64,000 nt of DNA, from contig FN648111.1 in NCBI GenBank assembly GCA_000310025.1, positions 124,001-188,000 on the forward strand. The letters are read 5' to 3'. Origin of the DNA: Ectocarpus siliculosus. Lineage: Eukaryota; Sar; Phaeophyceae; Ectocarpales; Ectocarpaceae. A model generated the notes under the pieces. That model saw only the letters and a list, made by a program, of their open reading frames with translations, made no database searches and was not told the DNA's origin. A program made the position numbers and the translations under genes. Positions 1 through 64,000 of the stretch are shown here, piece after piece. Position 1 is the first letter of the stretch. Each line of letters begins with the position of its first letter.

Positions 1-2802
1 CGGTCTTCTTCTTGCACAATGATTTGATAGTGAGAGGTGAACTTTTATCGGGCAGCACGGTCTACGGTTGAAAGGCAGCAGCAACGTTTCACTAGCGAGT
101 GCTTGCGCTGAGGTGGGAAGAGAAAAAGTGCTGTGCAACAAATCTATCTGGTCAATCAAGAGTTAATTTTAATGTGACCAATCCCGTGTTTTCGACAGTC
201 CAAGAGCCCCACGAAACTTAATGAAGCCCGCCCACGTCGCCCACCTCACGATTGATCCAAATACCGTTCGTTTGGTACTCTGTCAGCCCCGCAAAGCGCA
301 AGCGCTGCACTCTGAAGTCGAACAGTCCTGAATAGTGCCAAGCCGGCACTATGGAGGGGTTTTCAGGCCCTGAATGGTGCCGTTTTGGCACTGTTCAGGC
401 ACAATTCTGAATAGTGCCGGTGCCCGGTATAGTGCCGGTCTAATCGCCTGGACACATAACGGCACTATATCGGGACACCTACTGCTGTACACACTATTTT
501 TTCCCGGTTTGGTTGTTGTTGCCCCCTTGTTGGCGCCCATCACCCGTCACCCTCTGGGTGGTAGGTGGCAGGTGGGTTTGCCACACTGCTCGTGCTCACT
601 ATTCCACGTCCCCCGTTCCGTCCTCGGTCGGACCACAACTCTCCACCGAGGACTGCAACACACTCGACGTCCGTGCACGAACCTGCAGGCGTTCTGGGCC
701 GGCTGTCCGATATCTTGAGTGTTAATTTTCCAACAGTCCCGTGAGAGACCGAGAGCTTCGCTGGGTGCTGGGGACAGGGAGAGTTAGGAGGAGAGAGCAG
801 GCGAAGGGTCGCACAACACTCATGGCTTCTCATGTGGCAGAAGATTATTCCAGCAAGGGGGGACGTGAAGGTCTGAGCCCGGCGGGGGCTGCAGCGGTGC
901 CAAAGGCGGCAAACTTAGCGGAAGGTGAACAATATGCGGCGCAATAAGGGCGGGTGCCTACATACAGTACAGTCCAAGAGCAAACATAACCCCGATCCTC
1001 CGGCATGGAGACTCGAGATCTTAGATACGATATCAGTATACGGTAGAGGATATGATGGAGCAGCGACATGCACGATGACAAGCTCAGATCCGTGCCGGGG
1101 CTGTTATGATCTCGAAGTGACATCCACGGCTGCCGCTGGTTCCAGAACCTGCTGACCATTTGGATCAACCCCCCAACATACGTTGCTGCTGACTCGCCCA
1201 CAAGCCCTAATCTCCCAAGCTGTGGGTCATCCAAGGCAGCCCGTAGTGTGCGCTACTGTTGTACACCCGCAGTTAAGAAGACTGGGTCTTTGATAGCGAG
1301 TGCAGCAATGGAAGGATGGATGGACTTGACCTGTATGGATTTCGGAACTACTGTTACTGTAAGGCCGCTGCTGTAGCCTTCGATAGCAGCCCCAGCAACA
1401 GATCCGACGGCGCAAAGCCGCTGGAGAATGTCCTGTACCGATTTGCGATAGGGTTCAATGTTGAAGTTGGTAAACACAAACCTGTTGAAGTGCCCGCCGC
1501 GTCACCTGTTGTATCTTACATTTAGAGTTGCGGGATTGTTGTGCTTGGTTTGGAGGGAAGACGGTGTGTAGATAGATGTATTTTGCTGGTGGAGACAGCC
1601 CCAACCGCTGCTCTGTGAATTTCGTCGTGCGCAACAGGCCTGATGTATCTCGTGCTGGGTGGTCTTTTGGCCGTTTTCAAAACCCGTCGAAGTCAAGAAC
1701 GACTTTCAGAACCCCCCTGTTGTCGCTCCTGTTGCATACCCGGTTGTAGCGCCGGACGCCGGGCTGTTGGGTTTTTCCACCTGCCGGTTGTGGAGAGGGA
1801 GGAAGAGATGCAGGGAACAGAGTTGCAGCGGGGACGAGATACGTGAAGATGAAGTCGTATAAAAGATTGAAGCCGTTGTCGTGGGGACGGTGGTACATTG
1901 GGCGAACTAGCCCATGTTTTTCTACCACCCTGGAACGTTTTTGCAACCGGTATTGGGTTTGTCTCCGAGAGAGCTATTGCTGACTTGTCGCTGGCATCTA
2001 TTCTCCAGGCTATCCAGCGGTAGTGGGGCTCCAACCAAAGCCTGGCACAGGCCGACGGGCATACAACTTGTGATTGGTCCATTCATGTGCGGTGCTCTTC
2101 GACCAGGAGTATGTAAGGCATCGGAATACAGCAATGGGCATCGCTTCCTTTGCGTTGTGGGGCTTGCGGCTGCCCTTGCTCTGCTATCATGTGCTTGCCT
2201 GCGTCATCGAGCAAACCTCCTCTCTCTCCAGCAATTGGACTTGCTCTGTTTGTTCTCTCATTTTTTTGTGTTTGTGCCTTGCTGTGGGTTCGGGTGTGAT
2301 ATCGTCCATTTGGTTTCTTCGCCTCCGAACAATACTCTTCCAGTGGAAATGAATGGGGTGTGCTGAATCGAGGTAAGGACGGTTTCTATTGCGGAGACAA
2401 ATATAACAACAACAGCATCAAATTTGATCGGCACTACCGAGCGACGCCGCAGTTTCCCTTGTATCTACAGAGGTCAAAGGTGCCAGAAGAGTTGCACGTA
2501 TGCGTCTGTTTGTGTGTGTACTCGGCAGGATACGAATCTCCGAGATCTCCGGGGGGTACGCAAATAGATATTCATGGTAGGTGTGATGGACTTGACGTGG
2601 TAGGCCCTGCTTGCCTGCCCATGTCTCAGTCTCTAAACAATCAAGGAGCTTGAGTCACTCCTTTGTGCAAAACGCTTTCGACAAGAGCCCGCGAGCGTGA
2701 TAACATAGTACACGCGCCGACACCCCAAACACGAGACGTCTTTTGAAACGTGTCACGTGATCAGGATGAACCAAGCCCCCCTGTGGTGCTCTTCTTGTAC
2801 GC
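1..2802. other. No recognised gene (5' end of window)
   Basis: About 2.8 kb in which I recognise no protein family, RNA gene or complete transposon. Short overlapping ORFs exist on both strands but none shows a domain or a convincing exon structure. A plus-strand ORF near 1914-2366 has a hydrophobic stretch around 2140-2200 but no family resemblance. The segment should contain the promoter of the EsV-1-7 gene that starts at 2803; no TATA-like element or other signal could be assigned with confidence. Confidence 0.5.
331..480. repeat. Degenerate TAGTGCC / GGCACTA repeats
   Basis: Within 150 bases the heptamer TAGTGCC or its complement GGCACTA recurs about six times in both orientations, often preceded by TGAA. 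At 334-352 the two orientations form a small hairpin (TAGTGCC, five bases, GGCACTA). It could be a small foldback element or MITE remnant. No target-site duplication was identified. Confidence 0.5.
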
Positions 2803-3982
2803 ATGTCGTCAGTAGGCTCGATTCGCGTAACTGAAGGCGGCATCCCCGCTGCCACTGCGGACACCTCTGACACGCTGTCGACAGGCCGGGTCAAACGAGG
2901 AGCGCTCTGTGTCAGGCAGTCACCAGAACAGGAAGGTGGGGGTGATGGTGGCGTCGCAGCAGGCGCGGGAGGTGCTGGCGGTGGTTGCCGTGGCGATAAT
3001 GACGGGGGGCTGGGAGGCGGGATCCTTGGGGTGCGATCAACAAGCATAGCCAATGGAGAGGGAAGCGGGACGGGGAACCAAGCGAATTTTGATGGGCGGC
3101 CTGTGCCAGAAGAGCCACCACACGCTGGAGCCTCGTCGTGCGTTGTTTCCACGCGTCCCGCCGCTGGTGCTGCTGTTGGTCGTTGCCTGAATGGCGCCGG
3201 TGAGGGTGGCGGGTTAGGGTCTTCGGAGGCGGGGTACGGGGGTCATGCAGCAACTGCATCAGCAACCGGCTTGGGCGCGGGCTTGTCGACACACGAGAGC
3301 AATTCGGATCGTCTTCCTGTCGCGGTCGGGGCATCCGCCTTGTCAGCAGCAGCAACGGCAGCAGTAGGACTTCGCGAGCTCGCCCAGGCGGGAGGGGGCC
3401 AACCTGGCAGCTGTGGGGGCATTCAACACAAGGCAGCAGCAGCTGATACATCTCCTGGCCTAGCGGCAACAGTACCAGCAGAACCAACACCAGCGGTCGG
3501 GATCCAGACGCCAGTAGCGGTCGGGAATCAGGCACCGACAACTGCTGGGCTTTCCAGTGCATCAGCGGTCGGGGTCGTCGACCCAGGGCCATCGATGAAT
3601 GTTGCTCCGTTGACCGATCTTCCGCGGCTGGTTGCTCCAGCTACGCACGTACCCCGCCCGCAGATGCCTCCCCCCGTCGACTCCGCGCGTGTCGACGGAG
3701 AGGGAAAAATAAGTCTTAGGCCAAGGAAGAACCCTGCCAATGGCAACGTTACCGACCTTCCCACCCTTGCGACGGAAGTGGGGAGTCGCAGCCGCCTCAG
3801 ACTCCGGAAGTACAACAACCCCGCACCCCCTTCCGCGCACGCGCCGCAGCAAACGAACTTCGCGCCCACCCTTAAGCGGGAAGAAGGGAGTGCAAGGGCC
3901 ATCGGCTCCAGGGCAAAGACTTGCGACCAAGTGGAGGTCGACGGCAACAAGTGCCCGCGGCGACCGTCATTCGGGTTCCCTG
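2803..3982 (+). CDS. EsV-1-7 gene exon 1
   Basis: This 1180-base exon encodes the low-complexity N-terminus and ends inside the first EsV-1-7 repeat (KCPRRPSFGFPG). Donor is G|GTACGT, phase 1. Long antisense ORFs here (for example 2912-3592 on the minus strand) are products of the biased composition. Confidence 0.8.
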
Positions 3983-6900
3983 GTACGTCCGACCACAGCC
4001 AGGCCTTACCATTGGCTTGTGTAGATCAACAATGGGGAAGGTTACGAAACAATCTAGGTGATCAGCGGCCTCGTTACAGACGGTGTAATTGAGACGTGTT
4101 CTCCTTCATTCATCTCCAGAATCAAAGCAACACGTGCAGTACACTCCGCCCTTGACGTTGAACCGTCACTTACTTATCCTTCCAGGAGACAAGAGAGCGT
4201 CGCGATGCGCATCCCACAAGCTGGAAGGGCACGAGGACATCACGTCTCGTCGATGCGACGAAGAGGGCTGCTCCAGGATCCCATCGTTCAGGCAAGTGGA
4301 GATTTTTGACACGGGATGGCGGGCCCTTTGTACGAATGCTTTACGTATGCTCTTTAGAGACAAAATCTTGGCACGAAACTGCCCTTCCGTGACTCAGGGC
4401 ACAATCTCCTGTACCGATGGACGGTTGCGACGTCGCGTGTTAGGTTGTACGATGTGCGCTTGGTCCTCGGCTTGATGCACGGCTTGCGTCGCAACGCATT
4501 CGTTGCTTGTACGACATGTACCTTCGCTTCAGGAAGCCCGGGGGCACTACTAGGATCAGGTTTTGCGCGGCACACAAGCCCCCAGGGTATGAGGACTATC
4601 ACAAGGGGGCTCGGAGCTGCCGCGTTGCGCCCGGAGGGTTCAATGCGTGCAATCGGAACTCTTCCTTCGGATTCAAGGGAGGCAAGCGCATTAGCTGCGC
4701 CCAGCACAAGCAGAAGGGTGAGCTACCTATCCTTTGCTCTAGTTCGCGCGTAGGCTGAATGTTGCAAAGGTGCATATCGTGGTTCATCCGTTTATTCTGT
4801 GTTCAATTTACTCGTCAATTGGTAGACCTAGTATACCTTGTAGAATGTCCGTTCTGCTTCGCATTATTCTTCAGTGTCGTTTGATCTTGTGCCGTTGGTC
4901 TCTTTCTACTTGTTATTTTCTTCGAAAGTGGTGGGTAGACCCTCCCCCAAGGTGGACGCTGTTGCTTTGGCACCCTGTGCGCTTGGTTTGTGTCATACCA
5001 GGGGTACATAATGTTCTACGCCGTTCTCGCGCCTTGTGTATGGCACATCGTGTGTCGTGTTCATTGAACAACGAGTTGGCTATGACGTCCCCAAAACCTA
5101 CATCATATTTTCAAAAACGATAATGAAACCCACCCACCTTTGTTGAGGTATATATCTGACTGGGTGCGCTGGTCGCAACACCGTGCCGTCGGGCGTGCAT
5201 GACTGGTACAACGAGCAAGATGTTTCAAGCGCCAGCTTAGACATTTGCAATCGTTTATCTGTTGAGCTTGGTCGCACGTACATATTTTTTTCGTGACCAC
5301 CAGATGGAGGGAGATTGCGATGTGTCCAGCGCTGGGGTTGGTTGTTGTCTTTTGGTTCACTCCGATTGTTTTTCTTGTGTTTTTTCCGGTTGCCTTGCGT
5401 GTTGCTCTGCTGCAGTGTAGTACGCCCCCAAAACAAAAAATGAAAATTCCGAAACACAATAAAACGCACCCAACACACATACTTTGCACACGGCAGTTAC
5501 GTGAGGTTCAATAGGCTGTGTTGAGTAATTTTTTAAGACGTTGGACAAGGGAAATTCTTGCCATCGGTATCGCGCTTCTTCTCGCCCCTTTGCTGCTGCT
5601 CTTGCTGTTGTTGATACTGCTGCTGTTCCTGTTCCTGCTCCTGTTCCTGTCGTTGCTGCTGCTGGTGCAGGCATGATCAACCTCAACACTCCTCGATGCC
5701 GAGGGCCAGAGTGCTACCTGACTCCATACTTCGGCCTTCGTGGGGCGACCCCGACGTACTGCTCCAAGCACAAGCAGGAGGGCATGATTAACGTGATCAG
5801 CAAGCGCTGCGAGGACGAGTCTTGCGACCGCATCCCTTCGTACAACTACGATATGGTGGGCGCCAAGGCGGTCTACTGCAACGCACACAAGGCCGAAGGT
5901 GGGTTGATTGCGGAAGGAGTGCAGAGGCAAATGGTGAGGGTGTTCGTGCCTGCGCCTTTCCAAGAACGATCACTGCTCAGAACAGTGGCGTGTTGCGGCG
6001 ACGGTTCGCTTAGTGATCATACTTGCAGGATGGTCAACGTGTCGTGACATATTTCTGACTTTTAGTATGAAACAAACAAAAAACGTAGCTCGATCTTATT
6101 TTGGCTACACAGCAGTATGGACCAGACAGCGGAGAAGGTTCATGTTCAGTCACGCGCAACCGCATGATAAAGGCCGACACGCGTCACAAATGATTGACAG
6201 TATGGAGCATAGACGCGCAGCACGCGTCAGCCGTACTTGTAGACCTACCGCAGGCCAATATGGGGTAGCGCAGAGCTTTGCTATTGTAGCACGCAGGTTC
6301 CACGCACACACGCTGTTTTACGCACAGCAGCATGCACATCAACAGATCCACACGTTCAATCACGCGCAGATAAAGGTCGACACACGTCGCAACTGATGGA
6401 CAGCATAGAATAGACGCGCAGCACGGGTCGGCCGTACTTGCAGACCTACCGCAAGCCAACTAGCTTTGGACGCACGTGTATGCATATCGACAGCGGCACC
6501 ACGCTTGATGCAGCACACAGCAGTACGCCACACCGACGTTTTCCTTTTTGCGTAATAACTCTCCGCATGACCCGAGACAAAGCACTCTACTGCTGCAGTC
6601 TGATGCGTGTCCCTATCCATGACAATGAAAGCAGAGGGAGTTGCGGCCGCTATCGTGCGCGGAGCACACCAATCTGGAAACTACAATACTGCTTGCTGTG
6701 CACCCGCCCTTCCGTACAGTCTTCTCTCGTTTTACCACCCTAGGCACGTGATGTAGCACGGCGGTTGGTGTTGGGACGACACACACAGCGTGTAATTCAT
6801 CCCGAGTTCAAGGCCGTGCTGCTTGCTCCTTTTTCCCGTTTCCCCCCTATTTTTCCGCATGTCCGTGTCCACAGCGTTTGTCCAGAGCTCCTTACGTTGT

Positions 6901-9900
6901 TCGTTTGTTGTGTGTATTTATGTCCATCTGAGGTATTCCACAACCTTCAATACTCGGAATATATGGTTGATGGGTTAGACATGTGCAGTTAGCGCCCGCA
7001 ATTAAGAACGCTTATTTTACGTCCAGTCTCGAATTCTTATTGTGGGCTATGAACTCAGCGTATGTATGTCGTTCAATTTCTTACTATTACTATGTCCAGT
7101 TTCTTATTTTTTCGTGCCGCCAAATCCTGCTGCATTTCTTAAATCGGCAATTTCTTATTTCCTCTGTCTGCTCACGAGAGCTGGCGTCGCAGCCTGCCTG
7201 GTGTGCTGTGCCAGAGCCGGAGAGCCAGAGAGCGCCAGAGCCGGGTGGCTGGAGGGGAGGGGGGGGGGGGCGTACTCATTTGTTGCTTGCCGTAGTCATT
7301 TGACCATTGACCACGCGTCCCTTTCGAGACGGAGCACCGTTCCTACACCTACTAGAGACACCACCAACATTTGGGAGCTCTTTACGTTTCTGCCACAAAC
7401 TCCATAAAAATTTCTTGCACATCTTATCCCCGTCCTCTAGGGCCTCTTGTGCCCACCATCTATCCCCAATTATCGCGATCGTTTTTTCGCTGTTGTCTAA
7501 TTTACCAAACTTGTCCATGTCACACCCTCTCTGTTTCATTTCCTCCTCGAGATCCTCTCTTTCCTTCCTGTACAACTCACACTCCCCAACTATGTGGGGT
7601 CTACTCTCCTCCGATTTGCCACATGGACATGTGTGTCTATCCTCCTCTTCCTCTCTCCTACGGCTGGTATATCTCTTCCTCCGTTCTGGCAAGTCCCGAT
7701 CGCCTACTCGAAATTGCAATTTCAGCTTTTTCGCATAGTCCATGGGGCCGTCCAAGTACGTCTTCATCCCTATCCCTTCTTTCAACTTCCCGTATATCTC
7801 CAAGTGGTCTTCGCTTCGTACCTTCTTCCGAAGGGTTGCCTCCTCCCTACTCTCTAGCATCTCCTTGACTTTCGTCTTGAACCCCCCGAACCCTTCCGTG
7901 TCCAACGTCTCCTCCTCGTCTCCTATCTCCTTCCAAACCTTCTCTACCACCTTGTCCCATCTGATTCCCTTCTTCCCTGGAGTCGCTTTTCCCCAAGCTG
8001 CCTTGTCAACCATGGCTGGTAGTCTATCGTCCGACATTCTACTTACCTTGTACTGCCAATTCAACTTCTGCATGTCTCTCTTTGTTTTAAGAGAGTACAT
8101 TCCCAATTCTGCTCTCAGTACAGTGTTGCTCGTTGTACTTGAACATCCTAATATTTTTCTTGGCCGCTGCCATCTGCACCGTTTCCAGCTGCTTGACGGC
8201 CTTTTCGTTACCTTCCCATACCTCTCCTGCATACTCTAGCTTAGGTACAATCACATTCAAGAGAATACACCTCTTAATCCTAGTGTCTAGGTGTGGGTCC
8301 GTAAGGATCTCGTCCATCTTGCCTATCTGAGCTTTACCCTTCCCAATCAACTTCGCTATGTGTGCGTCCCATGAGCACTCCTTCGAAATCTCTACTCCCA
8401 GGTACGTATACTTGTCTACTACCGGTAGTTCTTCCTCCCCCCATTTCCATTTGAATTCTACGGGATTTTTCTTGTCTTCGTTACAGACCACTACTGCGCA
8501 TTTTCCTACGTTCGCCGACAGTCTCCATTTTCGGGTGTATCCTACCGCCGCATCTATTTGTTCTTGCAACCCTTCTGGTGTTTCGGATACCCCCACGAAA
8601 TCATCTGCAAACAGCAGTCCGGACACACTCTTTCCCTCCACTTGGACTCCCTGTCTTACTGCTTCAACCGCCCTTATCAAGTCGTTGATGTAAATCTTAA
8701 AAAGAGTGGGTGACATCGTACAGCCCTGTGCGACTCCTTGGAGTGTATCCACGTACTTCGAAATTTCCCCATCCAACATCACCGCACTTCTTGTGCATTC
8801 TGTCATCTTTTTCAACATCCTCCACATTTTCCCCCGGATGCCGATGTCCCACATCTTTTTCCACAATCCATTGCGCCATACGGTGTCGTAGGCTTTTTGT
8901 ACGTCGAGGGGGGGGGTGTACTCATAGTCGTGCATGCCGTAGTCGTTAGACCATTGACCTCGCATCCCTACAAAGCCGGGACGGAGCACGCCGGGTTCTC
9001 ACCGGACCAGGCTCTCACACCACCAAGCGCGAAGCGCCGTGAGGTATTCGGCGAGTCGCATGAAGGGTGCGCTGCATCCTGCTAAGGGTGCTCGGCATCT
9101 TGTTCTTACTTCCTTGCGTACGGATGACAGCTGCGTATGACTTAATTTATTTTCTGGTGCTTTCACTTCCAGAGCCAGTTGTAAGCACTGTGCAACTGCC
9201 TCCAGGATGGTTGACCATTTTAACACAACGTGGTGCGATCATCCCCTTTGCGCGGAGTGAGGGTTCTCGACCCCGTACAACATGATCTACTCGATCACCA
9301 CTCATGGTTACCGCGAAAAAAAACAGAGGTAAAAACAAAACCGGTAACCTGGTCGCCGAGCTCACGAAGTGAATTGGCTTGTTTTACAACGTCGTTGCCA
9401 AGCGACGAAAACCCAACCCCGATGGCAAACACCGGTGGGGGGGAGGGGTGCAGCAAAAAAGACACACTCCCCCCTCGTCGTGCAACTAATAATAATGCAC
9501 TTTGGGAGGGGGGGGGGTAATGGGAAAGGGGGGAAAGAGCGAGAGATAGGAGGAGCTGTGGGGTGTTTCTTATTCGACCCACTCTCCCGTAACCCCTCGT
9601 TTCTTATGCAGTACGGCAGCGGTTGCCGATCCGATGTTTCCTATTGAGACATTTCTTATTGTGTTACCCAGACTGAGCCATGTTTCTCAACCCTATTTTC
9701 TTATTTTTCGTGGAAAAGTGGGCCTCCATTTCTCAAAAAATACTTCTGAATTGCGGGCGCTAACTATAGTGTTGTAGTTCGTGCACAAAAATACTTACTC
9801 TTCTTTCGGTCCCTTACACCATGGGGGCTATGCATACGGTGTCATCTACTCCAAGCATATTGTAATCGTGTATTTAGTACTTCTTTTTCGTTTCTCGGGC

Positions 9901-10701
9901 CACTTTTTTTTTTCAACAGCAGTATACTTCATCAAGTTGCTTCTTGCTACTTCTAACGTGTCGTCTTCCTCCTTCTTATTTCTTACTTCCCCCAAACCCT
10001 CACCGTCATCCATCCCGGTGTGGTCCCCCGCCCCATTGGGGGGCGGGGGGCCAATCCCTAACCCTAGTACATCGTACATGAAAGGAGGGATCTGAAGAGA
10101 GATCTACGGTTTTGGTGTTATATAAGCAGGTCATGTTTAACATTCGTATGAATCTGCAACCTCAGCCACGGAAGTTCGTTTTCAGCTTGCTCTGGACTCC
10201 CTGTGCTTGTACGAACTTATTCCGTCGGTAGCTGTGGTGCCCAAAAAAACTAGAGGCTCAACGTGGCCCCGATGACATGTATAGGAAACCATTTACCAAG
10301 CGCAGTATTTTGACTTGGGTAAGCCTCGACCAGCCTTCGTGTGCATCTATCTGAGCCTCAGACCGACCATGTGTTGTTTTCCTCAACGTGGATGTGTTGT
10401 ACATTTCTTGGCTTCTCATCTAAGTCGGATCCAACGTTCAGCTTCACCGCCTTGCCGATGAAGAGCCCTAGATATACCTGCATGTTGGTTTTGACGAAAA
10501 CCACCTTCGGTTGCTTCTTCGGCAGGCATGGTCAACGTTAGGCACCCTCGCTGTGCCGATCCGGATTGCAAGCGCCAACCGTCGTTCGGGAAGGCAGGAG
10601 GGAAGACGGCCGTCTACTGCGTGGTGCACAAGGAGCCGGACATGGTGGACGTGGTGAACAACTACCAAAGGCAGGGCAAGAAGAGGAAGGCGCGGGAGTA
10701 G
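2803..10701 (+). CDS. EsV-1-7 domain cysteine-rich protein, five exons, six repeats
   Basis: Exons 2803-3982, 4186-4291, 4533-4717, 5671-5898 and 10526-10701 join in phase to 625 codons (624 aa plus stop). Residues 1 to about 385 are Ala/Gly/Pro-rich and low complexity. The rest holds six EsV-1-7 repeats: two Cys four to seven residues apart, a short PSFG-like segment, then C-x2-H followed by K. Examples are CASHK, CAAHK, CAQHK, CSKHK, CNAHK and CVVHK. The C-terminus is short and basic. Known: this repeat was named after an Ectocarpus virus EsV-1 gene and is expanded in brown algae, where the IMMEDIATE UPRIGHT protein controls early development. Biochemical role is unknown; Cys/His spacing suggests metal binding (inference). 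Introns 3 and 4 are phase 1 and intron 2 uses a GC donor. The start is the first ATG of a long open exon; an upstream exon cannot be excluded. Confidence 0.85.
4186..4291 (+). CDS. EsV-1-7 gene exon 2
   Basis: Acceptor TTCCAG|GAGAC. Completes repeat 1 (CASHKLEG) and opens repeat 2 (RRCDEEGCSRIPSF). The best in-frame donor is AG|GCAAGT, a non-canonical GC donor; no GT donor keeps the frame into exon 3. Confidence 0.85.
4533..4717 (+). CDS. EsV-1-7 gene exon 3
   Basis: Acceptor CTTCAG|GAAGC, donor AAGG|GTGAGC. Completes repeat 2 (FCAAHKPPG) and encodes repeat 3, which has a wider first Cys pair (CRVAPGGFNAC) and ends CAQHKQKG. Confidence 0.85.
5578..5669 (+). repeat. CTG/TTCCTG-rich microsatellite
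   Basis: An imperfect trinucleotide and hexanucleotide tract (TGCTGC, GTTCCT) of about 90 bases lies directly before the exon 4 acceptor. It doubles as the pyrimidine-rich 3' splice region, so length changes might affect splicing (inference). Confidence 0.7.
5671..5898 (+). CDS. EsV-1-7 gene exon 4
   Basis: Encodes two full repeats (RCRGPEC...YCSKHKQEG and RCEDESC...YCNAHKAEG). Acceptor GTGCAG|GC, donor GAAG|GTGGGT, both phase 1. The preceding intron ends in a long CTG/TTCCTG-rich tract. Confidence 0.88.
6138..6462. repeat. Two-copy direct repeat, about 200-bp period
   Basis: About 98 bases at 6163-6260 (starting GCATGATAAAGGCCGACACG) recur at 6363-6461 with roughly 85 percent identity. Shared landmarks are ATAAAGG, TAGACGCGCAGCACG and GACCTACCGCA. 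It lies in intron 4 of the EsV-1-7 gene. No function inferred. Confidence 0.75.
6987..9765. mobile_element. TIR element (GCGCCCGCA family) carrying a nested LINE
   Basis: The 22-base ends at 6987-7008 (AGTTAGCGCCCGCAATTAAG...) and 9744-9765 are inverted repeats matching at 21 of 22 positions. Inner flanks carry several TTTCTTA-like motifs at both sides. The core GCGCCCGCA-TTAAGAAC also ends the MITE at 50770-50973, so both belong to one family. No transposase was recognised; the interior is largely a LINE fragment. No convincing target-site duplication is visible. Confidence 0.7.
7276..8990 (-). pseudogene. 5'-truncated LINE reverse transcriptase, frameshifted
   Basis: Read on the minus strand this is the 3' half of a non-LTR retrotransposon ORF2. 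It starts inside RT motif A (LDVQKAYDTVW), has the catalytic box FADD (GLLFADDF), thumb-region sequence, and ends with the typical C-terminal CPC...H...C motif (CPCGKSEESRPHIVGEC). Endonuclease and the first RT motifs are missing. One extra A in a run near 8150 breaks the frame between the two ORFs (8989-8087 and 8232-7276), so it cannot make a functional enzyme. Both ends abut a C-run (G-run on the plus strand) next to a similar 75-bp sequence (7266-7341 and about 8915-8990). Confidence 0.85.
9965..10065 (+). mobile_element. Helitron-like 3' end (GC hairpin + CTAG)
   Basis: A C/T-rich lead is followed by a perfect GC hairpin (CCCCGCCCC, ATT, GGGGGGCGGGG) and then CCAATCCCTAACCCTAG|T. A hairpin shortly before CTRR and a following T is the signature of Helitron 3' ends. 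A diverged copy lies at 52262-52366. No RepHel protein or 5' TC end was found, so the assignment is tentative. Confidence 0.4.
10526..10701 (+). CDS. EsV-1-7 gene exon 5 (terminal)
   Basis: Acceptor TTCGGCAG|GC in phase with exon 4. Encodes repeat 6 (RCADPDCKRQPSFG...YCVVHK), a basic tail (QGKKRKARE) and the stop at 10699-10701. It lies 4.6 kb from exon 4, across an intron filled by transposon sequence. A separate small gene is possible, but the shared phase and repeat spacing argue for one gene. Confidence 0.8.
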
Positions 10702-12521
10702 TGTAGACTTCTCAGATGTATCTAAGCGAAGAGTCTACCGTTAGAATATATCTATCATAGGAATGAGCATCATACTCCAGCAGGAAGATATTGGGCATTG
10801 GCAATTCGCGCGCGGTCGTCGTTTTGGTGTTTTTCTCTCGGCAGCGAGACCGTTGTTTTGACATGATGATAGTTTGGCGTCGCCTTGGCACGCCTCGCTC
10901 ATGTGATGCAGAGGACGGAGCGTTCCGTTCGCCATGGCGTGTTGTAGGAAGCCCGCGAGGTAACATGCTGTGCGGCGGATTGTCCTTTTCGTTGTCGAAA
11001 CTTCGTGTACATGAAAACAAGATGATCGGAGTGAAAAACGTTTTTTTCACGATTATGCGGAGTGAACGATATCAGTGCCCGTGACTGCAACTGTAAGGAG
11101 CCGCTTTATGCCCCCCCTTCCCCCTTCAACCGGTGGTTCGTGTGGCTTGCGATCTGGAGGATGGCGTTTTTCCAATATTTGGAGATCTCTTGCTATGTAG
11201 TTCAGCGGAAACATTTAGCCGTCGCTCATGGAAGGTGTCTGTGTTCTCTTAAGGTTTCATGTGCAAAATGTGCCGACCGTTGCAATACTTGCAATCTTGT
11301 ACTACAGAGTTTGCTTGGTCGTGACGGTGGGGTGGTGGTCAGGCGTAAAACCTTTGTCTCTGATATACATCGAGCCTCCCCGTTTCTGAAAGTCGATAGC
11401 GGTGTATACACTGATGAAGCACCCACACAGTTGCTTGCGCTGAGCATACTGCGCAGTTACGCGGTGTTGCAGGCAGCCCTCTTGGAAGCCACACACGTTT
11501 CCGCATCGGATCGTGGTCGAGTAATGAACAATGAATGAATCCAAGATGAAGACAATGGTCGTATTTGCCTACAGTATTCGATAAATATAACGTAGGTCTC
11601 TCTCTTTGAATTCATCAGAGCTTTTCTTCTTCAACAAACGAGAAACTGGCAAAGTAGAGGTTCTACGCAACTTTTTGCACGCAAACGCAAGACGGCTTAT
11701 TGTGCCCTATTGCAAATTCTCCCCCTCTGTCCCACAAGTGTTGAAATACGTTTTTTTTTAGCGCAGCACACGCCAAGACCTTTAGCAAATAGATTGAATA
11801 TGGTATAGTTGCCTTCGTGCGTACCCTCGAGGGCAGACGCCCTCAGCTGCAACGACAAAGGTTGTGCAACAGGTTGTGTCACAAAATGATAAGGCCTACT
11901 TCGGGGGCTCGATATCACTTGATGATATAGTATAGTGCTGAGCTTTTCCCATCGTAGGAATTACGTCGAAATAATATTATCAGCTTGACATACGAGCGTT
12001 GACCAAATAGCCCATTTTTTCGCACCTTGGCTGTGAGGTGGCTCATCTAAGACAAGACCCAGGGAACCTAGGGCTTGCCATCACGCTAACTATGTTACCT
12101 CGCCCGCGACCGGAAAACCGCCGCACTTGTGGACACTTCAACGAAATTCGGCCCTGATTGTAAGAAGTAGATTCAGTCATTGACCATGGGTCGAGCTTGC
12201 CCATCGATGACACCATCATCTGCATCGACGACATCGACGAAGCATGTGCCTAATATACACATGCATGTAGCAAGCGTCGTCATGTGACCGTAAGTGCTAA
12301 CGTAACAGATGTTAAACGTGTTCAACGTATCAAATCTCACGACGGAGCAACGGACGGAGCGTAATGTTTCGGTTTGTTTGGAATCGGAACGATTTCACTG
12401 CAGCCAAAGCTGCACCGCATGTATTTTGGAAATATTCAGGTCTTATTTTCTTCGGTAGTGAACAACAAACCCACCATCGAGCTCACTGTATGTAGCACCG
12501 AGGGTCACCTGTGCTGAGACG
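10702..12521. other. Intergenic, nothing recognised
   Basis: 1.8 kb between the EsV-1-7 and PDZ-KH genes. Several short ORFs are present, none with a recognisable motif. The segment should include the EsV-1-7 3' UTR and the PDZ-KH promoter. Confidence 0.5.
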
Positions 12522-13409
12522 ATGACTACGGTCGAACTGTTACAGCAGCTCGTGCAGAGGTGTGGGCTTCCCCCCGACACCCCAATCCATACCTTTCCAC
12601 CTCCAGCTCCACCAAGCAAAATCTCGAAGCGGAGGGGCGTTATCGTCGAAGCAGCCTTTGCGGACTTGGCTGTGCTCGTGGTTGCTCTTGCAGTGAGCCC
12701 GGACGGAAAGCTCGGTATATCCCTGCGTGACGGGGAGCGGGGCACTCCTATTGTTGGTCGCGGCAGAGTCGATGGCCTTCTTGAGGCCGGCGATGAAATC
12801 ATCGCGGTGGACGAGCACAACCTTCAGCATCTCGCATACGGCGAGGTTGTGGAGCTTCTCCGCTCCGTCGCGTTGGGCATCCTCGAACGACCTCCCGGGC
12901 ACGGCCACTGTATGGAACTTAGGGTGCTACGTTCACGTTGCACCAATCTTACGGTGCCACGCGATACCGTCGGCAATGTTGTTGGGACCGGGGGGTCGAA
13001 CTTTAAGATCCTGAGGGCCCTTCTCGGCGTCCCGCTAGTGTTGCGTGGCGCCAGCACAGTTGCCTTTCCTTTGGGCGAGGACGACGAAAAATGGATCTTT
13101 ACGAAGGAAAGTGACCTTCTCGTCTGCTCGCGGGTCGATTCAATCGTTGCTCTGGCGCGAAGTGTATTATGGTCTGTCACAAACGGCGGCCTCTTTGTCC
13201 TGCACGGCGCCAATTCCAAGTGGATCAACCACAGCCGGTTCCAGGACATCGAGGAAAAATACGGAACCACAATTCTTCACATCGGGTTTCTGGACACTAC
13301 ATCCGACGACCCCTTTGCGAGAAGCTCTTGTCTCAAGGTGTTGTTGAAGCCCACCCTCGGCAGGAACCCCAAGATCAGAGAGGTAGGTGCGAATAATTGT
13401 CAACTGTAA
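12522..13409 (+). CDS. PDZ-like plus KH-like domain protein (295 aa)
   Basis: A single long open frame starting GACGATGACT. Residues about 55-115 look like a PDZ domain: the carboxylate-binding strand (GKLGISL), then GLLEAGDEIIAV and a helix (YGEVVELLRS). Residues about 142-215 look like a type I KH RNA-binding domain: strand LTVP, helix, the GxxG loop (VVGTGGSNFKIL), then LVCSRVDSIVALARSVL. The remaining residues (to 287) are not recognised. AG|GTAGGT at 13382/13383 is a good phase-0 donor, so the last eight codons may be intronic; a possible short terminal exon ends at TAA near 13530. PDZ joined to KH is not a combination I know. Role unknown: perhaps an adaptor linking an RNA to a membrane or cytoskeletal partner (inference). 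A decayed copy of the PDZ segment is at 63480-63760. Confidence 0.6.
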   Translation: MTTVELLQQLVQRCGLPPDTPIHTFPPPAPPSKISKRRGVIVEAAFADLAVLVVALAVSPDGKLGISLRDGERGTPIVGRGRVDGLLEAGDEIIAVDEHNLQHLAYGEVVELLRSVALGILERPPGHGHCMELRVLRSRCTNLTVPRDTVGNVVGTGGSNFKILRALLGVPLVLRGASTVAFPLGEDDEKWIFTKESDLLVCSRVDSIVALARSVLWSVTNGGLFVLHGANSKWINHSRFQDIEEKYGTTILHIGFLDTTSDDPFARSSCLKVLLKPTLGRNPKIREVGANNCQL

Positions 13410-15388
13410 AAATATTTGCTGGTTGTTTGCGGATACATATATTCCCGAACGCGGGGAAGTGGGAAGACAAGATTGAAGATGCGACAATCACCACGCCCCC
13501 AGAAGCTTCACGCTACTACTGCTGTCTGTAAGTGGTTAAAGGATTTTGTTGTCAGAGCTGCTGCGTGGCTCGTTTCTTGTGTCGCGAATCGCCCGCCTTC
13601 TACTGTATGTCCGTTCGTATGTAGTCAGGGACAGTTGGCACCACCGCGTGGGAGTGTTTAATCTCTTCAATGTACATGCGCATATATTTTGTAGAAAATT
13701 AGGCAATGAGATAAATAATCGGAAGACTCACGTACATCTGTAGTCTACTAAGCTTGAACCCCGCCAACAACAGTAGGATAGAGTCGTTTCGGGCCATTGT
13801 CTTCATAGTTTCCGCGAGATCAAAAGGTCCGAGTCAGCCGAGATAGCACGCAATTTCGCACCGAGAGTGGGGTACCGCAACCAGGCACGATCTGTCTGAC
13901 CTCTGTACGGAAGTGCAACGAAACCTGTGAATTTCTAATTCAGTCCAATAGATGCTGTATCGCACGGGACATTGTCGGGAAGTACATACAGCGACGTCGG
14001 GATTCCTGCTTTCGTTGAAGGTGCCCCATGCAGTGCATGAAAGCAAGCCAACATGACCACACCATATATGCATCGCCACCGTCTTCCCGGTTCGTTAGAC
14101 AAAATTTGCATTGAAGGCTCTCCTCTCCTGTGTGACGCATCCCGCAAGAGCACCGGAAAGGAACCCGGGGGAGACTCTCTCGGGAATGGCGATGGACGGC
14201 GTTGAACTCGTCCCACCTCGACGTATCGCGCAGGTGAATGGCTCCTGAAGGCGTTTGTTGTTCCTCCCCTGGGTCCTGCTTCAGCTTATGCTTCAGCTTA
14301 TGCCGCAGGCATCGAAGTCTGTGGTCCTTTCGCGAGTGAATATTTTACCCACCTGTTGAGGCGCTGCATTTGCGCTGTTCGCTTGGATGGTAGTATTGCG
14401 ACGTCCACAGAGCTCCAATCGACCTCAAAACCAATTGCATCGTGTAGGTATGGACTGAAGCTTTCATCTGCGATGCTACTTAAAAGCTAAATCCGACCGG
14501 TGGCTGCAGAGATAAATATGCTGAAAAATGGGGTTCCGCAGAATGGCAGGCAGCAGTAATAGTCTCGAACCGCCGTCCACACGGCTCCAATTGACCTGAC
14601 ACCTTTTGCGTCGTGCCCCACGGTCCATGCCGTTCTTCCAAGCTATCGGGCACTCCCATCCGATATCTTCCCCCAGAGATATGGTCAGCAGAGGGGGTCC
14701 GCAGCATCTAGGGGGGGCGTAAATGTCAATTGTCCCGCTATATCTCCCGTCACTTGGCGGAACCACGCCTTACTCAGCCCGCATCGTGTTGGCACGGGTC
14801 CCAGCTATCATTCAAGCCATCCTCCACCCCAATCGGACCAGTGGGTGCAGACAAACGCCCACACGCGGGGGCTCAGTGGCTCAACGGCCGGTGGCAGCAC
14901 CTGTGCATTATCACAAAAATTAACCGCGGACCCGTTCTGAATGAGGATTTTCGCTTGTACGAAACCGCCGAATGGAGCCCGGGCTCATGGAGCCCGGGCT
15001 CATGCGCCGAAACTATGTACTGTACCATCCATCAAGGTTGTCGAGGAGGTCGGTGGGTCTTGCTTGATACCTGGCACAGCTCTGACTACTGCTGAAGACC
15101 AAAACCCTTCGGCAACGGGACGTCCGCCAATGATGCTCACCAAAACCCTTCGGCAACGGGACGTCCGCGCCAACGATGCGGAAAGTTTCTTGTTGTGTTT
15201 TCACTGGCCGACACTACTGCTGCATCGATGCCGCACAACGTAGGTTCACTGACGGCCTCTCATCCTGGATGAATTGGCTGATGTAAACGCGGAGTGGCTG
15301 GAGACCGCACCCCACACTACTGCACCTGCCGGGCAATTTTGCATTCATGTTCTTCTGACGACATGCCCTGGATTCATTACCAATCTGT
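13410..15388. other. Intergenic with small tandem duplications
   Basis: No gene recognised. Two perfect 15-bp palindromic copies of GAGCCCGGGCTCATG lie at 14975-15004, and a 30-base sequence (ACCAAAACCCTTCGGCAACG...) is repeated at 15098 and 15139. The stretch about 15005-15220 resembles 63767-63930, so it is a dispersed repeat. A fragment YCTIHQ near 15015-15035 faintly recalls an EsV-1-7 repeat end but is too short to call. Confidence 0.5.
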
Positions 15389-15434
15389 CTCAGACTCTTT
15401 TCTATGATAGAGATGGATTCGTTGTGTCATACTA
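15389..15434. repeat. 46-bp dispersed repeat beside mariner remnant
   Basis: The sequence CTCAGACTCTTTTCTATGAT...GTGTCATACTA recurs at 39737-39782 with two mismatches. Here it lies just before a mariner transposase fragment and may be part of the end of that element family (inference). Confidence 0.65.
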
Positions 15435-15462
15435 GGGTTAGGGTTAGCTAACCCTAACCCTA
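15433..15462. repeat. 30-bp TTAGGG head-to-head palindrome
   Basis: A perfect palindrome built from telomere-type repeats: TAGGGTTAGGGTTAG followed at once by its complement CTAACCCTAACCCTA. Short and flanked by transposon sequence, so not a functional telomere. It may be an interstitial relic of end joining or part of a transposon end. Confidence 0.85.
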
Positions 15463-15466
15463 ACTC

Positions 15467-15835
15467 ATGGAACAGCCACCCAACAGCCCTGACACCAACA
15501 TCCTGGACCCGGGTTTCTTCGCGGCTATCCAGTCCCTGCAGGACCGCACTCGAGCCAGAACTATCGACGACCTTCTCCGCGAGGTCGAGATCGCATGGGC
15601 GGCCACGGATCCGGCGAAGCTGGGCAAGGTGTGGACCTCGCTCCAGGCTTGCATGGAGCAGACCCTGCTTTGCGACGGGGACAACACCTACAAGCTGCCC
15701 CACTTAAGCAAGGACGCTGCCGCGCGTGCGGGGACACCAATCGCTAAGCGGTACCCGGTGTCCGACGAGGCGTGGCTGAAAGGGACGGGGGCTCTCGCGG
15801 CCCTAGAGGGGCAAGGGGCGGCTGCAGGCTGGTGA
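15467..15835 (+). pseudogene. Mariner-like transposase, C-terminal fragment
   Basis: The 122-aa ORF contains PPNSPDTNILDPGFF followed by AIQSLQ. This matches the region around the third catalytic Asp of plant/stramenopile DD39D mariner transposases (usually PPNSPDxNxLDLGFF). Further on, DGDNTYKLPHLSK matches the conserved C-terminal segment. The N-terminal DNA-binding part and the first two catalytic Asp are absent, replaced by the TTAGGG palindrome. The last 20 or so residues run into a GC-rich minisatellite. Non-functional. Confidence 0.75.
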
Positions 15836-15945
15836 GGGGCGGCATCAGGGGGGCGAGGGGCGGCTGCAAGGGGGCGAGGGGTGGCGGCATCAGGGGGGCG
15901 AGGGGCGGCTTCGGGGCGGCTTCGGGGCGGCGGCTTTGTAGAATG
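15780..15945 (+). repeat. G-rich minisatellite
   Basis: Imperfect units based on GGGCGAGGGGCGGCATCAGG and shorter CTTCGGGGCGG. Many G-runs of four or more give strong G-quadruplex potential on the plus strand. Confidence 0.8.
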
Positions 15946-16549
15946 AGGTGGTGGCTGTCGTGTACGGAGTAGAGGGTCGGGTGTAACCTAGAGGAGTGAC
16001 AGGGATGGGCCAAGGGGCGGCTATTGCGGAGAATCAGCTGCTGTGTAGAAGGATACCGCTGCAATGTAGAGTTGTTTGGCTGAGGCGTAGAGGGTCGGCT
16101 ACCGTGGCTGAAGGGTGTGCGCAGAACAGGCAGTTGGTGCGGGACGGGGTCAACTTGGTTTTCTATGATTTCGTCAACCCAGGGATGAATATCAACTGTC
16201 CCCTCCCTTTTCGAGGGGGCCTATGTTTTTTTTACATCTAATGTTACGCGCAGTTGAAGCTCTTCGAATTACTCTTATCAAACTCCACAGGCAAAAATCT
16301 GTTGTACCTACTTTTACGCCATTTACCCGATCAGGGCATGGTACCGCACCACCCCCCCCCATCGGGCGGATTTTTTTCTCTCTCCAAAGTGATATGCTAA
16401 TGTATGCCAAAGATGTCCAACGTCCCCCTTGCCCAAATGGCACGTTTCTGTCAATATCCTTCAAACCGCCCTTATATTACCGGATTTCGAAATCGCCCTT
16501 ATATTTCCGGTCAGAGGAGTGTATAAAATTAACAAAAAAAAAAAAGAAT
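15946..16549. other. Intergenic, nothing recognised
   Basis: Contains a short repeat (CGCCCTTATATT/TTCCGG at about 16470-16505) and an A-run at 16534-16545. It ends where similarity to the region left of gene B begins. Confidence 0.5.
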
Positions 16550-17794
16550 GAAGCCCAGGCCCCGTCTCTGTCGTATCCCAGTTCACGGACCACGCCGTAG
16601 CCTATATGCTTTCCATACCCATCAATGTACACAAATATCGTTGTCCGTGTAGACTTGCTCCCGCCCGTCCACCCCGCCGCCCGTCGACCGCTGGAACACG
16701 ATGGTCACAGGTGTTCTCATCCCTCTACTGCTGCCGTACATCACAAGTCGTCCTGTGTACCACAAACTGGCTGTCCTGTACCGGCTAGACCGCTAAAACA
16801 TCAATCAATGTCGAGGAACGCGCCGTTCCAATGGAAGACGCAAGCGCTGCAGGATTGCTACCCAGCCGCGCCTGTGGCTTGCAAGAACGCTGAGCATGTA
16901 ACTACAACTACCCAGTGCCACCGGGAAAACAAATCTACTTGTATATCTGCCAAGTATTGTATCTGCTGCTGTATTTTCCTATTTGCCAAATCATGTTATT
17001 GCCCAATCCACAACAGCGAATACCACTCGTTTACCCGCACGTCAAACGTCACTTCAAATGGTGAGGGGGAGGATAAGCCTCATCAAGGACCGGCTGTGAA
17101 TGATGAATTTCCCGCCTCGACCGTGTTCGCACGACCGACCCTCTTGCACGGCTCTTTCGTGGACAGGAGGGCCTCCAAGCCGAGAAACAGCAGTGCGCAG
17201 GTCATGCCGACCACTGTACAGCAAAGAACTAATCAGCTACCATGCTTCCGCGAAACCCGGTACCCCTCTGACGCATCTAGAAACTCAACAAGCCAAGAAG
17301 TGAGACACGGGCTTCACTGGTGGTGCAATCTACGTACGTCCCCAGCTGCGGGCCAGGAATCTACTGATTCGGTTCAGGGGCGTTATATCCGTTTTGCGAC
17401 TGTAGGCGTGACCGGGGCGACAGAAAACGGTGAAAGCCGACTCAAGCCCGGTCGCGGTAGTCTCCGCTTGAGGCGCCAGGAGGAAGCCAGAATCAATGGT
17501 CTTGGCCCATCAGCGTGGGGCCTCCGGGTCAATTCCTGAGTCTTTGTCTTGTGCACAATTTTCTGCCAACCAAATCCCCCGGTAAACAGTTTTCTGCCGT
17601 TTGATGACTTCTAAAACCCAAGACGCCTCACTCGCACGACAATTGGGCGGATGCCTACATTGATTCCTGCCCTCTTGGTTGTGTTGCCAGCATCTATAAT
17701 AGCGTGCGAATGATGACGGAAGTCACATGATGCATGGCCGTGACATCCTGCCAATAATTTCGACCCATGCACCCACCGACCCATCGCCGAACCT
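16550..17794. repeat. 3' flank of gene A, shared with gene B flank
   Basis: Similar to 52420-53760, so the segmental duplication that produced genes A and B extends about 1.2 kb past their stop codons. About 400 bases (roughly 16771-17181) are inverted relative to the other copy. A third, weaker copy of 17405-17625 occurs at 34988-35230. A 304-aa ORF (16625-17539) has no recognisable domain, is broken in the other copy and is not called a gene. Confidence 0.8.
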
Positions 17795-18058
17795 CTACGA
17801 CACTAGGGCTGGTCTCGTCTGATCGTACCACGCAGACTCATGCTCCTTCAACACCCACTGTACTGCCGCGTCGCCGTCACGCCTCTGCACCTGGACCATT
17901 TTCTGCTCGAAAAACACAAACTCCGGTGAGCTAGGAGGGGCGCGGCGCTCTCTGTTAGCCTTCTTCGTCGCCTTGGCAATCTCAAGGCGAGCAGTGTCTT
18001 CCACCCCGTGGATGAACTCCCGCAGAGAGGTATACGCTGCTGCGTTCAGCTGAGCTGC
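17795..18058 (-). CDS. Gene A exon 16 (terminal)
   Basis: 264 bases with the stop codon at 17795-17797. Encodes the charged C-terminus (SLREFIHGVEDTARLEIAKA). Same length in gene B. Confidence 0.8.
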   Translation of the reverse strand, partial: AAQLNAAAYTSLREFIHGVEDTARLEIAKATKKANRERRAPPSSPEFVFFEQKMVQVQRRDGDAAVQWVLKEHESAWYDQTRPALVS

Positions 18059-21000
18059 CTGCATTCATGGGTGGAACATCGGGGGTGTATGGGGGTTAGT
18101 CGGGGGGGGTAGGAGGACGACCGAATAAACTCATTAGTTCAGAATCAACGAAGCTACCAGCAGCCACTCGGTACAGACCTGTACTTTTCACAGCAGATGT
18201 GGGCAGATGACAAGCCTAGTGGAGGGTAATTTGCAAAGCTTGTGGATAGGTTGTCAGAAACCAGTCGTGGCCACACACCTGGGTTTTCGCGGCTGCATCT
18301 ACGCCACCATCGTCGAGAGTTAGCCCTGCCAGCTGAGCCTCCAGCATGCTCTCCATGCTCCCCAATGCCGCCGAAAACGTTTCTTCGGCAAGAGCACCGG
18401 CCCCCGACAGAGGTGCCGCAGCTATCGCGGCCAACGTGGCGCATACCACCTGCAGTACAAACGTCGCCACGCTCACCGACATGCGGAACCAAGTACGGGG
18501 GTGCTGGATATCGTAGCCCTGGCCGTTGGGCCCACACGGCACAAGCCGATGTGTTGCGGCACATACCAGAAACAGTCGCATTTTCGTCTTGAAGACCCCC
18601 TTTCCCTGCTTGAAGTCGTCCTCTCGCCATTGGCCCAGTCGTTTGACCCAACAATCAGGTGCTTGCTCCTCGTCGGACAGGCCGTGACCTTGCGCGAAGT
18701 CCCACGGGGGAAGGACGCATGCCCTGCGAGGTGTATCGAACCCTTCGCGTCTCATCGCCATCATCATCACAACGAGGAAGTCGAGCCTACCCATCACCCC
18801 ATCGTCTGCATCGATCATGTCCACCAAGCGCGTGTCCACGGCTCCAATCCGCTCTCGTACATCCTGGTGCTGTTGTCCCACTTGCTGCTGGAGGTCGTTA
18901 ACTAACCGTTCAAGCCTCGCAACCTCGGCTGAAGCAACGCTAGCGGTGCTCCCAGCAGCCTCCCCGCCGATCGGCCCTCTGGCGCCGCGAAGCATGTCGC
19001 CCATTTCTTCTTTCACGCCGTCCCACCATGCGTCGAATCGTCGCTGGGCTTGTTCAGGATGGAGGCCTCGCGCTGCCTGATTAACGTATCGAGAGGACGG
19101 CTATCACTTATGCACAGACATTTGATACACTGCTGATACGACGTCCCTCGCTTTTCGGCGTGAGGTTGCATCGCCAGCTGAGCTACGATACGGAAGCTCG
19201 ATGGAACTGAAACAAGTTCGTTTCCAGACTCCCGAAAACAACACCCAACACCAAGAGGAAAAAAAAACTAGACTGGCAACAAGGTGTAGAGAGTTCGGTG
19301 GATATGAGCCGATGTCGAGCACCGATTCCGAAACTTTTGGGGCGCTCATACCGGGGAAAGCGTATGGAAAGAACGAGCGGGCTCCCCCAACTAGTGCAAC
19401 AAGGGTACACCGTAAAGCACCATAGAACCAGCGTCCCTAATACCATCAGCTACACTGTCCTGCGTACACAGTGCTTGTTGGCGTCCACTGCCCACGCTTG
19501 TGACCAGGGCCGAGCACACACACGCAAGATCAGGTGCGTGAAAAGCCGACCAAATCTCACCTCTGGACGAAGGACAGGATATCGGTCCTGCGCTTGAACT
19601 AATCTCCCGGCCACCTCCTGGAAAATCTTGTCTGGAGTACAGGAGAAATAGGAACGTGGGCCAGGAAGTTGCCTTGTGAGAAGTGACTTGGCACTCAACA
19701 GCTACAATCTTGCCGCCAAAGGAAAAATACACTATTTAGCGAGGCACAGGTAAAGGCACAACATGGACCCACAAAGAAACACGTCAACGCGTTGTCGAAC
19801 TTTGTCTTCCGGCAACCGACCATAGCACTCATATGATAAATTAATCAACGAGGCTAGGTGCGCGGTGGCCTCAACTCGTTCGCGGAGCACATACAGTTAC
19901 GCCCATCGTCTACGTAGATGCTAGAGTATCGTAAGGATGTAGGGACGACATCCAAACCAGCGCCGATGGTCGGAAAGTGATCCGAAGACGACGTGTTGTG
20001 GAACGCTTCCGTGAGCGCCGGGTGCCCGGTTTAATCAGAGAGGTGCAACTCGCCACCCTCACGCGCACCTACGCATTCATGTACGTCGACGATCTCCAAG
20101 AGGGACATCGCCGCCGCCCCCAGTCCTCCGGTCTTTGAGTCGCAAAGGCTGCAAGTCGCTCCAAACAAGCTCTTGTCGCCAGGTCGAGTCGCCTGCTGTA
20201 CGAGACATACAAGCCGGTCGTTCGGTAGAGTTTCGTAGATGCAATACAATCAATAGATAGGTTCACAGGAGGTTGAGAGTTTCACGAAGCGCGCGAACGA
20301 CGTGTGGAGCGCCAAGCACCAACTGAAACCCCGACAAAAGGCGTTGACGCTGCCACCAGTAGACTGCTGCCGCTATGCTGAATTTAGCAACCGAAGTGTG
20401 TCCTCTACAGGATGCCCGCAGGAGAAACAACAGAAGCAGCTACAAACTCACCGCCTTGCTGATCTGCATGTCTTGCTCATGCTGAGGGCATTTGAGGGCG
20501 GCGCGCCATCGCAGCCCCGGAAACTCCGAGCACATCGCCTGAAACACCGAGATGCCAAACGATAGCGCTGCCCAGGGAGCGGCGGTACTGATGCTGCCGT
20601 ACACCTTCATGTCGACCTCACACTTGTCGTGCGAGTATTCTACCACTAAGGCAAAGGTCCTGGCGGCGATGCCCCCACCTAGACTGCCTTGCACCAGCAC
20701 GCCAAAGCGCCAAAATGTTCGGAGCGTGCCTAGCCTGCAGCATCGCGTGAGCATCTTTTCGATGGCCCCAGGGGGCACGCCAAGGAAAACTTTCCACTTC
20801 ACGCTCAGCACGGCTGTATGGTCGCGGCGGAAGTCGTCCAGCTCCTTGCCTACATCTTCAGGGCGTTTTTCATCGAGTCTGAGAAGAACGACCAACCCCT
20901 CGGCGGGATCATCGTCTAGTGGGTACGTGAGTCCCAGCGAATCAAGCGCGGGGAGGACGTAGTTGCTAAGACCATCAGGCCACAGCACTCTGGCAAGCGA

Positions 21001-24000
21001 CGGTTCGAGGACACCGTGTCCTTTCAGTCTATTCCAAGACGCGATGTGCTTGTCCTCCTTCAGCGTGATGCCTGTGTCGCCCAGGGACACGTCGCCACGA
21101 AGTGGATCCTCATCGTCCCTGTGGTTCAGGAGCGGCTTCAGGATTTGGGCCAGCCACGTTACGTCAAGAAAGACGTAAGTCTCGTGCCGGACCAGGGAAC
21201 CCTCGTGCTCTCTGTGGACACGGGCGTATCGCGGCAAGCAAGAAACGAACGAGATGTATTGCAATGGCATGTGAAAAGAGGAATAAGATAAATGATGTTA
21301 GCATGTGCCAAGCCGCTCGCGAGCAGCACCTAAAAGAAGAAAGAAGCAGTAGCTCCAAATGGTGTTGACAAACGGAGGGGGATCCCATACAGTGTTGACA
21401 AGCGGAGGGGGGAAATCAACCGAAACCGTTTCTGGTACAGGTCCAAGCCAACCCCGGAGTGCTGAAAAAACTCGATTCACCCAATGTCGTATCGGCCACA
21501 TGCTCTCCAAACCAGTACGACATCATTTTCTCCTGCGGGACTACGGGGTCGGTGGGAGGGCGGTATTCCATTCTTGGTGACCCTTTGAGCACATTCTCCC
21601 TATTTTCCCGCAACAGGTAGATACTAATGGTAGTTTCTTTTTGTTGCGACCCGTTGGGCCAAGTTGTCCGCTGGAGTTCTGTTTACAACATCTTATTGCT
21701 TGCATTCGTACGAGCAGGCCGCCGCTTCACGCGGTTCAGCATACCTGATAAGGAGTGCGCCTTCCAAAGCGTGGTCAGGTTTGACGACTGATACTCCGTC
21801 TCCTTCAAGAGCTGCAACTACTTCATTCCATTTCGTCGAAAGGTCTGCCCGGGTTAGACCTCCTACGCCCTGGTTGCGCTGGTAGACTGCGGGGACGACC
21901 TCTGTGGCGCCTTTCGGTCCACCCGATGCGAGCACATTCTGTTGGGCCGATTCTACGGGGTTCCTGCAAATGTCGCCAAGAGAAGCTCGGTTGACACGGA
22001 TTTAATGACAACAGTGCACACAAGCACAAACAATAGCCATACACAGCTCTGCTGGGTTACAACACAAGGTAGAGTTCAATGGGATACCGAGGCGACCAGA
22101 AACATGATTCCAAGCTGGATAAAATAATCGATTAGCTCAGCGTTGAACTTGCCTGCCGCTCCCGAGAGCATCAAGCACCTCAAGAGCGATATTCCAGCTG
22201 CGAGGGAGCACGAGGGATGCACCTCGAACGTTACCCTTGCTGTTGTACATGACCCGGTGAAGCAAACTCGGCTGAGATTCGACGCTCACTCCCTCGCGCC
22301 AGTCGCAGGCCCACGTTGAGTCCTCATCCGGACTCTTCCTCTTCCCCAACGCAGCGCCTCCATCCTCGTTAGGGGTTGGCGGGAAGCAGCTCGTAAGGCT
22401 CACCCCATCCTCCACATGGACAGCGTTCATTCCAGCACCAGACCAACTCTCTAGCCACTCCCCAATAGCGCCTTCAATCCTCCCCGCCGCATCAGTGCCC
22501 ATTCCGGCTGCGAGATCGCATTTGGTTGCGACCACGACGACGTCGCTATCGGGAATGCGAAACGATAACGAGCGCAACCAATCGCACACACGCAGTTCTT
22601 GGAGCTTGCTCAGGTCTTTCTTCAGCTGGTCGCTGTGGATCAAAGTACCGTCCCGCTGCCCGAACGCACCGAGGTCGCACACGAGGAGACTCACGGCTCG
22701 AGGCGAGAGGAACATCTGCAGCAGCCCTGTATAGGCGACCTGGCCCAAGTGGGAAGGAAAGTGGGTGTATCGTTCGGATTACACAGGTTCGCAAAAACAA
22801 GTCACAAGGGATTGCACACCAATGGAGGGCGAGTATGTCGATTGTTCCCTTGATATCGATGAAAATGGTGGACAAAGACGTATGTGGTACTAAGGGGGGG
22901 CTTACTCATTGGTTTCTCTTGTGCTTCACGGCGGAAAACGCGCTGCCGGCGCCGCCATACGCGACATCCTATGTATTATAGCACTATGGGAGGACAGCCG
23001 CAAGACGTTCACCTGCCCTGCGCAATCGTACACCCGGAGGGTGACGCCATTGACGTCCATCTGCTCGACATCGATCTGGACCGTACTTTCCTCGGATCCA
23101 CTGGTAGGTGTAGGTCGCCCAGTCCTCAAGCTCTGTCGCAAGCTGCCCGAAACAAAACAGATACTTTGTTGTGGTTGGGGACTACTAACGCAAAACAAGG
23201 CGACAGCAAACACAATAGAGATTCAAGGTCTCCCTCCCCCCCCAAGAATGCATGCAGTCTTCGTTTGGACGAAAAACAAAGCATTGGATCCTGTGCCCCG
23301 GGCACATTGAAAACAGAGATATGTATTTCCTACCTGTTTCAGCGTATCGTGCAGCAAACCTCATCAACCATGTGGGGATGTGCAAATCGTGCTGAACGAG
23401 TTAGGGGACACTGGGGAGGAGATCAGCCATATGCTGTGGATTGGACACACTTGACTCCGCTCTAGTTCAACGACGCCAATCAACAGGTAGCGGGCAAACA
23501 TCTATCGCCAAGACTACCAGCATCATCAAAGACGAATAGCGACACCCGACTCACCTAGTTTTCCCGGCACCCTCTTGTCCGACAAGAACGACCTTGATCA
23601 TTTTTCGCCCGACAGGAGCGATGCCTTCTGCAAACAGATCCGTGAAGTACTCTTGCACTGCTGAAATCCCCTTGCTCACAACCGCTTCTGGTGGTTCTTG
23701 CCACGGGTTTTCGTGGACCAGAAATCCCAGCCGTGAAAGCGTCGCCAGCAGTGCTTCCAGCTGCTTCGGCAGAGCATTGCCGGCTGCAGCATAGGTATGA
23801 CACGGCAGGAAACGTACTTGGCCAATGGGTATCACGATCAAGCAATAGATCATAGCAATGCCGCAAACGTCACTTGGACACGGCGACGGAACTGCTTTAG
23901 TGTACTCGGCTACGCTACAGTCATGTCGCCGAGCGGCTGTGGTGTTGGCCCTTTGCCCGCGATGGAACCCTAGATCCATCCGCATCAACCCAATTCGCAG

Positions 24001-27000
24001 GGGCGTCGAGCCGTGCGTCAAAAAATGACGGGAAACTTATGTACATAGTCTACTGTAGAGGGTGCAGCAGACACGAGTTACGTTCGGCTACATATGCACA
24101 TTTTTGTAGTGTTTGGCAGCGGATGACGCTAGCGTCAACTTTCTCACCGTGCCCAATACAATACGCAAGTTAAACCCTCGTCCCTAGGTACAGCACCGTT
24201 GCTGGTTTTCGACTCAGAAGCCAAATCTTGCTTTTCCCGCTGACTGGTGTTGGTAGTGCGGTGCAGTTTTCTCGTTCCTTCAAAAAAGCGGTTACCGCGG
24301 ATACCCCAGAGCCCCGTGGCATACACAACTAATGCGAGCAGTCGACGTATGCGCGAACAACTCGAGTCCTTGTGACGTTTGCTCCGCAATGTTCACACAA
24401 CTTCGATTAGAAATCTACAGAAACACGCCAGACCTAAAGCATACACGGGCAATTTCAACCTCTCCTTGTTGCCCTGACGTACCCAAGTTACCTTGCAGCA
24501 AGTCTTCGTCTGGTAAAACGTCTGTGCAGTGGTCCCAGAAAGCTGGAGAGCACAAACAACACGAGGGGAGGGGAAACGTGATCGTCGGATGTCGGATGTG
24601 CAGGCAGTCGAGGCAGAGGAACATGGTATTCTTCATGACGGATCTATACAATTCGACCGGAAGCCGAGACGACATGGACCCATGCCATTTGTCGACTGAA
24701 ATTTAAGATCGTCGAGGCTAAGCTGGGCCCTCTCTGGAACAAAGCAATGGTGGATAGGAAAAGAGTGATCGTACACACAATAATGCCCCACATTCCTGTG
24801 GGCATACTCGCCGGCCTGCACTGGTTGTCTCCTTCACCCACTCGTGTCTTTTGCGACCCATGTACGCCCGAAATATTGCCGCTGATGTCCACTTTCGGAC
24901 CTCGAAAGTCAACCTTCACGTCACCTTACAGCAGAATGTCGAACTATAGCGGACCGTTTGCCGGACGTCAATATTCCGCATCGTGTACAACCGAAACCCG
25001 CAAAAGGGCGGGGAGAGACTGAAACCAGCATGGAATTTGGCTGGTTCGACTTGCTGATAGACAGTCGTCGCAATAAACACTTTCCCCCCAACTCAACAGA
25101 ACTGTATTGGAAACGATTCGATTCATTATAATGCCCATGTTTGTCTATTTGCCCTACCCCAGATCGTGCGATCCGCAGAAATCGAGCAGTTCCCCTCTGA
25201 CTTGTCAGTGGGGTTTGAATGCCACTGCCCAAAACAGTTGCGTGACGTTCTGTTGATATTATTTAAGGACTGAAATCACTACAAGTTTGAGTGCTATTGG
25301 AGCTAAAAAGGCCGATTGGGTCACTCTTGCACAACCTCCAGGTCAAAATTCTAATTGCGCTACAGTAGTGCGCCTTCCCCCTACGATTGATTCGCGTCGT
25401 TCTATTTCGCGACAACTACTGCGCGAAATCCGAATCATCTACAGTATTGCGATATCGAGTAGCCTCCAACCCACTGGTGATGGTCTGTGCGGGAAACGGG
25501 GATAAACATGAAGTATGTGCATTCTACATCCTTGTCGAATTGGCCATCTCACCGTCGTGATCCTCCCTGGTGGGTTGGGTTGGGTCTGTATTGAATTTTG
25601 ACTGAGCAACAAATGGCCCAACATGGACGGGTCTCCACTCAAACGGGGGAAAGCGGTGTGTGACAGAAAATACGCAATTCCGAAGTGTTTGGGGATATTT
25701 CCAGCCTACAGTCCACAACTTACACAAGCGGATACGCCATGATGGGGGCGGAGTCCATTTGGTCTCAAGTCGAGCCCAAGTGCACAAGCATCCATGTCCG
25801 TCGTATGTAGGATTGCGATCGTGATGCCCCAAGACGTCAAGAACCGCACTGGAAGAGCGGGTGGCAATATGGGATGCGTACGTAACGAACCCCATGTTAC
25901 CCCAACAGAGCGGATATTCCCCCGTTCGTCTGCATTCCCACCCCTATTCTGCCGTTCGCTGTTTGCGTCAGGTAGCACAGAGTACGATGCCGCCCGATCT
26001 GGGCTTTTCCTAGTGGAAGAATTGATATTCAGGTGATGTCCACCGAGCATCCGAGCGAAAAACGTATTCTTGCGCTCGGCGACTTTCGCAGAAAAAAACA
26101 TCACCTTCATGTCGGCTCAGTTACCTCCAGGCCCACATCCCTCGCAGGCACTCGGCAACACTCGGGCCGTCGGTCGTATCTTCCTCAACGACACCATCCT
26201 CCTATCGCATAAACTCTTTTGAGTGAAAGCGCCCCATGTGCAACGTAACTTTCTTCTGAATGCTGGGCAAACGCGCTAGACGCATCTAGCCCATCCCTCT
26301 TCACGTCTCTTACCTGTCAGCTGGTTATTGGAGAGACCAAGCCACGCAAGGTTGGTGAGGGCGGCCAGCTCCTTGGGGATGGAACCTGAGCAACCATGGC
26401 ACCAGCAAAACTTTGACACGTTGGAGACCATAGAAAACATAAACCACAAAATATCTGGTGCCACACGCGCTCGCAGTCAGCTGACAGCATGTGCACCAAT
26501 ACCTGCGCGCCATCACGTCCCTCGACTTTGCCCCCCATCATTGTTTACTTCTATTGCGAAAAAAAAACATTTTTTCCACAAAAACAATATAAAAAAATGG
26601 TCCAAACGGTCCGCATCTACCTCACAAAGGGCGCTGCACCACACGATCAGTTGTTCGCACGTCCCTGGGTATGGTCGTAACGTGCGTTCGAGGAGGGGAC
26701 TACCCGCGAGCACGTGCGCATTGTTTTTGGGATTCAATGGGGCCATTTGCATCTCACGGTCGACCGGTAAGGCGATACGTCGATCATGATGCTCCCCGAA
26801 ATTCGTTGGGACGTTGTAGCGGTTTGTTGCATCACTTGCAATGATCAGAAAGGAGCAAGTCTCCGACAAAAATATAGGAAAAGAGCACACAAGCGATAAC
26901 AACGCACAAGTCACGTTTTCCAGAGCGTACACAGTCTACACACTCCACGTTGCGGACGGGAAAGCGGGTGTCGACTAACAACATCTCGCATCGTCCTCCG

Positions 27001-30000
27001 TTAGTTGCGAGGCGTTGTCGAATCACAGCACAGTCAGCGTGTGTTCTGTGTGCCGGTCGTGGTAATCCTATGGCACTAAAACCGAAGTGGACATATAAAG
27101 TCATTGACAGTGCCTATTCTGGTGTACTCCATTCGTCTGGTTGTTACTTTTGTCGCCCACATTGCGGTCAGGCGACGTCGCGCACGATACTGGCCGATCT
27201 GGGATTGCAAGTTGGAAAAAACCATTTTGCCCGGCATAAGATGCAAACATGATGTCAAGTAAATGACATCCTTTCAATGGTTCGGAATGAACGTATCATG
27301 ATGGTTCTTGGCAACACTCGTTGATAAAAGAATCGTGGTCAATTTGGCTTCCACCACATCCAGACCGAACCCCGCAAGCGCTCAACAACACTCGAACATC
27401 CACCCGTATCATCGTGAACGGTACCACCTCACTGTTGTAGTCAGTACTACTTCATCAAAGCTCCGGACCCGTGTACATGGCAAGACCTTTCTGGACCTCA
27501 TGGGGAAAACACGAAAGATGCGTCTAGTCCACGCTCCTTACCTGTTAGCTGGTTCTTCATCAGGTTAAGGAACTTAAGGTTGGTGAGGGCGCCCAGCTCC
27601 GTGGGGATGGTACCTGCACGACCATGGCAACAGTACAAGCCTGGAAATGTCAGAAACCGTAGCAAAACACACATGCCTTGTGTCACACGCGCCCGCTGGA
27701 AACTGACTGAATATGTACCACGGGCTGTGTCAAATTGCGCCCTTTCGACTTTACCCCACGATCGTTTCCTTCTCTTCTCACACTAATACCGGGAAACGGC
27801 CAAGTGATGGGTATCCGCTTTCAAAGAACGTCGCGACGATACACTTGTCTTCAGTTGCTGAGTGAGGTAGCAAGGTGTGTTCGGGAGAGGGAATAACTGC
27901 GAGCACGCATACATTCCATTCGGATGTTAAAGGGCCCATTCGTTCCTCACGGTAAACCGGTGAAGCGTTCAATCGATCATGATGCTCCTCGATAGGTGGT
28001 CGCATGGGACGTTGACGGATGTCCCCGAAGACCGTTGGGACATACTGAAGTTCTGTGAGATAATTTGAACTGGGCGAAAAGGAGCGAGACCTCGGCTCAA
28101 CGATGGAAAACAGCACACAAACGATAAAAACGTACAACTCACGTTTCCAGGGGGAACACAGTCTATCCTCCACCACGCGGAAGGGAAAAGCGGGTATAAA
28201 GTTTTGCGTGGTGCTTCATGCTCTGTTAGGCCCAAGACGTTGTCGAATCATACCACTGTCAGGGTCCGTTCTGTGAACAGGTCATGGAGGTCTTTCCAAT
28301 GAATCATAGCCCGAACTAGTCAACTTTAGGTGATGGACGGTGAGTATTGGTGGGAGACCCCCGTTCGTCAGTGGCCTCTCTTTGCCGTCAGGTGAGGTCG
28401 CGCACGATACTGGCCGATCCGGCATTGACACGTTTACAAACCACCTTGCCCAGGATCCAAACGCGATGTTCAGACAAGGACGATCTCACCATGTTTCCGA
28501 GTGAATGAATAGCGATGGTCCTTGGCAACACTCGTTGCTTCCACCTTACCCAGGCCCACATCCCTCGCAAGCGCTCAACAACACTCGAACATCCACCGGT
28601 ATTATCCTGAACGACATCATCTTCCCTCCTATGATTCTGCCTGGTCCATGATTTGGATCAACCGTCCCTACACGTTGTAGGCACTTTCTGGACCAAAGGG
28701 GTAAACACGGTGGACACGTGTTAGCTCACGCCTCTTCGCTCCGCTTACCCGTTAGCTGGTTGTCTCCGAGGAAAAGACTCTTGAGGTTGGTGAGGGCGCC
28801 CAGCTCCTTGGGGATGGAACCTGCGTGGTCATTTTAACCGGTAAAAGCTTAGACGTGTTGAAGACCATAGCAAACAAACAACTTGTCTGGCTGTTAACTG
28901 ACAGAAAATGCAGCATTAGATAATCCAATCACGCCCTTTCCAATCTATCCCCTTCGGATGTATCCTCCTCGTAGTCTAAAACTTTCGAAAACCAACAGGT
29001 AAAGCCCGAAATGCGCGATTTCGACTGAACGAACGGCCAGCCGTACCACACGGTACAGCTGCCTTCAAGGCGCTCAGTAAGGTGACAATGTGTGTTCGAG
29101 AAAGAGACAAACCACGAGCTCGTCTGCATTCCATCCGGGTATATATGAGGCTATTCGTTTCTTACGGTAGACCTGTGACGCGTTCAATCTCAATCGATCA
29201 TGACTCTCTTTCGGAGGGTGGGTTGGGGCAAAATCAACTGGTGATAACAGCCTGTGAGACAAGTTGAAATTGTACAAAGGGAGTGGGTCTGCCGCCTAAA
29301 CTCATCGGACGAATTGCACACAGATGGGTAAAACGCACCCTAGAAGTGATCGAGGGCGCACACAGTCTACATACGCGCCCAAACGCGTTGCGGAGTGGAA
29401 ACACGGGTATCGAGCTATACCCTGGTGCATCGTGCTCTGTAAGGCACAAGTGGGGTCGAATCACACCAGAATCAGTGTCCGTTCCGTGTACCAGTGTTGG
29501 TGTTTCCAGGGCATCATAACCAAAGTGGACACAGTAGTCATGGGCGGTAGGTCCTTATTTGTCTACTTCCTATTCGAGTCGCCTCCCTTCGCAGTCAGGC
29601 GACGTCAGGACGATACCTACCGATCTGGGATAGGACAAGTTGGGACAAACACTGTTTTGCCCGGCACAAGTTCCAACGTGTCACGATAATGACCTCCTCT
29701 CCATGTTTCCGAGTGCTTGGCAACACTCATTGAATATTCGTGATCAATTGTATTCTAACACATCAAAGGCCAACCCCGCAGGCGCTCAACAACACTCGAA
29801 CATTCACCCGTATCATCCTGAACGACACCATCCTCCCTGGTGAGATCGAATCTCGTCATGCTATGGAGTGCAACCGCCCCGTGTACGTTCAAGGCACTTC
29901 CTGGATCTGAAGAGGAACACACGGCGGACACATCTTAGCTCACGCTTCTTCGCTCCACTTACCCGTTAGCTGGTTGAATCCGAGGTCAAGCTCCTTGAGG

Positions 30001-33000
30001 TTGGTAAGGGCGGCCAGCTCCTTTGGGATGGAACCTGCGCGGCCATGGTACCGGTGAATGCTTGGACATGTTGGAGACCATAGCAAACACGTCACATGCC
30101 TGGTGTCACATACGCCGGTTTATCAGTGAACATGCGGCATTGGAAAATCCAGTCACGCCCTTTCCAATCTACCCCCTTCGGATGTTTCCTCCTCGTAATC
30201 TCGATTTGCAACAAATATCGGGTAAAGCCCCAAACGTGCGATTTCGACTGAACGAACGGCCAGCCGTACCACACGATACAGTTGTCTTCAAGTCGCTCAG
30301 TAAGGTGACAATGTGTGTTCGAGAACGGGACAAACCACGAGCTCGTCTGCATTCCATTCGGGTATTGATGACGCCATTCGTTTCTTACGATAGACCTGTG
30401 ACGCGTTCAATCTCAATCGATCATAACTCTCTTACGGAGGGGTGGTTGGGACAATATTTACTGGCGATAACAGCCTGTGAGACCAGTTGAACTTGTACAA
30501 CGGGAGTGAGTCTGCCGCCTAAACTCATCGGACGAATTGCACACAAATGGGGAAAACGCACAATACGAGTGATCGAGGGCGCACACAGTCTACACACCGG
30601 CCCAAACGCGTTGCGGAGTGGGAACACGGGTATCGAGCTATTCCCTAGTGCATCGTGTTCTGTAAGGCAGAGACGGTGTCGAATCACGCCAGAGTCAAGT
30701 GTCCATTCTGTGTACCAGTCTTGGTGTTGCCAGGGCGTCAAAAACCAAAGTGGATAAAATATGGTCATGGGCGGTGGGTACTTGTACACCGCATTTGTCT
30801 GCTTCCTATGTTCGAGTCGCCCCCCCTTGCCGTCAGGTGGCGTGGGGCACGATTCTGGCCGGTTGACAAGTTGGGTCAAACACTGTTTTTGTCCTGCACA
30901 AGTTCCAACGTGCAGTAACGATGGTGACCTCCTCTCCATGTTTCCGAGTGCTTAGCAACACTCGTTGATGAAGCAATCACGAACGATTGTACTTCCAACA
31001 CATCCAGACCCAACGCCATCGGCACTCAACAACACTCGAACAGCCACCCGTATCACCCTGAACGACACGATCCTCCCTGGTGAGATCCTACCTCGTCAAC
31101 GCGTTGAAGTGCAACCGCCTCGAATACGTTGGAGGCACGTTCTGGACCAAAAGGGGAAAACGCGGTGGACGCCTCTTAGCTCACGCTTCTTCGCTCCACT
31201 TACCCGTTAGGTGGATGGTGTGGAGCGAAAGGCTCTTGAGGTTGGTAAGGGCGGCCAGCTCCTTGGGGGTGGAACCTGCGCGGCCATGGTACCGGTGAAT
31301 GCTTGGACATGTTGGAGACCATAGCAAACACGTCACATGCCTGGTGTCACATACGCCGGTTTATCAGTGAACATGCGGCATTGGAAAATCCAGTCACGCC
31401 CTTTCCAATCTACCCCCTTCGGATGTTTCCTCCTCGTAATCTCGATTTGCAACAAATTTCGGGTAAAGCCCCAAACGTGCGATTTCGACTGAACGAACGG
31501 CCAGCCGTACCACACGATACAGTTGTCGTCAAGTCGCTCAGTAAGGTGACAATGTGTGTTCGAGAACGGGACAAACCACGAGCTCGTCTGCATTCCATTC
31601 GGGTATTGATGACGCCATTCGTTTCTTACGGTAGACCTGTGACGCGTTCAATCTCAATCGATCATAACTCTCTTACGGAGGGGTGGTTGGGACAATATTT
31701 ACTGGCGATAACAGCCTGTGAGACCAGTTGAACTTGTACAACGGGAGTGAGTCTGCCGCCTAAACTCATCGGACGAATTGCACACAAATGGGGAAAACGC
31801 ACAATACGAGTGATCGAGGGCGCACACAGTCTACACACCGGCCCAAACGCGTTGCGGAGTGGGAACACGGGTATCGAGCTATTCCCTAGTGCATCGTGTT
31901 CTGTAAGGCAGAGACGGTGTCGAATCACGCCAGAGTCAAGTGTCCATTCTGTGTACCAGTCTTGGTGTTGCCAGGGCGTCAAAAACCAAAGTGGATAAAA
32001 TATGGTCATGGGCGGTGGGTACTTGTACACCGCATTTGTCTGCTTCCTATGTTCGAGTCGCCCCCCCTTGCCGTCAGGTGGCGTGGGGCACGATTCTGGC
32101 CGGTTGACAAGTTGGGACAAACACTGTTTTGTCCAGCACAAGTTCCAACGTGCAGTAACGATGGTGACCTCCTCTCCATGTTTCCGAGTGCTTAGCAACA
32201 CTCGTTGATGAAGCAATCACGAACGATTGTACTTCCAATACACCCAGACCCAACGCCATCGGATTCGACCATTCACCCGTATCATCCTGATCGACACCAT
32301 CCTCCCTGGTGAGATCCCACCTCGTCAACGCTTTGAGTGCAACCGCCTCGAATACGTTGGAGGCACGTTCTGGACCAAAAGGGGGAAACGCGGTGGACGC
32401 CTCTTAGCTCACGCTTCTTCGCTTCGCTTACCCGTTAGGCGGTTGGAGTCGAGGCAAAGGCTCTTGAGGTTGGTGAGGGTGCCTAGCTCCTTGGGGATGG
32501 AACCTGCGCGGCCATGGCACCGGTAATAGCTTGGACATGTTGGAGACCATAGCAAACACGTCACATGCCTGGTGTCGCACGTACCCCGTTCACTGACAGA
32601 ATATGCAGCAATAACTTTGTGAAATGACGCCCGTTCCACTTAGTTGTGTTCCTCTCGTCTCACATCGCAACGAAAAATGGGCAACCATTCGAATGGTAGG
32701 CATGCACTGAACAAAGGGTTCAGCGTCACATGATACAGTTGTTTTGATTTCATCGACAGTGTGGCATTGAGAATAAGCGCCGTCCGTAGCCTNNNNNNNN
32801 NNNNNNNNNNNNNNNNNNNNNNNNNNNNNNNNNNNNNNNNNNNNNNNNNNATAAGCGCCGTCCGTGGCATAAACAGTGTGGCACACGAAGGCTACTGTTT
32901 AACTCACGGACGGCGCTTATTCTCGTCGACCCCATTTGTCTGCTTTCTATTCGAGTCGCCACCCTTTGCAGCGAGGCGACGTCAGGACGATACATACCGA

Positions 33001-34374
33001 CCTGGGCTTGACTTGACAAGTTGGGAAAACCCAACCTTGCCCAGCATAAGTTTCGACGTGAATGGATCAGGCCGGATTCGAGAGTAGGCCACCAAACCTC
33101 GGCGAACTGCAGGGAAACAATCCGAAGTGAATGCTTGCAGACGCTGGTGGGTCCAATGAATGAAAAGGAAACCCAAGGCTTCTAGTGCCCATTTCGTGTC
33201 ACTTGAAGGACCATATATATCCAGGTCCTCGTTTCCACCGCCGCTTGTCAACTACTTTCAAAATAATGCATGGCACTCCCTACCCCTGATGACGGGTGCG
33301 AAAGCACCATACCTCTACTACATCACACGGCGTTATTAAATACACGCAGGAAGAGGCAAAACTACTGCGCGAAGTACGGACTGGAGAGTGCCGACTGCGG
33401 GGTGTGGAGTTCAACAACAGTACCTCCAAGTGCACAGCCGTGGTTGATAACGTCGCGGGCACTAAAAAACGAGCATGCAGTCCACGAACTGACGCGTGCT
33501 GACAATGGGTTGAAACACTACGCAGCGAGGGCATCGACATAGATGACGAAATCGGAATCCTGTACTACTCCGTATGGAACATAGTGCACGAGGTCTAACA
33601 GCTGCGCGGGCAAGCTGAGAGAATGTTGCGTGTGCAGAGAGAGATTTCGACTCAATGTGTATTGACTGACAAAGAGAGAGAGGGGGTGATTTGTGCGGGC
33701 TTACATTCTAGGGAGAGGGAGGCAGACAGCAGGCATGGGGAGAGAGAGAGAGAAACGTAGCCAGACCTCGTCAAGCTGCAGGGTGATAGGAGAATAACCC
33801 ACTGACACTCAGAGTCGCAACGTCCACTACGTGTTGCTGGAAATATCACACCTATATTCACCCAGTCACTACACTACACCTGGCATGCTTCAAAGTCATC
33901 AGCAACACCACCTCTACCGATGGGGGTTAAGAGTACGTCGCACTCTTGGCCAGTAGCTTCGAGGCGGTGGCGGACGATGAAAACCAGAAAACCATTGCGG
34001 GATGATTCTCCAAACGACATCAAGGAGTGGATCCCGTTCAGAACGCCCGAATCAACTACGACTGGGAACGTGGGTTTTGCTTCAACTTGCAGCTGTTAAA
34101 GGGGTATACGTTAAGAGGGCTTTAGTTCGATGCATGGCCAGGGAAGGCCGGGAGCAACGTAAGAGAGAAGCGTATGTACACGGAGTAGGGCAACCATACC
34201 TCGAAGATTGTTCTTAGGAAGGCTTAGCTCCACGACACGACCCTGGCCGTCGACCTTGATCCCGTACCATGTGGAAAGCTCTGCCGTCGTGTTCCAGTTG
34301 TCGTTTCTCTCCCAACCAGTCCCGTCGGTCAAAAGAAAGATGGCTACCAGCACCTCACGATCCGTCGCAGCCAT
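17795..34374 (-). CDS. Gene A: LRR-ROCO GTPase (1263 aa, 16 exons)
   Basis: A receptor-like GTPase of the ROCO family. Sixteen exons join in phase to 1264 codons including stop: 34200-34374; LRRs 32432-32503, 31204-31275, 29963-30034, 28749-28820, 27542-27613, 26314-26385; ROC 23555-23783, 23013-23142, 22153-22739; COR 21745-21963, 20452-21211; then 20069-20195, 19561-19631, 18279-19076, 17795-18058. Residues 1-58 cap the LRRs, 59-202 are six 24-residue LRRs, about 250-450 ROC (P-loop GQEGAGKT 271-278, G3 DCAGQ 318-322, G4 TKCD 394-397), about 520-840 COR, then a coiled coil near 950-1000. No kinase domain. Known: Ectocarpus LRR-ROCO proteins are proposed pathogen receptors with exon-shuffled LRRs. 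One intron has a GC donor. No signal peptide, so probably cytosolic (inference). Every intron phase agrees. Confidence 0.88.
18279..19076 (-). CDS. Gene A exon 15 (coiled coil)
   Basis: 798 bases, phase 0 at both ends. Encodes a coiled coil (VARLERLVNDLQQQVGQQHQ), a conserved middle with CAATHRLVPCGPNGQGYDI, and a hydrophobic Ala-rich stretch (FVLQVVCATLAAIAAAPL) that may be a buried or membrane-associated helix. Confidence 0.8.
19561..19631 (-). CDS. Gene A exon 14
   Basis: 71 bases, acceptor CTCCAG|ACAAG, donor CCAGAG|GTGAGA. Encodes KIFQEVAGRLVQAQDRYPV. Identical length in gene B. Confidence 0.75.
20069..20195 (-). CDS. Gene A exon 13 (post-COR)
   Basis: 127 bases, acceptor GTACAG|CAGGCG, donor GTAG|GTGCGC. 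Encodes a short Cys-containing segment (CSLCDSKTGG). Assigned because length and phase fit and gene B has the same 127-base reading. Confidence 0.7.
20452..21211 (-). CDS. Gene A COR exon 2
   Basis: 760 bases. Encodes the winged-helix-like COR body (YVFLDVTWLAQILKPLLNH, LWPDGLSNYVLPALD, EGLVVLLRL). Donor GCG|GTGAGT, phase 0. Confidence 0.85.
21745..21963 (-). CDS. Gene A COR exon 1
   Basis: 219 bases, acceptor TTGCAG|GAACC, donor ATCAG|GTATGC. Encodes the first part of the COR dimerisation region. The gene B equivalent has a 13-base deletion. Confidence 0.85.
22153..22739 (-). CDS. Gene A ROC exon with G4; GC donor
   Basis: 587 bases. Encodes VAYTGLLQMFLSPRAVSLLV, the base-recognition motif TKCD (for NKxD), then a Ser/Pro-rich loop and the start of COR. 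The only frame-consistent donor is GGCAG|GCAAGT, a GC-AG intron; gene B has GGCAG|GCGAGT at the same place. Confidence 0.85.
23013..23142 (-). CDS. Gene A ROC exon with switch II
   Basis: 130 bases. Continues SLRQSL after the P-loop and ends exactly at the G3 motif DCAGQ, donor CAG|GTGAAC. The usual aromatic residue (DFAGQ, DTAGQ) is Cys here. Confidence 0.88.
23555..23783 (-). CDS. Gene A ROC exon with P-loop
   Basis: Begins after CTGCAG. Encodes the linker helix (LPKQLEALLATLSRLG), the family-typical ENPWQEPPEAVV segment, then the first strand of the GTPase and the Walker A loop GQEGAGKT. Donor AACTAG|GTGAGT splits the next Ser codon. Confidence 0.88.
23784..26313. other. Gene A intron, 2.5 kb, old cassette remains
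   Basis: No further exon recognised. Positions 25970-26215 resemble 59960-60200 beside gene B and include the conserved intronic block found next to LRR exons, so this intron starts as an LRR cassette. The rest is unassigned. Confidence 0.6.
26314..26385 (-). CDS. Gene A LRR exon 6
   Basis: 72 bases, phase 1. Core reads LAWLGLSNNQL. Donor GTAAGA. Joins in phase to the ROC exon at 23783, so no further exon is required, though one in the 2.5-kb intron cannot be excluded. Confidence 0.88.
27542..27613 (-). CDS. Gene A LRR exon 5
   Basis: 72 bases, phase 1. Core reads LKFLNLMKNQL; first segment GTIPTELGALTN. Donor GTAAGG. Confidence 0.88.
28749..28820 (-). CDS. Gene A LRR exon 4
   Basis: 72 bases, phase 1. 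Core reads LKSLFLGDNQL. Donor GG|GTAAGC, acceptor CGCAG|GTTCC. Confidence 0.88.
29963..30034 (-). CDS. Gene A LRR exon 3
   Basis: 72 bases, phase 1. Core reads LKELDLGFNQL. Donor GTAAGT. The intron on its acceptor side is nearly identical to that of LRR exon 2, while the exons differ strongly. Confidence 0.88.
30035..32264. repeat. Recent tandem duplication of one cassette intron
   Basis: Positions 30035-31023 and 31276-32264 are nearly identical over about 990 bases at an offset of 1241. I saw only about ten differences. The identity starts directly at the exon edge. Confidence 0.88.
31204..31275 (-). CDS. Gene A LRR exon 2 (degenerate core)
   Basis: 72 bases, phase 1. Core reads LKSLSLHTIHL: the structural Asn of LxLxxN is replaced by Ile and the first strand has STPKEL instead of SIPKEL. 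This repeat may be structurally weaker than its neighbours. Confidence 0.85.
32432..32503 (-). CDS. Gene A LRR exon 1
   Basis: 72 bases, phase 1 at both ends. Variable core reads LKSLCLDSNRL. Acceptor CGCAG|GTTCC, donor GG|GTAAGC. Confidence 0.88.
32769..32924. mobile_element. Foldback/MITE insertion with 19-bp TIRs
   Basis: GAGAATAAGCGCCGTCCGT at 32769-32787 is the exact inverse of 32906-32924. Inside, 32851-32920 folds back on itself (16 bp plus 7 bp of stem around a 16-base loop). It interrupts cassette intron sequence, which resumes with CCATTTGTCTGCTTTCTATT. The centre is hidden by the N gap. Confidence 0.75.
32793..32850. other. Assembly gap, 58 N
   Basis: A run of N. Both flanks carry the same ATAAGCGCCGTCCGT sequence in direct orientation, so the assembly probably failed on the foldback element. 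True length unknown. Confidence 1.
33060..34199. other. First intron of gene A, 5' portion
   Basis: Leaves the cassette homology at about 33080. Holds GA microsatellites (33671-33686, 33737-33755). No additional LRR exon was seen. Confidence 0.6.
34200..34374 (-). CDS. Gene A exon 1: LRR N-terminal cap
   Basis: Starts with ATG at 34374. Encodes a cap typical of these proteins: a helix (EVLVAIFLLTDG), the W...NWNT segment, then the half repeat VVELSLPKNNLR. Donor G|GTATGG leaves phase 1, matching every LRR exon. Confidence 0.88.
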
Positions 34375-34987
34375 TGCAAAGCGAAAAGGGCACCTCCGTG
34401 GGGGGATGAAACCTGGTGGATGGTAACGAGAGACGAAAGCATGATTGATACCATGTTCATGGGGCCTCGCGATGTCGAATTCGTCCAGAAATTACTATCC
34501 CGATAGACGTGGCGCACGATGTTGCCAAGCCCAGATACTCCACGTGATTGCTCAATTATTGTCTAACATATGGTAGAAGATATGCCAACCAGAGAGCGAC
34601 AGATATTACTTTGTGCGGTCGGGCGCCGTCCAGAAGAGAAATGGGCTGAAGGAGAGCATTCCGTTGAAAAAACGAGAATTACTTCATGTGCAAGGGGCTA
34701 ACCGTGAAAACGTTTGGGGTTCTGAATCATTAGATGTACATGGTTCTCTCCTATTCCGTAAATGCAAGCACGTTTTTTCGTCCCCGCCCCTTTTGCGCGG
34801 TCCGGAGATTTGACAGGCGGACCGGGCAGGCGGTCAACGGGTGCAATAAACATCACTGACAACGATAGCAACACCTCACGCGCATCTCAACCAAAGGGTG
34901 TCCAAACTTCTTGCGATGTGCAGGGGCACCACAACCAAAACAGCAGCACCACATACGCCGGCCGGCACCGTAATGTGCCTCCATCGC
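34375..34987. other. Upstream of gene A, nothing recognised
   Basis: Should contain the gene A promoter; no core element could be assigned. Confidence 0.4.
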
Positions 34988-35230
34988 GTAAACGGTTACC
35001 GGGGCAACAGAAATCGGTGAAAGCCGACTCGAGAAGCGCAGTTTGCAACATTCTCCGCTTGAGTAGCCAGAAAACGGTATCGATCGGTGACCTTGGCCAA
35101 TGAGAGTGGGGACTGGGAGTCAATTCCCGGGTATTTGCCTTGTGTACCGTACTTTTCATCCCTCCCCCCCCCCCCGGTATTCCGTTTTCTGTGGTTTGCC
35201 CCTTAAACAGTCGGAGGGCCAAAAACCAGG
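34988..35230. repeat. Relic of a third ROCO 3' flank
   Basis: Resembles 17405-17625 and 53245-53590, which lie downstream of the stop codons of genes A and B (shared landmarks GGTGAAAGCCGACTC, TCTCCGCTTGAG, GTCAATTCC). Similarity is roughly 70 percent. It suggests another member of the array once stood directly upstream of gene A. Confidence 0.65.
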
Positions 35231-37830
35231 TGTAGGAAAAGACGGCCCGATGACAACACAGACGTCCATCATGCTCAAGGCAACAAGCCTTCCACACGAC
35301 CACCCCCGGTGGTGTAAAGGCAATCACGCACATCACGCCCACAACAAGTGGATAACATATGCCTCGTGGCTCCACCATTTTCAACTCTAGGGTCGACGCG
35401 CAAATGGGAATGCTGAATCACACTCTCGCGACAGCAACAGAGGCAGGCACCGGAGGAGGAAGTTGAAGACGAAAAATCGTGATGCCCTTTCCGCCTGTGC
35501 CAAGACGCCTGGAGCGCCCGTAGTTATCGTGTTGTCACGATGTTCACAATGGACGGGATGGTAACCAACACTCTTGCAAATTTCTGCCAGTTTTCGGTAC
35601 TACATGTAATGTGTCAATGGTTCCAGTAAGTAGGGATGACAACCAACACTCTTGTAAACTTCTGCCAGTTTTCTGTACTACATGTGACAATGGCGCCAAT
35701 ACATAATGCCGTGTGTGCCTTTCAACATGCTCTACTGCCTTAGGGGCCAGGGCCTTTCATTGAGCCTCGGAGTCCAAGGCGCGAGATTTTCTCCCTTCAT
35801 CCCAAGGACGGACAGCAAGGTTCTATTTATGTATCGGGCTCTTCCAACCACGCGATGTAGGGGCCCTTCTGTAATTTCCGTCCAATGATGAACCGCCTGG
35901 AAATATTCGCCATTTGTTCAACATGTAGGTATAAAGTTACTCTTCCCATCTACGGGCTTTTACGCCCTCTGACTGGTCGAGCGTTGGTTCGGGGAATCGG
36001 TTCCTCTCCAGGGCCCACGCCCCATTCGGCGTTCCGACGACGCCGCGCAGCTGCGTTTCAGCACAATACGCGGCATCTAGGCCATGCGTTGGGCGTCGGT
36101 GAGGGTTAGGGTTTGGTTGGCCACGGTGTGTGACACATCCCAGACCTCCAGTAGTTCGACCACAACGAGGTCTATAACACCGATTTACGATCTGCTGGCT
36201 TGTGAGGAGGAAGCAAATTAGGACACTTCGTCACACCGGTTGGGTCGCGCTCCGACAACAGATGGCCGTCCTTGACAGGCATTTGAACATACAAAGGTAT
36301 TTTGACCCCTTTCCCCAGGAGTTCTACTCGATGAAGCTGAATCTACAGCCAAAGAGATCAATCGCAGATCGTCAGCTGAACCAAGCTTGGCTACACACGC
36401 AACACCGCGCTGGAGGTGTTGAAGTACACTGGGAGGTGTTGAACTACATACGCTAGCAGGGGAACGGCATGACATGGAAGTGATGGATCAATACTGGGTC
36501 GATGAGGCCGAAGGCAGGTACGACGAATACGCGCGAATGCACTCGTGTCGGCTCTTCTGGGAAGAGAATCGATGTTTACTCCGAAGTTGTTTATTTCGAA
36601 TGCGTAAGAAATTTGTCTCATGTCCCAACTTTCTGTCCCTGCGTGTCTGTATGCCTTCATGCCTGGAACAAGCATGTCTCTCGGCAAAGTAGCGTTCCAG
36701 AGTTGAAGGACTTGAAACTTGGGTGTGGGTGGTGTTAAAAACGTTTGGCTTGGCGCAGGATAACATAATACTTTGTTCTCAAGTGTGGCGAGTGACGTGT
36801 GATGAGTGATGCATTCGCAAAAACTTGCACGTTAAAAAACTGACTGGTACATACTTTGCTACACATATACTCCGAGATTTGACTCCCACATTTCCGTAAG
36901 GGTGCAGCATATCACACACCCAACCTACCCAACAACTTCCTTCTACATACACAAGACGGCCCCCAAACTGCTGTCTTGTTGAGCCTGCTATGCACAGGGG
37001 AGATATCGCTGTCCGCTGCTCCGGGAATCGTGGAAATACAGGTAGACGCCGCTAACGCTACGAATTCATTGCTAATCTATCATGGACTCCTTTCTGGGAT
37101 ATCTGGGGAATCGTCGTGTTATCGTTTCAGAAAAAAAAAAAATTACATAGGAAAGCAAAGAACACCCTGTACTGTGTAGGCATACAACTTGTAATCAGCG
37201 GAAACAAAAAAGGACCGAATGTATTGAGTTGCTGATAGGAGTAGTTGATTGAGATTAAATGCTTGAGAAACACATGAATGAACAGAACTGCTGTGGCATA
37301 CCACGGTATGCATTGTTGTTGTCTTCACATTAAAAAACCGCAACTGACGCGGGCGCCTTCCGTGGTCACAAGCCAACTGCCCCCGAAGGGGGGGTACACC
37401 TTCCAAAAACATAAATGGACAACATAAAAATTCTTCCAAGGCGCGATTTGATTTTCAACCCAAGCAACGAGAAAAAAATATAAAAAAAACTCAAAAAAAA
37501 GAAAAATATAAAGGCTAACCGGGGGGATACAGCGATCGACCCCAGTCAAAAAGAAAAAGGGATGAAAGAAGGACAGATAAGAGAAGAGAGGAAGAGACGG
37601 GGGGGGAAAGAACGGGAAAAAATGGAAGATATACAGGTCCCCTCCAATGCTCCAGCCTTCCGGAGCAACAACGAACCTGGCAACTGCTAACGTGACACCA
37701 AACAGATGACTGACTACTTCCTACGACACAACATCACTGCGGGGGCGGCGAGGGGCGAGGGGAGGTGTTACCGACACGACGGAAGATGCATAAGAAGAAC
37801 AATTGCTGCGAATGGCATGAGGGCCTGTTT
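35231..37830. other. Intergenic, tandem repeat and low complexity
   Basis: A two-copy repeat (35555-35620 and 35633-35693, offset 78) with GTACTACATGT. A single GGTTAGGGTTTGG telomere-like stretch at 36106. A-rich tract at about 37465-37560. No gene recognised. Confidence 0.55.
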
Positions 37831-38861
37831 TAACGTTAAAAAGTTGCACCTTGTTTGATGACCCAATTTGGATGGACCTATTGGTACTTTGGCCATGAAG
37901 GGCGTGCGTCGATTTAACATAATTCTGCCTCGATCGAGGTTCAGAAACACCCAAATGCGATGGAATTGCTGCCCCGAGGTGACGTGGTGATCAACCACGT
38001 AGAGCGATAAACACATGGGAGCAGTACAACTCACACGAACCTAAGCATCAGCACGCGGTGCCAGCGGTCTAAGCCTCATCCTCAGGCTTGCTCTACAACT
38101 GTCGTTCGGACTGTCTCGCTGCACACAACCGACCGTTGACTTTTAACATCGCACATATTGGAGAGCAAGCTCCACAGCAACCCAACCAGCGCGAAAAGTT
38201 GGCACGCTCACAGAATCATTGGAACACAGCTATATTTCCCAGCAGCGGCCAGTGGGCGATGCGTGTGGGTGCCGCATGACCAAGCGTGCCCCATGCGATC
38301 CCGTCAGGCGTACACGGGGGGTGCAAAAGGGACGCAGTGCAACTTGGGTACGGTAAATGACACAAGATACTACACCTACATAAGAAACTACCCCCCCCAC
38401 AGAATACGACACCCCGGTGATACGAGCTAGACCCATGTTAATGGTCGCCAAATCTTTGCGAAGATGTCGAAAATTTCAAAGATTTACGGATAAAGATTTT
38501 GTTTCACATTTTATGGGGAAAATTCTTCGGCAAAATCTTCCCCAACAGTTTCAAATGAGGCAAAAGTCGCTCGTTTGACAACATGTTTGACAAACACTTT
38601 GAAATGGGGCAGGTCGCGAAAATCTTTTCCAAGAGCGGCGAGATTAGTTGCCGATCGCCCCTTCCGTCCTAAACACCAACCACTGCGAAGCGCACACTCA
38701 ACGTAGCAAGCTCATAGAGGGATCCGGACAACCACAACCCTAGAGTCACTGTGTCAACGTTTTGCCGGCTGATACATGGCGGGAGCTCGTCAAGCCTGCG
38801 TAATAAAACAAACAGACAGGGGTGGTTTGGAGGGCACGGAGAAAACGTGGTTTGTGTCTCC

Positions 38862-39334
38862 GAACGGCAAAAAAGCCGGCTGCTTGAGAGGAGACGTGAG
38901 TACAAAAAAACTATCCAGCTCTCGTCCTCTCGACCATTGATTCACGTGTTGTCTTCTAGGGTGTCTTCTCCATCAACGGCCCTCATCCGGGTGCGTGGTT
39001 CAGCAGCGGACATACTCAACAGGCAGGGAGGCGCGTCGCTGTGAACTCGATGTGTTGAAAAAGTCGTTTTTGGGATGGAGGAACAAGCCCTCCATATTCA
39101 ATCAAGTGAATAAATAGACCGAATTAAAAAACCTTGCGTCCACAACTTTGCGCGCACAACGACGCGCCTCCCTGCCGACTGAGCACGGCCACTGCCGACT
39201 CACGCGCAACCGGATGAGAGTCGTTGATGGAGAACACACCCAAGAAGACAAAACATAAATCGATGGTCTAACGGGCGAGAGCTGGCTAGTTTTGCGCTCA
39301 CGTGTCCTCTCAAGCGGCCGACGTTTTGCCGTTG
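38862..39334. repeat. Long foldback: 180-bp inverted arms
   Basis: 38862-39043 and 39155-39334 are inverted copies (roughly 75 percent) around a 110-base spacer. A transcript would fold into a long hairpin. Paralogous ORFs on opposite strands (38751-39044 and 39102-39431) arise from the arms and are not called genes. Confidence 0.75.
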
Positions 39335-39736
39335 GGAAGCACTGGCGCACGTTTTGGTCTCTTTTTGACACCCAGGACATTTTTTCCCGCACGCCCGGAG
39401 CGTTGTCGCCACATGTTGGCGGGCACAGCATCAGCTCAGTGCATCGAGGGTGGTGGGGAGCCCGTTGCGAGCTCGTTACATTCAGTTTCTATGACGCATT
39501 TGTGGTTTGTCTGTCACAAATCGTTTGTTTTGGTAGCAGTAGACCACGATTGATTCCGGCCGCACATCTGATGCATTCCGAGAAAACCACACGATAAGAT
39601 AATTATTTTTGCGCAATGAAAACGGTACTATTAAAAAGAAAAAAACGGTACTCAAATGTTCCTCTCTGGCAGATATTCGCGCGCAAATGTTTCACAACAT
39701 TATTGAAGATTATTTCCTGCATTTTGAAACCACAAA

Positions 39737-39782
39737 CTCAGACTCTTTTCTATGATAGAGATGGTTTCGTTGTGTCATATTA
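39737..39782. repeat. Second copy of 46-bp dispersed repeat
   Basis: Matches 15389-15434 except two positions; followed by an A-run, unlike the TTAGGG palindrome there. Confidence 0.65.
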
Positions 39783-40855
39783 AGAAAAAAAAAAAAAACA
39801 TTGGTCTTATGTTTATTGGGCGTTTCTGACAAACCATCGATTTATCACCCGGGATCCTGGGATACACAAGATAGCACACTCCGGTGAAAAATTAAGGTTA
39901 CGCCGCATATATTCACGGGGGCCCTCCTTTTATCACCCGGGTGACAGCATCTGCCCCTGGGCATCACACACAAACAAACACACCCTCAATGTGCGGGAAA
40001 CGCCCCGCATAAAGACCTCCAACAACCTGAATGTGCAGGAAGAAGAGCAGCCTGCCGCCGCAAGTACCCCCGCTTCTTCCTCAACTGCTTCGACCGCAGC
40101 AGCACAGGCGCAACAGATCACCTCATTCTTTCAACCCGAGCAAAAAAAAATCTTCGACGCAAGCGGTTCCTGCTACGGCTCCTCCTCCTGCTCCTTTTGA
40201 TCCAACAACAGCAGCTGGCACAGCAATAAGCGCCAACATGACAGCCACCGCCTCGCCTCACCAGCAGTCAGTTGCTGACTCACTCTCGGTGGTAGCACGT
40301 ACGAGTACCGCAGACGAGTCAACACGCACCACCAAGGCCTCTCAGCTGGTGTTGGTGGACACTCCCTCATTGCCACACCCCCAAACACACCCTGTGGGTG
40401 TTCAGACGTGCTATCACACACCCTGGTTATCATACACCCTTGGGGGCCCCTGCGAGCTGCACTTTATCACCCGGCGACATAAGATACCACACCCCCCACA
40501 GGATACATACACACCCGGTGATACTATTTTTAAACCCAAAAATGTTATCACCGGGGTGTGTTATCTTGTGTCATTTACGGTACTTCGATTCAGAAACAAT
40601 TCAATTTGCAATAGTTTTTTGCTACACGGAATATGGAAGTCCCGCTTTTCCGGGCAGAGAAAGCCTCATAATGTTTTTCCTGTTGACCAATCAGCGTCTT
40701 TGATCCCCGGCACCCCCCTCAAACGTATTTATTGCAGGACTCTATGTATTTAGGTGCAACTTTTTAACGTTAATACAGACCCTGATCATATGAGCGGAAA
40801 GAAATTGTCCGCATGTGAAGTATTTACGAATTTTATCCATATACTAACGACGCGA

Positions 40856-41350
40856 TCACGCGTGGGATACAGCAAGCTCTCGCGAGGTCCTCGCGTTGCG
40901 CACTTCTTCCACCAACAACGCATCGCACAGCATCTCAGATAGACTACTGCAAGGTATTGAGTCGTCACCCGCGGCTCGTTTCCCCTCCATATGTATTATG
41001 AAGACCGGTCCGGGAAATGTTCCAAATATTTTCCAGGAACGTTCGAACACGAAAGCACACGTATCACAGGGGTGCCTCTCATCCCCACTTCTTTGGGCAA
41101 CCAAGTGCCGACACGGCAGACAGGAGGAAAGAGAGAGCACGGTTTGCAGCAGTTCATTCGTCAGGGGTGTCCCGGCTGTGCGACACCCGGGATTTGGTAG
41201 CAGCGCGGCGCACGCCACAAGTGCCGTCTTGAGTTTGTCGACGCGCTTTGCTGCCGCAGCGTCTTTCCTCGTGTCTCTCGTGTCTACAGCAGTGGTCGCC
41301 ATGTCTTCGAAGGCTCGCATGACCGCCGATCCGGCGGCCGCGTCCACCAT
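40856..41350 (-). CDS. Hypothetical protein, 164 aa
   Basis: Open frame from ATG at 41350 with balanced, protein-like composition: a helical Ala/Lys-rich N-terminus, a CxxC pair (CDTC) and IFGTFPGPVFIIHMEG. No family recognised. It runs divergently from the ORF at 41418, with under 70 bases between the two starts. It could be a real small gene or part of an unrecognised transposon. Confidence 0.3.
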   Translation of the reverse strand: MVDAAAGSAVMRAFEDMATTAVDTRDTRKDAAAAKRVDKLKTALVACAALLPNPGCRTAGTPLTNELLQTVLSLSSCLPCRHLVAQRSGDERHPCDTCAFVFERSWKIFGTFPGPVFIIHMEGKRAAGDDSIPCSSLSEMLCDALLVEEVRNARTSRELAVSHA

Positions 41351-41417
41351 TGCGTAAGGGGAGGACTACGCCGTCATCCAAGATCCCATCTAGGTGCAGC
41401 GCGGCGACTCCCGCGTC

Positions 41418-41981
41418 ATGGATCTCGAGCGCGTTCGGGTGTTTCCCGGGCCGAGGTCGTGCGCGGACACAAACAACCTGTCCGTGTTGATCGCGGTCCT
41501 GCAACCACTGGTCGACGCGCACGACTACGAACCCAAACCTATATTTCTGGATCTGTGGTCAACGGCGCGTGACGCGGGCGGGAGCGGAGCGGAGATCCTC
41601 ACGCGCGCCAAGATTGCTCTGCTCCACGCCACGCTCGAGTACCTCGTCAAGCGGATCAACCACGGGGACCTCCGCGTGCTTCCCGACGCTGTCTTCTTGC
41701 CATCGGTGTATTCGTCAGCTCCTCCTGCGGCTCAGCCCGTGGTTCCGCCGGCCCCCGCGCCAGCCGCCGGCGCGCCCGCCTCCCCTCCCGCACCCGCAGC
41801 GGCAGCCACCACGGCAGCCGCTACACCTTCTGCAGCCACCGCGACGGCCGCAACTTCAGGGCCCGCAGCACCGCCGGGAGCCATCCGGAGGGCGAGGAGG
41901 GCGCCAAAAATCGGGCCCGCACGGATGGAGCGGAAGGAGCGGCTGGCAGTTCGTTGGCGGGAGAGCCCTCCAAGAGGATAG
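41418..41981 (+). CDS. Hypothetical protein with Pro/Ala-rich tail
   Basis: GC-rich open frame. The first 100 residues look globular (NNLSVLIAVLQPLVDAHDYE, KIALLHATLEYLVKRI), followed by a long Pro/Ala/Thr low-complexity tail. A good donor (CAG|GTGAGT) near 42042 lies in another frame, so an internal intron is possible. No family recognised. Confidence 0.3.
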   Translation: MDLERVRVFPGPRSCADTNNLSVLIAVLQPLVDAHDYEPKPIFLDLWSTARDAGGSGAEILTRAKIALLHATLEYLVKRINHGDLRVLPDAVFLPSVYSSAPPAAQPVVPPAPAPAAGAPASPPAPAAAATTAAATPSAATATAATSGPAAPPGAIRRARRAPKIGPARMERKERLAVRWRESPPRG

Positions 41982-43575
41982 CAGCAGGTGACAGCGCGGG
42001 CGGAGATCGTCCGTTGTTCAAGGTGTCGGTGCAGGCGCAGGTGAGTTTTATTTTCCGCGTGGGTGTGAGGTTTTGCGAAGGCCTGCCTGTAGGGAGGCGC
42101 ATTCGGCGCGAGTTAGGTGAAGGCAAAACATCTTCCCTCACAAGCTTTTGTACACCAGACCTGTCGCTCGAGGACGGCACATCGCACTGCTGTTGGGCTC
42201 GCGTACGCTACCGTCAGACAAGCGCGTCCTGAGGCGTCAGACATAGCGCGTGGCATGCCACCCGGCGCGACGACCAGTTGATCGAGGAGGAGCCAGTACA
42301 CTTGGAGGCGTGAGGCAGAGCCGTCTGTGTGTCTTGTGTTCGAAAGTTGACTTTTCGCGTCGCGCGCGTTGGAACATGTTCAAATATTGGGTAACTTCAA
42401 TATCGGAACAAGCGGCGCTTGTTGCTTTTCTTTTGGGTCCGGAGGGGCCACTCGCGCTTTGGTTTGTGATCGTCATTTCACCCCGGCGGCAGCAGTCGCA
42501 TTGCCAATGTTGTCTCACGCGCGAGATTACGCGACAACGATGTTTTGCGATAGAAGAAGGAGGCGTTCGCTGCATTTGCTAGCACGATGACGAACGCTAC
42601 ACGAATATTTGCTTTTCACGAGCCGATCAAGTTCATCCGCGGACCGATAGCAGCAGTGTGGCTTAAAAAAAAAACAGTGTTTATATACATATTCGTGACT
42701 TGTGGCGTTTACGTATTTCCGTGGGGTATGCATATGCACGGCGGCACACGGGGAGCGAATGCACAACACCTCAAGTACAAGTACGGGCACTGTCGGCCGT
42801 AAGAGCGCCCGTAAGGGGCGGCAGGCACTTTGTAGCCGAGTTCATGTAAACGCACATACGCCCGTACCGGACAGAAAATTCGAGCACAAACGACAGAGCA
42901 CAGGGTACGCACACACGGTACAACCTGGTCGAAGGTCCCCAGAAACAATTTCGGGTACAAACGACAGAGCACAGGGTACGCACGAACGATCAACGTGGGT
43001 AAAGGCCCCGCACACACAAAATACCTCACTGCACATTGAGAACCACTCACGCCTACGCACAGCGGGATGTGGGCCGAGTTGTTCCCGCACGCGCATGCAC
43101 ACGTACATGGTAGAAGCACGCACATACGAGGGCACACATCGCGAGGTTTCGAGTCGTTGCTCGTCATAGGCATACGGCGCGATTGACGAGCGGTACAGAC
43201 ACGAGGGGCGAACACGCACAGGGTACATACGGCGGTATGCGCACGTGAGAACTCGTTAACCCGGAAATGGACACAAGCGAGCGAGTATAATCACCGAGTT
43301 CGATTCGGGCGAATGCACTTGAGCTTAGTACAGGCGCACGTACGACGCAGGGTACACGTGTCGAAGGGGGGCGAGTTTATATATTAGGCTCTCCTTTCGC
43401 TGATTTTTCCCATAAACACCGGCACGTTGGACAAAGTAAAAAAAAAAATGAGCCGGGCACGACGCACTTGCACAGCACGTTCAATGACGTCACACGTTTC
43501 CCTCTTCCTTTTCGCATGCCTTGTCTCATTGGTACTTTATGCGGCACGTAGTGGTCGACGAGGTTCTCGCGCATC
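41982..43575. other. Intergenic before the retrotransposon
   Basis: A direct repeat of about 35 bases (ACGACAGAGCACAGGGTACG core) occurs at 42879 and 42950. Probably contains the unrecognised left terminal repeat of the retrotransposon. No gene recognised. Confidence 0.5.
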
Positions 43576-44268
43576 ATGGAGTACATCCCGGACCTCGGGA
43601 GGGCGATGGACATTGGGCCCGAGGGATGTGCCACGTTGATAACCCACATGAGCGCTGAGCTACGCGAGCTTGATAAGCTGGCAGGTCAAGACGTTACCAC
43701 ATTCAAGAAGGAGCGCGAGTTCACGGCCATGTTGGTGGCCATGATAGATCATTCTGTGTTAGGACAAGACCCCATAGCCGGATGCATGGCGCTTTATCAA
43801 GAGTTAGCGGCTTCATCTGAGAAAAGCAGCGCGGTGGACTATGAGGCTCTGCGCAAAACGTTCAAAGAGGCACTGTTGCAGGCAGGGTTGACCAAGCAGC
43901 CCAATTGGGGCGGCTTGGGCGGCGGTAGTGGAGGCTTGATGGCAGGTGGCATGCAACCACTGGCTTTGGCGCCGGCGTTCCATGCATTAGCACCCGCTTT
44001 TCCCTCTATTTCGCAACAGCACGCACAGCCCACGCACAGGGGTTTCGGGCACTACGGGCCGTCGCACAATAGGGTTAGCGGTCGTGGTTTCGGCGGGAAC
44101 CGTCGGTTTGGCCGAGTTGGTAAAAGAGCAGGAAGAGGAGGTGCCGCCGTCTGTGGTAAATGTTCGCAGATGGGAAAGTCCGCTGACCATTCTTTCAGGA
44201 CGTGCCCGGAGCAAGCGTGTTTCAAGTGCGGCATGCCGGGCCACATAAAGCGTGAATGCCCGAATTAA
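43576..44268 (+). CDS. Gag-like protein with two zinc knuckles
   Basis: 230-aa open frame. A helical N-terminal part is followed by a Gly/Arg-rich region and two CCHC-like knuckles at the C-terminus: CGKCSQMGKSADHSFRTC and CFKCGMPGHIKREC. Expected to package the element RNA. It is the only intact ORF of the element. Confidence 0.75.
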   Translation: MEYIPDLGRAMDIGPEGCATLITHMSAELRELDKLAGQDVTTFKKEREFTAMLVAMIDHSVLGQDPIAGCMALYQELAASSEKSSAVDYEALRKTFKEALLQAGLTKQPNWGGLGGGSGGLMAGGMQPLALAPAFHALAPAFPSISQQHAQPTHRGFGHYGPSHNRVSGRGFGGNRRFGRVGKRAGRGGAAVCGKCSQMGKSADHSFRTCPEQACFKCGMPGHIKRECPN

Positions 44269-44693
44269 GTCATCTCTGAACCTTGCCCTTTCTTGGCTTG
44301 GACTTTGGTCGACAAGGGGCGCTTGGATCGCTAGACAGCTAATATTTCGCTACATGATCGAGAACGGCCAGGCGGACATCAAGGCATGACCAAAAGGCCT
44401 GACATGCAATATGACAGGTGGGCTCAGGGGCAGATCATTTTCTGCGAGAGCGAGCACGACGCGTAGCGAAAATTCGTACCGGTTCCGTTGGAGATGACGG
44501 AAATAGCGAGCGACACGTTCAGCGCCCGGCTGTCGACCTAGTGCAGGACGTTTTACAGCACGAACAACCTCCCGTCACGCCGGACCAAGCTCCGGTATGA
44601 CGCCAAGAAGATTTCGTCCCAGGACACATCTCGTACCATATACAGTTTTGGCAGGACGAGATTCTGACAGTCTGCGACGACAAAGAGCGGGCT

Positions 44694-46271
44694 ATGTACC
44701 TCAGGTGGTCACGAGGTGTGGATATCAGACAATTTTTTGACCCGGATAAGGACGAGGAATTTCAAGGACAGAAGTACAAAGGTTCGGAATTGACGCCCGT
44801 GGAGCTACCGAACCATGTGCCGGAGGCGTTCACAGGTTTGGTGGAGGAGCAGGTGGAAAAGTACGTGCAGAGTGGAGTGGTAGCGCCGAGGGAGGAAGTA
44901 GCCGACGTTTCAAAACACCCCAAACCGCACATGTTGATACCGCTAGGGGTGGAAGAGTCCAAACCACGAGCATTCTTAGACGCACGTTGGCTCAACCTGA
45001 TGGGTAGGAAAATTCCTTTCAAGATGGATGCGGTAGGAAAGGTAGCATAATGCGCGTGGACAGGAGCTTTCCAGATGACGTGCGACCACAAGTCGGGTTT
45101 TCACCATGTACCGTTGGCGAAGGAATCATGGCAGTACGTTGGCTTCAAGTGGGGTGGCAGGTACTTCGTGTGTACGACCCTGTGCTTCGGGTGGTGCTCT
45201 TAGCCATGCATTAATCATTCTCTTTCGGCGGTGGTGTCGAGGTACTTCAGGACAAAAGGCATTCCAACACTCACGTGGGTCGATGATTTATATTTCACAA
45301 ACTTCCGTTCCACTCGCGGATTGGAGCCAGTGCAGCAGAAGCAGGCTGACAGGGTGGCAGGATACTTGGTCATGACCGTGTTTTACAAGGCGGGGTATTT
45401 AATGTCCACACCAAAATGTGAGCTCGAAGCGACCAGCAGACAGATCTATTTAGGAGTGGTGTGTGACTCAAAGAAGCAGAAGTTCATTATTCTGGAAGAA
45501 AAACTGGCGAAGTTGGAGATAATCCTCACCGAGGCACTGACCCGAGGAGATATTTCGTTTCAGGCTTTGGAAAAGCTCGCAGGGAAGTGTACAAGAACAT
45601 CAGTCGCGTGTCCAGCGGGAGCTCTATATACGCACCACATGTACAAGCACAACGGGATGTTTCAGAGAAACGGCGGACGGAAGAGAAACATGGACATTGA
45701 CGTCCCCAAGAACGGCGGTTTGCGCTTTGAGATGGCGAAGTGGTTGGAGGTACGAGAGAGGATGAACGGAGCAGCGTGGTACGCAGCACGGCACCAAAAA
45801 CTGACGATAGTGGGGGCGTCGGACGCATCGTCGACCGGATGGGGCGGCCTGATTCGATGCCCAGGCGAAGATGTGTTTCGCGTAGCGGGTGATTTCCCAG
45901 ACGATTGGACAACACAGCACATTAACGAGCAAGAAGCGTACGCGATTCGACAGCTCTTGGTCTTGTACTGTCAGCAAAGACCAACAAAGGTGCAAGGTTC
46001 AACGTTGGTCGTGGATGTAGACAATCAAGCAATTTTCTACGCGTTGCGGAACGGGAAGTCTTCAAACACTCGTTTGCACGAGATTGTGGAGGAGTTCTTT
46101 TGGCTACAAGTGCAGGCGAATTTCACCCTCAACGTACAGTGGGTGTGTTCGAAGGCGAACGCAGAGGCGGACGATTTGTCGCGTCCTGACGTAGATGCGT
46201 ACGTTCGGTCGAGGAAGAAAAATTCGCAGAATTTTGGCGGTGGGTTGGTAGACCTTTCGACATGGATTTGA
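44694..46271 (+). pseudogene. Reverse transcriptase-RNase H, two in-frame stops
   Basis: RT begins near VEKYVQSGVVAP and continues with KPRAFLDARWLN, DHKSGFHHVPL and the catalytic box WVDDLYF. RNase H follows: GASDASSTGWGG, a Glu in NEQEAYAIRQLL, DVDNQAIFYAL and NAEADDLSRPD. In-frame stops TAA (45048-45050) and TAG (45201-45203) interrupt the RT between motifs. Confidence 0.82.
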
Positions 46272-46472
46272 TGGCCATAGCGGCATCGGCACAAAACATA
46301 CCAGGAAGCGACAGGCAGCTACCGTTTTACTCGAGGTTTTACATTGAGGGGTGCGCAGGCAGTCATGTGTTGAGTGTATTTTGAGTCAGGATTTGAGGTG
46401 TTTGCCGGGTTCCGAGAAGGCTTGCTTTGGTTTTTGTTTTCCACCAACGGCAATGGTAGGAGTGGTGTCACA

Positions 46473-46516
46473 ACGCATGGCAGAGTGTGGAGCGACGCAT
46501 GGCAGAGTGTGGAGCG
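46473..46516 (+). repeat. Two perfect 22-bp tandem copies
   Basis: ACGCATGGCAGAGTGTGGAG plus CG, twice in a row, in the spacer between RNase H and recombinase. Confidence 0.9.
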
Positions 46517-46742
46517 CGAGCGGTTGTGATAGTGCCAAACCAACACAAATCCTGGTATCCGATGCTAGCACACGCCACAGTACGGTCTTACACGATAGCC
46601 ACACAAGCGGAGGGATCGGTATTCTATCGAATGCACCATCAGCGAGGGAAGGTGTCCTTTGCTTTTAAGGGGTGGGCTATGCGAGTGGTGGAGGTGAACT
46701 TCGCCGATAAATAATTAGATGATTATTGTGTTACGTTAATGT

Positions 46743-48250
46743 GTGTATCAGGCGCTATGGGGCTTGCTAACAGCGGCGAGGCTCATCTCGGCTATTCTGG
46801 AGAGGTGGCGGTCTGGTACGGGCCAACAACAACACAACCGGGGATCATCCATCAACCCTGATCACTTGATCTTGGCGGCACCAGCACGATCAAGAGTTTT
46901 GTTTCCGCACTCAGAATGTTTAGGTGAAAACGATGAGCGATACAGGTGTTGCCAATGGTGCGCGAAGGCTTGTACAAGTTCAGGTCAGAAATCTACAGTC
47001 GGTTTCTTAAACATTGACGAGGCCGCTCTAGCCAAGAGACACAGAGAATTCAAGGAGGCAACGGTAGATGCCGCGGCGATGAGGAGCAGATGTCCAACAG
47101 TGCTTACGCACACGCAGTTTCTTCAGTCGCGAAAAACCGGGCGTGTGGTGTCTATGACGGAATCTCAGCCGAGAGATATAGTTGACTATCTTTGCTGGTT
47201 AGATGCCTGCGGCAAGAGGAGACGTATGGTAGTGCACGCAAGGGAATGTCAAGCGGTCGGCACTTCAAGCTTAGACGCCTGTTCAACCGAGCAGGGAGCG
47301 TGTACCAAGAGGTATGCTCACGATTCTCTGAGAACGAACCACGTGTCAAAATTGGCGGTGGCTTTCGAGAAGGAGTTGAGGTGCACGCACGATTGGGACA
47401 GTCAACGACGAACAGGAAACACAGCGAGAAGCGAGTTGGTGACACAGTACATGCGATTTACAACGAAGCAGGAAAAGCAGGCAGGGGTACTCGTTAAACA
47501 AGCGCCAGCGATCTTGCGCAGCCATTTGCATCAGATACTGGTTCCTTTGAGGGCCGAGCTCGATTTTACAACATCGGCGGAGAAGAGGGTGACCTTGGCC
47601 CGAGATATAGCTTTCTTCACAGTAGCGTTTAGTACGACGAAGAGGGGAGACGAGTTGGTAAACACGCTCATACAACGTATACTGCGGTTACCCAACAAGA
47701 GCGGACTGATGTTCAATTTCCAATGGGGGAAGACGCAACGAGATGGGCCGGATCACGTGTTATCAGTTGGAATACGATTCGGAGTGTCTGCCCTTGTGCC
47801 CTGTTAGGGCGGTAGAGCGCTACATAGACATGGGAAAAAGTGTGGGTTGGGATATGAGTACAGGCTATTTATTCTCGGGCATTTCGGCGAGTAAGACAGG
47901 AATGAAGCCGAAAAGGGAGCCGAGGCCAGTGACGGCGGCATACACGACAGCAATGTTGAAGAATCACGCGAAAGGAGTCGGTTTGGAGCAGGAGTTTTCG
48001 ATGCATTCGTTTAGCGCAGGGGGAGGCTTTTCGAGGGCCCTAGCCGAAGAATTCCTTTCGACAATGATTCAGAGAGCGTATTGGAACACCCGAAGACGGT
48101 GTGGAGGTACGTGAGGCTCATGGAGGTGGTAGCTCCAGGAGCGGGAAGCGAAGGCATGGTAGAAGGGATCACGGAGGACCAGTACCGGGAGTTGAACGAG
48201 TTTCCACTAAGCGAACAAAGTCGTTCATTGGCTGCGTTCGGGAACACGCC
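46743..48250 (+). pseudogene. Tyrosine recombinase, frameshifted
   Basis: Begins with an N-terminal DNA-binding part (DYLCWLDACGKRRR), then the catalytic core TLARDIAFFTVAFSTTKRGDEL with the first Arg. A frameshift near 47760 leads to CPVRAVERYIDM and HSFSAGGGFSRAL, where the second catalytic Arg (normally HSFR) is Ser. A second frameshift near 48065 leads to TVWRYVRL, which holds the likely nucleophilic Tyr. Inactive. Confidence 0.75.
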
Positions 48251-49203
48251 GTTACTCTAAGAAAAGAAAGACAACGAATAATACTACGTATAGTATAGAA
48301 TGGGATAAAACATAGAACACCTTCAACTTGGCATCTGGAAGGATGTGGAGTTAGTTTTGGAAAGGGTGACATCACCAGCCGCGGAAGGTGAAGCCGCTGT
48401 CTTATCCCACACTACTGTATAGGAGAAGAATAAACTGTCACAGAGATACTGCTGGATTTCGCAGAATACCACGCGATACGAGACCCAAAATCCTCAGGTG
48501 GACTGGACCAGTCTCCGGAACGTTCTTTCGAGAATTGATTTGTGACGAGTCTGTTTAAGAAAAATTGACGGCCATTGCACAGCCTTGATTAAGTTTGAAA
48601 CGAAGCTGGACAACGGAAGCTGGCATACTGAAGAGAGCGCAGGATAAACGACAGCGATAATCTGTTTTATGAATCTACCTCGTGCAACCCTGCTGTAGAC
48701 TGGAGTCTCGATCCGAGAGGGTACATGTATGATGAAGGGTATGCATTAGGACGTACGTATGCATCGGACATCCACTACGCCGCCTCGGCACCCATCATGC
48801 CATGCGAATGCGCCCGATATCGATATGCAAGACAGAAGGTCGCCACTACTAAGCTGCTGAGATGCAACAGCAGTAGGCTTTTGGTCGTCCGTGTGTCTCT
48901 ATGTCGCTATCTCACACTGCTGTCACCACTACTATGTCTCCCCTCGGAGCATTTCTGGCTTCTTCGCACCGAACGTGCCGGACGAGAAGGAGGCCGGAAC
49001 AAATGCACACGTAGCCACCCACCTGAACGCGCTTGATGTGCAGGTAAACTGGAAGCTCGAGATGACAAAAGTGCAAGCTTAATTCGTCCGATCCTTTGGG
49101 TGTTGTGCACTGTAGTCCGCTGTAGGCGCAAGGTAGGCGCCAGCTTGCTGTTTGGCGGCAATGGTTGCGGGCGACCATCGCCCTCGGGGTTTCCAGGACG
49201 AGG
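48251..49203. other. Intergenic, dispersed repeat fragment
   Basis: 48251-48900 should include the right end of the retrotransposon, not resolved. 49017-49080 resembles 62936-63000 (GTGCAGGTA core), one block of a dispersed repeat. Confidence 0.5.
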
Positions 49204-49470
49204 CAACGCTAGGTTGCTGCACGGTGAAAAAGCTAGGATGCACTGCACCGTTTGCGTTCTACTGTAGGTTGCAGCTGTCTGTCCCGTTTAGGCTAAGCCG
49301 CGGCGCAGGAGGGGGTAAGGGCTAGGTTGCTGTGCACCGTCAGGGCTAGGTTGTCGTGTACCGTCAACGCTAGCTTGCTGTACGGTGTCACAGGGCTAAG
49401 TTGTTGTGCACCGTGAACGCTAGGTTGCAGTACGGTGAAAAGCTAGGTTGCCGTGCAGGCGTGCAGGGCT
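49204..49470. repeat. Minisatellite, about 25-bp unit
   Basis: Seven or eight degenerate copies of GCTAGGTTGCTGTGCACCGT, with spacing near 25 bases and one interruption around 49265-49315. Confidence 0.8.
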
Positions 49471-49743
49471 GCGCCTACCCAAGGAATGTTCCAAGAAATG
49501 GTATCCCGACATAGATGCTAATCTCAGTTGATACCCCGCTATAAGAGCGCGAAGAGGGAGCGGAGGATCCCAGAATATCTGTCGTTGATTTCTATTGACT
49601 TGCGGACCCCTCGGGGCCAGTTTATTTGAGTGTACCTTTTTAGGGTAAGTTAACCTGTGACCACGGGAATCGACCGCGTCGAGTGTTGGATCAGTACGGA
49701 CGTACGAAGGTACTGGGTAGAGAGAGATCGGAACGGTTGTGAA

Positions 49744-49768
49744 GACAACAACAACAACAACAACAATA
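49744..49768 (+). repeat. (AAC)n microsatellite
   Basis: Eight near-perfect ACA/AAC units. Confidence 0.9.
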
Positions 49769-50380
49769 GAGACCACAGCTTTCGACCAACCAAGTCGTCA
49801 GCACTACTGCGTCAACCCGTCAACCCGTCCACCCGTCAAGAAAGCTTCGTATTTGGTTCGTCCGAGAATGAATTTTGGACCGTTTGCGCATCTTCGCCAG
49901 TTACCTAGGAGACGGCAGGTACCGACAGGATGCCATACCGACTAACTTCTTCTGACAAACTTCCAGGAAATATTCCACTAAATGCTTGTGGTATCCACGA
50001 AATATGCATAGTGGTATGACGTCTAAACCTTGATCTATTTGTGTATATATCTGATCTATCTACCGTTCACCTGTGAAAGACAGGCAGGGGTATCCTGTAC
50101 TTGTAGTGGCATGTTGGCAAACTCGTGGCTTCTGGGGAAAATTGTTTTTTTGATGAGACCTTGGACCAGGAGAACAGGTCAAAAGGTAGAGTGAGCAAGG
50201 GTTGGGGCGAGCACCGCAGCACCAGCACCACCCGTCGAGCACAATAATAACGGAACACAATAATAACGGAACACAACGAGTCAACAGGGGCTAACAACGT
50301 ACTTCACAACGCACACTGAATCCTCTATCCACAAAGAACACAATGCACCGTCCATGAAGAATATTCCTACCCATTCGGTC

Positions 50381-50451
50381 GCCCCGGTGGTCTAGTTGGT
50401 ATCCTCGACACCTCCTAGAGGTCAGGTCAGGGGTTCGAATCCCGGCGTACA
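50381..50451 (+). repeat. tRNA-like sequence (SINE head or tRNA pseudogene)
   Basis: Has a good internal promoter A box (TGGTCTAGTTGG, 50388-50399) and a perfect B box (GGTTCGAATCC, 50432-50442) at tRNA spacing. A CCT anticodon would fall in the right place with a preceding T. However, D-stem, anticodon stem and acceptor stem do not pair properly, so it is not a functional tRNA. Confidence 0.5.
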
Positions 50452-50769
50452 GGACTCCCATCGACACACCAGGACGGACGGACGGGTAGGAGGATGAGTG
50501 GGTGCGTGGAAGATGCCGTCACAACACAGCTAACTCCACACTCCTACGACTATGTATAGTCGGCGTCTGGTCGATACGAAACTCGAAGGTGGGCATGATG
50601 AAGGTCGACCCGTCCTGCGTCGTTCGGTGTAAAATAATAAATGCGAAAGATGAACTGCGTAAAGATACAGCATATCTCCGATCTCCGAGGGGTCCTCCTG
50701 CGCTGCATCTATCGTCGACACATACATGTGGCAGCCGTACGACACACGAACGGATGTTTGCATTTAGAC

Positions 50770-50973
50770 TACAGATGGCGCCCGCACTTAGGAACATCTT
50801 AATTTGCGTGAGGCTCGGGTTCTTAGTTGCCTGTTGAGGCCGCGAATGGCCATTATATAGGTTTTAGTGTGAGGTTCTTAACGGGGACCACTAAAATACG
50901 CTCATGTTCATGAGTTTTGGATTGAGCCTCATGTTCTTAACAGGTAGGTTCTTAAGTGCGGGCGCCATCTGTA
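50770..50973. mobile_element. 204-bp MITE, 26-bp TIRs (GCGCCCGCA family)
   Basis: Ends are inverted repeats matching at 25 of 26 bases, starting TACAGATGGCGCCCGCACTT. The internal sequence has several GTTCTTA copies. A flanking TA on each side suggests a TA target duplication, as for Tc1/mariner-type MITEs (inference). Same family core as the element at 6987-9765. Confidence 0.85.
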
Positions 50974-51049
50974 TACTCTTCATGTAGATAGCGCGATCAC
51001 TGCTTTTCAGGGTACACCTCGGTAGCACTAGTTTTTGAGGCAGATTCAG

Positions 51050-51370
51050 GCGGGGCGGTACTTCAATGTGGCGGTACTTGTTTGGCTGTAGGCGGTATTA
51101 CTATTTCGTTTTCCGGCGGTACCGCCTTTGTGGCGGTTCCCGGTATACTGCCAATTATGGCGGTACTTTTCTGGCGGTAATGCAATATGGCGGTTTTTTC
51201 TAGGCGGTTCCCGGTACTTCGTTTTTTGGCGGTACTTCTTCGGCGGTACTGCAATATGGCGGTACTTTTTAGGCGGTAGGCGGTATTTCGCTTTTCGGCG
51301 GTTCGCGGTACCACCGAATGTGGCGGTAATTACCGCCAGTACGGGACCGCCCACCGCGGCGGGAAAAAAA
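51050..51370. repeat. Degenerate GGCGGTAC repeat block
   Basis: About twenty copies of GGCGGTA or GGCGGTT spaced 10-20 bases apart, with ATGGCGGTACTT as the commonest longer unit. It yields a long artefactual ORF in one frame. Confidence 0.85.
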
Positions 51371-52260
51371 TGGCGGGAATTTTCCCGAGGTGTACCCTCC
51401 TGATTTTGCTTCACGGCAGTGTGGACCAGACGCCGAACGACGTCCGCCTATTACGGCAGGCAACGACCATGACTGGATGGGATACCTTCTGCGACGGCGA
51501 GCCATACTACTATATAATTATATTATTACTATGCGATGCAAACATCCGTTCGCGTGTCGTGCGCCTGCCACATGTCCACCAACAGGTACACGCAGAGCTC
51601 CCGCTCTCTCTGTATGTAGTTGTTGCCGCGCAAAGGCTCTCCTCGGGGATCTTCCACATCGTATTTTCTACTGCGGTACTACTGTACATAGAAGTCGTGA
51701 TGGGAGTGTCGAGGTACTTGTGTTGTCACGGCAGCTTCCTGCCATTGCGATTGCCATCGTCGCTTAAGCGCTTGTGTCTTCAAACCTTCTTAGCCGGCCT
51801 TCAAACTTCTTCCTGAATATTCTCCGTGTTAACTTCTCCGCGAATGAGTCGTATGCAGTTATGACCTGCGCTTTGACTTTCACGATGGGTATTCTACCTC
51901 CCCGTCTTGCATTGGTGAGTACCTGCGTTATACGGAAGAATCGCTCCACGACGCAAACGTCGACGTCTCCGTTTTTTTTTATTCCCTTCGCACTCCTTCC
52001 TTGCGGCGGTTTTCACACCGACTTCGAACGTGGGGTTCGATTCCTCTCTTCGTACCTTCCTCGTCGGCCTTCTCCATCGTTATGTACATAATGGAACCTC
52101 GAGTTTTCGGCTGTTTGATTTCCGATAGACAAGACTACGGACTGACATGTCCCTTTCACCCCCGACGGGACCGCGCGCTCGTCGAGTCCCGAAATGTTTC
52201 ACCACTTCCTTGCTCCTCCCAACACCATCCCTTCTTCCCGCCCCTACAAATCCTCTCCCC
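51371..52260. other. Intergenic, nothing firm
   Basis: A minus-strand 61-aa ORF (51764-51949; KLTRRIFRKKFEGRLRRFED) has a protein-like look but no recognised family. Possibly a transposon fragment. Confidence 0.4.
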
Positions 52261-52261
52261 T

Positions 52262-52366
52262 TCTTCTTCTTCTTCTTCTTTCTTTCCTCCCGGACACCCA
52301 CCACCATCCGTCCTGGATGTTGGCCCCAAGCCCCAATGGGGGGCGGGGGGCCAATCCTTAACCCTA
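52262..52366 (+). mobile_element. Second Helitron-like 3' end
   Basis: A (TTC)n tract, then TCC-rich sequence, a GC hairpin (GCCCC, AAT, GGGGGGCGGGG) and CCAATCCTTAACCCTAG|T. About 70 percent similar to 9965-10065. The following bases (52367-52392) resemble 15343-15370. Confidence 0.4.
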
Positions 52367-52419
52367 GTTCACGTTATTCTGACGCCATGCCCTAGACGAA
52401 AAGAATTACCCCCCCCCGG

Positions 52420-53760
52420 GCCCCGTCTCAGTCGTATTATTTCACGGAACACGCCGAAGCCCATGCTTCCCATACCCACCAACGTATACCAATAGCGTTG
52501 TCCGTGTAGACTTGCTCCCGCCCGGCAGCCACTGGAACACGATAGTCCAGGTGTTCTCTTCCCTCTACAGCTACTGTATGTACCTCACAAGTCGTCCTGT
52601 GTACCACAAACTGACTAGACAGCCAAGACCTATTCCTTGGAGGCCCTCCCGGCTACGAAAGAGTTGTGCAAGAGGGTCATCCGAACACGGTCGAGGCGGG
52701 AACTTCATTCATTCACAGATGGTCCTTCATGAGGTCTATCATCCCCCTCACCATTTGAAGCAATATTTGACGTGCAGGTAAACGAGTGGTATTCGCTGTT
52801 GTGGGTTGGGCCACAACATGATTTGGGAAATACGAAAATACAGCAGCAGATATACAAGTAGATTTGTTTTCCCGGTGGCACTGGGTAGTTGTAGTTACAT
52901 GCTCAGCGTTCTTGCCACAGGCTCGGCTGGGTAGCAATCCTGCAGCGCTTGTGTCTTCCATTGGAACGGCGCGTTCCTCGACATTGATTGATGTTTTAGC
53001 GCTCTAGCCGGTTCAGGATTAAACATACCGAGAAACAGTAGTGCGCAGGTCATGCCGACCACTGTACAGCAAAGAAAAAATCAGCTACCTCGCTTCCGCG
53101 AAACCCGGTACCCCTCTGACGCAACTAGAAACCCAACAAGCCAAGAAGTGAGACACGGGCTTCACCGGTGGTGCAATCTACGTACGTCCCCAGCTGCGGG
53201 CCACGAATCTGTTGATTCGTTCAGGGGCGTAATATCCGTTTTGCGACTGTAAGCGGTGACCGGGGCGACAGAAAACGGCGAAAGCCGTCACGCGATTCCC
53301 TCCGTGTTCGGATTGGGGTGATACTGGATGCATAGACTACGCATATATTGCAAGACCCGGGACGTTTTCGTATGCACACAACATACGGTGCTTCACATTG
53401 GCTAGAAAGCCCGGTCACGGTGGTCTCCGCTTGAGGCGCCAGGAAGCCAGAACCGGTGGTCGTGGCCAATCAGCGTGGGGCCTCCGGGTCAACTCCTGAG
53501 TCGTTGTCTTGTATACGGTACTGTACATTGCTCTGGCACCCGAACCCCCCCGGAAAACTGTTTTCTGCCGTTTGCTGGCTTCCAAAACCCTAGATGTCCC
53601 ACTCGCACGACAATTGGGCGGATGCCTACACTGATTACTGCCCTCTAGGTTGTGCTGCCAGCATCTATCGTGCGAATGATGACGAAAGTCACATGATGCA
53701 TGGCCGTGACATCCTGCCAATAATTTCGCCGCATGCACCCACCGACCCATCGCCCCACCT
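52420..53760. repeat. 3' flank of gene B, with internal inversion
   Basis: Homologous to 16550-17794, but about 52614-53030 is in reverse orientation relative to 16771-17181. Confidence 0.8.
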
Positions 53761-56700
53761 CTACAACACTGGGGCTGATCTAGTCTGATCGAACCATGAA
53801 GACTCATGCCCCTTCAACACCCACTGTACTGCCGCGTCGCCGTCACGCCTCTGCACCTGGACCATTTTCTGCTCGAAAAACACGAACTCAGATGAGCTAG
53901 GAGGGGCGCGGCGCTCTCTGTGGGCCTTCTTCGTCGCCTTGGCAATCTCAAGGCGAGCAGTGTCTTCGACCCCGTGGATGAACTCCCGCAGAGAGGAATA
54001 CACCCCTCCCTCCAGCTGAGCTGTCTGTATGCATGGGTGGAACATTGAGGGGGTGGGGGTTGATCCTACAGGGTAGGAGGAAGGCCGAATAAACTCATCG
54101 GTTCAGATTCAACGAAGCTACCAGCAGCCACTCGGTACAGACCTTTACTGTTCACAGCAGATGTGGGCAGGTGGCAAACTTAGTGGAGAACACAGCAGTA
54201 CTTACAAAACTTGAAGATAGGTTGTCAAACAACAATCGTGGCCACACACCTGGGGACCCGCGGCTACATCTACGCCACCATCGTCGAGAGTTTGCCCTGC
54301 CAGCTGAGCCTCCAGCATGCTCTCCATGCTCCCCAATGCCGCCGAAAACGTTTCTTCGGCAAGAGCACCGGCCCCCGACAGAGGTGCCGCAGCTATTGCG
54401 GCCAACGTAGCGCATACCACCTGCAGCACAAACGTCGCCACGCTCACCGACATGCGGAACCAAGTACGGGGGTGCTGGATATCGTACCCCTGGCCATCGG
54501 GCCCACACGGCACAAGCCGATGTGTTGCGGCACACACCAGAAACAGCCGCAATTTCTTTTTGAAGATCCCCTTTCCCTGCTTGAAGTCGTCTTCTCGCCA
54601 CTGGTCCAGTCGTTTGACCCAACACTCCGGTGCTTGCTCCTCGTCGGACAGGCCGCGACCTTGCGCCAAGTCCCACGGGGGAAGGACGCATGCCCTGCGA
54701 GGTGTATCGAACCCTTCGCGTCTCATCGCCATCATCATCACAACGAGGAAGTCGAGCCTACCCATCACCCCATCGTCTGCATCGATCATGTCCACCAAGC
54801 GCGTGTCCACGGCTCCAATCCGCTCTCGTACATCCTGGTGTTGTTGTCCCACTTGCTGCTGGAGGTCGTTAACTAACCGTTCAAGCCTCGCAACCTCGGC
54901 TGAAGCAACGCTAGCGGTGCTCCCAACAGCCTCCCCGCCGATCGGCCCTCTGGCGCCGCGAAGCATGTCGCCCATTTCTTCTTTCACGCCGTCCCACCAT
55001 GCGTCGAATCGTCGCTGGGATTGTTCAGGATGGAGGCCTCGCGCTGCCTGATTGGCGTATCAAGGGGACGGCCATCACTTATGCACAGATATTTGATACG
55101 CTGCTGATACGACGTCCCTCGCGTTTCGGCGTGAGGTTGCATCGCCGGCTGAGCTACGATACGGAAGCTCGATGGAACTGAAACGAGTTCGGTCCTAGAC
55201 GTCCATCCCGAAAACGACACCCAACACCAACTGGCAAAAAAAAACAAGACTGGCAACAAGGTGTAGAGAAATTGGTTGACATGAGCCGATGTCAAGCACC
55301 GATTCCGAAATGTTGGGGCGTTCACACCAGGGAAAACGTTGAAAAGAATGAGTGGGCTCCCCCAACTAGGGACACAAGGGTACACCGTAAAGAGCCATAG
55401 AACCAGCGTCCCTAATACCATCAGGTACACCACGAAGTCACTGCCCTGCGTACACAGTGCTTGTAGGCGTCTAATGCCCACGCTTGTGACCAGGGCCGAG
55501 CACACACACGCAAGATCAGGTGCGTGAAAAACCGACCAAACCTCACCTCTGGACGAAGGACAGGATACCGGTCCTGCGCTTGGACTAATCTCCCGGCCAT
55601 CTCCTGGAACAGCTTGTCTGGAGTACAGGAGAAATAGGAACGTGCGCCAGGAAGTCGCCTGGTGAATGGTGACTTGGCACAACAGCTACACTCTTGCCGC
55701 GAAAGGAGAAATACACTAGCGTTGCACAGGTAAAGTCACACAACATGGACCCACAAAGAAACACGTCAACGCGTTGTCCATCTTTGTCTTCCGGCAACCG
55801 ACCATAGCACTCATATGATAAATTAATCAACGACGCTAGGTGCGCGGTGGCCTCAACTCGTTCGCGGAGCACATACAGTTACACCCATCGTGTACGTAGA
55901 TGCTAGGGTATCGTAGGGATGTCTAATTACAGTAGGGATGACATCCAAACCAGCGCCGATGGTCCCAACCGTGAGCTGTTGCGGAAAGTGATCCGAACAC
56001 GACGTGTTGTGGAACGCTTCCGTGAGCGCCGGGTGCCCCGTTTAATGAGAAAGGTGCAACTCGCCACCCTCACGCGCACCTACGCAGTCATGTACGTCGA
56101 CGATCTCCAAGATGTACATCGCCGCAGCGCCCAGTCCTCCGGTCCTTGAGTTGCAAAGGCTGCAAGTCTCACCTAACAAGATGTTGTCGCCGGGTCGAGT
56201 CGCCTGCCGTACGAGACATACAAGCCGGCCATTCGGAAGAGTTTGGTAGATGGAAAACAATCAATACAGAAGATGATCGGGGGTTGCGAGATTTACGAAG
56301 CGCACGAACGGCGTGTTGAGCGCCAAACACCAACATACAACCTGACAAATGACGTTGGCAATGCTGCCGGTAGACTGCTGCCGGTATGCTGAATTTAGCA
56401 ATCGACGTGTGTCCCCTATGCCCACCGGAGAAAACCCAGAAGCAGCTACAAACTCACCGCCTTGCTAATCTGCATCTCTTGCTCATGCTGAGGGCATTTG
56501 AGGGAGGCGCGCCATCGCAGCCCCGGAAATTCCGAGCACATCGCCTGAAACACCGAGGTGCCAAACGATAGCGCTGCCCAGGGAGCGGCGGTACTGATGC
56601 TGCCGTACACCTTCATGTCGACCTCACACGTCTCGTGCGAGTATTCTATCAGCAACGCAAACGTCTTTGCGGCCACGCCACCTAGACTGCCTTGCACCAG

Positions 56701-59700
56701 CACGCCAAAGCACCAAAATGTTCGGAGCGCGCCTAGCCTGCAGCATCGCGTAAGCATCTTTTCGAGGCCCCAGGAGGCACGCCAAGGAAAACTTTCCACG
56801 TCATGCTCAGCACGGCTGTGTGGTCGCGGCGGAAGTCGTCCAGCTCCTTGCCTACATCTTCAGGACGTTTTTCATGGAGTCTGAGTAGAACGACCAGCCC
56901 CTCGGCGGGATCATCGTCTAGCGGGTACGTGAGTCCCAGCGAATCAAGCGCGGGGAGGACGTAGTTGCTAAGACCATCAGGCCACAGCACTCTGGCAAGC
57001 GACGGTTCGAGGACACCATTTCCTTTCAGCCTATTCCAAGACGCGATGTGCTTGTCCTCCTTCAGCGTGATTCCTGTGTCGCCCAGGGACACATCGCCAC
57101 AAAATGGATCCTCGTCATCCCTGTGGTTCAGGAGTGGCTTCAGACTTTGGGTTAGCCACGTTACGTCAAGAAAAACGTAAGTCTCGTGGCGGACCAGGGA
57201 ACCCTCGTGCTCCCTGCGGACACCGGCGTATCGTGGCAAGTACGAAACGAACGGGATGTATTTCAACGGCACGGGAAAAGAGGCATCAGAAGACGAATGT
57301 CATCACATGCTTAGTCACTCGCCCGCAGCACCTAAAACAGACAAGAGGCAGGTTCTCCGAAGTATCGTTGACAAATGGAGGGGGATTCCAAACAATGTTG
57401 GCAAACGGAGGGAGGAAATCAACCGAAACCGTTTCTGGTACAGGGTCCAAACCAACCCCGCAGTGTTGCAAAGTTTTCGATTCACACAATGCAGTATCGG
57501 TCATATGCTCTCCAAACCAGTACGTCGTGGTTTTCTCCTGCGGGACTAAGGGGCCGCTGGGAGGGAGGCATTCCACCCTTGGTGCCGACGTGGGTACATC
57601 CTCTCTATGTTCCCACCACAGGTCGTCCCTACAGGTACAGTTCCTTCTTTGTTGCGAGTCGTTGGACCAATTCGTCGCCTGAAATTTTGTTTCATTCACT
57701 TGGAGGTAGAGCATGTATAGCTTGCATTCCTACGAGCAGGCCGCCAGTTAACGCGGTCCAGCATACCTGATAAGGAGTGCGCCTTCAACAGCGTGGTCAG
57801 GGTTGACGATTGATCCTCCATCTCCCTGAAGAGCTACGACTACGTCATTCCATTTCGTATGGGCATACCTCCTACGCCCCGGTTGCGCTGGTAGACTGCG
57901 GGGACGACCTCTGTGGCGCTTTTCGGTCCACCCGACGCGAGAACCGTCTGGTGAGCCGGATCTACGGGGTCCCTGCAAATGTCGCCAAGAGAACCTCGGT
58001 TGATACGAACTTCATGACAATGATGTACACGTGAACAAACAATAGCTTTATGTAGCTCTGTTGACATACGACATGAGGTAGAGTTCAATGGGATATCGAG
58101 GTGACCAGAAACATAAACAACCTGTGAGCTCAGCGTCGAACTCGCCTGCCGCTCCCGAGAGCATCCAACACCTCAAGAGCGATATTCCAGCTGCGAGGGA
58201 GCACGAGGGATGCACCTCGAAGGTCACTCTGGCTGTTGTACATGACCCGGTGAAGCAAACTCGGATGAGACTCGACGCACGTTCCCTCGCGCCAGTCGCA
58301 GGCCCACGTCGATTGCTCACCCGGACTCTTCCTCTTCCCCAACGTAGCGCCTCCATCCTCGTTAGGGGTTGGCGCCAAGCAGCTCGTCAGGCTCACCCAA
58401 TTCTCAACACGGACAGCGGTCATTCCAGCACCAGACCAACTCTCTAGCCACTTCCCAATAGCGCCTTCAATCCTCCCCGCCGTATCAGCGGCCATTCCGG
58501 CTGCGAGATCGCATTTGGTTGTGACCATGACGACGTCGCTATCAGGAATGCGGAGCGATAACGAGCGCAGCCAATCGCACACGCGTAGTGCTTGGAGCTT
58601 GCTCAGGTCCTTCTTCAGCCGGTCTCCGTCGGTCAAACTACTGTCGCGCTGCCCGAACGCACCGGTGTCGCATACGAGGAGACTCGCGGCTCGAGGCGAG
58701 AGGAACATCTGCAGCAGCCCTGTGTAGGCGACCTGGCCCAAGTGGGAAGGAAAGTGAATGTGTCGTTCGGAGTACAGAGGCTCGCAAAAGTAAGTCACAG
58801 GGGTTGCACACCAAGGGAGGGCGAGTGAAGTATGTCTATTGTTCCCATGTTGTCGATGGAAAAGGTGGCCGAATGTGTTTGTGGTACTAACAGGGGGGGG
58901 CGGCGGGCATTTACTCGATTGTATTCTCTTGTGTGTCACGGCGAAAAACGCGCTGCCGGCGTCGCCATACGCGACAGGCTACGCTTGCTCTATGGGAGGA
59001 CAACCGCAAGACGTTCACCTGTCCTGCGCAATCGTACACTCGGAAGGTAGCGCCATTGACGTCTATCTGCTCGGCGTCCATGTGTACCGTGCTTTCCTCG
59101 GGTCCACGGGTAGGGGTAGGTCGCCCAGTCCTCAAGATCTGGCGCAAGCTGCCCGAAACCAAGCAGGTACGTTGTGGGTGGGAACTACTAACGCAAAACA
59201 AGGTGGCAACAAACACAATACATCCAAAGGTGTCCCCCACCCCCAAAGAAAACATGCGATCTTCGTTCAGACGAAACACAAATGATTGGATACCCTGCCC
59301 CGGGCAAGTTGAACACAGGGATACATGTATCCTACATGTTTCAGCGTATCCTGCACCAAACTTCATCACACCAGGTGGGGACGTGATAATCGCGTGGACG
59401 GGTGCTTGAACGAGTTAGATGACACTTGGGGGGGTCAAATCAGTCATATCCTGTGGGTAGGACACCCTCGACTTCGCTCTAGTTCAACGATGCCAATCCA
59501 AAGGTACCGGGCCACCATCGTTAGCCATTTTACCACCAATATCATCAAAGGCGAAACCAGACTTACCTAGTTTTCCCGGCACCCTCTTGTCCGACAAGAA
59601 CGATCTTCATCATTTTTCGCCCGACAGGAGCGATGCCTTCTGCAAACAGATCGGTGAAGTATTGTACTCTTGCACTGCTGGTGCCCCCTTGCTCACCACC

Positions 59701-59818
59701 GCTTCTGGTGGTTCTTGCCACGGGTTTTTGTGGACATATAGCCCAAGCTGTGATAGCGTCGCCAGCAGTGCTTCCAGTTGTTTCGGAAGTGAGTTACTAG
59801 CTGCGGTGTACGGGCAGG

Positions 59819-61124
59819 TATGACACGTGAGAAAAAGTACTTGGCTAATGTGTAGATCGAAGCAATACGGCGAACGGCCGTCGGACACGGCCACGGACCT
59901 GCTTTACCCGGCTACGATACAAGCCATCTCGCTGCACGGCTGTGGTGTCTACCCTTCGCTCGTGATGGCTAGATATGATACCACCCGATCCGGGCATTTT
60001 CTACTGGAAGAACTGATATTCAGATGATGCCCATCGAACATTCGAGCGAAAACAATAATATTCTTGCGCTCGGCGACACTTGGTCATAAATACCATGACA
60101 CGTTTATGTCGATTCAGTTACCCCCAGGCCATCACTCGCCGGCGCTCGGCGACACTAGGGCCGTCTGGCGTATCTTCCTCAACGACACCATCCTCCTATT
60201 TATCTCATCAACTCTTTCGAGTAAAAGCGTACCATGTGCATTGCAACCATTTCCCGAACGCGGGAGAAACACGCCAGACGCATCTAGCCCACCCCTCGTC
60301 ACGCCAGAACGCTTGGGTATGGTCATAATGTGCGCTCGACGAGGGGACTAACTGCGAGCACGTGTGCATTCCACTTGAGATTCAATGGGGCCCTTCGCCT
60401 CTCACGTTACACCGGTAAGGGCAATAACTCCATCACAATGCTCCCCGAAGTCCGGTCGGGGACATTAGTTACGGTCAGTGAGGAAATTTGAAGCGATCAA
60501 AAGGGATCGAGTCGCTGACCCAACGACCGGAAAGAGCACACAAACGGAAAAAAGGCCTATTCATATGCTTTCAATGGCGCACACAGTCTCACCCCACGTT
60601 GCAGAGGGGAAACGCACCGTCAATGTGCGTTCCGTGTACCGGTCGTGGTGTTCCCAGGGCAGCATAACCAAAGTGGACAACTTTAAGTCATATGCGTTGC
60701 GTGTTCTGGCCGACCCCATTCGTTCTGTTTGTTGCTATCGTCGTCCCAGATTGCGGCCAGGTGACGTCGGCCACAATGCTGGCTGATCTGGCCTTGACAA
60801 GTTGGGAATACCCTGTCTTGCCGACCATAAGCTCTAACGTGATATTTACATCGACCATGACGTCCTCTACATTCTTCCGAGTGAATGGATCAGGCTGGTG
60901 CTTGACATCACTTACTGAAGAATCATGCCCAGACCCACGCCCGCATGCGCTCTTCGAGACTAGACCTCCAGGCGTATCTCCCCAACGACACCAGCCTCAT
61001 CCGTGAGATCCTACCTCATCCAAGCTGCGGAGAGAAAGCTTGCCGTGCACATTGGGAAAAATGCTGGATCTCAAGGGGGGAACACGCCAAACGCATCCAC
61101 CCCGCGCCTCTCCATGCCACTCAC
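59819..61124. repeat. Gene B cassette that lost its LRR exon
   Basis: Follows cassette order (conserved block at 60130-60200, then GACGCATCTAGCCCA at about 60279) but jumps at about 60305 from the pre-exon sequence straight to GGTATGGTCATAATGTGCG, which in gene A lies about 360 bases further on. Confidence 0.75.
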
Positions 61125-61196
61125 CTGTAAGCCGGTTGTAGGCGAGGTCACGCCTCTCGAGGTCGGTGAGGGCGCCCAGCTCCTTGGGGATGGAAC
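61125..61196 (-). pseudogene. Gene B sole LRR exon
   Basis: 72 bases, phase 1, acceptor CGCAG|GTTCC, donor GTGAGT. Core reads LERRDLAYNRL, distinct from all six repeats of gene A. Confidence 0.85.
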
Positions 61197-62168
61197 CTGC
61201 GCGACCATGGCACCGGTAAGGCTTGGACACGTCGGAGACTGTAGCAATCACACATCTTGCCTTGTGTCACACGCGCCCGCTGTGAACTGACTGAACATCT
61301 ATCCCACACCAGCTGTCCGAAATTGAGCCCGTTCGACTTTACCCCGTACGATTGTTCCTTCTATTCCCGCATCGGGACAAATTCCGGGAAGCGCCCAAAT
61401 GGTGGGCGTCCATTCAACGAAAGTCCCAGCACAACTCGATGCAGTTGTCTTCAGTCGCTGAGTGAGGTATCAATGTGTGTTCGGGAGAGGGTCTAGCCGT
61501 GAGCACATACATGTGGATCTCATTTGGGTTTACATGGTGCCATTCGTTTCTTACGGTAGCCTGGTGCAGCATCAATCGATCATTATGATCCAAGTAGCAT
61601 CGGTAGGTACAGTGTAAGCGGTCTGTTACATCATTTGCAATCATCAGAGAGCAGCGAGTCTCCAACCCAGCGATGGGAAAAGGGCGCACAAACGATACAC
61701 AACTCGCGCTTTCCAGGGCGCACACAGTCTACACACCCCGCGTTGCGGAGAGGAAACGCGGCGGGTATCGAGTTATACTCTGGTGCATCGTGCTCTGTTA
61801 GGCACAGGCGGTGCCGAATCACGCCAGAGTCTGTCCGTTCTGTGTACCCTTCGTGGTGTTCCCATGGTACCAAAACCGAAGTCGACAACTTACAGTCATG
61901 GACGGCGCGAGCTCTTTATGGTTCCATTCGTCTGGTTCTTGCAATTGTCACCCCGCTTTGCTGTCAGCTGACGTGTGGCACAATACTGGCCGATCTGGGA
62001 TTGACACGTTGGAAAAACCCGTCTTGCCCAGCGTACGTTCCAATGTGAAGTGACGATAATGACGTCCTTTCCATGTTTCCGAGTGAAAGAATCACTGTGG
62101 TCCTTGGCAACACTCGTTGATGAAGTACGCACGATTAATTGTGCTTTCACCACATCCAGACCCTTGGA
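61197..62168. repeat. Gene B outermost cassette intron
   Basis: Cassette intron sequence continues to about 62163 (ACATCCAGACCC) and then stops abruptly, marking the end of the duplicated segment and the 5' truncation of gene B. Confidence 0.75.
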
Positions 62169-62182
62169 AAAGACACAACGAC

Positions 62183-62252
62183 ACGGAACAGGGAACAGGG
62201 AATTCCGAGTTATCTGTTCCCGATTTCCCTGTTCCCTGTTCCCTGTTCCCCG
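62183..62252. repeat. Heptamer GGAACAG inverted array
   Basis: Copies of GGAACAG on the left and CTGTTCC on the right of a short spacer; the array can fold into a hairpin. It sits directly at the duplication breakpoint. Confidence 0.85.
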
Positions 62253-62288
62253 TTTGGTCTACAGTAGTAGAGCGTTTTCGTGCATGGG

Positions 62289-63479
62289 CTACACCCACAC
62301 AAGGAATGTCCCAAGAAATGGTATTCCGACATGGAGACCACATTTACCACCAAGCCGTTGAGCCGTTACATACATGTAGCACTTGGACAGCAGTACAGGC
62401 CCAGTACATTTGTAGACTGCGCGACTCCCTTTTTCTGATCGTTACGTCATTGCTCGCTTTGCTCGACACACAGCGGGTCCACTTGGCTTTGCTCACCATA
62501 GAGCAGCGGTACGAGGATGAAAAGTAGCACCTGGCACGGAGGATATCACACTTCCAACGACCTTTCCCACCCGGCCTGCTGTTTTCAGCATCGTGAGGGC
62601 AGGGTGCAGTGTCACAACTGGGTGTTGCCTGCGGTTTTCCCCTTCCCGCCCGTTTTCCGGTTGCAACCCCTCTTTCACCACTCCCTGTCGAAAGGTATAG
62701 ACGGGCTCACTGATCACAGAGCGGTAGCGGCGCTGAGGGCCATTAACACATACATGACCAATCCGACAGAACTAGCGTGTCGGAGGTCCTACTGCTCGAT
62801 CTACCGCTGCACGGTGCCGTCAAGCTGTGGACCAGTTTTCCGAATTTATTTCCGTATTTTCCGCTCAACGGAGACGGGAGGCACATCATTTCAACCTTGA
62901 CACACGTGCGTCCTGCCAACAACGGACACGAGCCACACCCCACCTGAGCGCGCTTGGTGTGCAGGTAGACTGGAATCTCGAGACGACAACAATGCAAGTG
63001 CCTTCGCTCGTCCGATCGGTCGGCACGTGGCATGCAGGACCTCAGGTACTTGTGTGCTTGTGTGCTAGTTGCGGGCGAACGCGGGCGAACAGCACTGTCA
63101 GCAGGGTTTCGCAGGAACGCCTCGCAAACCGACGGTTTCAGCTTTTGTTTGAAATTTCTGATCACGTGACGACTGACGACAACGACTTTTCCAATTAGAA
63201 TTTTCGACCGTTTGCGCTGCTTCGCCAATCACCTGCTACCGTGACTGTATAGGGCAGCGCAGGTACCGGGAGGACTCGAGGAAGGAGACATGTTGGTGCC
63301 TGCCACCCACGACTCACTCTACTGCCCGCGACGCCGTACGCATGAAAGGATTGTAGATACTCTCAGCTTGTCAGAGAGGCGCGTCTCCGTCCCGGCACCG
63401 TATCTCCTCTCCTCTGACGACGTTCCTGGGAAGGAACAGGGTTCGGCGGGTGTAGCGTTCGTACGCCTGAGCATGCCCA
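62289..63479. other. Dispersed repeat blocks, no gene recognised
   Basis: 62294-62331 (AAGGAATGTCCCAAGAAATG) matches 49480-49512. 62936-63000 and 63197-63235 match 49017-49080 and 49869-49910 in the same order, with about 590 bases more between them in the other copy. Probably remnants of one repeat family. Confidence 0.6.
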
Positions 63480-63760
63480 AGACCATGTACGCGTTTTTCT
63501 TTGCGGATGTCGGTGGCCCTTGAACTGTAACGAAACCCCAGATACTCTTCCCTGCGAAATAAGGGAGTACTATAGTGAGGCCTTGTTCCTTTAAACTTTG
63601 TCGCAGAGGGGCCGGTGGCCTTTCCGAGGCGGGGGATGTGACAATATTCGCAGAGCATGACAACCTCCAACACCTTGCTCGACCAGGGGTTGTCGCGCTA
63701 TATTCACTTCTCCGCCTCATGAGCGTTTCCGCTTCCCGAAAGTGCAGTATGGGGCTCGAG
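63480..63760 (+). pseudogene. Relic of the PDZ segment of the 12.5-kb gene
   Basis: The frame with GGLSEAGDVTIFAEHDNLQHLA then PGVVALYSLL parallels GLLEAGDEIIAVDEHNLQHLA and EVVELLRS at 12774-12875. Upstream, FFFADVGGP recalls AAFADLAVL. An in-frame stop (near 63561) and lost PDZ residues show it is non-functional. Confidence 0.6.
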
Positions 63761-63766
63761 GTCGCA

Positions 63767-64000
63767 CGCCGAAACTGCCCTTCATCAAGGTTGACCGAGG
63801 TCGGTGGAAATTGTTCTGCTGTAGCACAGCGTTGGTCCCACTCTGACGGGTAAAATAAACACGTTTGGCAAGGCAAGCAAGCGAAGGATGGCGAGCTTCT
63901 TGTGTTTTCACAGGCCAAGACCTACCGTGTTGGCTTCGCGCAACGGTTGTTTGTAGCGTCCTCCATTGGGCTCTTCTGTAGACTGTTGATTTCCTGATGT
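63767..64000. repeat. Dispersed repeat shared with about 15005-15220
   Basis: CGCCGAAACT, CATCAAGGTTG, GAGGTCGGTGG and GTGTTTTCAC landmarks occur in the same order in both places. The window ends here with nothing else recognised. Confidence 0.5.

What the first reader, a model, noticed from the sequence alone, without database searches (positions are those of the whole stretch)
29963..31275. Hypervariable LRR exons inside near-identical introns
Introns 30035-31023 and 31276-32264 are almost identical, so these cassettes were copied recently. Yet the LRR exons at 29963-30034 and 31204-31275 differ at about 15 of 72 bases. The changes cluster in codons for the exposed beta-strand (LKELDLGFNQL against LKSLSLHTIHL), and the structural Leu codons are mostly kept. 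The third exon (32432) also differs at about ten positions from its neighbour although its flanks are about 95 percent identical. Established: exon shuffling and diversifying selection were proposed for Ectocarpus LRR-ROCO genes. The contrast between frozen introns and changing exons suggests either strong selection or a focused diversification process such as conversion from a donor.
Basis: partly seen in the sequence, partly recalled or inferred. Interest (0 to 1): 0.85.

Follow-up and report, generated by a model that had tools for sequence, protein, structure and literature searches.

The report
Fast-evolving repeat exons, candidate receptor gene
A candidate immune-receptor gene resembling those of brown algae carries a row of copied exons whose binding-surface codons change fast while the rest stays stable; this is already known for such genes, and the most striking pair looks extreme mainly because one exon is a patchwork of its two neighbours.

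Summary
The numbers are right, but half the story is a comparison effect. Exons 29963-30034 (E4) and 31204-31275 (E5) differ at 15 of 72 bases; introns 30035-31023 and 31276-32264 differ at 8 of 988. They belong to a minus-strand LRR-ROCO-type gene (Pfam Roc 8.5e-13). E5 is a mosaic: bases 1-41 and the upstream intron match E4; bases 42-72 and the downstream intron match E6 (32432-32503). Against its nearest relatives E5 shows 8 differences, not 15; about 2.4 are expected. The remaining excess fits diversifying selection: in 14 matched cassette pairs of this genome, the four codons named in print differ at 81/168 bases, against 982/4212 intron, 95/840 other exon and 22/156 fourfold synonymous bases. 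Synonymous sites inside the variable half are not raised (7/51) and no donor lay within 3 mismatches, so a focused diversification process is not supported. Published work already reports exon shuffling and positive selection in brown-algal ROCO LRRs; the within-exon mosaic and the intron yardstick are the added detail.

The parts
34200..34374 (-). First coding exon (ATG to donor GT), N-terminal cap of the LRR domain
   Evidence: Open frame with ATG and GT donor, joins in frame to E6; no transcript evidence
32432..32503 (-). LRR exon E6
   Evidence: 72 bp between AG and GT, LRR consensus
31204..31275 (-). LRR exon E5, mosaic: bases 1-41 like E4, bases 42-72 like E6; lacks the usual I at residue 2 and N at residue 20
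   Evidence: Mosaic scan; nearest tail among 99 exons is E6; residue counts
29963..30034 (-). LRR exon E4
28749..28820 (-). LRR exon E3
27542..27613 (-). LRR exon E2
26314..26385 (-). LRR exon E1
30035..31023 (-). Young intron tract, partner of 31276-32264
   Evidence: 8 differences in 988 aligned bases
31276..32264 (-). Young intron tract, partner of 30035-31023
   Evidence: 8 differences in 988 aligned bases
31024..31203 (-). Older part of the same intron, next to E5; partner of 32265-32431
   Evidence: 11 differences in 167 aligned bases, 13 gap columns
23555..23783 (-). Exon with LRR end and P-loop of the Roc GTPase (acceptor inferred)
   Evidence: Spliced protein matches Pfam Roc 8.5e-13
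23013..23142 (-). Roc exon, DCAGQ motif
22140..22739 (-). Roc exon, 3' part (end of exon not settled)
20443..21297 (-). Open frame with a weak COR-B match, below Pfam's cut-off
   Evidence: E 0.0034, 17.6 bits against cut-off 27

Best explanation
This is the LRR part of an LRR-ROCO receptor-like GTPase gene in which each of the six repeats found is its own 72-bp exon in the same phase. Cassettes (exon plus about 1.2 kb of intron) arise by unequal exchange, and the array is later partly homogenised by gene conversion or further exchange. One young tract of about 1,030 bp runs from within the intron to about base 29-41 of exon E4/E5. It ties the conserved scaffold half of E5 to E4, while the variable half of E5 stays with the E6 lineage. 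On top of this, diversifying selection on the four concave-face codons (14, 16, 18, 19) drives amino-acid change faster than the intron clock, while structural Leu/Asn codons stay put. Shown here: the mosaic, the tract boundary, the excess at the four codons over several arrays, and no excess at synonymous sites. Inferred: exchange or conversion as the copying process, positive selection as the cause, ligand binding as the reason.
For: Mosaic: E5 against E4 2 differences in bases 1-41 and 13 in 42-72; against E6 5 and 6; one-breakpoint mosaic 8 differences, reverse order 11. Flanks switch the same way: E5/E4 1/170 upstream, 36/169 downstream; E6/E5 45/157 upstream, 10/158 downstream. Selected codons 11/12 against downstream flank 36/169, p = 1.3e-6. 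14 matched pairs: selected codons 81/168, intron 982/4212, rest of exon 95/840, fourfold sites 22/156; 12 of 14 pairs in the expected direction, Wilcoxon p = 0.0023. Fourfold sites in the variable half 7/51. Roc and LRR domains. Same four sites reported in print (passages of PMC11378527).
Against: Two C9f pairs show 0/12 and 1/12 changes at the selected codons. E5 lacks two near-invariant residues, which would also fit relaxed constraint on that exon. After mosaic correction the local excess is modest (p = 0.057 and 0.032). The 37 bases just beyond the variable half are identical in E4 and E5, so a tract spanning the exon is not fully excluded. No strain or population data; selection is inferred from paralogues within one genome.
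Confidence: 0.8

Rival explanations
1. A focused diversification process (local hypermutation, or conversion from a library of donor segments) rewrites the variable half of LRR exons while introns stay untouched.
For: 11 of 12 bases of the four codons differ between E4 and E5, and 37 identical bases follow the variable half, so the changed block looks like an island.
Against: Fourfold synonymous sites in the variable half are not raised (7/51; 0/4 in E5/E4 and 0/4 in E5/E6). No other copy of either tail within 3 mismatches in the assembly. The E5 tail is closest to neighbour E6, as simple descent predicts. The 30 bp after the exon are conserved in the listed pairs among E3-E6 (0-3 of 30), which explains the identical stretch.
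Confidence: 0.05
2. E5 is a decaying exon under relaxed constraint, and its changes are mostly neutral.
For: E5 has T at residue 2 (1 of 100 exons) and I at residue 20 (2 of 100) where I and N are the rule (the exon scan itself favours such residues).
Against: Frame, splice sites and Leu codons are intact. The fast codons are fast in other pairs too: without the E5/E4 pair, 70/156 against 945/3873 intron bases (subtracted). All five codons that differ between the E5 and E6 tails change the amino acid, though that alone is weak.
Confidence: 0.1
3. The near-identical introns are an assembly artefact (a false duplicate or a collapse).
For: A gap of 58 Ns lies nearby at 32793-32850 (count), and no reads are at hand.
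Against: The two introns differ by 19 substitutions and three indels, in two divergence classes, and their exons differ; a false duplicate would be uniform and carry the same exon.
Confidence: 0.05

Closest known systems
Brown-algal LRR-ROCO genes (Teng et al. 2024, PMC11378527: abstract and passages seen; Zambounis et al. 2012, PMC3341825: not held, recalled)
   Same: 72-bp in-phase exons each coding one LRR, followed by Roc; exon shuffling; the same four fast codons (14, 16, 18, 19).
   Different: The passages seen do not compare exon change with the introns of recent copies, nor describe an exon split into halves of different ancestry.
Tetrahymena 90-bp LRR exon genes (PMC6564038, passages seen)
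   Same: Arrays of LRR exons of one length in one phase; [quoted passage not shown]
   Different: 90-bp exons, a ciliate, and no Roc link in the passages seen.
Dscam alternative exon clusters (PMC3236188, PMC3364881: search listings only)
   Same: Tandem duplicated exons that diversify binding surfaces.
   Different: Ig-domain exons chosen by mutually exclusive splicing; splicing could not be tested here.
Lamprey VLR assembly (recalled)
   Same: LRR modules as the unit of variation.
   Different: No donor copy of the E4 or E5 tail was found within 3 mismatches.

Membership tests
LRR-ROCO (brown-algal type) | Roc GTPase domain in the same gene | tested here: met
   Pfam Roc 8.5e-13 on the spliced exons; exon joining is inferred
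LRR-ROCO (brown-algal type) | COR domain after Roc | tested here: inconclusive
   COR-B E 0.0034, below the curated cut-off
LRR-ROCO (brown-algal type) | One LRR per 72-bp exon, one phase | tested here: met
   Six exons in the gene; 100 in 14 of 15 stretches
LRR-ROCO (brown-algal type) | Fast change at codons 14, 16, 18, 19 | tested here: met
   81/168 against 982/4212 intron; 12 of 14 pairs
LRR-ROCO (brown-algal type) | Alternative splicing of LRR exons | not testable with these tools
   No transcripts at hand
LRR-ROCO (brown-algal type) | Genome of a brown alga | not testable with these tools
Donor-templated or targeted diversification | Donor copies of the variable segment | tested here: not met
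   Only the exon itself within 3 mismatches, for E5 and for E4; more distant donors not excluded
Donor-templated or targeted diversification | Synonymous sites in the target also raised | tested here: not met
   7/51 fourfold sites in the variable half, 14/99 in the other half; introns 982/4212

The most novel reading that the evidence does not exclude
Exchange between LRR cassettes breaks inside exons, between the scaffold half and the binding half. The genome then recombines half-repeats as well as whole exons, and conversion tracts that would erase the binding half stop there or are selected away. The boldest form, a germline or somatic process aimed at that junction, is not excluded by one assembly, though tract ends showed no general preference for exons (p = 0.31).
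Probability: 0.12. Interest if true: 0.65.

Novelty: new member of a known kind. Interest (0 to 1): 0.33.

Why it matters
If brown algae have rapidly evolving receptors, the introns between their repeat exons give a built-in clock for asking whether variation comes from selection or from a special mutational process. Here the clock points to selection plus ordinary copy exchange. The proposal that such algae build their repertoire by somatic recombination (from the 2012 paper, as cited in PMC11378527) gains no support from this array, but the array gives exact sites at which to test it.

Tried and rejected
Whole-exon comparison of E4 with E5 as a test of exon against intron: rejected after the mosaic scan. 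The idea that the young tract spans the whole exon with the variable half as an island (37 identical bases lie just beyond): not needed, because the 30 bp after the exon are conserved in the listed pairs among E3-E6 (2 or 3 of 30 in E6/E5, E6/E4, E4/E3, E5/E3), but not fully excluded. Donor search: negative. Whether tract ends prefer exons over matched intron places: negative, 55 exon pairs against 188 places, p = 0.31. A first pair filter on percent identity alone let in unrelated flanks (92 pairs) and was replaced by a score filter (55 of 4,950 pairs). Pfam on single open frames missed Roc; splicing showed it. Papers: Zambounis 2012 is not held. Searches for Ectocarpus with leucine-rich repeat and gene conversion and for LRR exon, exon duplication, gene conversion, hypervariable, intron listed nothing on this contrast in brown algae.

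Rows dropped before counts: 4 of 104 exon candidates (W 44990, C2 741644 and C26 5006816 as chance matches, C9e 5291962 at the end of a stretch). The exon scan asks for 7 of 9 consensus residues, so decayed exons are missed. Roc matches not followed upstream: four on C4, one each on C31, C19, C234, C33:920421 and C2:691463; the C109 stretch gave no exon. For most genes only 10-20 kb upstream was read.

Full report
What is there. On the minus strand a gene starts at 34374, carries six 72-bp LRR exons (E6 32432-32503, E5 31204-31275, E4 29963-30034, E3 28749-28820, E2 27542-27613, E1 26314-26385) and continues into a GTPase. Three GTPase exons, spliced, match Pfam Roc at 8.5e-13; the LRR part matches LRR_4 at 3.8e-22. 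Solved relatives by sequence include 4wnr (leucine-rich-repeat protein), 6hlu and 8r4b (Rab family protein, long chains) and LRRK2 structures. A COR-B match at 20443-21297 is weak. Two close Roc relatives lie on the same contig, 83% and 82% identical. Splice joints are inferred from sequence; there is no transcript evidence.

The observation. E4 and E5 differ at 15 of 72 bases. E6 and E5 differ at 11 of 72. The numbers in the finding are sound.

The mosaic. Along E5 in transcript sense, differences from E4 are 2 in bases 1-41 and 13 in bases 42-72; from E6 they are 5 and 6. A one-breakpoint mosaic, E4 then E6, leaves 8 differences for any breakpoint from 29 to 41; the opposite order leaves 11. 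The flanks agree: leaving out the 30 bp next to the exon, E5 and E4 differ at 1/170 upstream but 36/169 downstream, and E6 and E5 at 45/157 upstream but 10/158 downstream. Among 99 other LRR exons the tail of E5 is closest to that of E6 (6 differences; next best 9). The young tract therefore ends within the exon, and comparing the variable half of E5 with that of E4 steps across its end into sequence about 21% diverged.

How much excess remains. With the mosaic, 2/41 goes with an intron rate of 8/988 (p = 0.057) and 6/31 with 11/167 (p = 0.032): 8 seen, about 2.4 expected; against the whole intron, 8/72 and 19/1155, p = 8.6e-5. The naive contrast had p = 2e-13 (all). The five codons that differ between the E5 and E6 tails all change the amino acid (codons). 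At the four selected codons E4 and E5 still differ at 11/12 bases against 36/169 in the downstream flank (p = 1.3e-6). E5 lacks two near-invariant residues (T at residue 2, 1 of 100 exons; I at residue 20, 2 of 100), which hints at some relaxation.

All cassettes. I fetched stretches upstream of 13 further Roc matches and the neighbouring C43 array, and found 100 LRR exons in 14 of 15 joined stretches, the window included (4 of 104 candidates dropped). Of 4,950 pairs, 55 have both flanks homologous by score. Matched greedily so that no exon is used twice, 14 pairs remain: published selected codons differ at 81/168 (48%), distal intron at 982/4212 (23%), the 30 bp next to exons at 124/826 (15%), other exon bases at 95/840 (11%), fourfold synonymous sites at 22/156 (14%). 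In 12 of 14 pairs the codons exceed the intron (Wilcoxon p = 0.0023). All 55 pairs give 358/660, 4683/17438, 453/3300 and 117/576 for codons, intron, other exon and fourfold sites. Without the E5/E4 pair, by subtraction, the matched pairs give 70/156 against 945/3873. Against this reading: two C9f pairs show 0/12 and 1/12. The pairs share arrays and ancestry, so the test treats as separate what may be partly linked.

Selection or process. A process aimed at the DNA of the variable half should also hit synonymous sites there. Fourfold sites in that half, outside the selected codons, differ at 7/51 in the matched pairs, as in the other half (14/99), and at 39/188 and 73/375 over the 55 pairs; in E5/E4 and E5/E6 they are 0/4 each. 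In the window's own array, fourfold sites over the exon (25/95) equal introns (739/2921) rather than fall below them, so the claim is 'not raised', not 'lower'. No other copy of either tail exists within 3 mismatches. Tract ends do not prefer exons over matched intron places (p = 0.31). Diversifying selection on an array reshaped by ordinary unequal exchange or conversion is the simplest account.

Known or new. From the abstract and passages of PMC11378527: brown-algal ROCO genes have 72-bp in-phase LRR exons, exon shuffling, alternative splicing, and positive selection at sites 14, 16, 18 and 19 on the concave face. The 2012 paper by Zambounis and colleagues could not be read. Tetrahymena has a similar 90-bp LRR exon system in which recombination or conversion between exons is proposed (PMC6564038, passages). 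This array is a member of a known kind. The within-exon mosaic and the intron yardstick are added detail; the searches, in an open-licence library only, listed no paper on that contrast in brown algae, but most listed papers were not opened.

Noticed in passing
17444-23965 and 53407-59968: A direct segmental duplication, 86% identical over 6,658 aligned bases, gives a second Roc copy at 58133-58978; only one LRR exon of the 72-bp kind (61125-61196) was found for it inside the window.
   Followed up: partly
32769-32924: A 19-nt perfect inverted repeat with a second inverted repeat inside and a 58-base N gap (32793-32850) lies in the intron upstream of E6; it looks like a small inverted-repeat element whose middle did not assemble or is withheld.
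   Followed up: partly
L020, C9:4017783/4021896 and 4018003/4022115: LRR exon pairs whose selected codons are almost unchanged (1/12 and 0/12) though flanks differ by 22% and 14%: the opposite of the window pattern, as if homogenised or constrained.
   Followed up: no
L001, C43:25194 and 29989: Two LRR exons are followed by GC instead of GT at the donor site (GCAAGA), a second cassette type in the neighbouring array.
   Followed up: no
43552-44265, 45204-46268, 46740-47804, 8090-8998: Open frames with Pfam matches to a zinc knuckle, a weak reverse-transcriptase-like domain, an ALOG domain and RVT_1: transposable elements probably sit between and beside the ROCO copies.
   Followed up: no
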